Source: Lantana camara
Lineage: Eukaryota; Streptophyta; Magnoliopsida; Lamiales; Verbenaceae
DNA: 64,000 bases
Direction: 5' to 3'
Assembly (NCBI GenBank): GCA_037501455.1
Contig: CM074855.1
Span: 55,931,001-55,995,000, forward strand
Shown: in pieces, positions 1 to 64,000 of the stretch
How positions within the stretch are numbered: position 1 is the stretch's first letter
Layout: each line of letters begins with the position of its first letter
Made by a program: the position numbers and the translations under genes
The notes under the pieces: model-generated
What the model saw: only the letters and a program-made list of their open reading frames with translations
Databases searched by the model: none
Told to the model about the DNA's origin: nothing

Positions 1-3000
1 ATCGAATAATGAAGAACGAGAGGGTTATTATTTCTGAAGTATCAGTTCGTAAAATTGAAGTACTGAAAACAGAAATTGAAGTATTGTTGCATTTAACATA
101 GAGTTTGAATATTCGAAAATAAGGTGTTCCAACACAATACGATTATTGGAGCATTAAATTGAGATTCAGTAAAACCTAGGTGTCTATTCATAAAGGGCGA
201 AGTATGATTATCCGATAACAAGGTGTTCATCGGATATTTCGAAATAACGAGTGTCATTGCTTCAAAAGTATTAATTCGTAAAATTGGGATATGTATATGC
301 ATAATAAGGAGAAATAACTTAAAAACATTTCATAAAGCTAAAATCTCTACATATATTGTTAGAAACACTTGTAATTACAAGAAAGTGATGAAATATTTAG
401 GGAAAACACAAGTTCAAATTTGATCCCAACATAATATTACAATGTATTAAATCATAAATCGAATAACGAAGAACGAGAGCGTCATTATTTCTGAAGTATC
501 AGTTCGTAAAATTGAAGTACTGAAAACAAAAATTGAAGTATTGTTGAATTTAACATAGAGTTTGAATATTCGAAAATAAGGTGTTCCAACACAATACGAT
601 TATTGGAGCACTAAATTGAGATTCAGTGAAACCTAGGTGTCTATTCCTAAAGGGCGAAGTATGATTATCCGATAACAAGGTTTTCATCGGATATTTTGAA
701 ACGACGAGTGTCATTGCTTCAAAAGTATTAATTCGTAAAATTGGGATATGTATATGCATAGTAAGGAGAAATAACCTAAAAACATTTCATAAAGATGAAA
801 TCTCTACATATATTGTTAGAAACACTTGTTATTATGAGAAAGTGATTAAATATTTCGGGAAAACACAAGTTCAAATTTGATCCCAACATAATATTACAAT
901 GTATTAAATCATAAATCGAATAATGAAGAACGAGAGGGTCATTATTTCTGAAGTATCAGTTCGTAAAATTGAAGTACTGAAAACAGAAATTGAAGTATTG
1001 TTGCATTTAACATAGAGTTTGAATATTCGAAAATAAGGTGTTCCAACACAATACGATTATTGGAGCATTAAATTGAGATTCAGTAAAACCTAGGTGTCTA
1101 TTCGTAAAGGGCGAAGTATGATTATCCGATAACAAGGTGTTCATCGGATATTTCGAAATAACGAGTGTCATTGCTACAAAAGTATTAATTCATAAAATTG
1201 GGATATGTATATGCATAATAAGGAGAAATAACTTAAAAACATTTCATAAAGATGAAATCTCTAGATTTAATGTTAGAAACACTTGTAATTACGAGAAAGT
1301 GATTAAATATTTAGGGAAAACACAAGTTCAAATTTGATCCCAACATAATATTACAATGTATTAAATCATAAATCGAATAACGAAGAACGAGAGCGTCGTT
1401 ATTTATGAAGTACCAGTTCGTAAAATTGAAGTACTGAAAACAAAAATTGAAGTATTGTTGCATTTAACATAGAGTATGAATATTCGAAAATAAGGTGTTC
1501 CAACACAATACGATTATTGGAGCACTAAATTGAGATTCAGTGAAACCTAGGTGTCTATTCCTAAAGGGCGAAGTATGATTATCCGATAACAAGGTTTTCA
1601 TCGGATATTTCGAAACAACGAGTGTCATCGCTTCAAAAGTATTAATTCATAAAATTAGGATATATAAATGCATAGGAAGGAGAAATAACTTAAAAACATT
1701 TCATAAAGATGAAATCTCTACATATATTGTTAGAAACACTTGTAATTACGAGAAAGTGATTAAATATTTCGGGAAAACATAAGTTCAAATTTGATCCCAA
1801 CTTAATATTACAATGTATTAAATCATAAGTCGAATAATGAAGAACAAGAGGGTCATTATTTCTGAAGTATCAGTTCGTAAAATTGATGCACTGAAAACAG
1901 AAATTGAAGTATTGTTGCATTTAACATAGAGTTTGAATATTCGAAAATAAGGTGTTCCAACACAATACGATTATTGGAGCCTTAAATTGAGATTCAGTGA
2001 AACCTAGGTGTCTATTCGTAAAGGGCGAAGTATGATTATCCGATAACAAGGTGTTCATCGGATATTTCGAAATAACGAGTGGCGTTGCTACAAAAGTATT
2101 AATTCGTAAAATTGGGATATGTATATGCATAGTAAGGAGAAATAACTTAAAAACATTTCATAAAGATGAAATCTCTACATATATTTTTAAAAACACTTGT
2201 AATTACGAGAAAGTGATTAAATATTTCGGGAAAACACAAGTTCAAATTTGATCCCAACTTAATATTACAATGTATTAAATCATAAATCGAATAATGAAGA
2301 ACGAGAGGGTTATTATTTCTGAAGTATCAGTTCGTAAAATTGAAGTACTGAAAACAGAAATTGAAGTATTGTTGCATTTAACATAGAGTTTGAATATTCG
2401 AAAATAAGGTGTTCCAACACAATACGATTATTGGAGCATTAAATTGAGATTCAGTAAAACCTAGGTGTCTATTCATAAAGGGCGAAGTATGATTATCCGA
2501 TAACAAGGTGTTCATCGAATATTTCGAAATAACGAGTGTCATTGCTACAAAAGTATTAATTCGTAAAATTGGGATATGTATATGCATAATAAGGAGAAAT
2601 AACTTAAAAACATTTCATAAAGATAAAATCTCTACATATATTGTTAGAAACACTTGTAATTACAAGAAAGTGATGAAATATTTAGGGAAAACACAAGTTC
2701 AAATTTGATCCCAACATAATATTACAATGTATTAAATCATAAATCGAATAACGAAGAACGAGAGCGTCATTATTTCTGAAGTATCAGTTCGTAAAATTGA
2801 AGTACTGAAAACAGAAATTGAAGTATTGTTGAATTTAACATAGAGTTTGAATATTCGAAAATAAGGTGTTCCAACACAATACGATTATTGGAGCACTAAA
2901 TTGAGATTCAGTGAAACCTAGGTGTCTATTCCTAAAGGGCGAAGTATGATTATCCGTTAACAAGGTTTTCATCGGATATTTCGAAACGACGAGTGTCATT

Positions 3001-6000
3001 GCTTCAAAAGTATTAATTCGTAAAATTGGGATATGTATATGCATAGTAAGGAGAAATAACTTAAAAACATTTCATAAAGACGAAATCTCTACATATATTG
3101 TTAGAAACACTTGTTATTACGAGAAAGTGATTAAATATTTCGGGAAAACACAAGTTCAAATTTGATCCCAATATAATATTACAATGTATTAAATCATAAA
3201 TCGAATAATGAAGAACGAGAGGGTCATTATTTCTGAAGTATCAGTTCGTAAAATTGAAGTACTGAAAACAGAAATTTAAGTATTGTTGCATTTAACATAG
3301 AGTTTGAATATTCGAAAATAAGGTGTTCCAACACAATACGATGATTGGAGCATTAAATTGAGATTCAGTGAAACCTAGGTGTCTATTTGTAAAGGGCGAA
3401 GTATGATTATCCGATAACAAGGTGTTCATCGGATATTTCGAAACAACGAGTGTCATCGCTTCAAAAGTATTAATTCGTAAAATTCGGATATGTATATGCA
3501 TAATAAGGAGAAATAACTTAAAAACATTTCATAAAGATGAAATCTCTAGATATATTGTTAGAAACACTTGTAATTACGAGAAAGTGATTAAATATTTAGG
3601 GAAAACACAAGTTCAAATTTGATCCCAACATAATATTACAACGTATTAAATCATAAATCGAATAACGAAGAACGAGAGCGTCGTTATTTATGAAGTACCA
3701 GTTCGTAAAATTGAAGTACTGAAAACAAAAATTGAAGTATTGTTGCATTTAACATAGAGTATGAATATTCGAAAATAAGGTGTTCCAACACAATACGATT
3801 ATTGGACCCTTAAATTGAGATACAGTGAAACCTAGGTGTCTATTCGTAAAGGGCGAAGTATGATTATCCGATAACAAGGTGTTCATCGGATATTTCGAAA
3901 CAACGAGTGTCATCGCTTCAAAAGTATTAATTCATAAAATTAGGATATATAAATTCATAGGAAGGAGAAATAACTTAAAAACATTTCATAAAGATGAAAT
4001 CTCTACATATATTGTTAGAAACACTTGTAATTACGAGAAAGTGATTAAATATTTCGGGAAAACATAAGTTCAAATTTGATCCCAACTTAATATTACAATG
4101 TATTAAATCATAAGTCGAATAATGAAGAACAAGAGGGTCATTATTTCTGAAGTATCAGTTCGTAAAATTGATGCACTGAAAACAGAAATTGAAGTATTGT
4201 TGCATTTAACATAGAGTTTGAATATTCGAAAATAAGGTGTTCCAATACAATACGATTATTGGAGCCTTAAATTGAGATTCAGTGAAACCTAGGTGTCTAT
4301 TCGTAAAGGGCGAAGTATGATTATCCGATAACAAGGTGTTCATCGGATATTTCGAAATAACGAGTGTCATTGCTACAAAAGTATTAATTCGTAAAATTGG
4401 GATATGTATATGCATAATAAGGAGAAATAACTTAAAAACATTTCATAAAGATGAAATCTCTAGATATATTGTTAGAAACACTTGTAATTACGAGAAAGTG
4501 ATTAAATATTTAGGGAAAACACAAGTTCAAATTTGATCCCAACATAATATTACAATGTATTAAATCATAAATCGAATAACGAAGAACGAGAGCGTCGTTA
4601 TTTATGAAGTACCAGTTCGTAAAATTGAAGTACTGAAAACAAAAAATGAAGTATTGTTCCATTTAACATAGAGTATGAATATTCGAAAATAAGGTGTTCC
4701 AACACAATACGATTATTGGACCCTTAAATTGAGATTCAGTGAAACCTAGGTGTCTATTCGTAAAGGGCGAAGTATGATTATCCGATAACAAGGTGTTCAT
4801 CGGATATTTCGAAACAACGAGTGTCATCGCTTCAAAAGTATTAATTCATAAAATTAGGATATATAAATGCATAGGAAGGAGAAATAACTTAAAAACATTT
4901 CATAAAGATGAAATCTCTACATATATTGTTAGAAACACTTGTAATTACGAGAAAGTGATTAAATATTTCGGGAAAACATAAGTTCAAATTTGATCCCAAC
5001 TTAATATTACAATGTATTAAATCATAAGTCGAATAATGAAGAACAAGAGGGTCATTATTTCTGAAGTATCAGTTCGTAAAATTGATGCACTGAAAACAGA
5101 AATTGAAGTATTGTTGCATTTAACATAGAGTTTGAATATTCGAAAATAAGGTGTTCCAACACAATACGATTATTGGAGCCTTAAATTGAGATTCAGTGAA
5201 ACCTAGGTGTCTATTCGTAAAGGGCGAAGTATGATTATCCGATAACAAGGTGTTCATCGGATATTTCGAAATAACGAGTGGCGTTGCTACAAAAGTATTA
5301 ATTCGTAAAATTGGGATATGTATATGCATAGTAAGGAGAAATAACTTAAAAACATTTCATAAAGATGAAATCTCTACATATATTTTTAAAAACACTTGTA
5401 ATTACGAGAAAGTGATTAAATATTTCGGGAAAACACAAGTTCAAATTTGATCCCAACTTAATATTACAATGTATTAAATCATAAATCGAATAACGAAGAA
5501 CGAGAGGGTCATTATTTCTGAAGTATCAGTTCGTAAAATTGAAGTACTGAAAACAGAAATTGAAGTATTGTTGCATTTAACATAGAGTTTGAATATTCGA
5601 AAATAAGTTGTTCCAACATAATACGATTATTGGAGCATTAAATTGAGATTCAGTGAAACCTAGGTGTCTATTCCTAAAGGGCGAAGTATGATTATCCGTT
5701 AACAAGGTTTTCATCGGATATTTCGAAACGACGAGTGTCATTGCTTCAAAAGTATTAATTCGTAAAATTGGGATATGTATATGCATAGTAAGGAGAAATA
5801 ACTTAAAAACATTTCATAAAGATGAAATCTCTACATATATTGTTAGAAACACTTGTTATTACGAGAAAGTGATTAAATATTTCGGGAAAACACAAGTTCA
5901 AATTTGATCCCAACTTAATATTACAATGTGTTAAATCATAAATCGAATAATGAAGAACGAGAGGGTTATTATTTCTGAAGTATCAGTTCGTAAAATTGAA

Positions 6001-7050
6001 GTACTGAAAACAGAAATTGAAGTATTGTTGCATTTAACATAGAGTTTGAATATTCGAAAATAAGGTGTTCCAACACAATACGATTATTGGAGCATTAAAT
6101 TGAGATTCAGTAAAACCTAGGTGTCTATTCATAAAGGGCGAAGTATGATTATCCGATAACAAGGTGTTCATCGGATATTTCGAAATAACGAGTGTCATTG
6201 CTACAAAAGTATTAATTCGTAAAATTGGGATATGTATATGCATAATAAGGAGAAATAACTTAAAAACATTTCATAAAGATAAAATCTCTACATATATTGT
6301 TAGAAACACTTGTAATTACAAGAAAGTGATGAAATATTTAGGGAAAACACAAGTTCAAATTTGATCCCAACATAATATTACAATGTATTAAATCATAAAT
6401 CGAATAACGAAGAACGAGAGCGTCATTATTTCTGAAGTATCAGTTCGTAAAATTGAAGTACTGAAAACAGAAATTGAAGTATTGTTGAATTTAACATAGA
6501 GTTTGAATATTCGAAAATAAGGTGTTCCAACACAATACGATTATTGGAGCACTAAATTGAGATTCAGTGAAACCTAGGTGTCTATTCCTAAAGGGCGAAG
6601 TATGATTATCCGTTAACAAGGTTTTCATCGGATATTTCGAAACGACGAGTGTCATTGCTTCAAAAGTATTAATTCGTAAAATTGGGATATGTATATGCAT
6701 AGTAAGGAGAAATAACTTAAAAACATTTCATAAAGACGAAATCTCTACATATATTGTTAGAAACACTTGTTATTACGAGAAAGTGATTAAATATTTCGGG
6801 AAAACACAAGTTCAAATTTGATCCCAACATAATATTACAATGTATTAAATCATAAATCGAATAATGAAGAACGGGAGGGTCATTATTTCTGAAGTATCAG
6901 TTCGTAAAATTGAAGTACTGAAAACAGAAATTTAAGTATTGTTGCATTTAACATAGAGTTTGAATATTCGAAAATAAGGTGTTCCAACACAATACGATTA
7001 TTGGAGCATTAAATTGAGATTCAGTAAAACCTAGGTGTCTATTCGTAAAG
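1..7050 (+). repeat. 457-bp satellite array, block 1
   Basis: About 15.4 head-to-tail monomers of 457 bp, AT-rich, each carrying the same landmarks: CCTAGG, the dyad TATCCGAT...ATCGGATA, and GGTGTTCCAACAC. Monomers differ by scattered substitutions. Related sub-blocks recur: the tract around 2280-3290 returns 3,656 bp (8 monomers) later at about 5936-6946, and A/B-type alternation with a 914-bp period is visible at 3422-5250. No gene is supported here. The short open frames on both strands are frame shadows of the repeat. The last five bases (TAAAG, 7046-7050) are the target site duplicated by element 1. The array runs off the left edge of the window. Confidence 0.97.
223..679 (+). repeat. 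Representative satellite monomer (457 bp)
   Basis: One repeat unit, phased from GTGTTCATCGG. Two stretches half a unit apart are recognisably related: CATTGCTTC... (for example at 712) and CATTATTTCTG... (at 483 and 940), spaced 229 and 228 bp, align without gaps over 39 bp at roughly 70% identity. This points to origin from a ~228-bp ancestor by dimerisation. An 8-bp perfect inverted repeat with a 12-base spacer straddles the phase point in most monomers. A CCTAGG site occurs in nearly every unit. Confidence 0.9.
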
Positions 7051-7515
7051 TGTAGCACCCCAACGGTGAGGCACCACACCCCCGCACTATGACCCGACAC
7101 GTGGTACGAAATGGAAAGTCCGCACACGCACCAAGTCACAGCGAACGGGTGACAAACGAAAAAAACCAACCAAAGCTAGGCGGTAACTAAAACCCTGTAC
7201 AAGTAAAATAAGCAAAACCCGAATGCGGAAGCGATGCAAAATATGAACTAACAAAAACTTTAATCAACGAACATAAATAAACGGGTTCAACTAACCCACA
7301 CCCTGTCCTAACCTGTCCCGAAAATTCATGTAATCCAAGCATAAGTATCATCTTGTACAGAACATACTATATACATAATTATCATAAATAAATCAGAACA
7401 AAATACCTAGCAAAATCAAACAGACCGACACAGACTCGACAGACCAGACTCAAAGCCGCCTAGCTCGAACTCCAACAATTGGTACCTGCAACTAAAAACA
7501 TAGGTGGGGCGAGGG

Positions 7516-7531
7516 TCAGTCCACTGACTGA
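7516..7531 (-). other. Conserved LTR stem-loop, element 1 left LTR
   Basis: Six-base arms TCAGTC and GACTGA enclose a 4-base loop. Equivalent stem-loops occur at matching positions in elements 3, 4 and 5. A second copy lies at 12851-12866 in the right LTR. The function is unknown. Confidence 0.6.
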
Positions 7532-8228
7532 GCGAGGGGGCTGAACTCACACACACTATACATAATAAGGAGCAGAGCACGTATCAAAAGAAAGATTATG
7601 AACCGGGAGTAGGGTTTTGCATACCAAAACCATTTTCAAATCGAACTTATACATATCATATCAAATCAAACTTATACATATCTTATCTTATTCATAACTT
7701 AACAAACTGAGCATACTCATATTTATTAAGAGAGAAAGCTCCTATCCCGTTTCATAATCAACATAACATATCATAATCATATACCCGGCGAGTACGGGTC
7801 TCCCACCTTACTTCCATATCGAATCATACGTATCAAATCGGAAAACAAACAAATATCATAAACAATCCAACCCCAACACCATGTAGTTCGGGGAGCAAAC
7901 CCTCACTACTCATACAGATACAAACACACACGGGGTAGCGAACCCACACTGTGCCTTCCCCGGTTATCCACCGAGGGCTCAAGATACTACGCCTTCCCAA
8001 CCTCCCTAGGTCGCACGTGAATATCTCAAATGAGAACGTGCACAGGGGTCATAACCGGCGACCCCATGGTCGTCCCGGGTCCCCCTTACCCACGTCTCGG
8101 GGCCCAACATATCAAAACAGAGCATATCAGAACAGATCATATCATAACTCGCTACATATCAAACTTATCATATCGAATCAAAATCATACTTACGTACCTT
8201 ATCGGAGCATACCATACCTTGCAACTTA

Positions 8229-8307
8229 GCATATGCTATAAACGTACCTCTCCGTGTCATCCTAATCCGCAGCTGGTATGAAGACACACGGTTTGGAGCA
8301 TAGCCTC
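8229..8307 (-). other. 79-bp block conserved among LTR families (element 1)
   Basis: In element sense the block runs from GAGGCTATGCTCCAAACCG to TATAGCATATGC. The same block without any indel lies in element 4 (45291-45369, 52506-52584) and element 5 (56054-56132), differing at only a handful of positions while the surrounding LTR sequence is far more diverged. The second element 1 copy is at 13564-13642. It includes the inverted pair CCGTGT and ACACGG. It could be a promoter or RNA element; no function can be assigned from sequence. Confidence 0.7.
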
Positions 8308-8499
8308 GTTGCAAAACATTTCAAGCTTACATATGCTCGTACATATACAGTTCGAAAACCTTTAATCGTATGACAAATTCATAAACATATCATATAAACA
8401 CGTATCTATTATATAAATATAATAGAATAATCGCATGCAGGCTTGAAAACGAGCACAGAATGTTGTAGGTCGCTGTAACTAAAACAAAATTCCTAAAAC

Positions 8500-9320
8500 C
8501 TCACCTTTCACCGACGAAACGGAAAACCTGAGCCAAGAAGCCCCACTGGAACCCAAACAGCTGACAGACACTCCCAGGAAAACCCCTGAACAACACAACG
8601 AAACGGACCTACTGTCCCAAAGTCGCCGGAAAGCCACCACCGTGGCCGGCCGAACAGCCACCGACCGCCACCGGAACACCGCCTCCGGTGGTCGGAAAAA
8701 TCCCCGGAAGGACAGAAACAAGCGCCTCGGCCGTTGGAAAGCCCGTAACGAGCCCTACCAAAGCCCCAAGTCAAATCGCCGGAAAGATCGCCGGAAAATC
8801 GGACCGCCGGTCCAGGCCGGTCCGCCACCGGTTCGCCGCCGCCGGCCGGTTCTCGGGTTGGGGCCAACGCCATCCGCTACGTTTCGATATTCTGAACAAC
8901 TTCCGTGAAGGAACCACCACCAAAAACCCACCGGAAAAGGGCCAAATCCGCCGCCAAACGTCCGCCGGTGCGCCACTCGCCGGAACCGCCACCTACGCCG
9001 CGATTCGTCCCAATCTGATGCCGGAAATGGATTCAGGAGGTCGAAAACGTCCGGAAACCACCAAACCCCGTCGGAAAAAGTCGCCGGAAAGCGGCGAAAC
9101 ACGCCGCTACAGTAACCGCCGCCGCCGTCGCGAGCTTCAGGCGGCGCGTGCGGCCTCCTCGCCGCCCCGTTGGCGGCGCCGTCTGTCCAGAAATTCACGC
9201 CAGGAGCTCCTTTACCTAGGTGGGTGGCGCGTGTCGCCGGAAGTCCGCCGGAGACCGCCGCGAATGGGCGGCGAAGTGGCGGGGGTTCCGCCTAGCCGCC
9301 GCTGCGTCTGAAATTCGGCG
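8500..9320 (-). other. GC-rich CGCCGGAAA-repeat segment of element 1 LTR
   Basis: This is an abrupt GC-rich stretch within an otherwise AT-rich window, dominated by CGCCGG, CCGGAAA and inverted pieces such as GGACC-GCC-GGTCC near 8800. The counterpart is at about 13835-14655. The composition produces long open frames on both strands (207 codons plus, 147 codons minus) with low-complexity Arg/Pro/Gly-rich products. I see no domain and treat it as non-coding LTR sequence. Confidence 0.6.
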
Positions 9321-9852
9321 ATTCAGTCGCCGTCGGTCGTCGGTTGGCCGAGATTCTTGTACCATCGTGACGGGCTCGTCGAGCTGATAAATTTCCACTA
9401 ATGGTTCGTCGAATTCCGTCGAGAAACGAGGGAGAACGGGCATGTGTGTGTAAACACACCTCCACTGCGTGTGAATAGTGCTGATCGCTGGAGAAGACGA
9501 TGCTGGGGCTGATCTGATCTTTGGCACGCAAAACGAGGAAATCCGAGTATATATCTCGGGTTCTCGTACGCAAAAACGATCAAACGAACGAGCTAACGAC
9601 ATCCGAATTGGGCAAACTTAGAGTCTACGGACTCGTTTCGCCGCCCCGGACGCGTTGAAGGGGTCAAAGAGGTCAAAATCTCAACCGAACAAGAAGTGAC
9701 CGGAAAACCCCTAAAAGAGAAAAATGCAAACAAGCCCCTAAACTCTTAAAGAGTTCAAAATAGGGCCACGAAAAATATAAAATCACACAATTAAACACAT
9801 TAAAAGGTTGAAACGTAGCGTACCGTACAAATTGGACGAGCGGGATGTCACA

Positions 9853-9865
9853 AACTCCCCTCCTT
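9853..9865 (-). promoter_or_regulatory. Polypurine tract of element 1
   Basis: In element sense this is AAGGAGGGGAGTT, directly abutting the TG of the 3' LTR. It is the expected primer site for plus-strand DNA synthesis and confirms minus-strand orientation. Confidence 0.8.
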
Positions 9866-10164
9866 CAAAAGGACCTGTCCTCAGGTCCTATTACTGAGTC
9901 GGAAAGCTTCGAACTGAAGCATTTCAATCCATCTCCTGAAATCGTGTAGAGTCATAGCCCTGGATGTGAAGTTTACTCCCATTGTTTACTTAAACTTCCT
10001 TCAGAGTTCCGTAGTCACAGAAGTTTGTTCAAACAGTTGACCATTGGTCGCTTCAAACTTGTTCGATCCCCCACTAGGCCACTGCACCCAAGGCTCGAAA
10101 TCGTCGCTTCTTCACCGGTTGCAAACCAACAACAGGCCACGCAAAACTCAACCGCGACAAACAA

Positions 10165-10510
10165 GAGAGAATCACATCTCTCAGCACACAAGAAAGAGAG
10201 AACCCCGTCTCCCAGCAGATCAAAGGAGAGAACCCCGTCTCTCAACCACGTAATCGAGAGAGCCCCGTCTCTCAACCTAGGTCTGGCAGACTTCCACATC
10301 TTCCAAACATTCTAGTTTGAGAAAATCCAGCATTTCTCAAACCCCCTAAATTCGAGAGAATCCAGCATCTCCCAAATATCTAACTCCAAGAGAATCCAGC
10401 ATCTCTTGCTCACATAATTAGAAAGAATCCAACATCTTTCTATCACATAAATAGGGAGAATCCCACATCTCCCTAACACGTAAATAGAGAGAGATCTCAA
10501 CAACTCTCTA
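10165..10510 (-). repeat. Covarying hairpin array, element 1
   Basis: About ten short inverted repeats follow each other every 30-60 bp. Plus-strand arm pairs include GAGAGA/TCTCTC (10165-10182), TTTGAGAAA/TTTCTCAAA (10316-10341), AAGAGA/TCTCTT (10388-10407), GAAAGA/TCTTTC (10421-10440) and AGGGAGA/TCTCCCT (10453-10474). The arms change from copy to copy while staying complementary. In element sense several copies read GAGAGACGGGGTTCTCTC, identical to copies in element 4 at 49559-49730. The array lies some 300 bp upstream of the polypurine tract. Confidence 0.8.
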
Positions 10511-11239
10511 GCACACAAGTTCACTTACACAGCATTCAAACATACGCACATCAAAATAACACATGATGCAAAACATGGGATGCATGTGTAGTGTACCTTT
10601 ACCCAACTGATATCGGTGTCCCTAGAGTATCGACTCATCATCCATGCTCAACTCAAGGGGGATATCGCGATGGAATCTCTGTAAAATAAAATCACAATAT
10701 GCTTGTAGGTGCATGAAGGATTAGTGAGTAACCAAAGAAATTATAAGCACTGAAGCACGGATAGTTCAAGCAAGCAGGTAATCCATTCAGTTTACAAAAA
10801 TTCACAACAACAACAATTTTAAAGTTATGAAAATTACAGCAGTTAGTCACGTTATTAAACTCGAGCAACATCAAACATTACACATTGTCACATATGTCAA
10901 GCAAAAATATTTATAATTACTTATGAAATGCATGAGTGCAAATGCCATGGATGCTCAATGTACCGTTCACCGTAGTAGTGGAGTCGAGGTTGGCAATTTC
11001 TTTAACTTGAAAGGTTAATCAACTCCTTAACTGGCCATAGTTCCAACTTCCCGTTCAAACTTGCATTCTTTAGTATTCCTTCAGAGTCTCGGGTACTCAA
11101 CTGATCTTGGATCGTCTCACTTGATTCTCGGAGTATAGTGATCCGTGTAATCTCTTGAAATCCCAATAGAATCCTCGGTAATCGGAAATCACCATTCTTT
11201 CACGGTAAAATCTCTCAAGACAATCGTGGAGAGATAAAT

Positions 11240-11770
11240 GAAGAATCCTTACACAATCTTGCTTAGTACACCGTCGTCGTGGTTGATATTCTTATCCTCA
11301 ATATTTGGTGAAGTTGTTCTTCAATGACCTCGGCATAAAATTCCACAGCTTACACAACTTTCCCCTTTTTCCTTTGTGTAGTGCAACTACTCTGGTAGGT
11401 GTCTTTATAACAGTAACCTGATTTCCTGCTTTGAATTCTCTGAATGGTACAATTGCCTTGATCTTTTCATTGTCACTTCACGCCATCCAGAGTTAGAAAT
11501 TCTGGCTTTCTTATAAAACATGTACTCCCGAGCACCTCCAAATAATAAGTACCTACCCTGAGGCACCCTTATAGTTAAAGGATCTCTTATCTCTCTCATA
11601 TTCGAGTATCTTCTTTTATCCACTCACTACCCTGACTGTGTTAGCTTGATCATACATCATCTGATTAACCCCTGTTCGAATCCCAATGTTGCTTCCACTA
11701 AAATCGATCCTCGTTGGAACAGGTAAGGAAGTCACCTAAATATAACCATAGAGCTAATGCATGTGGGGTT
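11240..11770 (-). pseudogene. Decayed integrase remnant (element 1 pol)
   Basis: On the minus strand, fragments in shifting frames and separated by stops echo the integrase of element 3 in the right order. A GDFLTCSNEDRF stretch resembles the GIP...SDRDPRF region around the second catalytic Asp. Next come a short TLGFEQGLIR stretch (compare [10 protein letters not shown], around the catalytic Glu), YLLFGGAREYMFY (compare [15 protein letters not shown]), then REFKAGNQVTVIK...GKRGKL (compare [12 protein letters not shown]...GKGGKL), and a weak GPY/F-like tail. Stops and internal deletions exclude function. This is my alignment by eye and is not certain. Confidence 0.45.
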
Positions 11771-11922
11771 AGGGATGTGAATGGCGTGCACTCATATCCA
11801 GCAAAGAAGGCAATCAAGCCCGTAGAACAAATGTCCAAAATAATTAAAATTTACTCCAATGCATGATGCACGTGCCATGTATGCATAATACCCGTTTCCA
11901 TAGCAGTAGCATTGATTCCTTG

Positions 11923-12051
11923 TTATAATTTCTTGTAAAGGTCCACTTGCTTCTCATCCAAGTAGTCAGAAAACGGAAGTTTCAAATCTTCCTTCATAAT
12001 TTTGTAGAAGTAGGAAGTGTTGTCTCGATCAACTTCAATTTTTGACATCAT
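11923..12051 (-). CDS. Short ORF in element 1 leader, unknown
   Basis: A 42-codon ORF begins with two consecutive ATG codons about 320 bp downstream of the primer-binding site and ends in TAA. The product is charged (MMSKIEVDRDNTSYFYK...), with no signal peptide or membrane segment. It sits where gag would start in an autonomous element. I recognise no family. It could be a gag relic or a chance frame. Confidence 0.2.
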   Translation of the reverse strand: MMSKIEVDRDNTSYFYKIMKEDLKLPFSDYLDEKQVDLYKKL

Positions 12052-12303
12052 GGCAACACCCTATAATTCACAAATGGACTAAATATCTATGCATGTGGGT
12101 TAGTACGTGGGTATGTCAAGTAATGAAAGCAATTAAGAACACTTAAGTAATGAAGATGCAATACGTAATTTAATAAAATTTAATCGTAACAATAATAATT
12201 TTACAAAAATTGTAATCATAGTGTGCGCACAATCACATAAGCTCAGACAAATTCATACATACAAGTCAAAATTTCACGTCTGCCAAATGCAATGCACAAG
12301 TAT

Positions 12304-12321
12304 TCCTATGCCGTACGACCT
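12304..12321 (-). other. Conserved leader motif of element 1
   Basis: In element sense this is AGGTCG-ACGGCATAGGA-like sequence about 45 bp downstream of the primer-binding site. Near-identical motifs at nearly the same spacing occur in element 3 (37017-37034) and element 4 (46663-46680). It is a candidate packaging or dimerisation signal by position only. Confidence 0.55.
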
Positions 12322-12366
12322 AAACTGACACGACACGACTCCAGAGCACCGGTTCTGAACCTGGTA

Positions 12367-12378
12367 GCTCTGATACCA
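12367..12378 (-). promoter_or_regulatory. tRNA-iMet primer-binding site, element 1
   Basis: In element sense TGGTATCAGAGC, complementary to the 3' end of plant initiator-methionine tRNA, 7 bp inside the 5' LTR. It sets the minus-strand orientation. Confidence 0.9.
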
Positions 12379-12385
12379 CTTAAGA

Positions 12386-15187
12386 TGTAGCACCCCAACG
12401 GTGAGGCACCACACCCCCGCACTATGACCCGACACGTGGTACGAAATGGAAAGTCCGCACACGCACCAAGTCACAGCGAACGGGTGACAAACGAAAAAAA
12501 CCAACCAAAGCTAGGCGGTAACTAAAACCCTGTACAAGTAAAATAAGCAAAACCCGAATGCGGAAGCGATGCAAAATATGAACTAACAAAAACTTTAATC
12601 AACGAACATAAATAAACGGGTTCAACTAACCCACACCCTGTCCTAACCTGTCCCGAAAATTCATGTAATCCAAGCATAAGTATCATCTTGTACAGAACAT
12701 ACTATATACATAATTATCATAAATAAATCAGAACAAAATACCTAGCAAAATCAAACAGACCGACACAGACTCGACAGACCAGACTCAAAGCCGCCTAGCT
12801 CGAACTCCAACAATTGGTACCTGCAACTAAAAACATAGGTGGGGCGAGGGTCAGTCCACTGACTGAGCGAGGGGGCTGAACTCACACACACTATACATAA
12901 TAAGGAGCAGAGCACGTATCAAAAGAAAGATTATGAACCGGGAGTAGGGTTTTGCATACCAAAACCATTTTCAAATCGAACTTATACATATCATATCAAA
13001 TCAAACTTATACATATCTTATCTTATTCATAACTTAACAAACTGAGCATACTCATATTTATTAAGAGAGAAAGCTCCTATCCCGTTTCATAATCAACATA
13101 ACATATCATAATCATATACCCGGCGAGTACGGGTCTCCCACCTTACTTCCATATCGAATCATACGTATCAAATCGGAAAACAAACAAATATCATAAACAA
13201 TCCAACCCCAACACCATGTAGTTCGGGGAGCAAACCCTCACTACTCATACAGATACAAACACACACGGGGTAGCGAACCCACACTGTGCCTTCCCCGGTT
13301 ATCCACCGAGGGCTCAAGATACTACGCCTTCCCAACCTCCCTAGGTCGCACGTGAATATCTCAAATGAGAACGTGCACAGGGGTCATAACCGGCGACCCC
13401 ATGGTCGTCCCGGGTCCCCCTTACCCACGTCTCGGGGCCCAACATATCAAAACAGAGCATATCAGAACAGATCATATCATAACTCGCTACATATCAAACT
13501 TATCATATCGAATCAAAATCATACTTACGTACCTTATCGGAGCATACCATACCTTGCAACTTAGCATATGCTATAAACGTACCTCTCCGTGTCATCCTAA
13601 TCCGCAGCTGGTATGAAGACACACGGTTTGGAGCATAGCCTCGTTGCAAAACATTTCAAGCTTACATATGCTCGTACATATACAGTTCGAAAACCTTTAA
13701 TCGTATGACAAATTCATAAACATATCATATAAACACGTATCTATTATATAAATATAATAGAATAATCGCATGCAGGCTTGAAAACGAGCACAGAATGTTG
13801 TAGGTCGCTGTAACTAAAACAAAATTCCTAAAACCTCACCTTTCACCGACGAAACGGAAAACCTGAGCCAAGAAGCCCCACTGGAACCCAAACAGCTGAC
13901 AGACACTCCCAGGAAAACCCCTGAACAACACAACGAAACGGACCTACTGTCCCAAAGTCGCCGGAAAGCCACCACCGTGGCCGGCCGAACAGCCACCGGC
14001 CGCCACCGGAACACCGCCTCCGGTGGTCGGAAAAATCCCCGGAAGGACAGAAACAAGCGCCTCGGCCGTTGGAAAGCCCGTAACGAGCCCTACCAAAGCC
14101 CCAAGTCAAATCGCCGGAAAGATCGCCGGAAAATCGGACCGCCGGTCCAGGCCGGTCCGCCACCGGTTCGCCGCCGCCGGCCGGTTCTCGGGTTGGGGCC
14201 AACGCCATCCGCTACGTTTCGATATTCTGAACAACTTCCGTGAAGGAACCACCACCAAAAACCCACCGGAAAAGGGCCAAATCCGCCGCCAAACGTCCGT
14301 CGGTGCGCCACTCGCCGGAACCGCCACCTACGCCGCGATTCGTCCCAATCTGATGCCGGAAATGGATTCAGGAGGTCGAAAACGTCCGGAAACCACCAAA
14401 CCCCGTCGGAAAAAGTCGCCGGAAAGCGGCGAAACACGCCGCTACAGTAACCGCCGCCGCCGTCGCGAGCTTCAGGCGGCGCGTGCGGCCTCCTCGCCGC
14501 CCCGTTGGCGGCGCCGTCTGTCCAGAAATTCACGCCAGGAGCTCCTTTACCTAGGTGGGTGGCGCGTGTCGCCGGAAGTCCGCCGGAGACCGCCGCGAAT
14601 GGGCGGCGAAGTGGCGGGGGTTCCGCCTAGCCGCCACTGCGTCTGAAATTCGGCGATTCCGTCGCCGTCGGTCGTCGGTTGGCCGAGATTCTTGTACCAT
14701 CGTGACGGGCTCGTCGAGCTGATAAATTTCCACTAATGGTTCGTCGAATTCCGTCGAGAAACGAGGGAGAACGGGCATGTGTGTGTAAACACACCTCCAC
14801 TGCGTGTGAATAGTGCTGATCGCTGGAGAAGACGATGCTGGGGCTGATCTGATCTTTGGCACGCAAAACGAGGAAATCCGAGTATATATCTCGGGTTCTC
14901 GTACGCAAAAACGATCAAACGAACGAGCTAACGACATCCGAATTGGGCAAACTTAGAGTCTACGGACTCGTTTCGCCGCCCCGGACGCGTTGAAGGGGTC
15001 AAAGAGGTCAAAATCTCAACCGAACGAGAAGTGACCGGAAAACCCCTAAAAGAGAAAAATGCAAACAAGCCCCTAAACTCTTAAAGAGTTCAAAATAGGG
15101 CCACGAAAAATATAAAATCACACAATTAAACACATTAAAAGGTTGAAACGTAGCGTACCGTACAAATTGGACGAGCGGGATGTCACA
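12386..15187 (-). repeat. Element 1 LTR (5' LTR in element sense)
   Basis: This LTR is 2,802 bp and the same length as 7051-9852, with about five substitutions between them (for example near 13998, 14300, 14636, 14660 and 15026). It carries the same stem-loop, 79-bp block and GC-rich segment as the left LTR. Confidence 0.95.
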
Positions 15188-18100
15188 TAAAGGGCGAAGT
15201 ATGATTATCCGATAACAAGGTGTTCATCGGATATTTCGAAATAACGAGTGTCATTGCTACAAAAGTATTAATTCGTAAAATTGGGATATGTATATGCATA
15301 GTAAGGAGAAATAACTTAAAAACATTTCATAAAGATGAAATCTCTACATATATTGTTAGAAACACTTGTTATTACGAGAAAGTGATTAAATATTTCGGGA
15401 AAACACAAGTTCAAATTTGATCCCAACTTAATATTACAATGTGTTAAATCATAAATCGAATAATGAAGAACGAGAGGGTTATTATTTCTGAAGTATCAGT
15501 TCGTAAAATTGAAGTACTGAAAACAGAAATTGAAGTATTGTTGCATTTAACATAGAGTTTGAATATTCGAAAATAAGGTGTTCCAACACAATACGATTAT
15601 TGGAGCATTAAATTGAGATTCAGTAAAACCTAGGTGTCTATTCCTAAAGGGCGAAGTATGATTATCCGTTAACAAGGTTTTCATCGGATATTTCGAAACG
15701 ACGAGTGTCATTGCTTCAAAAGTATTAATTCGTAAAATTGGGATATGTATATGCATAGTAAGGAGAAATAACTTAAAAACATTTCATAAAGATGAAATCT
15801 CTACATATATTGTTAGAAACACTTGTTATTACGAGAAAGTGATTAAATATTTCGGGAAAACACAAGTTCAAATTTGATCCCAACATAATATTACAATGTA
15901 TTAAATCATAAATCGAATAATGAAGAACGGGAGGGTCATTATTTCTGAAGTATCAGTTCGTAAAATTGAAGTACTGAAAACAGAAATTTAAGTATTGTTG
16001 CATTTAACATAGAGTTTGAATATTCGAAAATAAGGTGTTCCAACACAATACGATTATTGGAGCATTAAATTGAGATTCAGTAAAACCTAGGTGTCTATTC
16101 GTAAAGGGCGAAGTACGATTATCCGATAACAAGGTGTTCATCGGATATTTCGAAATAACGAGTGTCATTGCTACAAAAGTATTAATTCGTAAAATTGGGA
16201 TATGTATATGCATAATAAGGAGAAATAACTTAAAAACATTTCATAAAGATGAAATCTCTAGATATATTGTTAGAAACACTTGTAATTACGAGAAAGTGAT
16301 TAAATATTTAGGGAAAACACAAGTTCAAATTTGATCCCAACATAATATTACAACGTATTAAATCATAAATCGAATAACGAAGAACGAGAGCGTCGTTATT
16401 TATGAAGTACCAGTTCGTAAAATTGAAGTACTGAAAACAAAAATTGAAGTATTGTTGCATTTAACATAGAGTATGAATATTCGAAAATAAGGTGTTCCAA
16501 CACAATACGATTATTGGACCCTTAAATTGAGATACAGTGAAACCTAGGTGTCTATTCGTAAAGGGCGAAGTATGATTATCCGATAACAAGGTGTTCATCG
16601 GATATTTCGAAACAACGAGTGTCATCGCTTCAAAAGTATTAATTCATAAAATTAGGATATATAAATGCATAGGAAGGAGAAATAACTTAAAAACATTTCA
16701 TAAAGATGAAATCTCTACATATATTGTTAGAAACACTTGTAATTACGAGAAAGTGATTAAATATTTCGGGAAAACATAAGTTCAAATTTGATCCCAACTT
16801 AATATTACAATGTATTAAATCATAAGTCGAATAATGAAGAACAAGAGGGTCATTATTTCTGAAGTATCAGTTCGTAAAATTGATGCACTGAAAACAGAAA
16901 TTGAAGTATTGTTGCATTTAACATAGAGTTTGAATATTCGAAAATAAGGTGTTCCAATACAATACGATTATTGGAGCCTTAAATTGAGATTCAGTGAAAC
17001 CTAGGTGTCTATTCGTAAAGGGCGAAGTATGATTATCCGATAACAAGGTGTTCATCGGATATTTCGAAATAACGAGTGGCTTTGCTACAAAAGTATTAAT
17101 TCGTAAAATTGGGATATGTATATGCATAGTAAGGAGAAATAACTTAAAAACATTTCATAAAGATGAAATCTCTACATATATTGTTAGAAACACTTGTAAT
17201 TACGAGAAAGTGATTAAATATTTCGGGAAAACATAAGTTCAAATTTGATCCCAACTTAATATTAAAATGTATTAAATCATAAATCGAATAATGAAGAACG
17301 AGAGGGTCATTATTTCTGAATTATCAGTTCGTAAAATTGATGTACTGAAAACATAAATTGAAGTATTGTTGCATTTAACATAGAGTTTGAATATTCGAAA
17401 ATAAGGTGTTCCAACACAATACGATTATTGGAGCATTAAATTGAGATTCAGTGAAACCTAGGTGTCTATTCGTAAAGGGCGAAGTATGATTATCCGATAA
17501 CAAGGTGTTCATCGGATATTTCGAAACAACGAGTGTCATCGCTTCAAAAGTATTAATTCGTAAAATTGGAATATATATATATGCATAGTAAGGAGAAATA
17601 ACTTAAAAACATTTCATAAAGATGAAATCTCTACATATATTTTTAGAAACACTTGTAATTACGAGAAAGTGATTAAATATTTCGGGAAAACATAAGTTCA
17701 AATTTGATCCCAACATAATATTAGAATGTATTAAATCATAAATCGAATAACGAAGAACGAGAGCGTCTTTATTTATGAAGTACCAGTTCGTAAAATTGAA
17801 GTACTGAAAACAAAAATTGAAGTATTGTTGCATTTAACATAGAGTATGAATATTCGAAAATAAGGTGTTCCAACACAATACGATTATTGGAGCCTTAAAT
17901 TGGGATTCAGTGAAACCTAGGTGTCTATTCGTAAAGGGCGAAGTATGATTATCCGATAAGAAGGTGTTCATCGGATATTGTGAAACAATGAGTGTCATCG
18001 CTTCAAAAGTATTAATTCATAAAATTAGGATATATAAATGCATAGGAAGGAGAAATAACTTAAAAACATTTCATAAAGATGAAATCTCTACATATATTGT

Positions 18101-21100
18101 TAGAAACACTTGTAATTACGAGAAAGTGATTAAATATTTCGGGAAAACATAAGTTCAAATTTGATCCCAACTTAATATAACAATGTATTAAATCATAAGT
18201 CGAATAATGAAGAACAAGAGGGTCATTATTTCTGAAGTATCAGTTCGTAAAATTGATGCACTGAAAACAGAAATTGAAGTATTGTTGCATTTAACATAGA
18301 GTTTGAATATTCGAAAATAAGGTGTTCCAACAGAATACGATTATTGGAGCCTTAAATTGAGATTCAGTGAAACCTAGGTGTCTATTCGTAAAGGGCGAAG
18401 TATGATTATCCGATAACAAGGTGTTCATCGGATATTTCGAAATAACGAGTGGCATTGCTACAAAAGTATTAATTCGTAAAATTGGGATATGTATATGCAT
18501 AATAAGGAGAAATAACTTGAAAACATTTCATAAAGATGAAATCTCTACATATATTGTTAGAAACACTTGTAATTATGAGAAAGTGATTAAATATTTAGGG
18601 AAAACACAAGTTCAAATTTGATCCCAACATAATATTACAATGTACTAAATCATAAATCGAATAACGAAGAACGAGAGCGTCTTTATTTATGAAGTACCAG
18701 TTCGTAAAATTGAAGTACTGAAAACAAAAATTGAAGTATTGTTGCATTTAACATAGAGTATGAATATTCGAAAATAAGGTGTTCCAACACAATACGATTA
18801 TTGGACCCTTAAATTGAGATACAGTGAAACCTAGGTGTCTATTCGTAAAGGGCGAAGTATGATTATCCGATAACAAGGTGTTCATCGGATATTTCGAAAC
18901 AACGAGTGTCATCGCTTCAAAAGTATTAATTCATAAAATTAGGATATATAAATGCATAGGAAGGAGAAATAACTTAAAAACATTTCATAAAGATGAAATC
19001 TCTACATATATTGTTAGAAACACTTGTAATTACGAGAAAGTGATTAAATATTTCGGGAAAACATAAGTTCAAATTTGATCCCAACTTAATATTACAATGT
19101 ATTAAATCATAAGTCGAATAATGAAGAACAAGAGGGTCATTATTTCTGAAGTATCAGTTCGTAAAATTGATGCACTGAAAACAGAAATTGAAGTATTGTT
19201 GCATTTAACATAGAGTTTGAATATTCGAAAATAAGGTGTTCCAATACAATACGATTATTGGAGCCTTAAATTGAGATTCAGTGAAACCTAGGTGTCTATT
19301 CGTAAAGGGCGAAGTATGATTATCCGATAACAAGGTGTTCATCGGATATTTCGAAATAACGAGTGGCTTTGCTACAAAAGTATTAATTCGTAAAATTGGG
19401 ATATGTATATGCATAGTAAGGAGAAATAACTTAAAAACATTTCATAAAGATGAAATCTCTACATATATTGTAAGAAACACTTGTAATTACGAGAAAGTGA
19501 TTAAATATTTCGGGAAAACGTAAGTTCAAATTTGATCCCAACTTAATATTAAAATGTATTAAATCAGAAATCGAATAATGAAGAACGAGAGGGTCATTAT
19601 TTCTGAATTATCAGTTCGTAAAATTGATGTACTGAAAACATAAATTGAAGTATTGTTGCATTTAACATAGAGTTTGAATATTCGAAAATAAGGTGTTCCA
19701 ACACAATACGATTATTGGAGCATTAAATTGAGATTCAGTGAAACCTAGGTGTCTATTCGTAAAGGGCGAAGTATGATTATCCGATAACAAGGTGTTCATC
19801 GGATATTTCGAAACAACGAATGTCATCGCTTCAAAAGTATTAATTCGTAAAATTGGGATATATATATATGCATAGTAAGGAGAAATAAATTAAAAACATT
19901 TCATAAAGATGAAATCTCTACATATATTTTTAGAAACACTTGTAATTACGAGAAAGTGATTAAATATTTCGGGAAAACATAAGTTCAAATTTGATCCCAA
20001 CATAATATTACAATGTATTAAATCATAAATCGAATAACGAAGAACGAGAGCGTCTTTATTTATGAAGTACCAGTTCGTAAAATTGAAGTACTGAAAACAA
20101 AAATTGAAGTATTGTTGCATTTAACATAGAGTATGAATATTCGAAAATAAGGTGTTCCAACACAATACGATTATTGGAGCCTTAAATTGGGATTCAGTGA
20201 AACCTAGGTGTCTATTCGTAAAGGGCGAAGTATGATTATCCGATAACAAGGTGTTCATCGGATATTTTGAAGCAATGAGTGTCATCGCTTCAAAAGTATT
20301 AATTCATAAAATTAGGATATATAAATGCATAGGAAGGAGAAATAACTTAAAAACATTTCATAAAGATGAAATCTCTACATATATTGTTAGAAACACTTGT
20401 AATTACGAGAAAGTGATTAAATATTTCGGGAAAACATAAGTTCAAATTTGATCCCAACTTAATATTACAATATATTAAATCATAAGTCGAATAATGAAGA
20501 ACAAGAGGGTCATTATTTCTGAAGTATCAGTTCGTAAAATTGATGCACTGAAAACAGAAATTGAAGTATTGTTGCATTTAACATAGAGTTTGAATATTCG
20601 AAAATAAGGTGTTCCAACACAATACGATTATTGGAGCCTTAAATTGAGATTCAGTGAAACCTAGGTGGCTATTCGTAAAGGGCGAAGTATGATTATCCGA
20701 TAACAAGGTGTTCATCGGATATTTCGAAATAACGAGTGGCATTGCTACAAAAGTATTAATTCGTAAAATTGGGATATGTATATGCATAATAAGGAGAAAT
20801 AACTTGAAAACATTTCATAAAGATGAAATCTCTACATATATTGTTAGAAACACTTGTAATTATGAGAAAGTGATTAAATATTTAGGGAAAACACAAGTTC
20901 AAATTTGATCCCAACATAATATTACAATGTATTAAATCATAAATCGAATAACGAAGAACGAGAGCGTCATTATTTATGAAGTACCAGTTCGTAAAATTGA
21001 AGTACTGAAAACAAAATTTGAAGTATTGTTGCATTTAACATAGAGTATGAATATTCGAAAATAAGGTGTTCCAACACAATACGATTATTGGAGCCTTAAA

Positions 21101-21350
21101 TTGAGATTCAGTGAAACCTAGGTGTCTATTCGTAAAGGGCGAAGTATGATTATCCGATAACAAGGTGTTCATCGGATATTTCGAAACAACGAGTGTCATC
21201 ACTTCAAAAGTATTAATTCATAAAATTAGGATATATAAATGCATAGGAAGGAGAAATAACTTAAAAACATTTCATAAAGATGAAATCTCTACATATATTG
21301 TTAGAAACACTTGTAATTACGAGAAAGTGATTAAATATTTCGGGAAAACA
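15188..21350 (+). repeat. 457-bp satellite array, block 2
   Basis: About 13.5 monomers, in exact phase with block 1 once element 1 and one copy of TAAAG are removed. From 16591 the tract is organised as a five-monomer unit repeated twice. No gene is seen. The final AAACA (21346-21350) is the target site of element 2. Confidence 0.97.
16591..21164 (+). repeat. Five-monomer higher-order repeat, two copies of 2,287 bp
   Basis: Copy 1 is 16591-18877 and copy 2 is 18878-21164. The period is 5 x 457 + 2, the extra two bases coming from an expanded TATATATATATGCAT in one monomer (near 17575 and 19862). Corresponding monomers are nearly identical between copies and share private variants such as GTGGCTTTGCTAC, while the five monomers within a copy differ from one another. 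A third copy begins at 21165 and is cut by element 2. Confidence 0.85.
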
Positions 21351-21592
21351 TGTGACACCCCGACTTATCGACGGTACAGGTATGACGTATTTGCGCAATT
21401 AAAATTATTATTTGTGTATTTTATATTTATTTAATGGTTTATTTTTTTTATTATGTGAATTTGTTTATGTGCTCGTTTCTTGTTTTCGATGTCGTTTGTT
21501 GTGGTTTCAAAGTGCTTGAACCGTTTTGGACCTACAGGAGGCTAAAAGGTATTTAGCGCACCTTGGGTTCCGGTAAGCATATTTTGAGCTCG

Positions 21593-21612
21593 GGAATTCG
21601 GATTCGAATTCC
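21593..21612 (+). other. GATT-loop palindrome in element 2
   Basis: Arms GGAATTCG and CGAATTCC are perfectly complementary around GATT. The element 4 LTR has the same sequence, and the element 5 LTR has a covaried version with arms AACTCG and CGAGTT. It lies just after the conserved TTGAGCTCGG. Confidence 0.65.
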
Positions 21613-22430
21613 GTCACTTCCGTTGGACTTGTTTCAACGATTCGGAGTCGATGGAACCAACCTTATGTTTTTCCAAACCCATTTGATATTCCAAAATTCG
21701 ACCGAGAGTTCATCTCGCGCCTAAATGACCACCTTGGAGGAAATTGCACATAAGTCCCTCAATTCTTGACCAATTAACCTCAAACTTGGACCCACATGAC
21801 CCCAACTTGATACTTTACCATCCCTCTCTCCCTCACACCGATACACACAAGGCAAGGAAGATATTTCAGCCATTTTTTGGAGAAAACACACAACAACCCG
21901 TAACTATTCACCTAATGGAGATTTTGAGCTCCAATCTCCATTTTCTTCCAACATCTTCAAGGGGTAAGCTTATATTTGATATGTACATGCTTATATGATC
22001 ATTTGCATCTAAGAAATTCAGAATTTGATGGTTGTAAGAGCATGATTGGATCATATATGTGAATAGTGTAGGTTTTGGTTATTTGATAAATTTTGAGTGA
22101 TCTCTTGGAGTTTTGTTGGAAGCTTTGCATCTTTCTTGGTCCTAAGACGACCATATGTATATGTATGAGCTGAGTTTTGCACGAGAAGCTAGGATTCCTT
22201 GGTTTTCATTTTGGGTTTTTGAAGTTTTTGGTTGTATGAACTTGGGTATATTTCTTGCATTGATTCTTCATTTATCTTCATACTTAGGCTTAGAGATTCC
22301 ATGAATTTGATGTTTTCTTGTTGTATTTTCATCCTAATATGTGTTATGTGGAGTTGGGATTTGATTAATGTTGGTTTGGGGTGAAATTTTGGCCTGAAAC
22401 GAGTGTTTGCCCTGTTCTCGCCCAGCAGTC

Positions 22431-22550
22431 GAGGTCGCGACCGTTTTCGCTACAGATTTGTTCGAGGTCGCGACCACCTGGATTTTTCTCTACGATTTGC
22501 TGGTAGAGACCTCGACCAGTTTGTGTGCAAATTTGGTAGAGACCTCGACC
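22431..22550 (+). repeat. Palindrome cluster in element 2 LTR
   Basis: Four related short motifs: GAGGTCGCGACC at 22431-22442 and 22464-22475 (core GGTCGCGACC is a perfect palindrome), then GAGACCTCGACC at 22506-22517 and 22539-22550. The other LTR families have analogous clusters with different sequences. Confidence 0.65.
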
Positions 22551-24076
22551 CCTTTTTTTTTCGGTTGTTTTTTTCCTGGTTTTGCGTGCGTTTCTTTGCT
22601 TCATATGGTTCATTTAATATTCAAAGAAATATGTACACTTGTTATTTGAGGTTTTAAGCTTTGTGCTATGAATTATGCTTATTTTTATGCTTCTATTTTT
22701 GATGAATTTTCCGTAATTGTCTTGTATGCCCTCATATAACTTAAGTATGCATTCATTTCATTTCATTTGCATGCATGAGCATTGTCGGGCGTCTAATTGG
22801 TACATTATTGAGTCTAAGTCTTGGGTCTTGTCTTCTTTTGTTTCAGAGCCTCTTTCGGAAGTTCGTGAGCCCGAGGTTTAGGTGCTTGTTCGCCCGTTTG
22901 CCTTCCTTTTCCACTACTTTTGTAAAGGTGAGGCTAGGATCTTTTATATTAGATAAGCGACCTAAGACCTATTACCTGTTGTTTTCCTACCCCGTATGCG
23001 ATTGTATACCTTATGTATATATATATTAAATACGAGTGCTTAAGCTATGTTATGATTTTGTGAAATGAGCTTTAAGTTTTCGAAATTGGTATAAGTATTG
23101 GCATAAGTAAGCTATGTTTTGAAATTCGATATTCGTTTATGATATGTTTGAGCGAGTTGTACCCTGAAAGATGGGAGTTTGGTTTGATTTAGTTTGTTGG
23201 GCCCGGAGACGTGGGTAAGGGAGACCCGGGACGACCACGGGGTCACCGGTTATGACCCCTGTGCACGTTCTCATTTGAGATATTCACGTACGACCTATGA
23301 GGTTGGGAAGGCGTGGTATCTTGAGCCCTCGGTGGATAACCGGGGAAGGCATATTGTGGGTTAGCTGCCCCGTATGTGTTTGGTAATGTAGGTGTTAGGG
23401 TTTGATTCCCGATACACCATGGATGTGAGGTTGGAAATTGTGATTTGAATTCGATTTTATGTTATGTTTAATGGAGTAAGGGATAGTCCGTTCTCGCCGG
23501 ACTTATGTTTATGTTATGTTCGATAGATTATGGATCGAGATAGGTTTTCCTTTATACTATATGTTATCTTTGGAAATGATTTGATATGTAAAACCCTAGC
23601 CTCGATTCATGACTATCACCTTTGTAATATGCTTTGTTCTATACGTGTTTAGGTGTGGATGTGCGTTTAGCCCCCTCACTCAGTCGAAGTGCGAGTCTTA
23701 GTCTTGTACTTGTGTGTCTAGGTCGAGTTGCATTCATACTTCTTACATTTTGGATACTCCTTTTATGTATTTGAGATCATGACTTGTCTTTTGGAGAATT
23801 ATGGGCTTTTGATGTATATACTCGATCTTTTGGGCCGTGAGGCCATTGTATATGATGTAAATGTTATTTATAGAGCTCTTTTCGATCCTTATGTTATTGC
23901 TTCCGCATTAATATGTTTGTTTGGCGCGCTCTGTCAGAGTCTTAGCCCCGCTTAGCCTAAGGAGTGAGTGTAGGTTCCGTTCGCTTAGACTTGGACTCAT
24001 GTATGGAAATCCATTTCATATGTGGGTTCGGGTTTAGGTGAGGGGGATGTGGTGGCCCACCGCTCTGGGCGTCACA

Positions 24077-27000
24077 AAACATAAGTTCAAATTTGATCCC
24101 AACTTAATATTACAATGTATTAAATCAAAAGTCGAATAATGAAGAACGAGAGGGTCATTATTTCTGAAGTATCAGTTCGTAAAATTGATGTACTGAAAAC
24201 AGAAATTGAAGTATTGTTGCATTTAACATAGAGTTTGAATATTCGAAAATAAGGTGTTCCAACACAATACGATTATTGGAGCCTTAAATTGAGATTCAGT
24301 GAAACCTAGGTGTCTATTCGTAAAGGACGAAGTTTGATTATCCGATAAAAAGGTGTTCATCGGATATTTCGAAACAACGAGTGTCATCGCTTCAAAAGTA
24401 TTAATTCGTAAAATTGGGATATATATATGCATAGTAAGGAGAAATAACTTAAAAACATTTCATAAAGATGAAATCTCTACATATATTGTTAGACACACTT
24501 GTAATTACGAGAAAGTGATTAAATATTTCGGGAAAACATAAGTTCAAATTTGATCCCAACTTAATATTAAAATGTATTAAATCATAAATCGAATAATGAA
24601 GAACGAGAGGGTCATTATTTTTGAATTATCAGTTCGTAAAATTGATGTACTGAAAACATAAATTGAAGTATTGTTGCATTTAACATAGAGTTTGAATATT
24701 CGAAAATAAGGTGGTCCAACACAATACGATTATTGGAGCATTAAATTGAGATTCAGTGAAACCTAGGTGTCTATTCGTAAAGGGCGAAGTATGATTATCC
24801 GATAACAAGGTGTTCATCGGATATTTCGAAACAACGAGTGTCATCGCTTCAAAAGTATTAATTCGTAAAATTGGGATATATATATGCATAGTAAGGAGAA
24901 ATAACTTTAAAACATTTCATAAAGATGAAATCTCTACATATATTTTTAGAAACACTTGTAATTACGAGAAAGTGATTAAATATTTCGGGAAAACATAAGT
25001 TCAAATTTGATCCCAACTTAATATTACAATGTATTAAATCACAAATCAAATAATGAAGAACGAGAGGGTTATTATTTCTGAAGTATCAGTTCGTAAAATT
25101 GAAGTACTGAAAAACATAAATTGAAGTATTGTTGCATTTAACATAGAGTTTGAATATTCGAAAATAAGGTGTTCCAACACAATACGATTATTGGAGCATT
25201 AAATTGAGATTCAGTGAAACCTAGTTGTCTATTCGTAAAGGGCGAAGTATGATTATCCGATAACAAGGTGTTCATCGGATATTTCGAAATAACGAGTGTC
25301 ATTGCTTCAAAAGTATTAATTCATAAAATTGGGATATGCATATGCATAATAAGGAGAAATAACTTAAAAACATTTCATAAAGATAAAATCTCTACATATA
25401 TTGTTAGAAACACTTGTAATTACAAGAAAGTGATGAAATATTTAGGGAAAACACAAGTTCAAATTTGATCCAAACATAATATTACAATGTATTAAATCAT
25501 AAATCGAATAACGAAGAACGAGAGCGTCGTTATTTCTGAAGTATCAGTTCGGAAAATTGAAGTACTGAAAACAGAAATTGAAGTATTGTTGAATTTAACG
25601 TAGAGTTTGAATATTCGAAAATAAGGTGTTCCAACACAATACGATTATTGGAGCATTAAATTGAGATTCAGTGAAACCTAGGTGTCTATTCGTAAAGGGC
25701 GAAGTATGATTATCCGATAACAAGGTTTTCATCGGATATTTCGAAACGACGAGTGTCATTGCTTCAAAAGTATTAATTCGTAAAATTGGGATATGTATAT
25801 GTATAGTAAGGAGAAATAACTTAAAAACATTTCATAAAGATGAAATCTCTACATATATTGTTAGAAACACTTGTAATTACGAGAAAGTGATTAAGTATTT
25901 AGGGAAAACACAAGTTCAAATTTGATCCCAACTTAATATTACAATGTATTAAATCATAAATCGAATAATGAAGAACGAGAGGGTCATTATTTCTGAAGTA
26001 TCAGTTCGTAAAATTGAAGTACTGAAAACAGAAATTGAAGTATTGTTGCATTTAACATAGAGTTTGAATATTCGAAAATAAGGTGTTCCAACACAATACG
26101 ATTATTGGAGCATTAAATTGAGATTCAGTAAAACCTAGGTGTCTATTCGTAAAGGGCGAAGTATGATTATCCGATAACAAGGTGTTCATCGGATATTTCG
26201 AAACAACGAGTGTCATTGCTACAAAAGTATTAATTCGTAAAATTGGGATATGTATATGCATAATAAGGAGAAATAACTTAAAAACATTTCATAAAGATGG
26301 AATCTCTACATATATTGTTAGAAACACTTGTAATTACGAGAAAGTGATTAAATATTTAGGGAAAACACAAGTTCAAATTTGATCCCAACTTAATATTACA
26401 ATGTATTAAATCATAAATCGAATAATGAAGAATGAGAGGGTCATTATTTCTGAAGTATCAGTTCGTAAAATTGAAGTACTGAAAACAGAAATTGAAGTAT
26501 TGTTGCATTTAACATAGAGTTTGAATATTCGAAAATAAGGTGTTCCAACACAATACGATTATTGGAGCATTAAATTGAGATTCAGTAAAACCTAGGTGTC
26601 TATTCGTAAAGGGCGAAGTATGATTATCCGATAACAAGGTGTTCATCGGATATTTCGAAATAACGAGTGGCATTGCTACAAAAGTATTAATTCGTAAAAT
26701 TGGGATATGTATATGCATAATAAGGAGAAATAACTTAAAAACATTTCATAAAGATGAAATCTCTACATATATTGTTAGAAACACTAGTAATTACGAGAAA
26801 GTGATTAAATATTTAGGGAAAACACAAGTTCAAATTTGATCCTAACATAATATTACACTGTATGAAATCATAAATCGAATAACGAAGAACGAGAGCGTCA
26901 TTATTTATGAAGTACCAGTTCGTAAAATTGAAGTACTGAAAACAAAAATTGAAGTATTGTTGCAATTAACATAGAGTATGAATATTCGAAAATAAGGTGT

Positions 27001-29650
27001 TCCAACATAATACGATTATTGGAGCCTTAAATTGAGATTCAGTGAAACCTAGGTGTCTATTCGTAAAGGGCGAAGTATGATTATCCGATAACAAGGTGTT
27101 CGTCGGATATTTCGAAACAACGAGTGTCATCGCTTCAAAAGTATTAATTCGTAAAATTAGGATATATAAATGCATAGGAAGGAGAAATAACTTAAAAACA
27201 TTTCATAAAGATGAAATCTCTACATATATTGTTAGAAACACTTGTAATTACGAGAAAGTGATTAAATATTTCGGGAAAACATAAGTTCAAATTTGATCCC
27301 AACTTAATATTACAATGTATTAAATCATAAGTCGAATAATGAAGAACGAGAGGGTAATTATTTCTGAAGTATCAGTTCGTAAAATTGATGTACTGAAAAC
27401 AGAAATTGAAGTATTGTTACATTTAACATAGAGTTTGAATATTCGAAAATAAGGTGTTCCAACACAATACGATTGTTGGAGCCTTAAATTGAGATTCAGT
27501 GAAACCTAGGTGTCTATTCGTAAAGGGCGAAGTATGATTATCCGATAACAAGGTGTTCATCGGATATTTCGAAATAACGAGTGTCATTGCTACAAAAGTA
27601 TTAATTCGTATAATTGGGATATGTATATGCATAATAAGGAGAAATAACTTAAAAACATTTCCCAAAGATGAAATCTCTACATATATTGTTAGAAACACTT
27701 GTAATTACGAGAAAGTGATTAAATATTTAGGGAAAACACAAGTTCAAATTTGATCCCAATATAATATTACAATGTATTAAATCATAAATCGAATAACGAA
27801 GGACGAGAGCGTCATTATTTATGAAGTACCAGTTCGTAAAATTGAAGTACTGAAAACAAAAATTGAAGCATTGTTGCATTTAACATAGAGTATGAATATT
27901 CGAAAATAAGGTGTTCCAACACAATACGATTATTAGAGCCTTCAATTGAGATTCAGTGAAAGCTAGGTGTCTATTCGTAAAGGGCGAAGTATGATTATCC
28001 GATAACAAGGTGTTCATCGGATATTTCGAAACAACGAGTGTCATCGCTTCAAAAGTATTAATTCGTAAAATTAGGATATATAAATGCATAGGAAGGAGAA
28101 ATAACTTAAAAACATTTCATAAAGATGAAATCTCTACATATATTGTTAGAAACACTTGTAATTACGAGAAAGTGATTAAATATTTCGGGAAAACATAAGT
28201 TCAAATTTGATCCCAACTTAATATTACAATGTATTAAATCATAAGTCGAATAATGAAGAACGAGAGGGTCATTATTTTTGAAGTATCAGTTCGTAAAATT
28301 GATGTACTGAAAACAGAAATTGAAGTATTATTGCATTTAACATAGAGTTTGAATATTCGAAAATAAGGTGTTCCAACACAATACGATTGTTGGAGCCTTA
28401 AATTGAGATTCAGTGAAACCTAGGTGTCTATTCGTAAAGGGCGAAATATGATTATCCGATAACAAGGTGTTCATCGGATATTTCGAAATAACGAGTGTCA
28501 TTGCTACAAAAGTATTAATTCGTAAAATTGGGATATGTATATGCATAATAAGGAGAAATAACTTAAAAGCATTTCATAACGATGAAATCTCTACATTTAT
28601 TGTTAGAAACACTTGTAATTACGAGAAAGTGATTAAATATTTAGGGAAAACACAAGTTCAAATTTGATCCCAACTTAATATTACAATGTATTAAATCATA
28701 AATCGAATAACGAAGAACGAGAGCGTCATTATTTATGAAGTACCAGTTCGTAAAATTGAAGTACTGAAAACAAAAATTGAAGTATTGTTGCATTTAACAT
28801 AGAGTATGAATATTCGAAAATAAGGTGTTCCAACACAACACGATTATTGGAGCCTTCAATTGAGATTCAGTGAAAGCTAGGTGTCTAATCGTAAAGGGCG
28901 AAGTATGATTATCCGATAACAAGGTGTTCATCGGATATTTCGAAACAACGAGTGTCATCGCTTCAAAAGTATTAATTCGTAAAATTAGCATATATAAATG
29001 CATAGGAAGGAGAAATAACTTAAAAACATTTCATAAAGATGAAATCTCTACATATATTGTTAGAAACACTTGTAATTACGAGAAAGTGATTAAATATTTC
29101 GGGAAAACATAAGTTCAAATTTGATCCCAACTTAATATTACAATGTATTAAATCATAAGTCGAATAATGAAGAACAAGAGGGTCATTATTTCTGAAGTAT
29201 CAGTTCGTAAAATTGATGCACTGAAAACAGAAATTGAAGTATTATTGCATTTAACATAGAGTTTGAATATTCGAAAATAAGGTGTTCCAACATAATACGA
29301 TTGTTGGAGCCTTAAATTGAGATTCAGTGAAACCTAGGTGTCTATTCGTAAAGGGCGAAGTATGATTATCCGATAACAAGGTGTTCATCGGATATTTCGA
29401 AATAACGAGTGTCATTGCTACAAAAGTATTAATTCGTAAAATTGGGATATGTATATGCATAATAAGGAGAAATAACTTAAAAGCATTTCATAACGATGAA
29501 ATCTCTACATATATTGTTAGAAACACTTGTAATTACGAGAAAGTGATTAAATATTTAGGGAAAACACAAGTTCAAATTTGATCCCAACTTAATATTACAA
29601 TGTATTAAATCATAAATCGAATAACGAAGAACGAGAGCGTCATTATTTAT
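24077..29650 (+). repeat. 457-bp satellite array, block 3
   Basis: About 12.2 monomers. The tract 24.6-27.7 kb is closely matched by 40.1-42.56 kb plus 53.8-54.5 kb, including rare variants such as CCTAGTTGTC, GATATGCATATGC and GATCCAAACA. From 26639 onward, A-type (ATATATAAATGCATAGG) and B-type (ATATGTATATGCATAAT) monomers alternate with a 914-bp period. No gene is seen. It ends in TTTAT, the target site of element 3. Confidence 0.97.
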
Positions 29651-30074
29651 TGTAGCACCCGGAACGCCAGGCACCACATCCCCCGCACTATAGCCCCAAT
29701 CCACATATGAAACGGACAATCCATACATGAATCACAGCTACAGCGAACGGGAGACAATAAAATGACTCAAGGCTAGGCGGGTACCCTCAATTTAAAACCA
29801 ACCAATATGCAATACAGAGTATTTAAAAGCGGAAGCAATACATTCAATAGATACGTATAGGTTCCATATTTATTTATTTACGTATAGATACCAACGTTTA
29901 CACTATCAATACAATGTCATCCGTCAACAAAATAGACAATAGGGCGATACAAAATATCCCAAACCTCTATACAATCAAAATGTGGGAATGAAGTGTGCTA
30001 GACCCAAATTTAAAGACCAAATGACTCTAAATTCCCGCCTAGCACGCCCTGCAAAACACTGAAAAGTTGAGGTG

Positions 30075-30093
30075 TCAGTCCAACACGGACTGA
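30075..30093 (-). other. Conserved LTR stem-loop, element 3 left LTR
   Basis: Seven-base arms TCAGTCC and GGACTGA enclose a 5-base loop. The closing pair is C-G here but T-A in elements 4 and 5, so the stem covaries. The copy in the right LTR is at 37522-37540. Confidence 0.65.
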
Positions 30094-30300
30094 GCGAGGG
30101 GTATAATAAATATAAGCGCACATACATGCAAGCTATAACCTCGGGTAATAATTTTGGAAAAACAATACAATTTAGTAGGTTAAAAGAGATACTATCGCCC
30201 GAGATTACAACTATTCCAATTTCAATTCAATCAATTTCAATTCAATCAATAGTGGCCCGGCGAGTGGGGCAATTCTCCAACCTTACACCGACTGTGTACA

Positions 30301-30322
30301 ATCAATCAATCAATCAATCAAT
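30301..30322. repeat. CAAT microsatellite in element 3 LTR
   Basis: About five tandem ATCA units. A second tract lies at 30614-30637, with counterparts at 37748-37769 and 38061-38084 in the right LTR. Confidence 0.85.
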
Positions 30323-31058
30323 TATTAGGTGATTAGGTGATCAAGCAATTCATTAATGTGCACAATTAGCAGTTTCAATAACGCCTTCTTCCTCCGGGTG
30401 ATGGTGGGATTGCAAGGCCCCACCATCCAATCAATCTGGGCAGAGGGTACATGAATCCCTAAGCCCGGAACTCCTTTCCCACCCTAATCTCCTAGGGGGT
30501 TCAGGGGTCATCCCAATTTGGTGAGGATAGCTATCGAGTTACCCGTCAGCCCATGCTTTCCCGGTTGGCTCGAGTCACTACCCTCGGGCCCACAGTGCAA
30601 TACAATACTCGCCCAATCAATCAATCAATCAATCAATTTCTTTCAATATTTCGATAAAACATTTGAAAACCAATCTCATTGGAAAACTATACGTATAATT
30701 ATAGGTTTTGGCTTAAAATATCACATAGGGTTGTACGGGTCCTATGTATCTAAAATTAAACCTCACCTGTCGACCCAAAATACTCCAAGGAAACAGCTCA
30801 CGGGGCCTGCTCCTCGTCACCAGGAAGCTGGTCTGTGCAAGAAAGACAATTGTCCGTGAAACACGACTCAAAATGTACCAAATAGGACGAACGGCAAAAT
30901 GTGACGAAGCGACGAGAAAAATGCAATGTACCATGAAAATATTTGGTTTCAACAGGTAATCAATCATATAAAAGCAATTAGGGGTCAAAGAAGCCGTCCG
31001 AACGAGGTGCGGAAATTTTAAATTTATGCAGTGAATTTCGCACCCTTTCTGGACTATG

Positions 31059-31283
31059 GGAACGGCCGTTCCGGCCTTCCCTTGAAAATGGGAAGGGCCG
31101 TTCCCATGGCTCAGAAAACGCGCGCCAGCGCTTTTCAAAATATAAAACGCATTCGGCTGGGAATGGCCGTTCCGGCTCACAGGCCAAAGAGGGAACGGCC
31201 GTTCCCAGTCTCGCTGGCCTGAGTCTCAGCATCATGGGAACGGTCGTTCCAGTTTTGAACTGGAGCTGGGAAGGGCCGTTCCC
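31059..31283 (-). repeat. GGAACGGCCGTTCC palindrome cluster, element 3 LTR
   Basis: Six copies of a near-palindrome with core CGGCCG and arms GGGAA/TTCCC within 225 bp: 31059-31072, 31090-31105, 31159-31175, 31191-31206, 31236-31250 and 31268-31283. Some copies are perfect and others carry one mismatch (GAAGGGCCGTTCC, GAATGGCCGTTCC). The right-LTR cluster is at 38506-38730. Three of the roughly five inter-LTR substitutions lie in or near this cluster. Function unknown. Confidence 0.8.
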
Positions 31284-32232
31284 AGAATACGTGAGCAAAA
31301 TATGCAGAGTAGAAAAATAGAGCAGCCATGGAGAAGCCTCAAACAACCACAAAAATGGATGCAAACCATGTTCCAATGCAAATATTAAACACAATAAATA
31401 TGCTAACATGTATATATATCAACAATAACTCATAAAAACATATGATCCCAAGTTAGATCATCAATATTCACTCATTTGAAACCCATTCACTCCAACATGC
31501 TTCAAGTCCATAAATCACAAGATATATGCCTCAAACTCATGCTTAATGACCACAATAAATTTTCCAACAACCAATACACACTTCATTCAATGCACAACAA
31601 AGCCCTAGATAACCTATAATTTCAATAAAATCATTCATTCACCATATTTACCTCAAGAGAAAGAAATGGAAGAAGAGATGATGAAAGGATGTTGATGATG
31701 CTCCAAATATCACAAATCCCACACAAATTGATGCTCAAGTGATGAAATCTCCCAACTCCAATCAAGGGTTTTTGGTTCGGTTGAAATGGGAAGCAAATGG
31801 AGCAAAGATGATATTGTGTGTATGAAGGAAGAAGCAAATGGTACGTGATATGCTCCCAAGAAGAGAAAAGAATTGGTCAATTTTGCAATTAAATCCCTTG
31901 AAAAGATAAGTTAAGCAATTGAGTCCAAATCCCCTTTTAAAATAATCAATTAGGTCCAATTCAATTAGATCCCATATGCATGAAAATGATCAATTAAGGA
32001 CATAAAGGAAATAAATCACGTTCGAGAAAATATTTCACATTACAATCACATTCGATAATTTTGAAAAATATGATATGATATGAATTTTCAATAAAATAAC
32101 AAGAATGTAATTTTTATAAAAAAAATGTCATGATATGGAAAATTAGAGAAATGGACAATTAATAGTTAAATTACAACTCTCAAACGCACACGTGTCGTTC
32201 ATACCTGAATTGCCGAAAGCTGGGGCGTTACA

Positions 32233-32245
32233 ATCCTCCCTCCTT
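32233..32245 (-). promoter_or_regulatory. Polypurine tract of element 3
   Basis: In element sense AAGGAGGGAGGAT, directly before the TGTAACGCCC start of the 3' LTR. It is only about 20 bp past the pol stop, so this element has almost no 3' untranslated region, unlike elements 1 and 4. Confidence 0.85.
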
Positions 32246-32266
32246 ATAAGAATCTGGTCCCCAGAT

Positions 32267-35200
32267 TCACTGATCGGAAGGGAACAACTCTGGATGGAAC
32301 CGTCTCATTTTGTCTTCGGTCTCCCACGTGGCTTCTTCGGTCTTATCACTTCTCCAAAGAACCTTAACCAGGGGGATCTTCCGGTTTCTTAATTCCTGAA
32401 ACTTCTTATCCAATATCTTAACCGGTTTCTGAACAAAGGTAAGACTCGGTTCCAATTCCACTTCTTCAACAGGAATGATCTCGGTTTCATCGGGGTAGTA
32501 TTTCCTCAGCTGAGACACGTGAAATACGTTATGAATCCCCGTGAGGCTCGGTGGTAGGTCCAATCTGTAAGCAACTTCTCCAATTCTTTCCACAATCTCA
32601 TAAGGACCTAAATAACGAGGTTTAAGTTTACCTCCTTTCCCAATCCGAGCAAATCCTTTACGTGGAGACGCCTTCAAGAATACCCTGTCTCCAACCTCAA
32701 ACTCGAGATCCCTTCTGCGACGATCGGCGTAGCTCTTCTGTCTATCCTGAGCTGATTTCATCCGTTGTTTTATTAATTGAACTTTCTCAATCATAGCTTC
32801 AACTGCCTTGGAAGGTTTTTCCAATTTCTCACCTTTCTTAACACCTTCCTGTTTAGTCCATTTCCACTCTTCCAAGTCAAAGAACAACGGAGAACGACAC
32901 TTCCGTCCATAAAGTAGCTCATACGGTGCCATTCCAATCGAAGCCTGAAAACTGTTGTTGTACGCGAACTCAATCAAAGGTAGCTGATCATGCCAAGAAG
33001 ACTGGAAATCCAAAGAACAAGCTCGAAGCAAATCCTCGAGATACCTTATTAATCTCTCGGACTGACCATCCGTCTGAGGATGAAAAGCTGTACTAAACTG
33101 GAGCTTCGTACCCAAAACCTCTTGCAATTCACGCCACAACCTCGAAGTGAACCGTGGATCTCTGTCTGAAACGATACTGACCGGAATCCCGTGAAGTCTA
33201 ACAATCTCCCGGTTATAAAGCTCGGCTAGCTTGCGAATCTTATACGACATCCGAACCGGCAGAAAATGTGCAGACTTCGTCAAACGATCCACAATCACCC
33301 AAATCCCATCGAATCCACCTTTCACCTTAGGTAATCCGGACACGAAATCCATCGTCACCTGTTCCCACTTCCACTCAGGAATAGGTAACGGCTGAAGAAG
33401 ACCTCCCGGTTTCTGATGCTCGGCTTTCACTTTCTGACAAGTGAGACAATGCTTCACAAACTCGGCCACATCTTTCTTCAATCCACGCCACCAATAATAT
33501 TGCCTTAAGTCCTTATACATCTTGTTTCCTCCGGGGTGGATAGAATAAGCCGATCTGTGAGCTTCCTCGAGCAATACCCGTTTCAACTCTTCGGGTACAA
33601 CCACTCGGTTCTTGAAACGAAGAAGACCGGTTTCATCGAACCCGAATGGACACTCTGGATCAGCTCTTGCCTTGGCTACCAATTTCTGAACTTCCAAATC
33701 TGTACTCTGAGCCTCAAACAACCTGTGCTTCAACTCTGGTTGGACCGAAATATTAGAAACTCGAGCCTTCAAAACAATTGGCTCGATTCCACTACTTTCA
33801 CCCACTTCCAAGCTCGACACACTAGCCTTCCTACTAAGTGCATCGGCGACCACGTTGGCTTTGCCGGGATGGTACTTGATCGTGCAATCATAATCTTCCA
33901 ACCTTTCCATCCAACGCCGTTGCCTCATATTTAAATCCTTCTGAGTGAATAAATACTGGAGGCTTTTGTGGTCGGTGAAAATCTCGAAGGACACCCCGTA
34001 CAAATAATGTCTCCACTTTCCAAGTGCAAAGACTACAGCAGCAAGCTCAAGATCATGTGTCGGATAATTCTTCTCATGCTCTTTCAACTTTCGGGATGCA
34101 TAAGCAATTACTTTACCCTTCTGAGTCAACACACATCCCAAACCTTCCTTAGAGGCATCCGTATAAACAGCATATCCTTCAGAACCTTCCGGAAGGGCTA
34201 ACACTGGAGCAGACACTAACTTATCCTTCAAGAAAGTGAAACTCTTCTCACAGTCTTCATTCCAATCGAATTTCACATTCTTCTTCGTCAACCGGGTTAA
34301 AGGAGCTGCTAACTTGGAGAAATCCTTCACAAACCTCCGGTAATAACCTGCCAATCCCAAGAAACTCCTAATCTCAGAGGCATTCCTAGGTTTCTCCCAC
34401 TTCAACACTGACTCAATCTTGGAAGGATCGACTTCCAACCCGTTGCCCGAAATCACGTGACCCAAGAATGACACCCTGTCAATCCAGAACTCACACTTGC
34501 TGAACTTGGCAAACAACTGATGCTCCTTCAAACTCCTCAATACCAACTGAAGGTGTCTTGCATGCTCCTCGGCAGACTTCGAGAAAACCAGGATATCATC
34601 AATAAAAATGACCACGAACTTATCCAGAAAAGGCCTGAAAATCCTGTGCATCATATCCATAAAAGCTGCTGGGGCATTAGTCAACCCAAACGGCATCACA
34701 ACAAACTCATAATGCCCATACCGAGTGTTAAATCCTGTCTTAGGAATATCCCCTGATCGGATACGCAGCTGGTAGTAACCTTGTCTCAAATCCAATTTCG
34801 AATAGACTTTCGAACCCTGAAGTATGTCAAACAACTCCTCGATGTGTGGAAGAGGATACTTGTTCTTGATCGTCATCCTGTTCAACTCCCTATAATCTAT
34901 GCACATTCTCAAGGTCCCGTCCTTCTTCTTTACAAATAAAACCGGTGCACCCCAAGGAGAAGAACTCGGTCTGATGTACCCAATCTCCAACAACGCATCA
35001 AGTTGAGTCTTCAACTCTTTCAACTCGGCCGGAGCCATACGATACGGAGTCTTGGAGTACGGCTCTGCGTTAGGGTACAAGTCGATCACAAACTCAATTT
35101 CCCGTTCTGGAGGTAAAGAATCCAATTCCTCAGGAAAAACCTCGGGAAAATCCTTCACTACTTCCGTCTCTTCCAGCTTACTCTGATCCTTAGGTTTGTT

Positions 35201-36847
35201 AAGGATATAAGCAATGAAACCCGTGGCTCCCTCTCGAACCAACTTATGAGCTTCAGAAAACGAAAGTAGCGGTACAGTCTTGGAACTCCAACCTACTACC
35301 AAATCTGATCCCAACTGAACCTTCTTCGCTCTACAATCAACTGTGGCAGAATGTCTGTACAACCAATCCATACCCAGAATAGATCCATAGCAAGTCATCG
35401 GCAGCTCAATGAAATCTGACAAGAAAACCCGACCCTCGATGCTCACCGGAACCTCTCTGAACACCCGATCAGATTCTAAACTACCACCAAAAGGAGTGCT
35501 AACCACATAACATGCAGAAGAACGAGAAACAGGCAAAGGCAAAGAAATAGATATAGCACTCGAAAGAAAGGAGTGAGTAGCTCCCGGATCAAACAACGTA
35601 TGAATGTTCGTGCCATGTATGCAAATGGTACCTTCAACTACCGCGGCTGGATCAACATCTGCATCCGGCTGCTCTCCATCCAAAGCATAAGCCCGAGCCC
35701 TAATCAGTGGTCTCGGTGCTCCCGATGGTGGTATCCTGCGATCCGGACAACCATCTACCAAATGCTCATCGCTCCCACAAAGTAGGCATAAACCCAAACG
35801 CCTCCTGCAGTTATCATAGACGTGTGTCCTCTGTCCACAGAAGGTACAATAAGGTCTCTCGGGTGGTGGTGGCAAAGCTGGAGCAACTGGAGCAGCTGGA
35901 GCTCTAATCACTGGTCCTGCTGGTCGGGGCTTCTTCCCTGGGCCCTGTGGAGCTGGTGGTGGAGAAGAATATACCATCGGCCTCTTGCCTGAAGCAGAAC
36001 CCGAGCCAGAACCCTTATACCCTGATCCGGCACCTCTGAACCCTGATCCAGAACCTCTGAATCCCGAGCCTGAACCTGAGCCAGAACCTGAGCCTGAACG
36101 GTAAGAAGACCGCCTCGCATTCACTGAATCCTCAACCAATAGAGCCTTCTTGGTAGCCTTTGCCCATGTGCTCGTGTTGACCGCCTCAATCGCTGCCTGA
36201 ATATCCGGTCTAAGGCCCTGTACAAACTGCATCGCCTTATGGAAGTCATCACTCGCTATATTAGGAGCATAGCGGGATAATCTCTCATACTCAGCGATGT
36301 ACTCTGAAACTGACCGGCTTCCCTGCTTGAGCTCTGTAAATTCCTTCAACCTTCTAGTGCGAGAAGATGGAGGAATGAACTTGTTCTGAAACTCTCTAAC
36401 AAACACTTCCCAATTCACTTCCTCGCCTGCAGCCTCTAACACTATCCGGGCACTCTCCCACCAGGAGTAGGCCTCTCCCTGAATCAAAGAAAGCGTACAA
36501 CGGGCCTTCTCCCTGGAATCACACGGGATAAGCTCCCAAACCCTCTCGATCTCCCTAAGCCACTGCTCGGCCTGAATATCATTTCCTTTATAAAACTTGG
36601 GAGGATGCTGGTTCTGGAACTCCCTAAAGACAGCTGAAATCTGTGCCCCTGGCTGTGGTGGTGGCACTGGTGGTGCTGGAGGAACATGATCCCGAACTCT
36701 CTGATCAATAAGACCCACCACTGCATTCATAAAATCCTGTGGCTGAGCCTGAGGAGGTGGAGGAGGAGGTGGTGATCTCTCCCTGCGATGATGTCGATGA
36801 TGTCGAGGTCTAGGGGATCGATCACGGTGATGTCTATCGCGAGCCAT
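32267..36847 (-). CDS. gag-pol: Gag-Pol polyprotein with C-terminal chromodomain
   Basis: A 1,526-residue single frame encoding the whole replication machinery of a Ty3/gypsy chromovirus. The N-terminus is Arg/His- and Pro-rich. The Gag core spans about 70-245, followed by a Ser-Gly-rich linker (250-288) and two CCHC zinc knuckles (334-347, 354-367). Protease has the active-site motif DPGA at 420-423, where Pro replaces the usual Ser/Thr. Reverse transcriptase (about 590-800) has FIDD at 748-751. RNase H (about 890-1005) shows D897, E934, D959 and D1002. Integrase has the zinc ligands H1097, H1104, C1134 and C1137, the catalytic triad D1167, D1228 and E1264, and a GPY motif at 1414-1416. A chromodomain-like tail (about 1475-1520) would direct integration to heterochromatin, in keeping with the satellite location. 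The ATG 250 bp from the LTR is the first long-frame start. There are no stops or frameshifts. Confidence 0.96.
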
Positions 36848-37097
36848 CCTGAAATTCAGTCACTATTATGCATGTTCGATTAGTCAATGCCAATGTGTGC
36901 AAATAATTCATAAATTGCACATAAATTCAGAAATTCCAACAATCCACCAATTTCAAGTAAGTCAGATAGGTTCAAGTATCAATTAACAATGCAAGACTCT
37001 CAAATTGACAATTAGTTCCTATGCCGTGCGACCTAGACTCACAAAACTCGACACTAGAGACCCGGTTTTGCAACCGGGCTCTGATACCACCGTAGGA
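36848..37097 (-). other. 5' leader of element 3
   Basis: A 250-bp untranslated leader between the 5' LTR and the gag ATG. It carries the primer-binding site (37078-37089), a hairpin beside it (37061-37078) with arms CCCGGTT and AACCGGG around a GCAA (GNRA-type) loop in element sense, and the conserved AGGTCG-CACGGCATAGGA motif (37017-37034). Confidence 0.75.
37078..37089 (-). promoter_or_regulatory. tRNA-iMet primer-binding site, element 3
   Basis: TGGTATCAGAGC in element sense, 8 bp inside the 5' LTR. It matches the 3' end of initiator-methionine tRNA. Confidence 0.92.
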
Positions 37098-39679
37098 TGT
37101 AGCACCCGGAACGCCAGGCACCACATCCCCCGCACTATAGCCCCAATCCACATATGAAACGGACAATCCATACATGAATCACAGCTACAGCGAACGGGAG
37201 ACAATAAAATGACTCAAGGCTAGGCGGGTACCCTCAATTTAAAACCAACCAATATGCAATACAGAGTATTTAAAAGCGGAAGCAATACATTCAATAGATA
37301 CGTATAGGTTCCATATTTATTTATTTACGTATAGATACCAACGTTTACACTATCAATACAATGTCATCCGTCAACAAAATAGACAATAGGGCGATACAAA
37401 ATATCCCAAACCTCTATACAATCAAAATGTGGGAATGAAGTGTGCTAGACCCAAATTTAAAGACCAAATGACTCTAAATTCCCGCCTAGCACGCCCTGCA
37501 AAACACTGAAAAGTTGAGGTGTCAGTCCAACACGGACTGAGCGAGGGGTATAATAAATATAAGCGCACATACATGCAAGCTATAACCTCGGGTAATAATT
37601 TTGGAAAAACAATACAATTTAGTAGGTTAAAAGAGATACTATCGCCCGAGATTACAACTATTCCAATTTCAATTCAATCAATTTCAATTCAATCAATAGT
37701 GGCCCGGCGAGTGGGGCAATTCTCCAACCTTACACCGACTGTGTACAATCAATCAATCAATCAATCAATTATTAGGTGATTAGGTGATCAAGCAATTCAT
37801 TAATGTGCACAATTAGCAGTTTCAATAACGCCTTCTTCCTCCGGGTGATGGTGGGATTGCAAGGCCCCACCATCCAATCAATCTGGGCAGAGGGTACATG
37901 AATCCCTAAGCCCGGAACTCCTTTCCCACCCTAATCTCCTAGGGGGTTCAGGGGTCATCCCAATTTGGTGAGGATAGCTATCGAGTTACCCGTCAGCCCA
38001 TGCTTTCCCGGTTGGCTCGAGTCACTACCCTCGGGCCCACAGTGCAATACAATACTCGCCCAATCAATCAATCAATCAATCAATTTCTTTCAATATTTCG
38101 ATAAAACATTTGAAAACCAATCTCATTGGAAAACTATACGTATAATTATAGGTTTTGGCTTAAAATATCACATAGGGTTGTACGGGTCCTATGTATCTAA
38201 AATTAAACCTCACCTGTCGACCCAAAATACTCCAAGGAAACAGCTCACGGGGCCTGCTCCTCGTCACCAGGAAGCTGGTCTGTGCAAGAAAGACAATTGT
38301 CCGTGAAACACGACTCAAAATGTACCAAATAGGACGAACGGCAAAATGTGACGAAGCGACGAGAAAAATGCAATGTACCATGAAAATATTTGGTTTCAAC
38401 AGGTAATCAATCATATAAAAGCAATTAGGGGTCAAAGAAGCCGTCCGAACGAGGTGCGGAAATTTTAAATTTATGCAGTGAATTTCGCACCCTTTCTGGA
38501 CTATGGGAACGGCCGTTCCGGCCTTCCCTTGAAAATGGGAAGGGCCGTTCCCATGGCTCAGAAAACGCGCGCCAGCGCTTTTCAAAATATAAAACGCATT
38601 CGGCTGGGAATGGTCGTTCCGGCTCACAGGCCAAAGAGGGAACGGCCGTTCCCAGTCTCGCTGGCCTGAGTCTCAGCATCATGGGAACGGCCGTTCCAGT
38701 TTTGAACTGGAGCTGGGAAGGGCCGTTCCCAGAATACGTGAGCAAAATATGCAGAGTAGAAAAACAGAGCAGCCATGGAGAAGCCTCAAACAACCACAAA
38801 AATGGATGCAAACCATGTTCCAATGCAAATATTAAACACAATAAATATGCTAACATGTATATATATCAACAATAACTCATAAAAACATATGATCCCAAGT
38901 TAGATCATCAATATTCACTCATTTGAAACCCATTCACTCCAACATGCTTCAAGTCCATAAATCACAAGATATATGCCTCAAACTCATGCTTAATGACCAC
39001 AATAAATTTTCCAACAACCAATACACACTTCATTCAATGCACAACAAAGCCCTAGATAACCTATAATTTCAATAAAATCATTCATTCACCATATTTACCT
39101 CAAGAGAAAGAAATGGAAGAAGAGATGATGAAAGGATGTTGATGATGCTCCAAATATCACAAATCCCACACAAATTGATGCTCAAGTGATGAAATCTCCC
39201 AACTCCAATCAAGGGTTTTTGGTTCGGTTGAAATGGGAAGCAAATGGAGCAAAGATGATATTGTGTGTATGAAGGAAGAAGCAAATGGTACGTGATATGC
39301 TCCCAAGAAGAGAAAAGAATTGGCCAATTTTGCAATTAAATCCCTTGAAAAGATAAGTTAAGCAATTGAGTCCAAATCCCCTTTTAAAATAATCAATTAG
39401 GTCCAATTCAATTAGATCCCATATGCATGAAAATGATCAATTAAGGACATAAAGGAAATAAATCACGTTCGAGAAAATATTTCACATTACAATCACATTC
39501 GATAATTTTGAAAAATATGATATGATATGAATTTTCAATAAAATAACAAGAATGTAATTTTTATAAAAAAAATGTCATGTTATGGAAAATTAGAGAAATG
39601 GACAATTAATAGTTAAATTACAACTCTCAAACGCACACGTGTCGTTCATACCTGAATTGCCGAAAGCTGGGGCGTTACA
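37098..39679 (-). repeat. Element 3 LTR (5' LTR in element sense)
   Basis: This LTR is 2,582 bp and equal in length to the left copy. Substitutions were seen near 38614, 38690, 38765, 39324 and 39580. It contains the same stem-loop, microsatellites and palindrome cluster. Confidence 0.95.
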
Positions 39680-42565
39680 TTTATGAAGTACCAGTTCGTA
39701 AAATTGAAGTACTGAAAACAAAAATTGAAGTATTGTTGCATTTAACATAGAGTATGAATATTCGAAAATAAGGTGTTCCAACACAATACGATTATTAGAG
39801 CCTTAAATTGAGATTCAGTGAAACCTAGGTGTCTATTCGTAAAGGGCGAAGTATGATTATCCGATAACAAGGTGTTCATCGGATATTTCGAAACAAGGAG
39901 TGTCATCGCTTCAAAAGTATTAATTCGTAAAATTAGGATATATAAATGCATAGGAAGGAGAAATAACTTAAAAACATTTCATAAAGATGAAATCTCTACA
40001 TATATTGTTAGAAACACTTGTAATTACGAGAAAGTGATTAAATATTTCGGGAAAACATAAGTTCAAATTTGATCCCAACTTAATATTACAAAGTATTAAA
40101 TCATAAGTCGAATAATGAAGAACGAGAGGGTCATTATTTTTGAATTATCAGTTCGTAAAATTGATGTACTGAAAACATAAATTGAAGTATTGTTGCATTT
40201 AACATAGAGTTTGAATATTCGAAAATAAGGTGGTCCAACACAATACGATTATTGGAGCATTAAATTGAGATTCAGTGAAACCTAGGTGTCTATTCGTAAA
40301 GGGCGAAGTATGATTATCCGATAACAAGGTGTTCGTCGGATATTTCGAAACAACAAGTGTCATCGCTTCAAAAGTGTTAATTCGTAAAATTGGGATATAT
40401 ATATGCATAGTAAGGAGAAATAACTTTAAAACATTTCATAAAGATGAAATCTCTACATATATTTTTAGAAACACTTGTAATTACGAGAAAGTGATTAAAT
40501 ATTTCGGGAAAACATAAGTTCAAATTTGATCCCAACTTAATATTACAATGTATTAAATCACAAATCAAATAATGAAGAACGAGAGGGTTATTATTTCTGA
40601 AGTATCAGTTCGTAAAATTGAAGTAATGAAAAACATAAATTGAAGTATTGTTGCATTTAACATAGAGTTTGAATATTCGAAAATAAGGTGTTCTAACACA
40701 ATACGATTATTGGAGCATTAAATTGAGATTCAGTGAAACCTAGTTGTCTATTCGTAAAGGGCGAAGTATGATTATCCGATAACAAGGTGTTCATCGGATA
40801 TTTCGAAATAACGAGTGTCATTGCTTCAAAAGTATTAATTCATAAAATTGGGATATGCATATGCATAATAAGGAGAAATAACTTAAAAACATTTCATAAA
40901 GATAAAATCTCTACATATATTGTTAGAAACACTTGTAATTACAAGAAAGTGATGAAATATTTAGGGAAAACACAAGTTCAAATTTGATCCAAACATAATA
41001 TTACAATGTATTAAATCATAAATCGAATAACGAAGAACGAGAGCGTCGTTATTTCTGAAGTATCAGTTCGGAAAATTGAAGTACTGAAAACAGAAATTGA
41101 AGTATTGTTGAATTTAACATAGAGTTTGAATATTCGAAAATAAGGTGTTCCAACACAATACGATTATTGGAGCATTAAATTGAGATTCAGTGAAACCTAG
41201 GTGTCTCTTCGTAAAGGGCGAAGTATGATTATCCGATAACAAGGTTTTCATCGGATATTTCGAAACGACGAGTGTCATTGCTTCAAAAGTATTAATTCGT
41301 AAAATTGGGATATGTATATGTATAGTAAGGAGAAATAACTTAAAAACATTTCATAAAGATGAAATCTCTACATATATTGTTAGAAACACTTGTAATTACG
41401 AGAAAGTGATTAAGTATTTAGGGAAAACACAAGTTCAAATTTGATCCCAACTTAATATTACAATGTATTAAATCATAAATCGAATAATGAAGAACGAGAG
41501 GGTCATTATTTCTGAAGTATCAGTTCGTAAAATTGAAGTACTGAAAACAGAAATTGAAGTATTGTTGCATTTAACATAGAGTTTGAATATTCGAAAATAA
41601 GGTGTTCCAACACAATACGATTATTGGAGCATTAAATTGAGATTCAGAAAAACCTAGGTGTCTATTCGTAAAGGGCGAAATATGATTATCCGATAACAAG
41701 GTGTTCATCGGATATTTCGAAACAACGAGTGTCATTGCTACAAAAGTATTAATTCGTAAAATTGGGATATGTATATGCATAATAAGGAGAAATAACTTAA
41801 AAACATTTCATAAAGATGAAATCTCTACATATATTGTTAGAAACACTTGTAATTACGAGAAAGTGATTAAATATTTAGGGAAAACACAAGTTCAAATTTA
41901 ATCCCAACTTAATATTACAATGTATTAAATCATAAATCAAATAATGAAGAACGAGAGGGTCATTATTTCTGAAGTATCAGTTCGTAAAATTGAAGTACTG
42001 AAAACAGAAATTGAAGTATTGTTGTATTTAACATAGAGTTTGAATATTCGAAAATAAGGTGTTCCAACACAATACGATTATTGGAGCATTAAATTGAGAT
42101 TCAGTAAAACCTAGGTGTCTATTCGTAAAGGGCGAAATATGATTATCCGATAACAAGGTGTTCATCGGATATTTTGAAATAACGAGTGTCATTGCTACAA
42201 AAGTATTAATTCGTAAAATTGGGATATGTATATGCATAATAAGGAGAAATAACTTAAAAACATTTCATAAAGATGAAATCTCTACATATATTGTTAGAAA
42301 CACTAGTAATTACGAGAAAGTGATTAAATATTTAGGGAGAACACAAGTTCAAATTTGATCCTAACATAATATTACACTGTATTAAATCATAAATCGAATA
42401 ACGAAGAACGAGAGCATCATTATTTATGAAGTACCAGTTCGTAAAATTGAAGTACTGAAAACAAAAATTGAAGTATTGTTGCAATTAACATAGAGTATGA
42501 ATATTCGAAAATAAGGTGTTCCAACATAATACGATTATTGGAGCCTTAAATTGAGATTCAGTGAA
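39680..42565 (+). repeat. 457-bp satellite array, block 4
   Basis: About 6.3 monomers, in phase with block 3 after removing element 3. From about 40118 it parallels 24600-27045 at a constant offset of 15,519 bp. It ends in GTGAA (42561-42565), the target site of element 4. No gene is seen. Confidence 0.97.
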
Positions 42566-43108
42566 TGTAACGCCCCAGTTTTTCAGTTTTAATAATGTGG
42601 CGTATTTGTTATAAATTGCGCAAATTGATTATTTAATTATATGATTAATTGTTTATAAGTGTTTTATTTAATTTAAACTATAAACTATTGTTGCTTTAAT
42701 TCAATTCATTTTATTCTACTTTGATATTTAGTGTTTAATTTCTTAATTAAGGTTTCATGTTACCTTAACTATTTCGGTAATTTTGATAATTAATTTGCAC
42801 ATGTTACTAGTTGGCTTTAAATTCATTTAATATGGAATTTAAGTTTTAGTAATTCATTTATAACAATATAAATTCGTTCATGCGCATGAGTGCTCTATTT
42901 GCGCTTCGTTCATATATGTAATGATATCGGATTGGTATGGAAATTTAATATGTTGTAAATATGTGTGTTATGAACATGCCTGTATGCTCGGTTTATGTTT
43001 TCGGATTCATTTGACGTGCTTATGAATTTAATTTTGATTGTGGAACCAAATCGGGGGCTAACGAGCAATTAGCACACCCTTGGTTCCGAGCGTGATATCT
43101 TGAGCTCG

Positions 43109-43128
43109 GGAATTCGGATTCGAATTCC
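43109..43128 (+). other. GATT-loop palindrome in element 4
   Basis: Arms GGAATTCG and CGAATTCC around GATT, identical to element 2 at 21593-21612. The copy in the right LTR is at 50324-50343. Confidence 0.65.
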
Positions 43129-44385
43129 GTCAACTCCGTTGCCTTCGTATCGACGATTCGGAGACAATGGAACAAGCCTCACACCTTTTTGAAATCATTA
43201 AGACCTCCGAAATTCAACCGTAACGAGCAAACCGTGCAAGAAGAGCTTCTTTGGTTGACTAGTCTCCTTGGTGGGACCCTTTTTACTTAACCAAACCTAA
43301 CCAAGGATTAACCATGACTTATCTACCTAGAGTTAAGCCCTTTCTCTTCCCTTTTAGCTCTGAAAACCGAACCAAACATCTCCTCTCATTGCTGCAACTG
43401 ATCGATATGGAGGAAGAGAAGAAAGGAGAGAAAACCCTAAGCCATTCTTGAGATTTTGAGCTCAAATCTCTTCCCTCCTTCACCAAATCTTCAAGGTATG
43501 AATATCTATGTCTTCTCTACTCTATTATACTTGGTTTCATCTTCTTACAACATGATTTGGATCAGATTTGAGTAGGTTGTGGATTATGAGTTTGGAATGA
43601 ACTTTTAGGGATTTTTGTTCTAGTGACCTATTTGCTTGTATGGCTGATTTTCTTGCTTATTCATGATCATATGAGCTTGTTTCTTGGCTTATTTCTTTCC
43701 TAACTGATAGTATATGATGTTATGAGGATTTCATCTCTTGCTCCTTTTATAAAATTTTGAGATATGGAGCTCCAAACTTGATGTTCAAACTGTTTCCCCT
43801 GTTTTCGAACTGCTGTGTGAGATTTGGTGTTGTTGCATGATCATATGGCCTCCATTTCGTGTGAAAATGCATGGAGTTGATGTACACTCATTGTTCTATA
43901 TGTTAGAATTCATGCTTTAAGTATTTGGTTCCATTTGAAGCCTCAAAACCGCAAGACATGGCCTGTTCTTATGCATGATCTTTGACAGAATTGTTGCTGT
44001 TGAGTTTGGTAACTTGTTGGTCCTTCTAATGTGCTTTAAATTGTACCATTTTGCATATATATGATGTATATTAGTTGTTTGGTATGTTAGCATGCAATCC
44101 CCAAAGTTTCAGATCCAAATTCAAGCCCTAAGTACTTGATCAAGGCATGATAGAATCATTAGGGCTCATATGTCCGATTGTAGCGACCCAGTTTTGTTTC
44201 ATGGATTCGATGATCTTAACGTGTGATTTAGCCTTTGCAATCTAAATGAAAAATGTTCATAACATGCCAAATATGTCGTATATAAAGTTTCAGAGCATTT
44301 CGAGTTCATTTGGTATGTTTTTGGATTGAGTTTGTAAGGGATCAGTTTTGCCGGTTTAACTCTGTGAACGCCCAAGTTCTGTACC

Positions 44386-44510
44386 GTGACACCCCCGTGT
44401 CTCATTTACTCATAAGAGTGAGACACGGGCGTGTCACACCTACTGGGCAGCTCTGTACTGAGCCACGCCCGTGGCTCAGTTGGGCTAGGGTTGGTGATAC
44501 CCCCGTGTCC
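44386..44510 (+). repeat. CCCGTG palindrome cluster in element 4 LTR
   Basis: GTGACACCCCCGTGTCTC (44386-44403) and GAGACACGGGCGTGTCAC (44420-44437) are complementary to each other with one mismatch and could form a 52-base hairpin. A separate palindrome at 44459-44478 has arms TGAGCCACG and CGTGGCTCA around CC. A fourth partial copy lies near 44496-44510. The right-LTR copies are 7,215 bp further on. Function unknown. Confidence 0.75.
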
Positions 44511-45290
44511 CTTCCCCTGTGCAGTCCGTGTTGCTTCCTTTTCGGGTTTTGATTTGTTTCACCTCTTGAATGGTTTTATCTCCTTTTATGTTGAACTATG
44601 AACTTGTTTTACTATATGTTAGGAGTAATGTGGTTTAATTTCATGGCATTTGGATGTGCTATAGGCATGCTTTTACTTGATGCCGTTTATGTGTGTTTAT
44701 ATGTCGCTTATGAATCGCATCACTTATTTTCTATATCATATGACTTCTTCTTGTTATCAAACCTTGGATATATGCTATGTTATGTAATATGAAGTATGTG
44801 GTAGCATTATGGAAGAGCTTGAACATGTTCTATGCTCCTATTTGAGTTCTTGAAATAAATTGATTGCACATATGAATTGAAGAATTTGAATGATTTATGA
44901 TCGAACAAGTGAATGAATTGGTTATATGATTTTCGTGACTTAATATGATCTTTATGCCTTCATATCATGATTGTGCATTGCCGTGCGTCATATATGGTTC
45001 ATTAAGAGTCTTGAGCCTCACGAACACGTCTTGTGGTCTTTTGTACAGTTTGTCTCCAGGGTGGAGAGCTTTTGATTGTTCAGGCACTTGGTGCTCGATC
45101 CTTGTTTCATCACGGTTCAGGTGAGGGTGGTTTTCGTTTTAGCTTTGTAACAAACCCTACAACCCTTATGTGAAAAGCTTTGGCCAAAACCTTATGATTA
45201 TATATATATATTTGGTTTTCAAATGAAGTTATCGAGTAAATCCTTCTGAATTATGCGTATGAGCGTATAACTTAAAAATGGTTTTGTAAT

Positions 45291-45369
45291 GAGGCTATGC
45301 TCCAAACCGTGTGTCTTCATGCTAGCTACGGATTCGGATGACACGGAGAGGTACGTATATAGCATATGC
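45291..45369 (+). other. 79-bp block conserved among LTR families (element 4)
   Basis: Same length and nearly the same sequence as 8229-8307 (reverse strand) and 56054-56132 (reverse strand). It ends in TATAGCATATGC. A second copy is at 52506-52584. Confidence 0.7.
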
Positions 45370-46127
45370 CGAATTACACGGTAAGGTATGATTTCTTATA
45401 GTATGTATTGATCGAGTAAACCCTTTTCAAATGATTTATGAATTATGGTATGTACTTATGATTGTTATGTTTTGGCGAGACACATTTATTACTTATTACT
45501 TAACGGGCCCCGGGACTTAGTATATGTGGCTAACCGGGGAAGCAAGGGCTGACGGGGATCTCATATACTAGTCCCAACCAAACTACGGTGATACCGGCCC
45601 TCGCTAGGAGGTTTAGCGGGGAATGGGAGCTGAGTGCCATCTGGGGAGTCATGTAACCCCTTTTGGTCAGTGATCGGGTGGTCGGGCCTTGCAAACCCAC
45701 CACCAACCCGGAGGAAGAAGGTTGGAACTTATTTATGATTGAAAATGATTGACTGATTGATTATTGATTGATAGGCACTGTGCGGGAAGGCCGGGAATCG
45801 GATTGCCCAAACAAATATATTTAGGACATGACATGATTTATGGTCTGCATGTATTATGATATATTGCATGATCGCCTAATTAATATATTATTGATATTTG
45901 TCGTACACGGTCGGAGTTTGGTTGGAGATTGTGCACGCTCACTCGCCGAGCCTTATATTTATGTATGATTTATGATTGTATTGAAACTAATATGTTTTAG
46001 TCGTAAAATCCGAGCGTTGTTTATCATTCTCTTGCCCTTTTAGGAACTAATTTCAAACAAAACCTTGTTCGGAATTTATGATTTGCATGTGCATGTTTCT
46101 ATATATATGTATATCGCTCCTGCTCAC

Positions 46128-46146
46128 TCAGTCTTCTAGAGACTGA
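46128..46146 (+). other. Conserved LTR stem-loop, element 4 left LTR
   Basis: Seven-base arms TCAGTCT and AGACTGA enclose a 5-base loop, about 450 bp before the LTR end. The right-LTR copy is at 53343-53361. Confidence 0.65.
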
Positions 46147-46606
46147 CCCTCTCCCTCCCCAACACTTTAGTGTGTAGGTTTGGCTTTGGAGTTCGAGCTA
46201 GGCGGAGGTGTTTGGAGTCTTTAAGTGATCGAGTTAGTTTAGGAGAGTCCCTGCACTCATTTATGTATTGGAATTATGTATGATTCGTTCTATTATTTCA
46301 TGAACTTGAATAATTATGTAATTGTTATTGAATTGTTTTTACTGGGTTTTGTTATGATTTAAAAGAGGCCTGAAGAGCCCAAATTCCGTTTATGGTTTGT
46401 ATGACTGAACTTTGGCTTTGCTATGCATTATACTTCGTGGATTGGTTTTCATTGCAGGGTCTAGCTCCGCCTGGCTTAGGAGGGTTTTATGTTTGTCTCC
46501 CGTTCGCTATGGTTTGATATGGGTGCGGATTAGCTGTTTCGTTACTCGTGTTGAGCCATAGTGCGGGGGATGTGGTGCCTCACGTGCGGGGTGCTACATC
46601 CTTAAG

Positions 46607-46620
46607 TGGTATCAGAGCCC
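46607..46620 (+). promoter_or_regulatory. tRNA-iMet primer-binding site, element 4
   Basis: TGGTATCAGAGCCC, 8 bp after the 5' LTR. It is followed at once by a hairpin (46619-46634) with arms CCGGTT and AACCGG around GCAA, as in element 3, and by the leader motif at 46663-46680. Confidence 0.92.
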
Positions 46621-49600
46621 GGTTGCAAAACCGGTGTTCTTGAGTCGTGTTTGAGTCAGTCTAAGTCGAACGGCATAGGGACTACGTGATATTGTGTGCT
46701 TTGCATCGATCTTGAATATGGAATTTGGTTTCTCTTAAGAATTTTGTTGAATCACTTGTTGCATCTTATACGGATTCTTCTCTTTCGTATCGAATATGTG
46801 TCATGAGCATGCACTAATCGCATGCATCTATTCTTGAAGTAAGTTGTGATTTATAGGTTATAAAGATGATATCAAACCACGGCCAAGTTCTATGATCCCA
46901 ACAATCTATTACAATTCCTTCGGAGGCACGGAAGATAGGAAGGATGCCCGGGGAGGAATGTGAAGAATGCTAGTTGTGTGGCTTTGTAGACTGAGTTGCA
47001 ATTAACGGTTGGGATTCAGAATGGGAGGTTCGACCTTGGCGATGCGATAGCAGAGGAACATTTGGGGGAATAGGAATAGGAGTTAATCAAGGAATGGTTG
47101 TGACTCAGAAGAATAACTTATGTGAATCCACTACTTGAAGTGCAGTAATTGGATTCAACAGGATCGTGCAACCTAAGGAATGAAGGGAACAAAACCTTGA
47201 AGATATATTGGTCCCGGATTTGGATCATGGAAGAGGTACTAGAAATTAAGAGGAGTAGAGATAACAGGGGTCCGGTAGAGGTTATGGATCAAGGGTCTAC
47301 AAAGAAGGACTTCGAATTAAGCCTAGTGATTAGAAGTCGGGTTCTAGAAGGCAAGCATTTGGGTAAACACGAATAGAGGGAAGGTGGCGATATGGAGAAC
47401 AGGATTTGAGTTCATTGTCCAAATCCCAGCTGAATTGTCATGTTGTGAGGTTAAATTGGAAGATATGGAGCAACAAATGGAAACGAGAAAGAGAGGAAAC
47501 CATGCGCTCAAGTAGAAGCAATTGGAGGTGAATTAAATCCACAAAGGATAAGCGCGGAATTCTTGATTGAGGTGACGATTAGAAGTAAAGGTCGAATTTT
47601 GAGAAAAAGTTGGATACTAACTCTGGGGACGTGGAAGAATTAAGGATTAAGGAATTGCAATCTCGGATAGTGGAAGATACAAGTGATGGACTCATGGAAA
47701 ACTTGAAGACCGTGGGAAAGGCAAGGGATAATCACCAAGTCAAAGTAACCTCGGGATTGGAGGAACGAGGAAAAGCTACCGAGCTAACTACTTATCACCT
47801 TGGTGACAGGTTCTAAAACATTCATAGCATGTGCATCATATTTTGCATTAATTGTTTATTCTTTTCACCTTATGTTTATCCGTGCATTTCTAATTGGTTT
47901 TGTTACGCTATTGTGTTATATAACTACGTGATGTAAACGTGACCCATGCATTGTCATTTTAACCCAACATGCATTTTAGTGTTTACTCGATAGGAAGTCC
48001 TTTCGTCTCAACTATCAAGTATCAGTTCAATCGAACTGCATCTGAGTTATGAGGAAGAGAAATAATAGGATGACATTAGAAGGAAGGTGAATTTGGGAAA
48101 TAAGAACTCCCATTAAGGGATAGGTTCACGGAAACGAGAATTCAGAAGGAGAAGTGAAACCAGAGTTCCAGACAAGAATAAGGAAGGGGTTTCGGACATC
48201 AAGAGAACTGGGGAAGGAATTGAAAGGCCAAATCCTTGATTTCTATGTCAGTTAAACTTCACCTAATGGGATTTACTCATCGAGAATTTCGATAAAAGAA
48301 GAATCAATGGAGTTCAACCCGGGACAACAGAAATTTAAGGGGGAGAGCACGACCGAAGAACAAATTGGACGATTGAAAAGGTGCTCGAAGAAATAATTTT
48401 AGTGGGAATGACGAAATTACAAATTAAGGAAGACCTGGAAGTCCTATTAGTGATGATCGGAGATAACTAAGGTGGCGTGAATGGTTAAGTGTTACGAGGA
48501 GAACTAAGTTATTAAATTCGGGTTGAAGTCCATCATTAGGAATGAAGGAAATGGTTTGGAGAATATTCTTATGTGTAGAATATGGATCTGGGGATAACAA
48601 AATTATTATGGAGTTTCTGTGAACCCTAAGTCAGAATTGACAAGAGAGAGAGTCGAATCCAGTTAGCATATAATGAAATGATGGCGATCCAGAGTAATCC
48701 AATAAAGTACAAAGGGGGTTCAATAATGACAATATTATCAAGTCTTCGGTTAGTCCCACGATAATCCGGAAGAAACCAAGTCGGAGAAGGTGATCATTGG
48801 AGGATTTACATCGAACTTCAAGAGTCATCAAGAACATTTTATCTTCGATTCAAGAAATGTGGAGCTAGATGCCAAGTATAAACCTAAGGGGTCAAAGGGA
48901 ATGAATGGATACCAGGAACGGAAGATGGAAAAAGGATTCGTGTTAAGGTAGATCCTAATGACGAATATCTCAAGGTAGGGATTGAATCGTCAAGGTGGTC
49001 AGGGGTAGTTATTCTCGAGGGTATTTTAAACTTCGATATGAGTAAGATAGTAGCTATGGACCTAACTTCGAGACGGGTGGTCTAAGGGCATTCGGGAAGT
49101 TAAATTCGGGTAATTAAAAAGAGTTGGTTGGGCGAATGAGGATTGGGGGAAATGGTGAAAACTGGAAGCGGTACAAGTCAAAAAGGGGGTCCAAGAGTAT
49201 GATCCTTAAAGGATTTATCAATAGCTTCACCGGGGAACCCTGAAGAGGTCCAAGACAAGCTGGACACTGAGTTACATTCAGGACAGATCATATCTTGGAC
49301 AACGACAATTCACACTTTGAAATTTTGCAACAACGGTGAACGGTACTTATAGCATTCATGATACATGCATCCATGCAAATTTAACTTTTATAATTTTATG
49401 TTAGGTGCTTTGATCTGTAATGTGTTGAATTACTTGGAGTAATTGAATATCAATATGGGAGACAATTATTACTTGCTTTGGGTGCCTTACGTGATTTTAA
49501 ATTTGGTTTTGTGTGAGTTGCTTGGGAGTATTGGAGACTTCCTTGCTTTATTTTCGGTTAAGAGATGGGGATTCTCTTATTTTTGTTTGAGAGACGGGGT

Positions 49601-49767
49601 ACTCTCTTTGCTTGCGAGAGACGGGGTTCTCTCATTGTTGTTGTAGAGACGGGGTTCTCTCATTGCTGCTCGAGAGACGGGGTTCTCTCCTTGTTGTTTG
49701 TGAGAGACGGGGAATCTCTCATTGTTTGATTTCAAGCGTGTTTTGAATCCGAGGACGGATTCTTTTT
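46621..49767 (+). other. Element 4 internal region, non-coding
   Basis: About 3.1 kb with no frame above 75 codons and no recognisable gag, protease, reverse transcriptase or integrase motif. Much of 46900-49300 is purine-rich and looks like decayed coding or filler sequence. The 3' part contains a block with ACGGTGAACGGTAC (about 49332-49345) also present in element 1, then the hairpin array (49559-49730). Confidence 0.8.
49559..49730 (+). repeat. Covarying hairpin array, element 4
   Basis: Six hairpins spaced about 28 bp apart. Consensus GAGAGACGGGGTTCTCTC, with variants TAAGAGA/TCTCTTA arms (49559-49579), GGGGTAC and GGGGAAT loops. The 18-base consensus is identical to copies in element 1 in the same orientation relative to the element. 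The array ends about 40 bp before the polypurine tract. Confidence 0.8.
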
Positions 49768-49780
49768 AAGGGGGAGAGAT
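49768..49780 (+). promoter_or_regulatory. Polypurine tract of element 4
   Basis: AAGGGGGAGAGAT immediately before the TGTAACGCCC of the 3' LTR. Confidence 0.85.
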
Positions 49781-52700
49781 TGTAACGCCCCAGTTTTTCA
49801 GTTTTAATAATGTGGCGTATTTGTTATAAATTGCGCAAATTGATTATTTAATTATATGATTAATTGTTTATAAGTGTTTTATTTAATTTAAACTATAAAC
49901 TATTGTTGCTTTAATTCAATTCATTTTATTCTACTTTGATATTTAGTGTTTAATTTCTTAATTAAGGTTTCATGTTACCTTAACTATTTCGGTAATTTTG
50001 ATAATTAATTTGCACATGTTACTAGTTGGCTTTAAATTCATTTAATATGGAATTTAAGTTTTAGTAATTCATTTATAACAATATAAATTCGTTCATGCGC
50101 ATGAGTGCTCTATTTGCGCTTCGTTCATATATGTAATGATATCGGATTGGTATGGAAATTTAATATGTTGTAAATATGTGTGTTATGAACATGCCTGTAT
50201 GCTCGGTTTATGTTTTCGGATTCATTTGACGTGCTTATGAATTTAATTTTGATTGTGGAACCAAATCGGGGGCTAACGAGCAATTAGCGCACCCTTGGTT
50301 CCGAGCGTGATATCTTGAGCTCGGGAATTCGGATTCGAATTCCGTCAACTCCGTTGCCTTCGTATCGACGATTCGGAGACAATGGAACAAGCCTCACACC
50401 TTTTTGAAATCATTAAGACCTCCGAAATTCAACCGTAACGAGCAAACCGTGCAAGAAGAGCTTCTTTGGTTGACTAGTCTCCTTGGTGGGACCCTTTTTA
50501 CTTAACCAAACCTAACCAAGGATTAACCATGACTTATCTACCTAGAGTTAAGCCCTTTCTCTTCCCTTTTAGCTCTGAAAACCGAACCAAACATCTCCTC
50601 TCATTGCTGCAACTGATCGATATGGAGGAAGAGAAGAAAGGAGAGAAAACCCTAAGCCATTCTTGAGATTTTGAGCTCAAATCTCTTCCCTCCTTCACCA
50701 AATCTTCAAGGTATGAATATCTATGTCTTCTCTACTCTATTATACTTGGTTTCATCTTCTTACAACATGATTTGGATCAGATTTGAGTAGGTTGTGGATT
50801 ATGAGTTTGGAATGAACTTTTAGGGATTTTTGTTCTAGTGACCTATTTGCTTGTATGGCTGATTTTCTTGCTTATTCATGATCATATGAGCTTGTTTCTT
50901 GGCTTATTTCTTTCCTAACTGATAGTATATGATGTTATGAGGATTTCATCTCTTGCTCCTTTTATAAAATTTTGAGATATGGAGCTCCAAACTTGATGTT
51001 CAAACTGTTTCCCCTGTTTTCGAACTGCTGTGTGAGATTTGGTGTTGTTGCATGATCATATGGCCTCCATTTCGTGTGAAAATGCATGGAGTTGATGTAC
51101 ACTCATTGTTCTATATGTTAGAATTCATGCTTTAAGTATTTGGTTCCATTTGAAGCCTCAAAACCGCAAGACATGGCCTGTTCTTATGCATGATCTTTGA
51201 CAGAATTGTTGCTGTTGAGTTTGGTAACTTGTTGGTCCTTCTAATGTGCTTTAAATTGTACCATTTTGCATATATATGATGTATATTAGTTGTTTGGTAT
51301 GTTATCATGCAATCCCCAAAGTTTCAGATCCAAATTCAAGCCCTAAGTACTTGATCAAGGCATGATAGAATCATTAGGGCTCATATGTCCGATTGTAGCG
51401 ACCCAGTTTTGTTTCATGGATTCGATGATCTTAACGTGTGATTTAGCCTTTGCACTCTAAATGAAAAATGTTCATAACATGCCAAATATGTCGTATATAA
51501 AGTTTCAGAGCATTTCGAGTTCATTTGGTATGTTTTTGGATTGAGTTTGTAAGGGATCAGTTTTGCCGGTTTAACTCTGTGAACGCCCAAGTTCTGTACC
51601 GTGACACCCCCGTGTCTCATTTACTCATAAGAGTGAGACACGGGCGTGTCACACCTACTGGGCAGCTCTGTACTGAGCCACGCCCGTGGCTCAGTTGGGC
51701 TAGGGTTGGTGATACCCCCGTGTCCCTTCCCCTGTGCAGTCCGTGTTGCTTCCTTTTCGGGTTTTGATTTGTTTCACCTCTTGAATGGTTTTATCTCCTT
51801 TTATGTTGAACTATGAACTTGTTTTACTATATGTTAGGAGTAATGTGGTTTAATTTCATGGCATTTGGATGTGCTATAGGCATGCTTTTACTTGATGCCG
51901 TTTATGTGTGTTTATATGTCGCTTATGAATCGCATCACTTATTTTCTATATCATATGACTTCTTCTTGTTATCAAACCTTGGATATATGCTATGTTATGT
52001 AATATGAAGTATGTGGTAGAATTATGGAAGAGCTTGAACATGTTCTATGCTCCTATTTGAGTTCTTGAAATAAATTGATTGCACATATGAATTGAAGAAT
52101 TTGAATGATTTATGATCGAACAAGTGAATGAATTGGTTATATGATTTTCGTGACTTAATATGATCTTTATGCCTTCATATCATGATTGTGCATTGCCGTG
52201 CGTCATATATGGTTCATTAAGAGTCTTGAGCCTCACGAACACGTCTTGTGGTCTTTTGTACAGTTTGTCTCCAGGGTGGAGAGCTTTTGATTGTTCAGGC
52301 ACTTGGTGCTCGATCCTTGTTTCATCACGGTTCAGGTGAGGGTGGTTTTCGTTTTAGCTATGTAACAAACCCTACAACCCTTATGTGAAAAGCTTTGGCC
52401 AAAACCTTATGATTATATATATATATTTGGTTTTCAAATGAAGTTATCGAGTAAATCCTTCTGAATTATGCGTATGAGCGTATAACTTAAAAATGGTTTT
52501 GTAATGAGGCTATGCTCCAAACCGTGTGTCTTCATGCTAGCTACGGATTCGGATGACACGGAGAGGTACGTATATAGCATATGCCGAATTACACGGTAAG
52601 GTATGATTTCTTATAGTATGTATTGATCGAGTAAACCCTTTTCAAATGATTTATGAATTATGGTATGTACTTATGATTGTTATGTTTTGGCGAGACACAT

Positions 52701-53813
52701 TTATTACTTATTACTTAACGGGCCCCGGGACTTAGTATATGTGGCTAACCGGGGAAGCAAGGGCTGACGGGGATCTCATATACTAGTCCCAACCAAACTA
52801 CGGTGATACCGGCCCTCGCTAGGAGGTTTAGCGGGGAATGGGAGCTGAGTGCCATCTGGGGAGTCATGTAACCCCTTTTGGTCAGTGATCGGGTGGTCGG
52901 GCCTTGCAAACCCACCACCAACCCGGAGGAAGAAGGTTGGAACTTATTTATGATTGAAAATGATTGACTGATTGATTATTGATTGATAGGCACTGTGCGG
53001 GAAGGCCGGGAATCGGATTGCCCAAACAAATATATTTAGGACATGACATGATTTATGGTCTGCATGTATTATGATATATTGCATGATCGCCTAATTAATA
53101 TATTATTGATATTTGTCGTACACGGTCGGAGTTTGGTTGGAGATTGTGCACGCTCACTCGCCGAGCCTTATATTTATGTATGATTTATGATTGTATTGAA
53201 ACTAATATGTTTTAGTCGTAAAATCCGAGCGTTGTTTATCATTCTCTTGCCCTTTTAGGAACTAATTTCAAACAAAACCTTGTTCGGAATTTATGATTTG
53301 CATGTGCATGTTTCTATATATATGTATATCGCTCCTGCTCACTCAGTCTTCTAGAGACTGACCCTCTCCCTCCCCAACACTTTAGTGTGCAGGTTTGGCT
53401 TTGGAGTTCGAGCTAGGCGGAGGTGTTTGGAGTCTTTAAGTGATCGAGTTAGTTTAGGAGAGTCCCTGCACTCATTTATGTATTGGAATTATGTATGATT
53501 CGTTCTATTATATCATGAACTTGAATAATTACGTAATTGTTATTGAATTGTTTTTACTGGGTTTTGTTATGATTTAAAAGAGGCCTGAAGAGCCCAAATT
53601 CCGTTTATGGTTTGTATGACTGAACTTTAGCTTTGCTATGCATTATACTTCGTGGATTGGTTTTCATTGCAGGGTCTAGCTCCGCCTGGCTTAGGAGGGT
53701 TTTATGTTTGTCTCCCGTTCGCTATGGTTTGATATGGGTGCGGATTAGCTGTTTCGTTACTCGTGTTGAGCCATAGTGCGGGGGATGTGGTGCCTCACGT
53801 GCGGGGTGCTACA
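49781..53813 (+). repeat. Element 4 3' LTR
   Basis: 4,033 bp, the same length as the 5' LTR, with about nine substitutions (for example near 50288, 51305, 51454, 52019, 52359, 53390, 53512, 53531 and 53629). It carries all the same internal motifs. Confidence 0.95.
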
Positions 53814-54902
53814 GTGAAACCTAGGTGTCTATTCGTAAAGGGCGAAGTATGATTATCCGATAACAAGGTGTTCGTCGGATATTTCGAAACAACGAGTGTC
53901 ATCGCTTCAAAAGTACTAATTCGTAAAATTAGGATATATAAATGCATAGGAAGGAGAAATAACTTAAAAACATTTCATAAAGATGAAATCTCTACATATA
54001 TTGTTAGAAACACTTGTAATTACGAGAAAGTGATTAAATATTTCGGGAAAACATAAGTTCAAATTTGATCCCAACTTAATATTACAATGTATTAAATCAT
54101 AAGTCGAATAATGAAGAACGAGAGGGTAATTATTTCTGAAGTATCAGTTCGTAAAATTGATGTACTGAAAACAGAAATTGAAGTATTGTTGCATTTAACA
54201 TAGAGTTTGAATATTCGAAAATAAGGTGTTCCAACACAATACGATTGTTGGAGCCTTAAATTGAGATTCAGTGAAACCTAGGTGTCTATTCGTAAAGGGT
54301 GAAGTATGATTATCCGATAACAAGGTGTTCATCGGATATTTCGAAATAACGAGTGTCATTGCTACAAAAGTATTAATTCGTAAAATTGGGATATGTATAT
54401 GCATAATAAGGAGAAATAACTTAAAAACATTTCACAAAGATGAAATCTCTACATATATTGTTAGAAACACTTGTAATTACGAGAAAGTGATTAAATATTT
54501 AGGGAAAACACAAGTTCAAATTTAATCCAAACTTAATATTACAATGTATTAAATCATAAATCGAATAATGAAGAACGAGAGGGTCATTATTTCTGAAGTA
54601 TCAGTTCGTAAAATTGAAGTACTGAAAACAGAAATTGAAGTATTGTTGCATTTAACATAGAGTTTGAATATTCGAAAATAAGGTGTTCCAACACAATACG
54701 ATTATTGGAGCATTAAATTGAGATTCAGTAAAACCTAGGTGTCTATTCGTAAAGGGCGAAATATGATTATCCGATAACAAGGTGTTCATCGGATATTTCG
54801 AAATAACGAGTGTCATTGCTACAAAAGTATTAATTCGTAAAATTGGGATATGTATATGCATAATAAGGAGAAATAACTTAACAGCATTTCATAACGATGA
54901 AA
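53814..54902 (+). repeat. 457-bp satellite array, block 5
   Basis: About 2.4 monomers between elements 4 and 5, continuing the phase of block 4. The first part matches 27042-27750. It ends in TGAAA (54898-54902), the target site of element 5. Confidence 0.96.
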
Positions 54903-55355
54903 TGTAGTACCCCGCACGTGAGGCACCACATCCCCCGCACTAAGACTCAACACGAGTAACGAAACAGATAATCCGCACCCGTATCAAACCCTAGCGAACG
55001 GGAGACAAACATAAAACCTTCCTAAGCCAGGCGGAGCTAGACCCTGCAGCGAGTACCAATCCACAATATATAATGCATGGCTAAGCCCAACCACAAACAT
55101 ACAAACCATAAACGGAATTTGGGCTCTTCAGGCCTCTTTTAAATCATAACAAAACCCAGTAAAAGCAATACAATAATAATTACATAATTATTCAGTTCAT
55201 AAAACTGCAGAATCAAATCGAACATAAATCCAATACATGAATAAGTGCAGAGACTCTCCTAACCTAACTCGACCAACTTAAAGACTCCAAAACCTCCGCC
55301 TAGCTCGAAATTCTAAAGTCGAACCTGCACACTAAAGTGTTGGGGAGGGAGAGGG

Positions 55356-55374
55356 TCAGTCTCTAGAAGACTGA
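55356..55374 (-). other. Conserved LTR stem-loop, element 5
   Basis: Seven-base arms TCAGTCT and AGACTGA around a 5-base loop, about 455 bp from the LTR 3' end, as in element 4. Confidence 0.65.
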
Positions 55375-56053
55375 GTGAGCAGGAGCGATACATATATATA
55401 AAACATGCACATGCAAGTCATAAATCCCGAGCAAGGTTTTATTTGAAATTAGTTCTCACTAAGGGTAAGAAAATAGATAAACAATGCTCGAACTTTACGA
55501 CTAAGTCATATTAAATTCATTACATTCATAAATCATACATAAATATAAGGCTCGGCGAGTGAGCGTGCACAATCTCCAACCAAACTCCGACTGTGTACGA
55601 CAAATATCATTAATATATATTGATTAGGCGATCATGCGACATATCATAATACACACAGACCATAAATCATATCATAAACATATTTGTTTGGGCGATCCGG
55701 ATCCCGGCATTCCCGCACGGTGCATAATCATATCAATACCAACCTTCTTCCTCCGGGTGGTGGACAAGTTAGCTAGACCTGACCACCGGTAAATACATAG
55801 GCCAATGGGGGTACATGAATCCCCCAAGGGCACGCAGCTCCCATTCCTCGCTAAAACTCCTAACGAGGGCCGGTATCACCGTAATTTGGTTGGGACTAGT
55901 ATATGGGATCCCCGTCAGCCCTTGCTTCCTCGGTTAGCCACATATACTAAGTCCCTGGGCCCGTGAACATATCATCCATACAATCTCGCCAAAACATATC
56001 AATACATACATATGATACATACCATAAGAAATCATACCTTACCGTGTAACTCG

Positions 56054-56132
56054 GCATATGCTATACACGTACCTCTCCGTGTCATCCTAATCCATAGCTA
56101 GCATGAGAGCACACGGTTTGGAGCATAGCCTC
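56054..56132 (-). other. 79-bp block conserved among LTR families (element 5)
   Basis: Ungapped match to 45291-45369 and 8229-8307. In element sense it ends TATAGCATATGC. Confidence 0.7.
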
Positions 56133-56789
56133 ATTACCAAACCATTTTTAAGCTTATATACGCTCATACGTATAATTCAGAAGAATTTACTCGATAGCTT
56201 CGTTTGAAAACCAAATATATATATAATCATAAGGTTTTTGGCCAAAGCTTTTCACATAAGGGTTGTAGGGTTTGTTACATAACTAAAACGAAAACCACCC
56301 TCACCTGAACCGTGAAGTTACAAGGATCGAGCACCAAGTGCTTGAACAGTCAAAAGCTCTCCACCCTGGAGACAAACTGTACAAAAGACCACAAGACGTG
56401 TTCGTGAGACTCAAGACTCTTAATGAACCATATATGACGCACGGCAATGAAGTGAATATGATATGAATGCATAAATGATCATATTATATTAATAAAATGT
56501 TCATGTGCACGATTAAGAAATTTAAAACATATAATCATTCATTCGTTCATATATTTCATTCAATTTCATAAGTTCATAATTTCATATAAATTTCATAAAT
56601 TCATAAATTCATAATATTCGTAAATTCATAAATTCATAATTCATATCAATTAATCTAACATTCAATTAATAAGCATACCACATATAATATTCATATTCAC
56701 ATTTAGGAATAAAGTAAATAAAACGTTCAATCAATAATCAGTGAATTAAATACGCGAAATAGAAATCAATTAATTTCAATAATTAAATT

Positions 56790-57120
56790 AAATCAAATAA
56801 TAATTAAAATATATAATAAATATATATAATATAATATATAAATAATGTACAATATATATAATATTTACATATATATACTCGTACAACTCACACACACATG
56901 CATGCAAAAATGTATAAATATATACCATATATTTCACACATGCATGCAAAATATATTTTACATGCAATAATATCACAAAACATGCATGCAATATTACACA
57001 ACACACACCTCATATATATATACATAATCACGTACACACACACAAACATGCATGCAACACATGCACACACACACACAATTCACAATCAACACACACACAG
57101 ACATGTTTATATATATATAC
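56790..57120. repeat. AT- and CA-rich low-complexity tract in element 5
   Basis: TATA- and CACA-rich sequence with several CATGCATGCA motifs. The open frames here come from the simple repeats. Confidence 0.75.
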
Positions 57121-57213
57121 ACTACGCACAGCAGCAACAGTCCATCAACCAAGCAAACATCAAAGCAGCAGCAGCAACAACTCAAGGAAGACGAACAGAG
57201 ATCAAGCAAAACG

Positions 57214-57360
57214 GGGTGACACCCCCGTGTCACCCACAAAGCCTGGACCGAGACACCCCCGTGTCTCGGTACAACAAGTTCAGGCCTTGCAGCACCCCCG
57301 TGACTCGCTGGAATGAGGAGAAATGACACGCCCGTGACAGCAGCAGCAGCATCCTCAATT
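57214..57360 (-). repeat. CCCGTG palindrome cluster in element 5 LTR
   Basis: Two perfect hairpins share a CCCC loop and the core ACAC/GTGT but have different outer arms: GGGTGACAC with GTGTCACCC (57214-57235), and ACCGAGACAC with GTGTCTCGGT (57247-57270). Partial copies with GCACCCCCGTGAC and GACACGCCCGTGAC follow. The outer arms covary, which argues for selection on pairing. Confidence 0.75.
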
Positions 57361-58334
57361 CGCGGCAGAAAACGCAGAAAACAGAGCAAGAAAATCCCAG
57401 CAAGAAAGAAGGCAACAAAAGCACATTACAAGGTCCAAATTGCTGCAAGAACTCAACAAGAATACATGCTAAAAGGCCAGGAAAATGGACAGCAACAACA
57501 TGAAAGAATCTCAGCAAATTGACAGCAAATCTGCGTGAAAGAAAACAGAGCAAAACGCGAAGGAAAACAGGGCAAGTTTGAGCTCAATCAATCCTATTTC
57601 ATTCAGGTCCAAAAGTCCATCAAATGTGCAGCAAAATATCATATATTCAACAAGGAAATCAGTTCCAAAAGTGATCAATCAAGACATGAAGGTGTACGTG
57701 ACATATACGTGGGATTTCTCTCAAATTTCATAAATGATATATCATAAATTCCTCAACAACCACGAAATCAATGTTCATAAATGAGATGAGGATGTCAAAA
57801 CAATCATTCTCATGCCTGGAATCGATCAAAACAGTTAAGAATCGAAGAAGATCAAGAATTTGTCCAAAAACCTATAGTTTCGGTAATCAGCCCAGAAATG
57901 AAGAATCCAAGCTCAAAATCATGAATGGAAGGGTGAAAATGATCAGAATTAATCATATAATACAACCCTAAGCTTACCTTGATGATTGGTTGAAGTTTGG
58001 AGGAGATTTGAGCTCCAAAATCTCCAAAGCTTGAAGGGTTACGGGACTGGAATGAGGAACAGAAGCTTTGGCTGAGTTTTGGGGCTTGTGAGAGGATTAT
58101 CTCGGTCAAGGGTTGTTATTTCATGATAGAGGGTTGAGTTAGGGTTTCAAAGAATCAAACCATGGTTAATTTGGTTATGGTTTGAGCAAGATATGGCTGA
58201 TTTAGTGCAACAAGGTCCAGTTGGTCTCCGTTTCGTTTTTCGGTTGGATTTCGGAATTTCAAATGACTTAGGAAAATTATAAGGCTAAGTTTACTAAACT
58301 CGAATTTTCGTTACGAGTTCAGCGGATTTGACGA

Positions 58335-58350
58335 AACTCGAATCCGAGTT
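58335..58350 (-). other. Covaried GATT-loop palindrome in element 5
   Basis: In element sense arms AACTCG and CGAGTT around GATT. Compare AATTCG and CGAATT in elements 2 and 4: a T-A pair is replaced by C-G with pairing kept. Confidence 0.6.
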
Positions 58351-58794
58351 CCCGAGCTCAAGATATTAAATTCGGAACCAAGGGTACGCTAAGTGCTCGT
58401 TAGCTCCCGTTTTGGTTCCTCAATTAAAATTAAATTCGTTAACCTATCAAATGAATTCAAAAACATAAATTGAGCATAAAATCATGTTCATAACACATAT
58501 ATGTACAACATATTACAAAACCGTAGCAATTTGATATCATATCATAAGAGAACGAAGCACAAAATAAACGAACAAACTCAATCATACAATTCATGCATAA
58601 GTTATAAAATTTCCATGCAATTCATGCAATCCCCATGCAAATGAAATAATTTCATGCAGCAATAATTTCCCATGCAAAAATTATGATTTCTCATGCATAA
58701 TTGTATTTTCCACGTAAAAAATATATATATATACTTAACTAATTAAAACATGATTAATTAGCATAACATTAAATTAATAGTAATATAATTAAGC

Positions 58795-58880
58795 ATATAT
58801 ATATATATATACGAAATATATATGTAAAATTTATAATATTAAAATGAGATAATATAATATAATATAATATAATATAATAA
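58795..58880. repeat. AT dinucleotide and AATAT simple repeats
   Basis: An AT run at 58795-58811 and tandem AATAT units at 58851-58880, inside the element 5 LTR. Confidence 0.85.
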
Positions 58881-59006
58881 TAACAATTATAATAAAGTTA
58901 AATATAAAACACATAAAAACAATTAATCACATAATTAAATAATTAAATTGCGCAATTTAGAAGCAAATAAGGCATATTGATAAAATTGAAAAACCGGGGC
59001 GTTACA

Positions 59007-62000
59007 TGAAATCTCTACATATATTGTTAGAAACACTTGTAATTACGAGAAAGTGATTAAATATTTAGGGAAAACACAAGTTCAAATTTGATCCCAACTT
59101 AATATTACAACGTATTAAATCATAAATCGAATAACGAAGAACGAGAGCGTCATTATTTATGAAGTACCAGTTCGTAAAATTGAAGTACTGAAAACAAAAA
59201 TTGAAGTATTGTTGCATTTAACATAGAGTATGAATATTCGAAAATAATGTGTTCCAACACAATACGATTATTAGAGCCTTCAATTGAGATCCAGTGAAAG
59301 CTAGGTGTCTAATCGTAAAGGGCGAAGTATGATTATCCGATAACAAGGTGTTCATCGGATATTTCGAAACAACGAGTGTCATCGCTTCAAAAGTATTAAT
59401 TCGTAAAATTAGGATATATAAATGCATAGGAAGGAGAAATAACTTAAAAACATTTCATAAAGATGAAATCTCTACATATATTGTTAGAAACACTTGTAAT
59501 TACGAGAAAGTGATTAAATATTTCGGGAAAACATAAGTTCAAATTTGATCCCAACTTAATATTACAATGTATTAAATCATAAGTCGAATAATGAAGAACG
59601 AGAGGGTCATTATTTCTGAAGTATCAGTTCGTAAAATTGATGTACTGAAAACAGAAATTGAAGTATTGTTGCATTTAACATAGAGTTTGAATATTCGAAA
59701 ATAAGGTGTTCCAACACAATACGATTGTTGGAGCCTTAAATTGAGATTCAGTGAAACCTAGGTGTCTATTCGTAAAGGGCGAAGTATGATTATCCGATAA
59801 CAAGGTGTTCATCGGATATTTCGAAATAACGAGTGTCATTGCTACAAAAGTATTAATTCGTAAAATTGGGATATGTATATGCATAATAAGGAGAAATAAC
59901 TTAAAAGCATTTCATAACGATGAAATCTCTACATATATTGTTAGAAACACTTGTAATTACGAGAAAGTGATTAAATATTTAGGGAAAACACAAGTTCAAA
60001 TTTGATCCCAACTTAATATTACAATGTATTAAATCATAAATCGAATAACGAAGAACGAGAGCGTCATTATTTATGAAGTACCAGTTCGTAAAATTGAAGT
60101 ATTGTTGCATTTAACATAGAGTATGAATATTCGAAAATAAGGTGTTCCAACACAATACGATTATTAGAGCCTTCAATTGAGATTCAGTGAAAGCTAGGTG
60201 TCTAATCGTAAAGGGCGAAGTATGATTATCCGATAACAAGGTGTTCATCGGATATTTCGAAACAACGAGTGTCATCGCTTCAAAAGTATTAATTCGTAAA
60301 ATTAGCATATATAAATGCATAGGAAGGAGAAATAACTTAAAAACATTTCATAAAGATGAAATCTCTACATATATTGTTAGAAACACTTGTAATTACGAGA
60401 AAGTGATTAAATATTTCGGGAAAACATAAGTTCAAATTTGATCCCAACTTAATATTACAATGTATTAAATCATAAGTCGAATAATGAAGAACGAGAGGGT
60501 CATTATTTCTGAAGTATCAGTTCGTAAAATTGATGTACTGAAAACAGAAATTGAAGTATTGTTGCATTTAACATAGAGTTTGAATATTCGAAAATAAGGT
60601 GTTCCAACACAATACGATTGTTGGAGCCTTAAATTGAGATTCAGTGAAACCTAGGTGTCTATTCGTAAAGGGCGAAGTATGATTATCCGATAACAAGGTG
60701 TTCATCGGATATTTCGAAATAACGAGTGTCATTGCTACAAAAGTATTAATTCGTAAAATTGGGATATGTATATGCATAATAAGGAGAAATAACTTAAAAG
60801 CATTTCATAACGATGAAATCTCTACATATATTGTTAGAAACACTTGTAATTACGAGAAAGTGATTAAATATTTAGGGAAAACACAAGTTCAAATTTGATC
60901 CCAACTTAATATTACAATGTATTAAATCATAAATCGAATAACGAAGAACGAGAGCGTCATTATTTATGAAGTACCAGTTCGTAAAATTGAAGTACTGAAA
61001 ACAAAAATTGAAGTATTGTTGCATTTAACATAGAGTATGAATATTCGAAAAAAAGATGTTCCAACACAATACGATTATTGGAGCATTAAATTGAGATTCA
61101 GTGAAACCTAGGTGTCTATTCGTAAAGGGCAAAGTATGATTATCCGGTAACAAGGTGTTCATCGGATATTTCGAAACAACGAGTGTCATCGCTTCAAAAG
61201 TATTAATTCGTAAAATTAGGATATATAAATGCATAGGAAGGAGAAATAACTTAAAAATATTTCATAAAGATGAAATCTCTACATATATTGTTAGAAACAC
61301 TTGTAATTACGAGAAAGTGATTAAATATTTCGGGAAAACATAAGTTCAAATTTGATCCCAACATAATATTACAATGTATTAAATCATAAGTCGAATAATG
61401 AAGAACGAGAGGGTCATTATTTCTGAAGTATCAGTTCGTAAAATTGATGTACTGAAAACAGAAATTGAAATATTGTTGCATTTAACATAGAGTTTGAATA
61501 TTCGAAAATAAGGTGTTCCAACACAATACGATTATTGGAGCCTTAAATTGAGATTCAGTAAAACCTAGGTGTCTATTCGTAAAGGGCGAAGTATGATTAT
61601 CCGATAACAAGGTGTTCGTCGGATATTTCGAAATAACGAGTGTCATTGCTACAAAAGTATTAATTCGTAAAATTGGGATATGTATATGCATAATAAGGAG
61701 AAATAACTTAAAAACATTTCACAAAGATGAAATCTCTACATATATTGTTAGAAACACTTGTAATTACGAGAAAGTGATTAAATATTTAGGGAAAACACAA
61801 GTTCAAATTTGATCCCAAAATAATATTACAATGTATTAAATCATAAATCGAATAACGAAGAACGAGAGCGTCATTATTTATGAAGTACCAGTTCGTAAAA
61901 TTGAAGTACTGAAAACAAAAATTGAAGTATTGTCGCATTTAACATAGAGTATGAATATTCGAAAATAAGGTGTTCCAACACAATACGATTATTAGAGCCT

Positions 62001-64000
62001 TAAATTGAGATTCAGTGAAACCTAGGTGTCTATTCGTAAAGGGCGAAGTATGATTATCCGATAACAAGGTGTTCATCGGATATTTCGAAACAACGAGTGT
62101 CATCGCTTCAAAAGTATTAATTCTTAAAATTAGGATATATAAATGCATAGGAAGGAGAAATAACTTAAAAACATTTCATAAAGATGAAATCTCTACATAT
62201 ATTGTTAGAAACACTTGTAATTACGAGAAAGTGATTAAATATTTCGGGAAAACATAAGTTCAAATTTGATCCCAACTTAATATTACAATGTATTAAATCA
62301 TAAGTCGAATAATGAAGAACGAGAGGGTCATTATTTCTGAAGTATCAGTTCGTAAAATTGATGTACTGAAAACAGAAATTGAAGTATTGTTGCATTTAAC
62401 ATAGAGTTTGAATATTCGAAAATAAGGTGTTCCAACACAATACGATTATTGGAGCCTTAAATTGAGATTAAGTGAAACCTAGGTGTTTATTCGTAAAGGG
62501 CGAAGTATGATTATCCGATAACAAGGTGTTCATCGGATATTTCGAAATAACGAGTGTCATTGCTACAAAAGTATTAATTCGTAAAATTGGGATATGTATA
62601 TGCATAATAAGGAGAAATAACTTAAAAACATTTCATAACGATGAAATTTCTACATATATTGTTAGAAACACTTGTAATTACGAGAAAGTGATTAAATATT
62701 TAGGGAAAACACAAGTTCAAATTTGATCCCAACTTAATATTACAATGTATTAAATCATAAATCGAATAACGAAGAACGAGAGCGTCATTATTTATGAAGT
62801 ACCTGTTCGTAAAATTGAAGTACTGAAAACAAAAATTGAAGTATTGTTGCATTTAACATAGAGTATGAATATTCGAAAAAAAGATGTTCCAACACAATAC
62901 GATTATTGGAGCATTAAATTGAGATTCAGTGAAACCTAGGTGTCTATTCGTAAAGGGCAAACTATGATTATCCGGTAACAAGGTGTTCATCAGATATTTC
63001 GAAACAACGAGTGTCATCGCTTCAAAAGTATTAATTCGTAAAATTAGGATATATAAATGCATAGGAAGGAGAAATAACTTAAAAACATTTCATAAAGGTA
63101 AAATCTCTACATATATTGTTAGAAACACTTGTAATTACGAGAAAGTGATTAAATATTTCGGGAAAACATAAGTTCAAATTTGATCCCAACTTAATATTAC
63201 AATGTATTAAATCATAAGTCGAATAATGAAGAACGAGAGGGTCATTATTTCTGAAGTATCAGTTCGTAAAATTGATGTACTGAAAACAGAAATTGAAGTA
63301 CTGTTGCATTTAACATAGAGTTTGAATATTCGAAAATAAGGTGTTCCAACACAATACGATTATTGGAGCCTTAAATTGAGATTCAGTAAAACCTAGGTGT
63401 CTATTCGTAAAAGGCGAAGTATGATTATCCGATAACAAGGTGTTCATCGGATATTTCGAAATAACGAGTGTCATTGCTACAAAAGTATTAATTCGTAAAA
63501 TTGGGACATGTATATGCATAATAAGGAGAAATAACTTAAAAACATTTCATAAAGATGAAATCTCTACATATATTGTTAGAAACACTAGTAATTACGAGAA
63601 AGTGATTAAATATTTTGGGAAAACACAAGTTCAAATTTGATCCTAACATAATATTACACTGTATTAAATCATAAATCGAATAACGAAGAACGAGAGCGTC
63701 ATTATTTATGAAGTACCAGTTCGTAAAATTGAAGTACTGAAAACAAAAATTGAAGTATTGTTGCATTTAACATAGAGTATGAATATTCGAAAATAAGGTG
63801 TTCCAACATAATACGATTATTGAAGCCTTAAATTGAGATTCAGTGAAACCTAGGTGTCTATTCGTAAAGGGCGAAGTATGATTATCCGATAACAAGGTGT
63901 TCGTCGGATATTTCGAAACAACGAGTGTCATCGCTTCAAAAGTATTAATTCGTAAAATTAGGATATATAAATGCGTAGGAAGGAGAAATAACTTAAAAAC
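59007..64000 (+). repeat. 457-bp satellite array, block 6
   Basis: About 10.9 monomers, running off the right edge. A and B monomer types alternate regularly (914-bp period) from 59348. One monomer is 436 bp because 21 bp is lost near 60087-60100, between two copies of AAATTGAAGTA. No gene is seen. Confidence 0.97.
59348..63896 (+). repeat. A/B dimeric higher-order repeat tract
   Basis: A-type monomers (ATATATAAATGCATAGGAAGG) begin at 59348, 60241, 61155, 62069 and 62983; B-type (ATATGTATATGCATAATAAGG) begin at 59805, 60698, 61612, 62526 and 63440. The 914-bp alternation also occurs at 26639-29650 and 3422-5250. Confidence 0.8.

Follow-up and report, generated by a model that had tools for sequence, protein, structure and literature searches.

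A covarying array of short hairpins in pol-less LTR retrotransposons of Lantana camara as a candidate RNA packaging signal

A non-coding LTR retrotransposon (element 1) carries, upstream of its polypurine tract, an array of 11 short hairpins, h1 to h11, which, judged from its sequence and that of its relatives, is very probably a selected structure of the sense RNA. That packaging of this RNA is the job of the array is a weaker claim, to which we give somewhat less than an even chance. The window, that is, the whole stretch of 64,000 nucleotides analyzed, holds three young LTR retrotransposons, each inserted into a 457-bp satellite; a literature search found no paper on a satellite of such period. 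The features on which the following relies are:

1-7050, 15188-21351, 24076-29648, 39679-42565, 53812-54903 and 59006-64000: arrays of the 457-bp satellite
7051-15187, minus strand: element 1, 8.1 kb, non-coding, with an LTR pair and TSD TAAAG
12386..15187, minus strand: 5' LTR of element 1, 2802 bp long; 5 of 2802 positions differ between the two LTRs, and TSD TAAAG stands on both flanks
7051..9852, minus strand: 3' LTR of element 1, the second of the LTR pair
12367..12378, minus strand: primer binding site of element 1, TGGTATCAGAGC
9855..9865, minus strand: polypurine tract of element 1
29651-39679, minus strand: element 2, with a complete gag-pol frame
32267..36847, minus strand: gag-pol frame of element 2 (gag, protease, RT, RNase H, integrase, SH3 and a weak chromodomain match); the element is without the array
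42566-53813, plus strand: element 3, TSD GTGAA, LTRs of about 4.03 kb

The primer site of element 1 is what we take to be one of the initiator tRNA-Met (tRNA-iMet) type. An ORF scan found no frame of at least 120 aa starting inside its 2.5-kb interior (9853-12385), and this interior gave no match better than E 1.3 to four gag-pol pieces of element 2. The interior of element 3 likewise has no 120-aa frame in the ORF scan; its LTR pair differs at 11 positions in a BLAST alignment of 4039 bp, 6 aligned bases of which lie outside the LTR. As elements 1 and 3 are young, they have been copied recently although they are non-coding. Element 2 is probably an autonomous chromovirus, to judge from its reading frame. 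In a domain scan run in four pieces, gag, protease, RT, RNase H, H2C2 (integrase zinc-binding) and SH3_Tf2-1 stood above their cut-offs; the integrase core rve (23.5 vs a cut-off of 32.6) and a PF00385 chromodomain in the expected place (E 9.4e-5; 22.7 bits vs a cut-off of 25.1) stood below theirs, and CCHC motifs are present. A gag-pol of its own with a chromodomain, as a chromovirus would have, is missing from element 1, in which no coding domain was found; its kinship to the chromoviruses rests on the LTR ends, the leader and a hairpin at the polypurine tract that is described below. The only stretches that the interiors of elements 1 and 3 share at BLAST E 1e-4 are the array and the region by the primer site.

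Imperfect palindromes lie within the LTRs of element 2 (31157-31285; 133 aligned, 74%) and of element 3 (44386-44437; 54 aligned, 81%). The stretches 54904-58990 and 21352-24075 resemble the remains of solo LTRs and are related piecewise to the LTRs of elements 1, 2 and 3. By eye, 9061-9320 in the LTR of element 1, together with its copy in the other LTR, is very rich in G+C; open frames of 121-207 aa on both strands of this stretch are probably due to composition.

The array occupies 10165-10510 on the sense (minus) strand, 0.3-0.65 kb upstream of the polypurine tract and outside the LTR. Ten of the hairpins are sound and one, h7, is mismatched; the stems measure 6-11 bp, and the loops are TGCTGGAT, TGTTGGAT or TGTGGGAT in h2-h6 and CGGGGT, CGGGGC or TGTGAT in h8-h11. 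An earlier note, made from the letters of this DNA alone, had described about ten tandem hairpins with changing stems in this place, and the five stem pairs that it quoted are all present. It had put them just upstream of the polypurine tract; upstream is right, but in element 1 the distance is about 300 nt. In the following lines, copies are the 40 genomic copies of the element 1 array treated further on:

10485..10510, minus strand: h1, 7 bp with a longer loop (12 nt); all pairs in 39/40 copies
10452..10475, minus strand: h2, TAGGGAGA/TCTCCCTA, loop TGTGGGAT; paired in 39/40 copies
10419..10442, minus strand: h3, TAGAAAGA/TCTTTCTA, loop TGTTGGAT; paired in 39/40 copies
10387..10408, minus strand: h4, CAAGAGA/TCTCTTG, loop TGCTGGAT; paired in 38/40 copies
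10350..10377, minus strand: h5, 10 bp with G.U, loop TGCTGGAT; paired in 37/40 copies
10314..10343, minus strand: h6, TTTGAGAAA/TTTCTCAAA, loop TGCTGGAT; paired in 39/40 copies
10282..10307, minus strand: h7, degenerate; all pairs in 1/40 copies
10252..10277, minus strand: h8, GGTTGAGAGA/TCTCTCGATT, loop CGGGGC; paired in 37/40 copies
10226..10243, minus strand: h9, GAGAGA/TCTCTC, loop CGGGGT; paired in 38/40 copies
10196..10213, minus strand: h10, GGGAGA/TCTCTC, loop CGGGGT; paired in 31/40 copies, with a gap at the first pair in 8
10165..10182, minus strand: h11, GAGAGA/TCTCTC, loop TGTGAT; paired in 38/40 copies
49559..49722, plus strand: array of element 3, six related hairpins (k1-k6) with loops mostly CGGGGT

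The array of element 3 ends 58 nt before the LTR, and element 2 has no copy of the array hairpins. A scan of 9800-12420 with the Rfam covariance models gave no match with an E value of 5 or less.

Covariation among the array units of the window is supported by arm shuffling: when the 3' arms were exchanged among the 11 units of element 1, the observed stem sum of 78 was never reached in 20000 shuffles (mean 48.8). Pair counting over the 17 window units of elements 1 and 3 found both-sided changes at 7/9 pairs and a covariation score of 0.256, vs 0.167 in shuffles (2/500 reach it) and 0.068-0.173 with the partner slid; the number of further pair types in these 17 units was not raised (11 vs 12.1 in shuffles). 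Within h2-h6, identity is 0.875 in the loops, 0.80 at pairs 1-4 and 0.45-0.50 at pairs 5-8. Moreover, the strand asymmetry of element 1 is clear, with 9 G.U vs 0 A.C. The array of element 3 was rejected as an independent proof of covariation, its units hardly varying (arm shuffling p 0.2).

Hairpin counts and folding say less. The element 1 array has 6 hairpins with stems of at least 6 (0.79 in shuffles; 0/300 reach this) and 3 with stems of at least 7 (0.25 in shuffles; 2/300 reach this), and for the element 3 array the same kind of count is ordinary (5 vs 3.74 in shuffles; 62/300 reach this). In the same scan, 5-6 stems of at least 7 were counted in further 351-bp stretches of the window, among them satellite, vs 3 in the array, so that raw hairpin density alone is no proof. 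Folding of the element 1 array gave a z of -7.6 for the + strand and, in a second test, -4.25 for the sense and -6.23 for the antisense strand; the corresponding values for element 3 are -0.41 (no better than shuffles) and -7.82. We ascribe the stronger antisense values to the G- and T-rich composition of the sense strand, which would let shuffles pair well. When the interior of element 1 was folded in 120-nt steps against mononucleotide shuffles, h1-h7 formed one strong minimum (z -4.2 and -4.5) and the step over h8-h11 was ordinary (z -0.6); the element 3 array, in such steps, reached only -2.4 and -0.9.

Genomic copies of element 1 bear on selection more directly. The best 40 of 3298 candidate places in the 1.27-Gb assembly, thus picked by their likeness to the array, are 93-100% identical and were aligned. 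All pairs form in 31-39 of the 40 copies for ten of the hairpins; the mismatch of h7 is A.G in 37 copies and A.A in 2. Variants present in three or more copies, here called shared, have probably passed through replication. Five of them fall in the 174 columns of the stems, 8 in the 84 of the loops, 20 in the 88 of the spacers and 100 in the 326 downstream, where the copies were not selected for likeness. Singletons per column are alike in stems (0.17), loops (0.21) and spacers (0.18), and stand at 0.56 downstream. Among these best 40 copies the ratio of shared to single variants is 5:29 in stems vs 20:16 in spacers (Fisher 4.5e-4) and vs 100:181 downstream (Fisher 0.019); for loops (8:18) the contrast with spacers is not significant (0.07). 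All five shared stem variants are steps between G.U and Watson-Crick pairs that keep pairing in the sense strand, and one of the five pairs in the antisense strand. The figures for single stem variants are 12/27 in sense and 10/27 in antisense, and of six two-copy stem variants one pairs in sense and three in antisense. The difference in sense pairing between shared and single variants (Fisher 0.046) is suggestive only. Double changes occur in three copies, one each, and none of the five shared changes is double. The genome copies support the claim that pairing is selected, at the RNA level, in a non-coding element. The claim of covariation stands, with significance, among units and between sequence clusters; within the copies of element 1 it shrinks to shared G.U steps and the three double changes in single copies.

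The array reaches far beyond the window. An exact two-hairpin pattern, GAGACGGGGTTCTC-N8-32-GAGACGGGGTTCTC, has 9155 matches in the genome and its reversed control none; one array may give several matches, and the first 30 loci listed represent 26 places. By script, a polypurine tract and an LTR start follow the array at 27/30 of these loci (24/26 places); by eye, L149 and L150, which are one place, have the pre-tract hairpin and a purine tract, and L155 runs into what appears to be a different LTR. Compensated stems differ between sequence clusters, as in L146 (TTTGAGAAA/TTTCTCA) and L149 (TTTGAGGGA/TCCCTCAAA), and in L144 GAAAGA/TCTTTC alternates with GAGAGA/TCTCTC within one array. The pattern loci together with elements 1 and 3 yielded 72 distinct units anchored by the loop alone. 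The loop measures six nt in 58 of them and eight nt in 14, and at least two of the eight-nt class are not array hairpins. The stem run of the units over pairs 2-6 was never reached by shuffles in either loop class, and the 36 units without the bait core gave a stem run of 146 vs 109.5 (0/5000 shuffles).

A sample independent of the array was taken with a pattern of polypurine tract plus LTR start (7530 matches; control 0), from which 40 ends were chosen among 100 listed by taking each fifth entry, starting once at the first and once at the third, each with 700 nt upstream. These ends come from one contig and share one LTR start, different from that of element 1, and are not random for the genome. 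Pol homologous to that of element 2 precedes the tract in 15/40, and three or more hairpin cores occur in 0/15 of these ends vs 3-9 cores in 21/25 of the pol-less ends (last 700 nt; Fisher 9.6e-8). Absence of the array from most family members, which the earlier note had named as one of two findings that would sink its reading, was thus not encountered. When ends of >80% identity are taken as one cluster, the array is present in 10/14 pol-less vs 0/3 pol-bearing clusters, which is borderline (hypergeometric about 0.05). Four pol-less ends (L174, L176, L181 and L204) are without any core by the array motif, and for pol-bearing ends other than element 2 the coverage is 700 nt. Pairing is also evident in the 60 distinct loop-anchored units of this sample, with a stem run over pairs 2-6 of 256 vs 229.3 (0/10000 shuffles); by loop class, 14 shuffles reach the value of the six-nt loops alone and 74 that of the nine eight-nt loops, and a simple count of paired cells is less striking (282 vs 275.3; 11 shuffles reach it). 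The G.U to A.C ratio of these units, 19:10, is hardly unlike that of shuffles (26.6:16.8), and the sense-strand argument therefore rests on element 1. Spacing from core to core is 27-34 nt in 89/100 cases, with a median of 30.

For relatives of element 2, the best 150 of 22597 candidates were scored and 30 inspected; an array core was found in 0/30 of these loci, and element 2 was rejected as a carrier of the array. Viral contigs contained no relatives of an element 2 pol piece in a protein-based search and no match to the two-hairpin pattern. A 16-base hairpin pattern matched 56 viral contigs once each and was set aside as chance, a degenerate two-hairpin pattern was met in 3 bacterial MAGs among genome contigs, and a pattern for the pre-tract hairpin, drawn partly from common plant elements, had no match.

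Two further conserved features accompany the array, a 14-mer (block A) and a hairpin right before the polypurine tract (pre-PPT hairpin):

10959..10972, minus strand: block A, CGGTGAACGGTACA, exact in element 1
49334..49347, plus strand: block A in element 3, with 1 mismatch
9870..9889, minus strand: pre-PPT hairpin of element 1, AGGACCTG-AGGA-CAGGTCCT
32250..32268, minus strand: pre-PPT hairpin of element 2, GAATCTGG-GGA-CCAGATTC, which shares positions with the stop codon of pol at 32267-32269
49745..49762, plus strand: pre-PPT hairpin of element 3, GAATCCG-AGGA-CGGATTC

Allowing up to 2 mismatches, block A lies upstream of the array at 29/30 array loci (25/26 places) and occurs in 18/25 pol-less ends; it is found in 0/15 pol-bearing ends and is absent from element 2. 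At two array loci, L146 and L163, a match to gag precedes the array (244/407 and 233/464 aligned positions, respectively), with CCHC motifs present, in gag frames that are interrupted, and L182, a sampled array end, has the end of gag followed by four cores; in none of the three was a pol match found within the stretch covered. The array clan thus seems to include gag-only as well as non-coding members. The pre-PPT hairpin was found by a best-register search in 40/40 sampled ends and in all three elements, with one or two mismatches in 5/40 ends. It falls into 11 stem/loop types, among them GAATCCG-AGGA-CGGATTC, GAATCTGG-GGA-CCAGATTC, GGACCTGG-GGA-CCAGGTCC and GGATCTGG-GGA-CCAGATCC; the stem letters often differ and are compensated, and the loop is mostly (A/G)GGA. 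Since it is present with and without pol, it probably serves a common need, such as recognition of the tract. A further conserved block, GACGGGGAGTTGCTAACCC plus CGTGGGATGAACACG, lies about 100 nt before the LTR in L170, L204 and the array loci L147, L148, L153 and L162, and contains a possible hairpin, CGTG-GGATGAA-CACG.

Across the clan, an array has 3-11 hairpins, all of them short; most stand 27-34 nt from the next, and their loops are G-rich, of the form [C/T]GGGG or TGNNGGAT. Their pairing is kept through compensatory and G.U changes, and they lie upstream of the tract, after gag where gag was matched. The reading that we prefer, tentatively and just short of an even balance, is that the array is a multivalent RNA element of a pol-less, chromovirus-related LTR clan and acts as a packaging signal for mobilization in trans. 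A protein would bind the G-rich loops, presented on stems of free sequence, and the many copies of the hairpin would provide avidity; the partner would most likely be Gag, or its nucleocapsid part, made by other elements. As a packaging signal in trans, the array could offset the loss of the pol region and of cis preference. Gag is favored because the class depends on the particles of other elements, because nucleocapsids bind G-rich loops, and because the array is common to relatives with a gag match. Moreover, both UTRs and POL of yeast Ty3 take part in RNA localization and packaging, according to the available part of the source (PMC11381356), so that the loss of pol would leave a gap to be filled. 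Several findings weigh against packaging: element 2, a possible helper, is without the array hairpins, 4/25 pol-less ends have no array by the motif, and Ty1, Ty3 and HIV-1 have in common that their packaging and dimerization sequences are placed in the 5' end (PMC11381356). In that same text the packaging signals of Ty3 are not precisely defined.

The main rival to packaging is the export or stability of poor mRNAs, a role that we consider unlikely. The array would recruit a host factor that protects or exports RNAs without a long reading frame, which would otherwise decay or be retained in the nucleus; the viral constitutive transport element is a precedent for RNA elements of this sort. Binding of a host factor accounts for the conserved loops as well as binding of Gag does, the array lies in the 3' non-coding part, and among the sampled ends only pol-less RNAs, which would make poor mRNAs, carry it. 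The array is, however, also found in relatives with a gag match, even if both gag frames inspected are interrupted. Multiple polypurine tracts, palindrome correction and DNA palindromes rank lower. The purine arms (GAGAGA, GGGAGA) could be extra plus-strand primers, or the hairpins could position strand transfer, and it fits such a part in reverse transcription that the array lies upstream of the polypurine tract, that the tract of Ty3 is itself GAGAGAGAGGAAGA (PMC11381356), and that Sireviruses have several copies of the tract in this region and an inverted repeat there that has been proposed to guide RNase H (PMC2829016). Extra primers, however, require no complementary arm, yet the arms covary, and the sampled pol-bearing relatives, which presumably undergo the same reverse transcription, are without the array; we regard this role as quite improbable.

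Little likelihood also attaches to a mutational origin, in which one arm is rewritten from its partner by template switching or by repair, so that palindromes stay perfect and spread by tandem amplification with no selection involved. The perfect double change that sets GAAAGA/TCTTTC beside GAGAGA/TCTCTC in the L144 array is what such copying would leave, as are the double changes in three single copies of element 1. Conversely, the changes shared among element 1 copies are single G.U steps (0/5 double), stems vary less than spacers though singletons are about equal, and the loops of h2-h6 are kept (0.875) while the outer stems vary (0.45-0.50 at pairs 5-8). Least probable, and in our estimation very much so, is a feature of the DNA or of silencing, whether as cruciforms, as palindromic sites for proteins or as a hairpin from which small RNAs arise, like the LTR palindromes of Sireviruses, which in maize attract small RNAs (PMC10760457). 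Both strands of the element 1 array do fold better than shuffles; but palindromic DNA sites would keep the letters of the arms, not their pairing, the array stands outside the LTR, and what the shared changes preserve in the sense strand is G.U pairing, which is typical of RNA.

There is a bolder proposal, which we regard as rather doubtful: the pol-less clan, with thousands of copies in this genome by extrapolation, would use a modular array in place of pol-borne packaging determinants and would outcompete its autonomous relatives for Gag. The array may have been amplified from an ancestor with one site, and the pre-PPT hairpin, which is single and found in both classes, may represent that ancestral form. 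Non-autonomous LTR elements are abundant in plants, and the array is a concrete candidate for how their RNA comes to be chosen by the proteins of other elements. It is a mark of the dependent class, and the sampled members of the pol-bearing class do not have it; it also lends itself to binding assays and assays of particle RNA.

The earlier note knew of no described family of this kind. In the open-licence literature we found no description of hairpins that covary in an array ahead of the tract of pol-less elements, which does not prove that none exists; non-coding LTR elements (LARDs), gag-only TR-GAG elements and 3' tandem repeats are already known. The following comparisons draw on the available parts of the papers cited. 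Sireviruses, whose LTR has palindromic motifs and whose polypurine tract exists in several copies and is accompanied by an inverted repeat, resemble the present elements in these repeated palindromic motifs, multiple tracts and inverted repeat (PMC2829016, PMC10760457). They are, however, Ty1/copia elements, and their palindromes, mostly with CGG-CCG cores, lie in the LTR and in some cases near an envelope gene, whereas the array lies outside the LTR and has GAGA..TCTC cores; one arm of the Sirevirus inverted repeat lies before the tract and the other in the LTR, whereas the hairpin described here ends before the tract. Tat/Ogre elements also have tandem repeats between the coding region and the 3' LTR; those of their 3' untranslated regions are hypervariable and seed satellites (PMC7004042), whereas the loops and the pairing of the array are conserved across clusters. 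With Ty3 the present elements share the superfamily, the initiator tRNA-Met primer and, if packaging is the function, a dependence of packaging on regions of the RNA, but the text available describes no comparable array (PMC11381356). TR-GAG elements carry gag only, or gag and protease (PMC6022998), and L146, L163 and L182 may be like them in this respect, since gag is matched upstream of their arrays and the stretch covered gave no match to pol; the available text on TR-GAG mentions no array (PMC6022998), and elements 1 and 3 are without a gag match.

LARDs, reportedly the large retrotransposon derivatives of Kalendar and colleagues (2004), have long LTRs. We know of no LARD structure described as a tandem array of covarying hairpins. 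Element 1 is, like them, an LTR element of at least 2 kb without coding domains that has kept its primer site and polypurine tract, and its interior appears to hold a conserved RNA secondary structure. To judge from the young LTR pairs, it may be mobilized by proteins that an autonomous element supplies. Both LARDs and TRIMs, as non-coding LTR groups, are credited with RNA structures that are well conserved (PMC7215508). The non-coding LTR element with a core domain, the assumed mobilization in trans and the conserved RNA structure are common to LARDs, as described in the available part of that paper (PMC7215508), and to element 1; unlike in LARDs, the array is also present in relatives with a gag match and extends across many sequence clusters.
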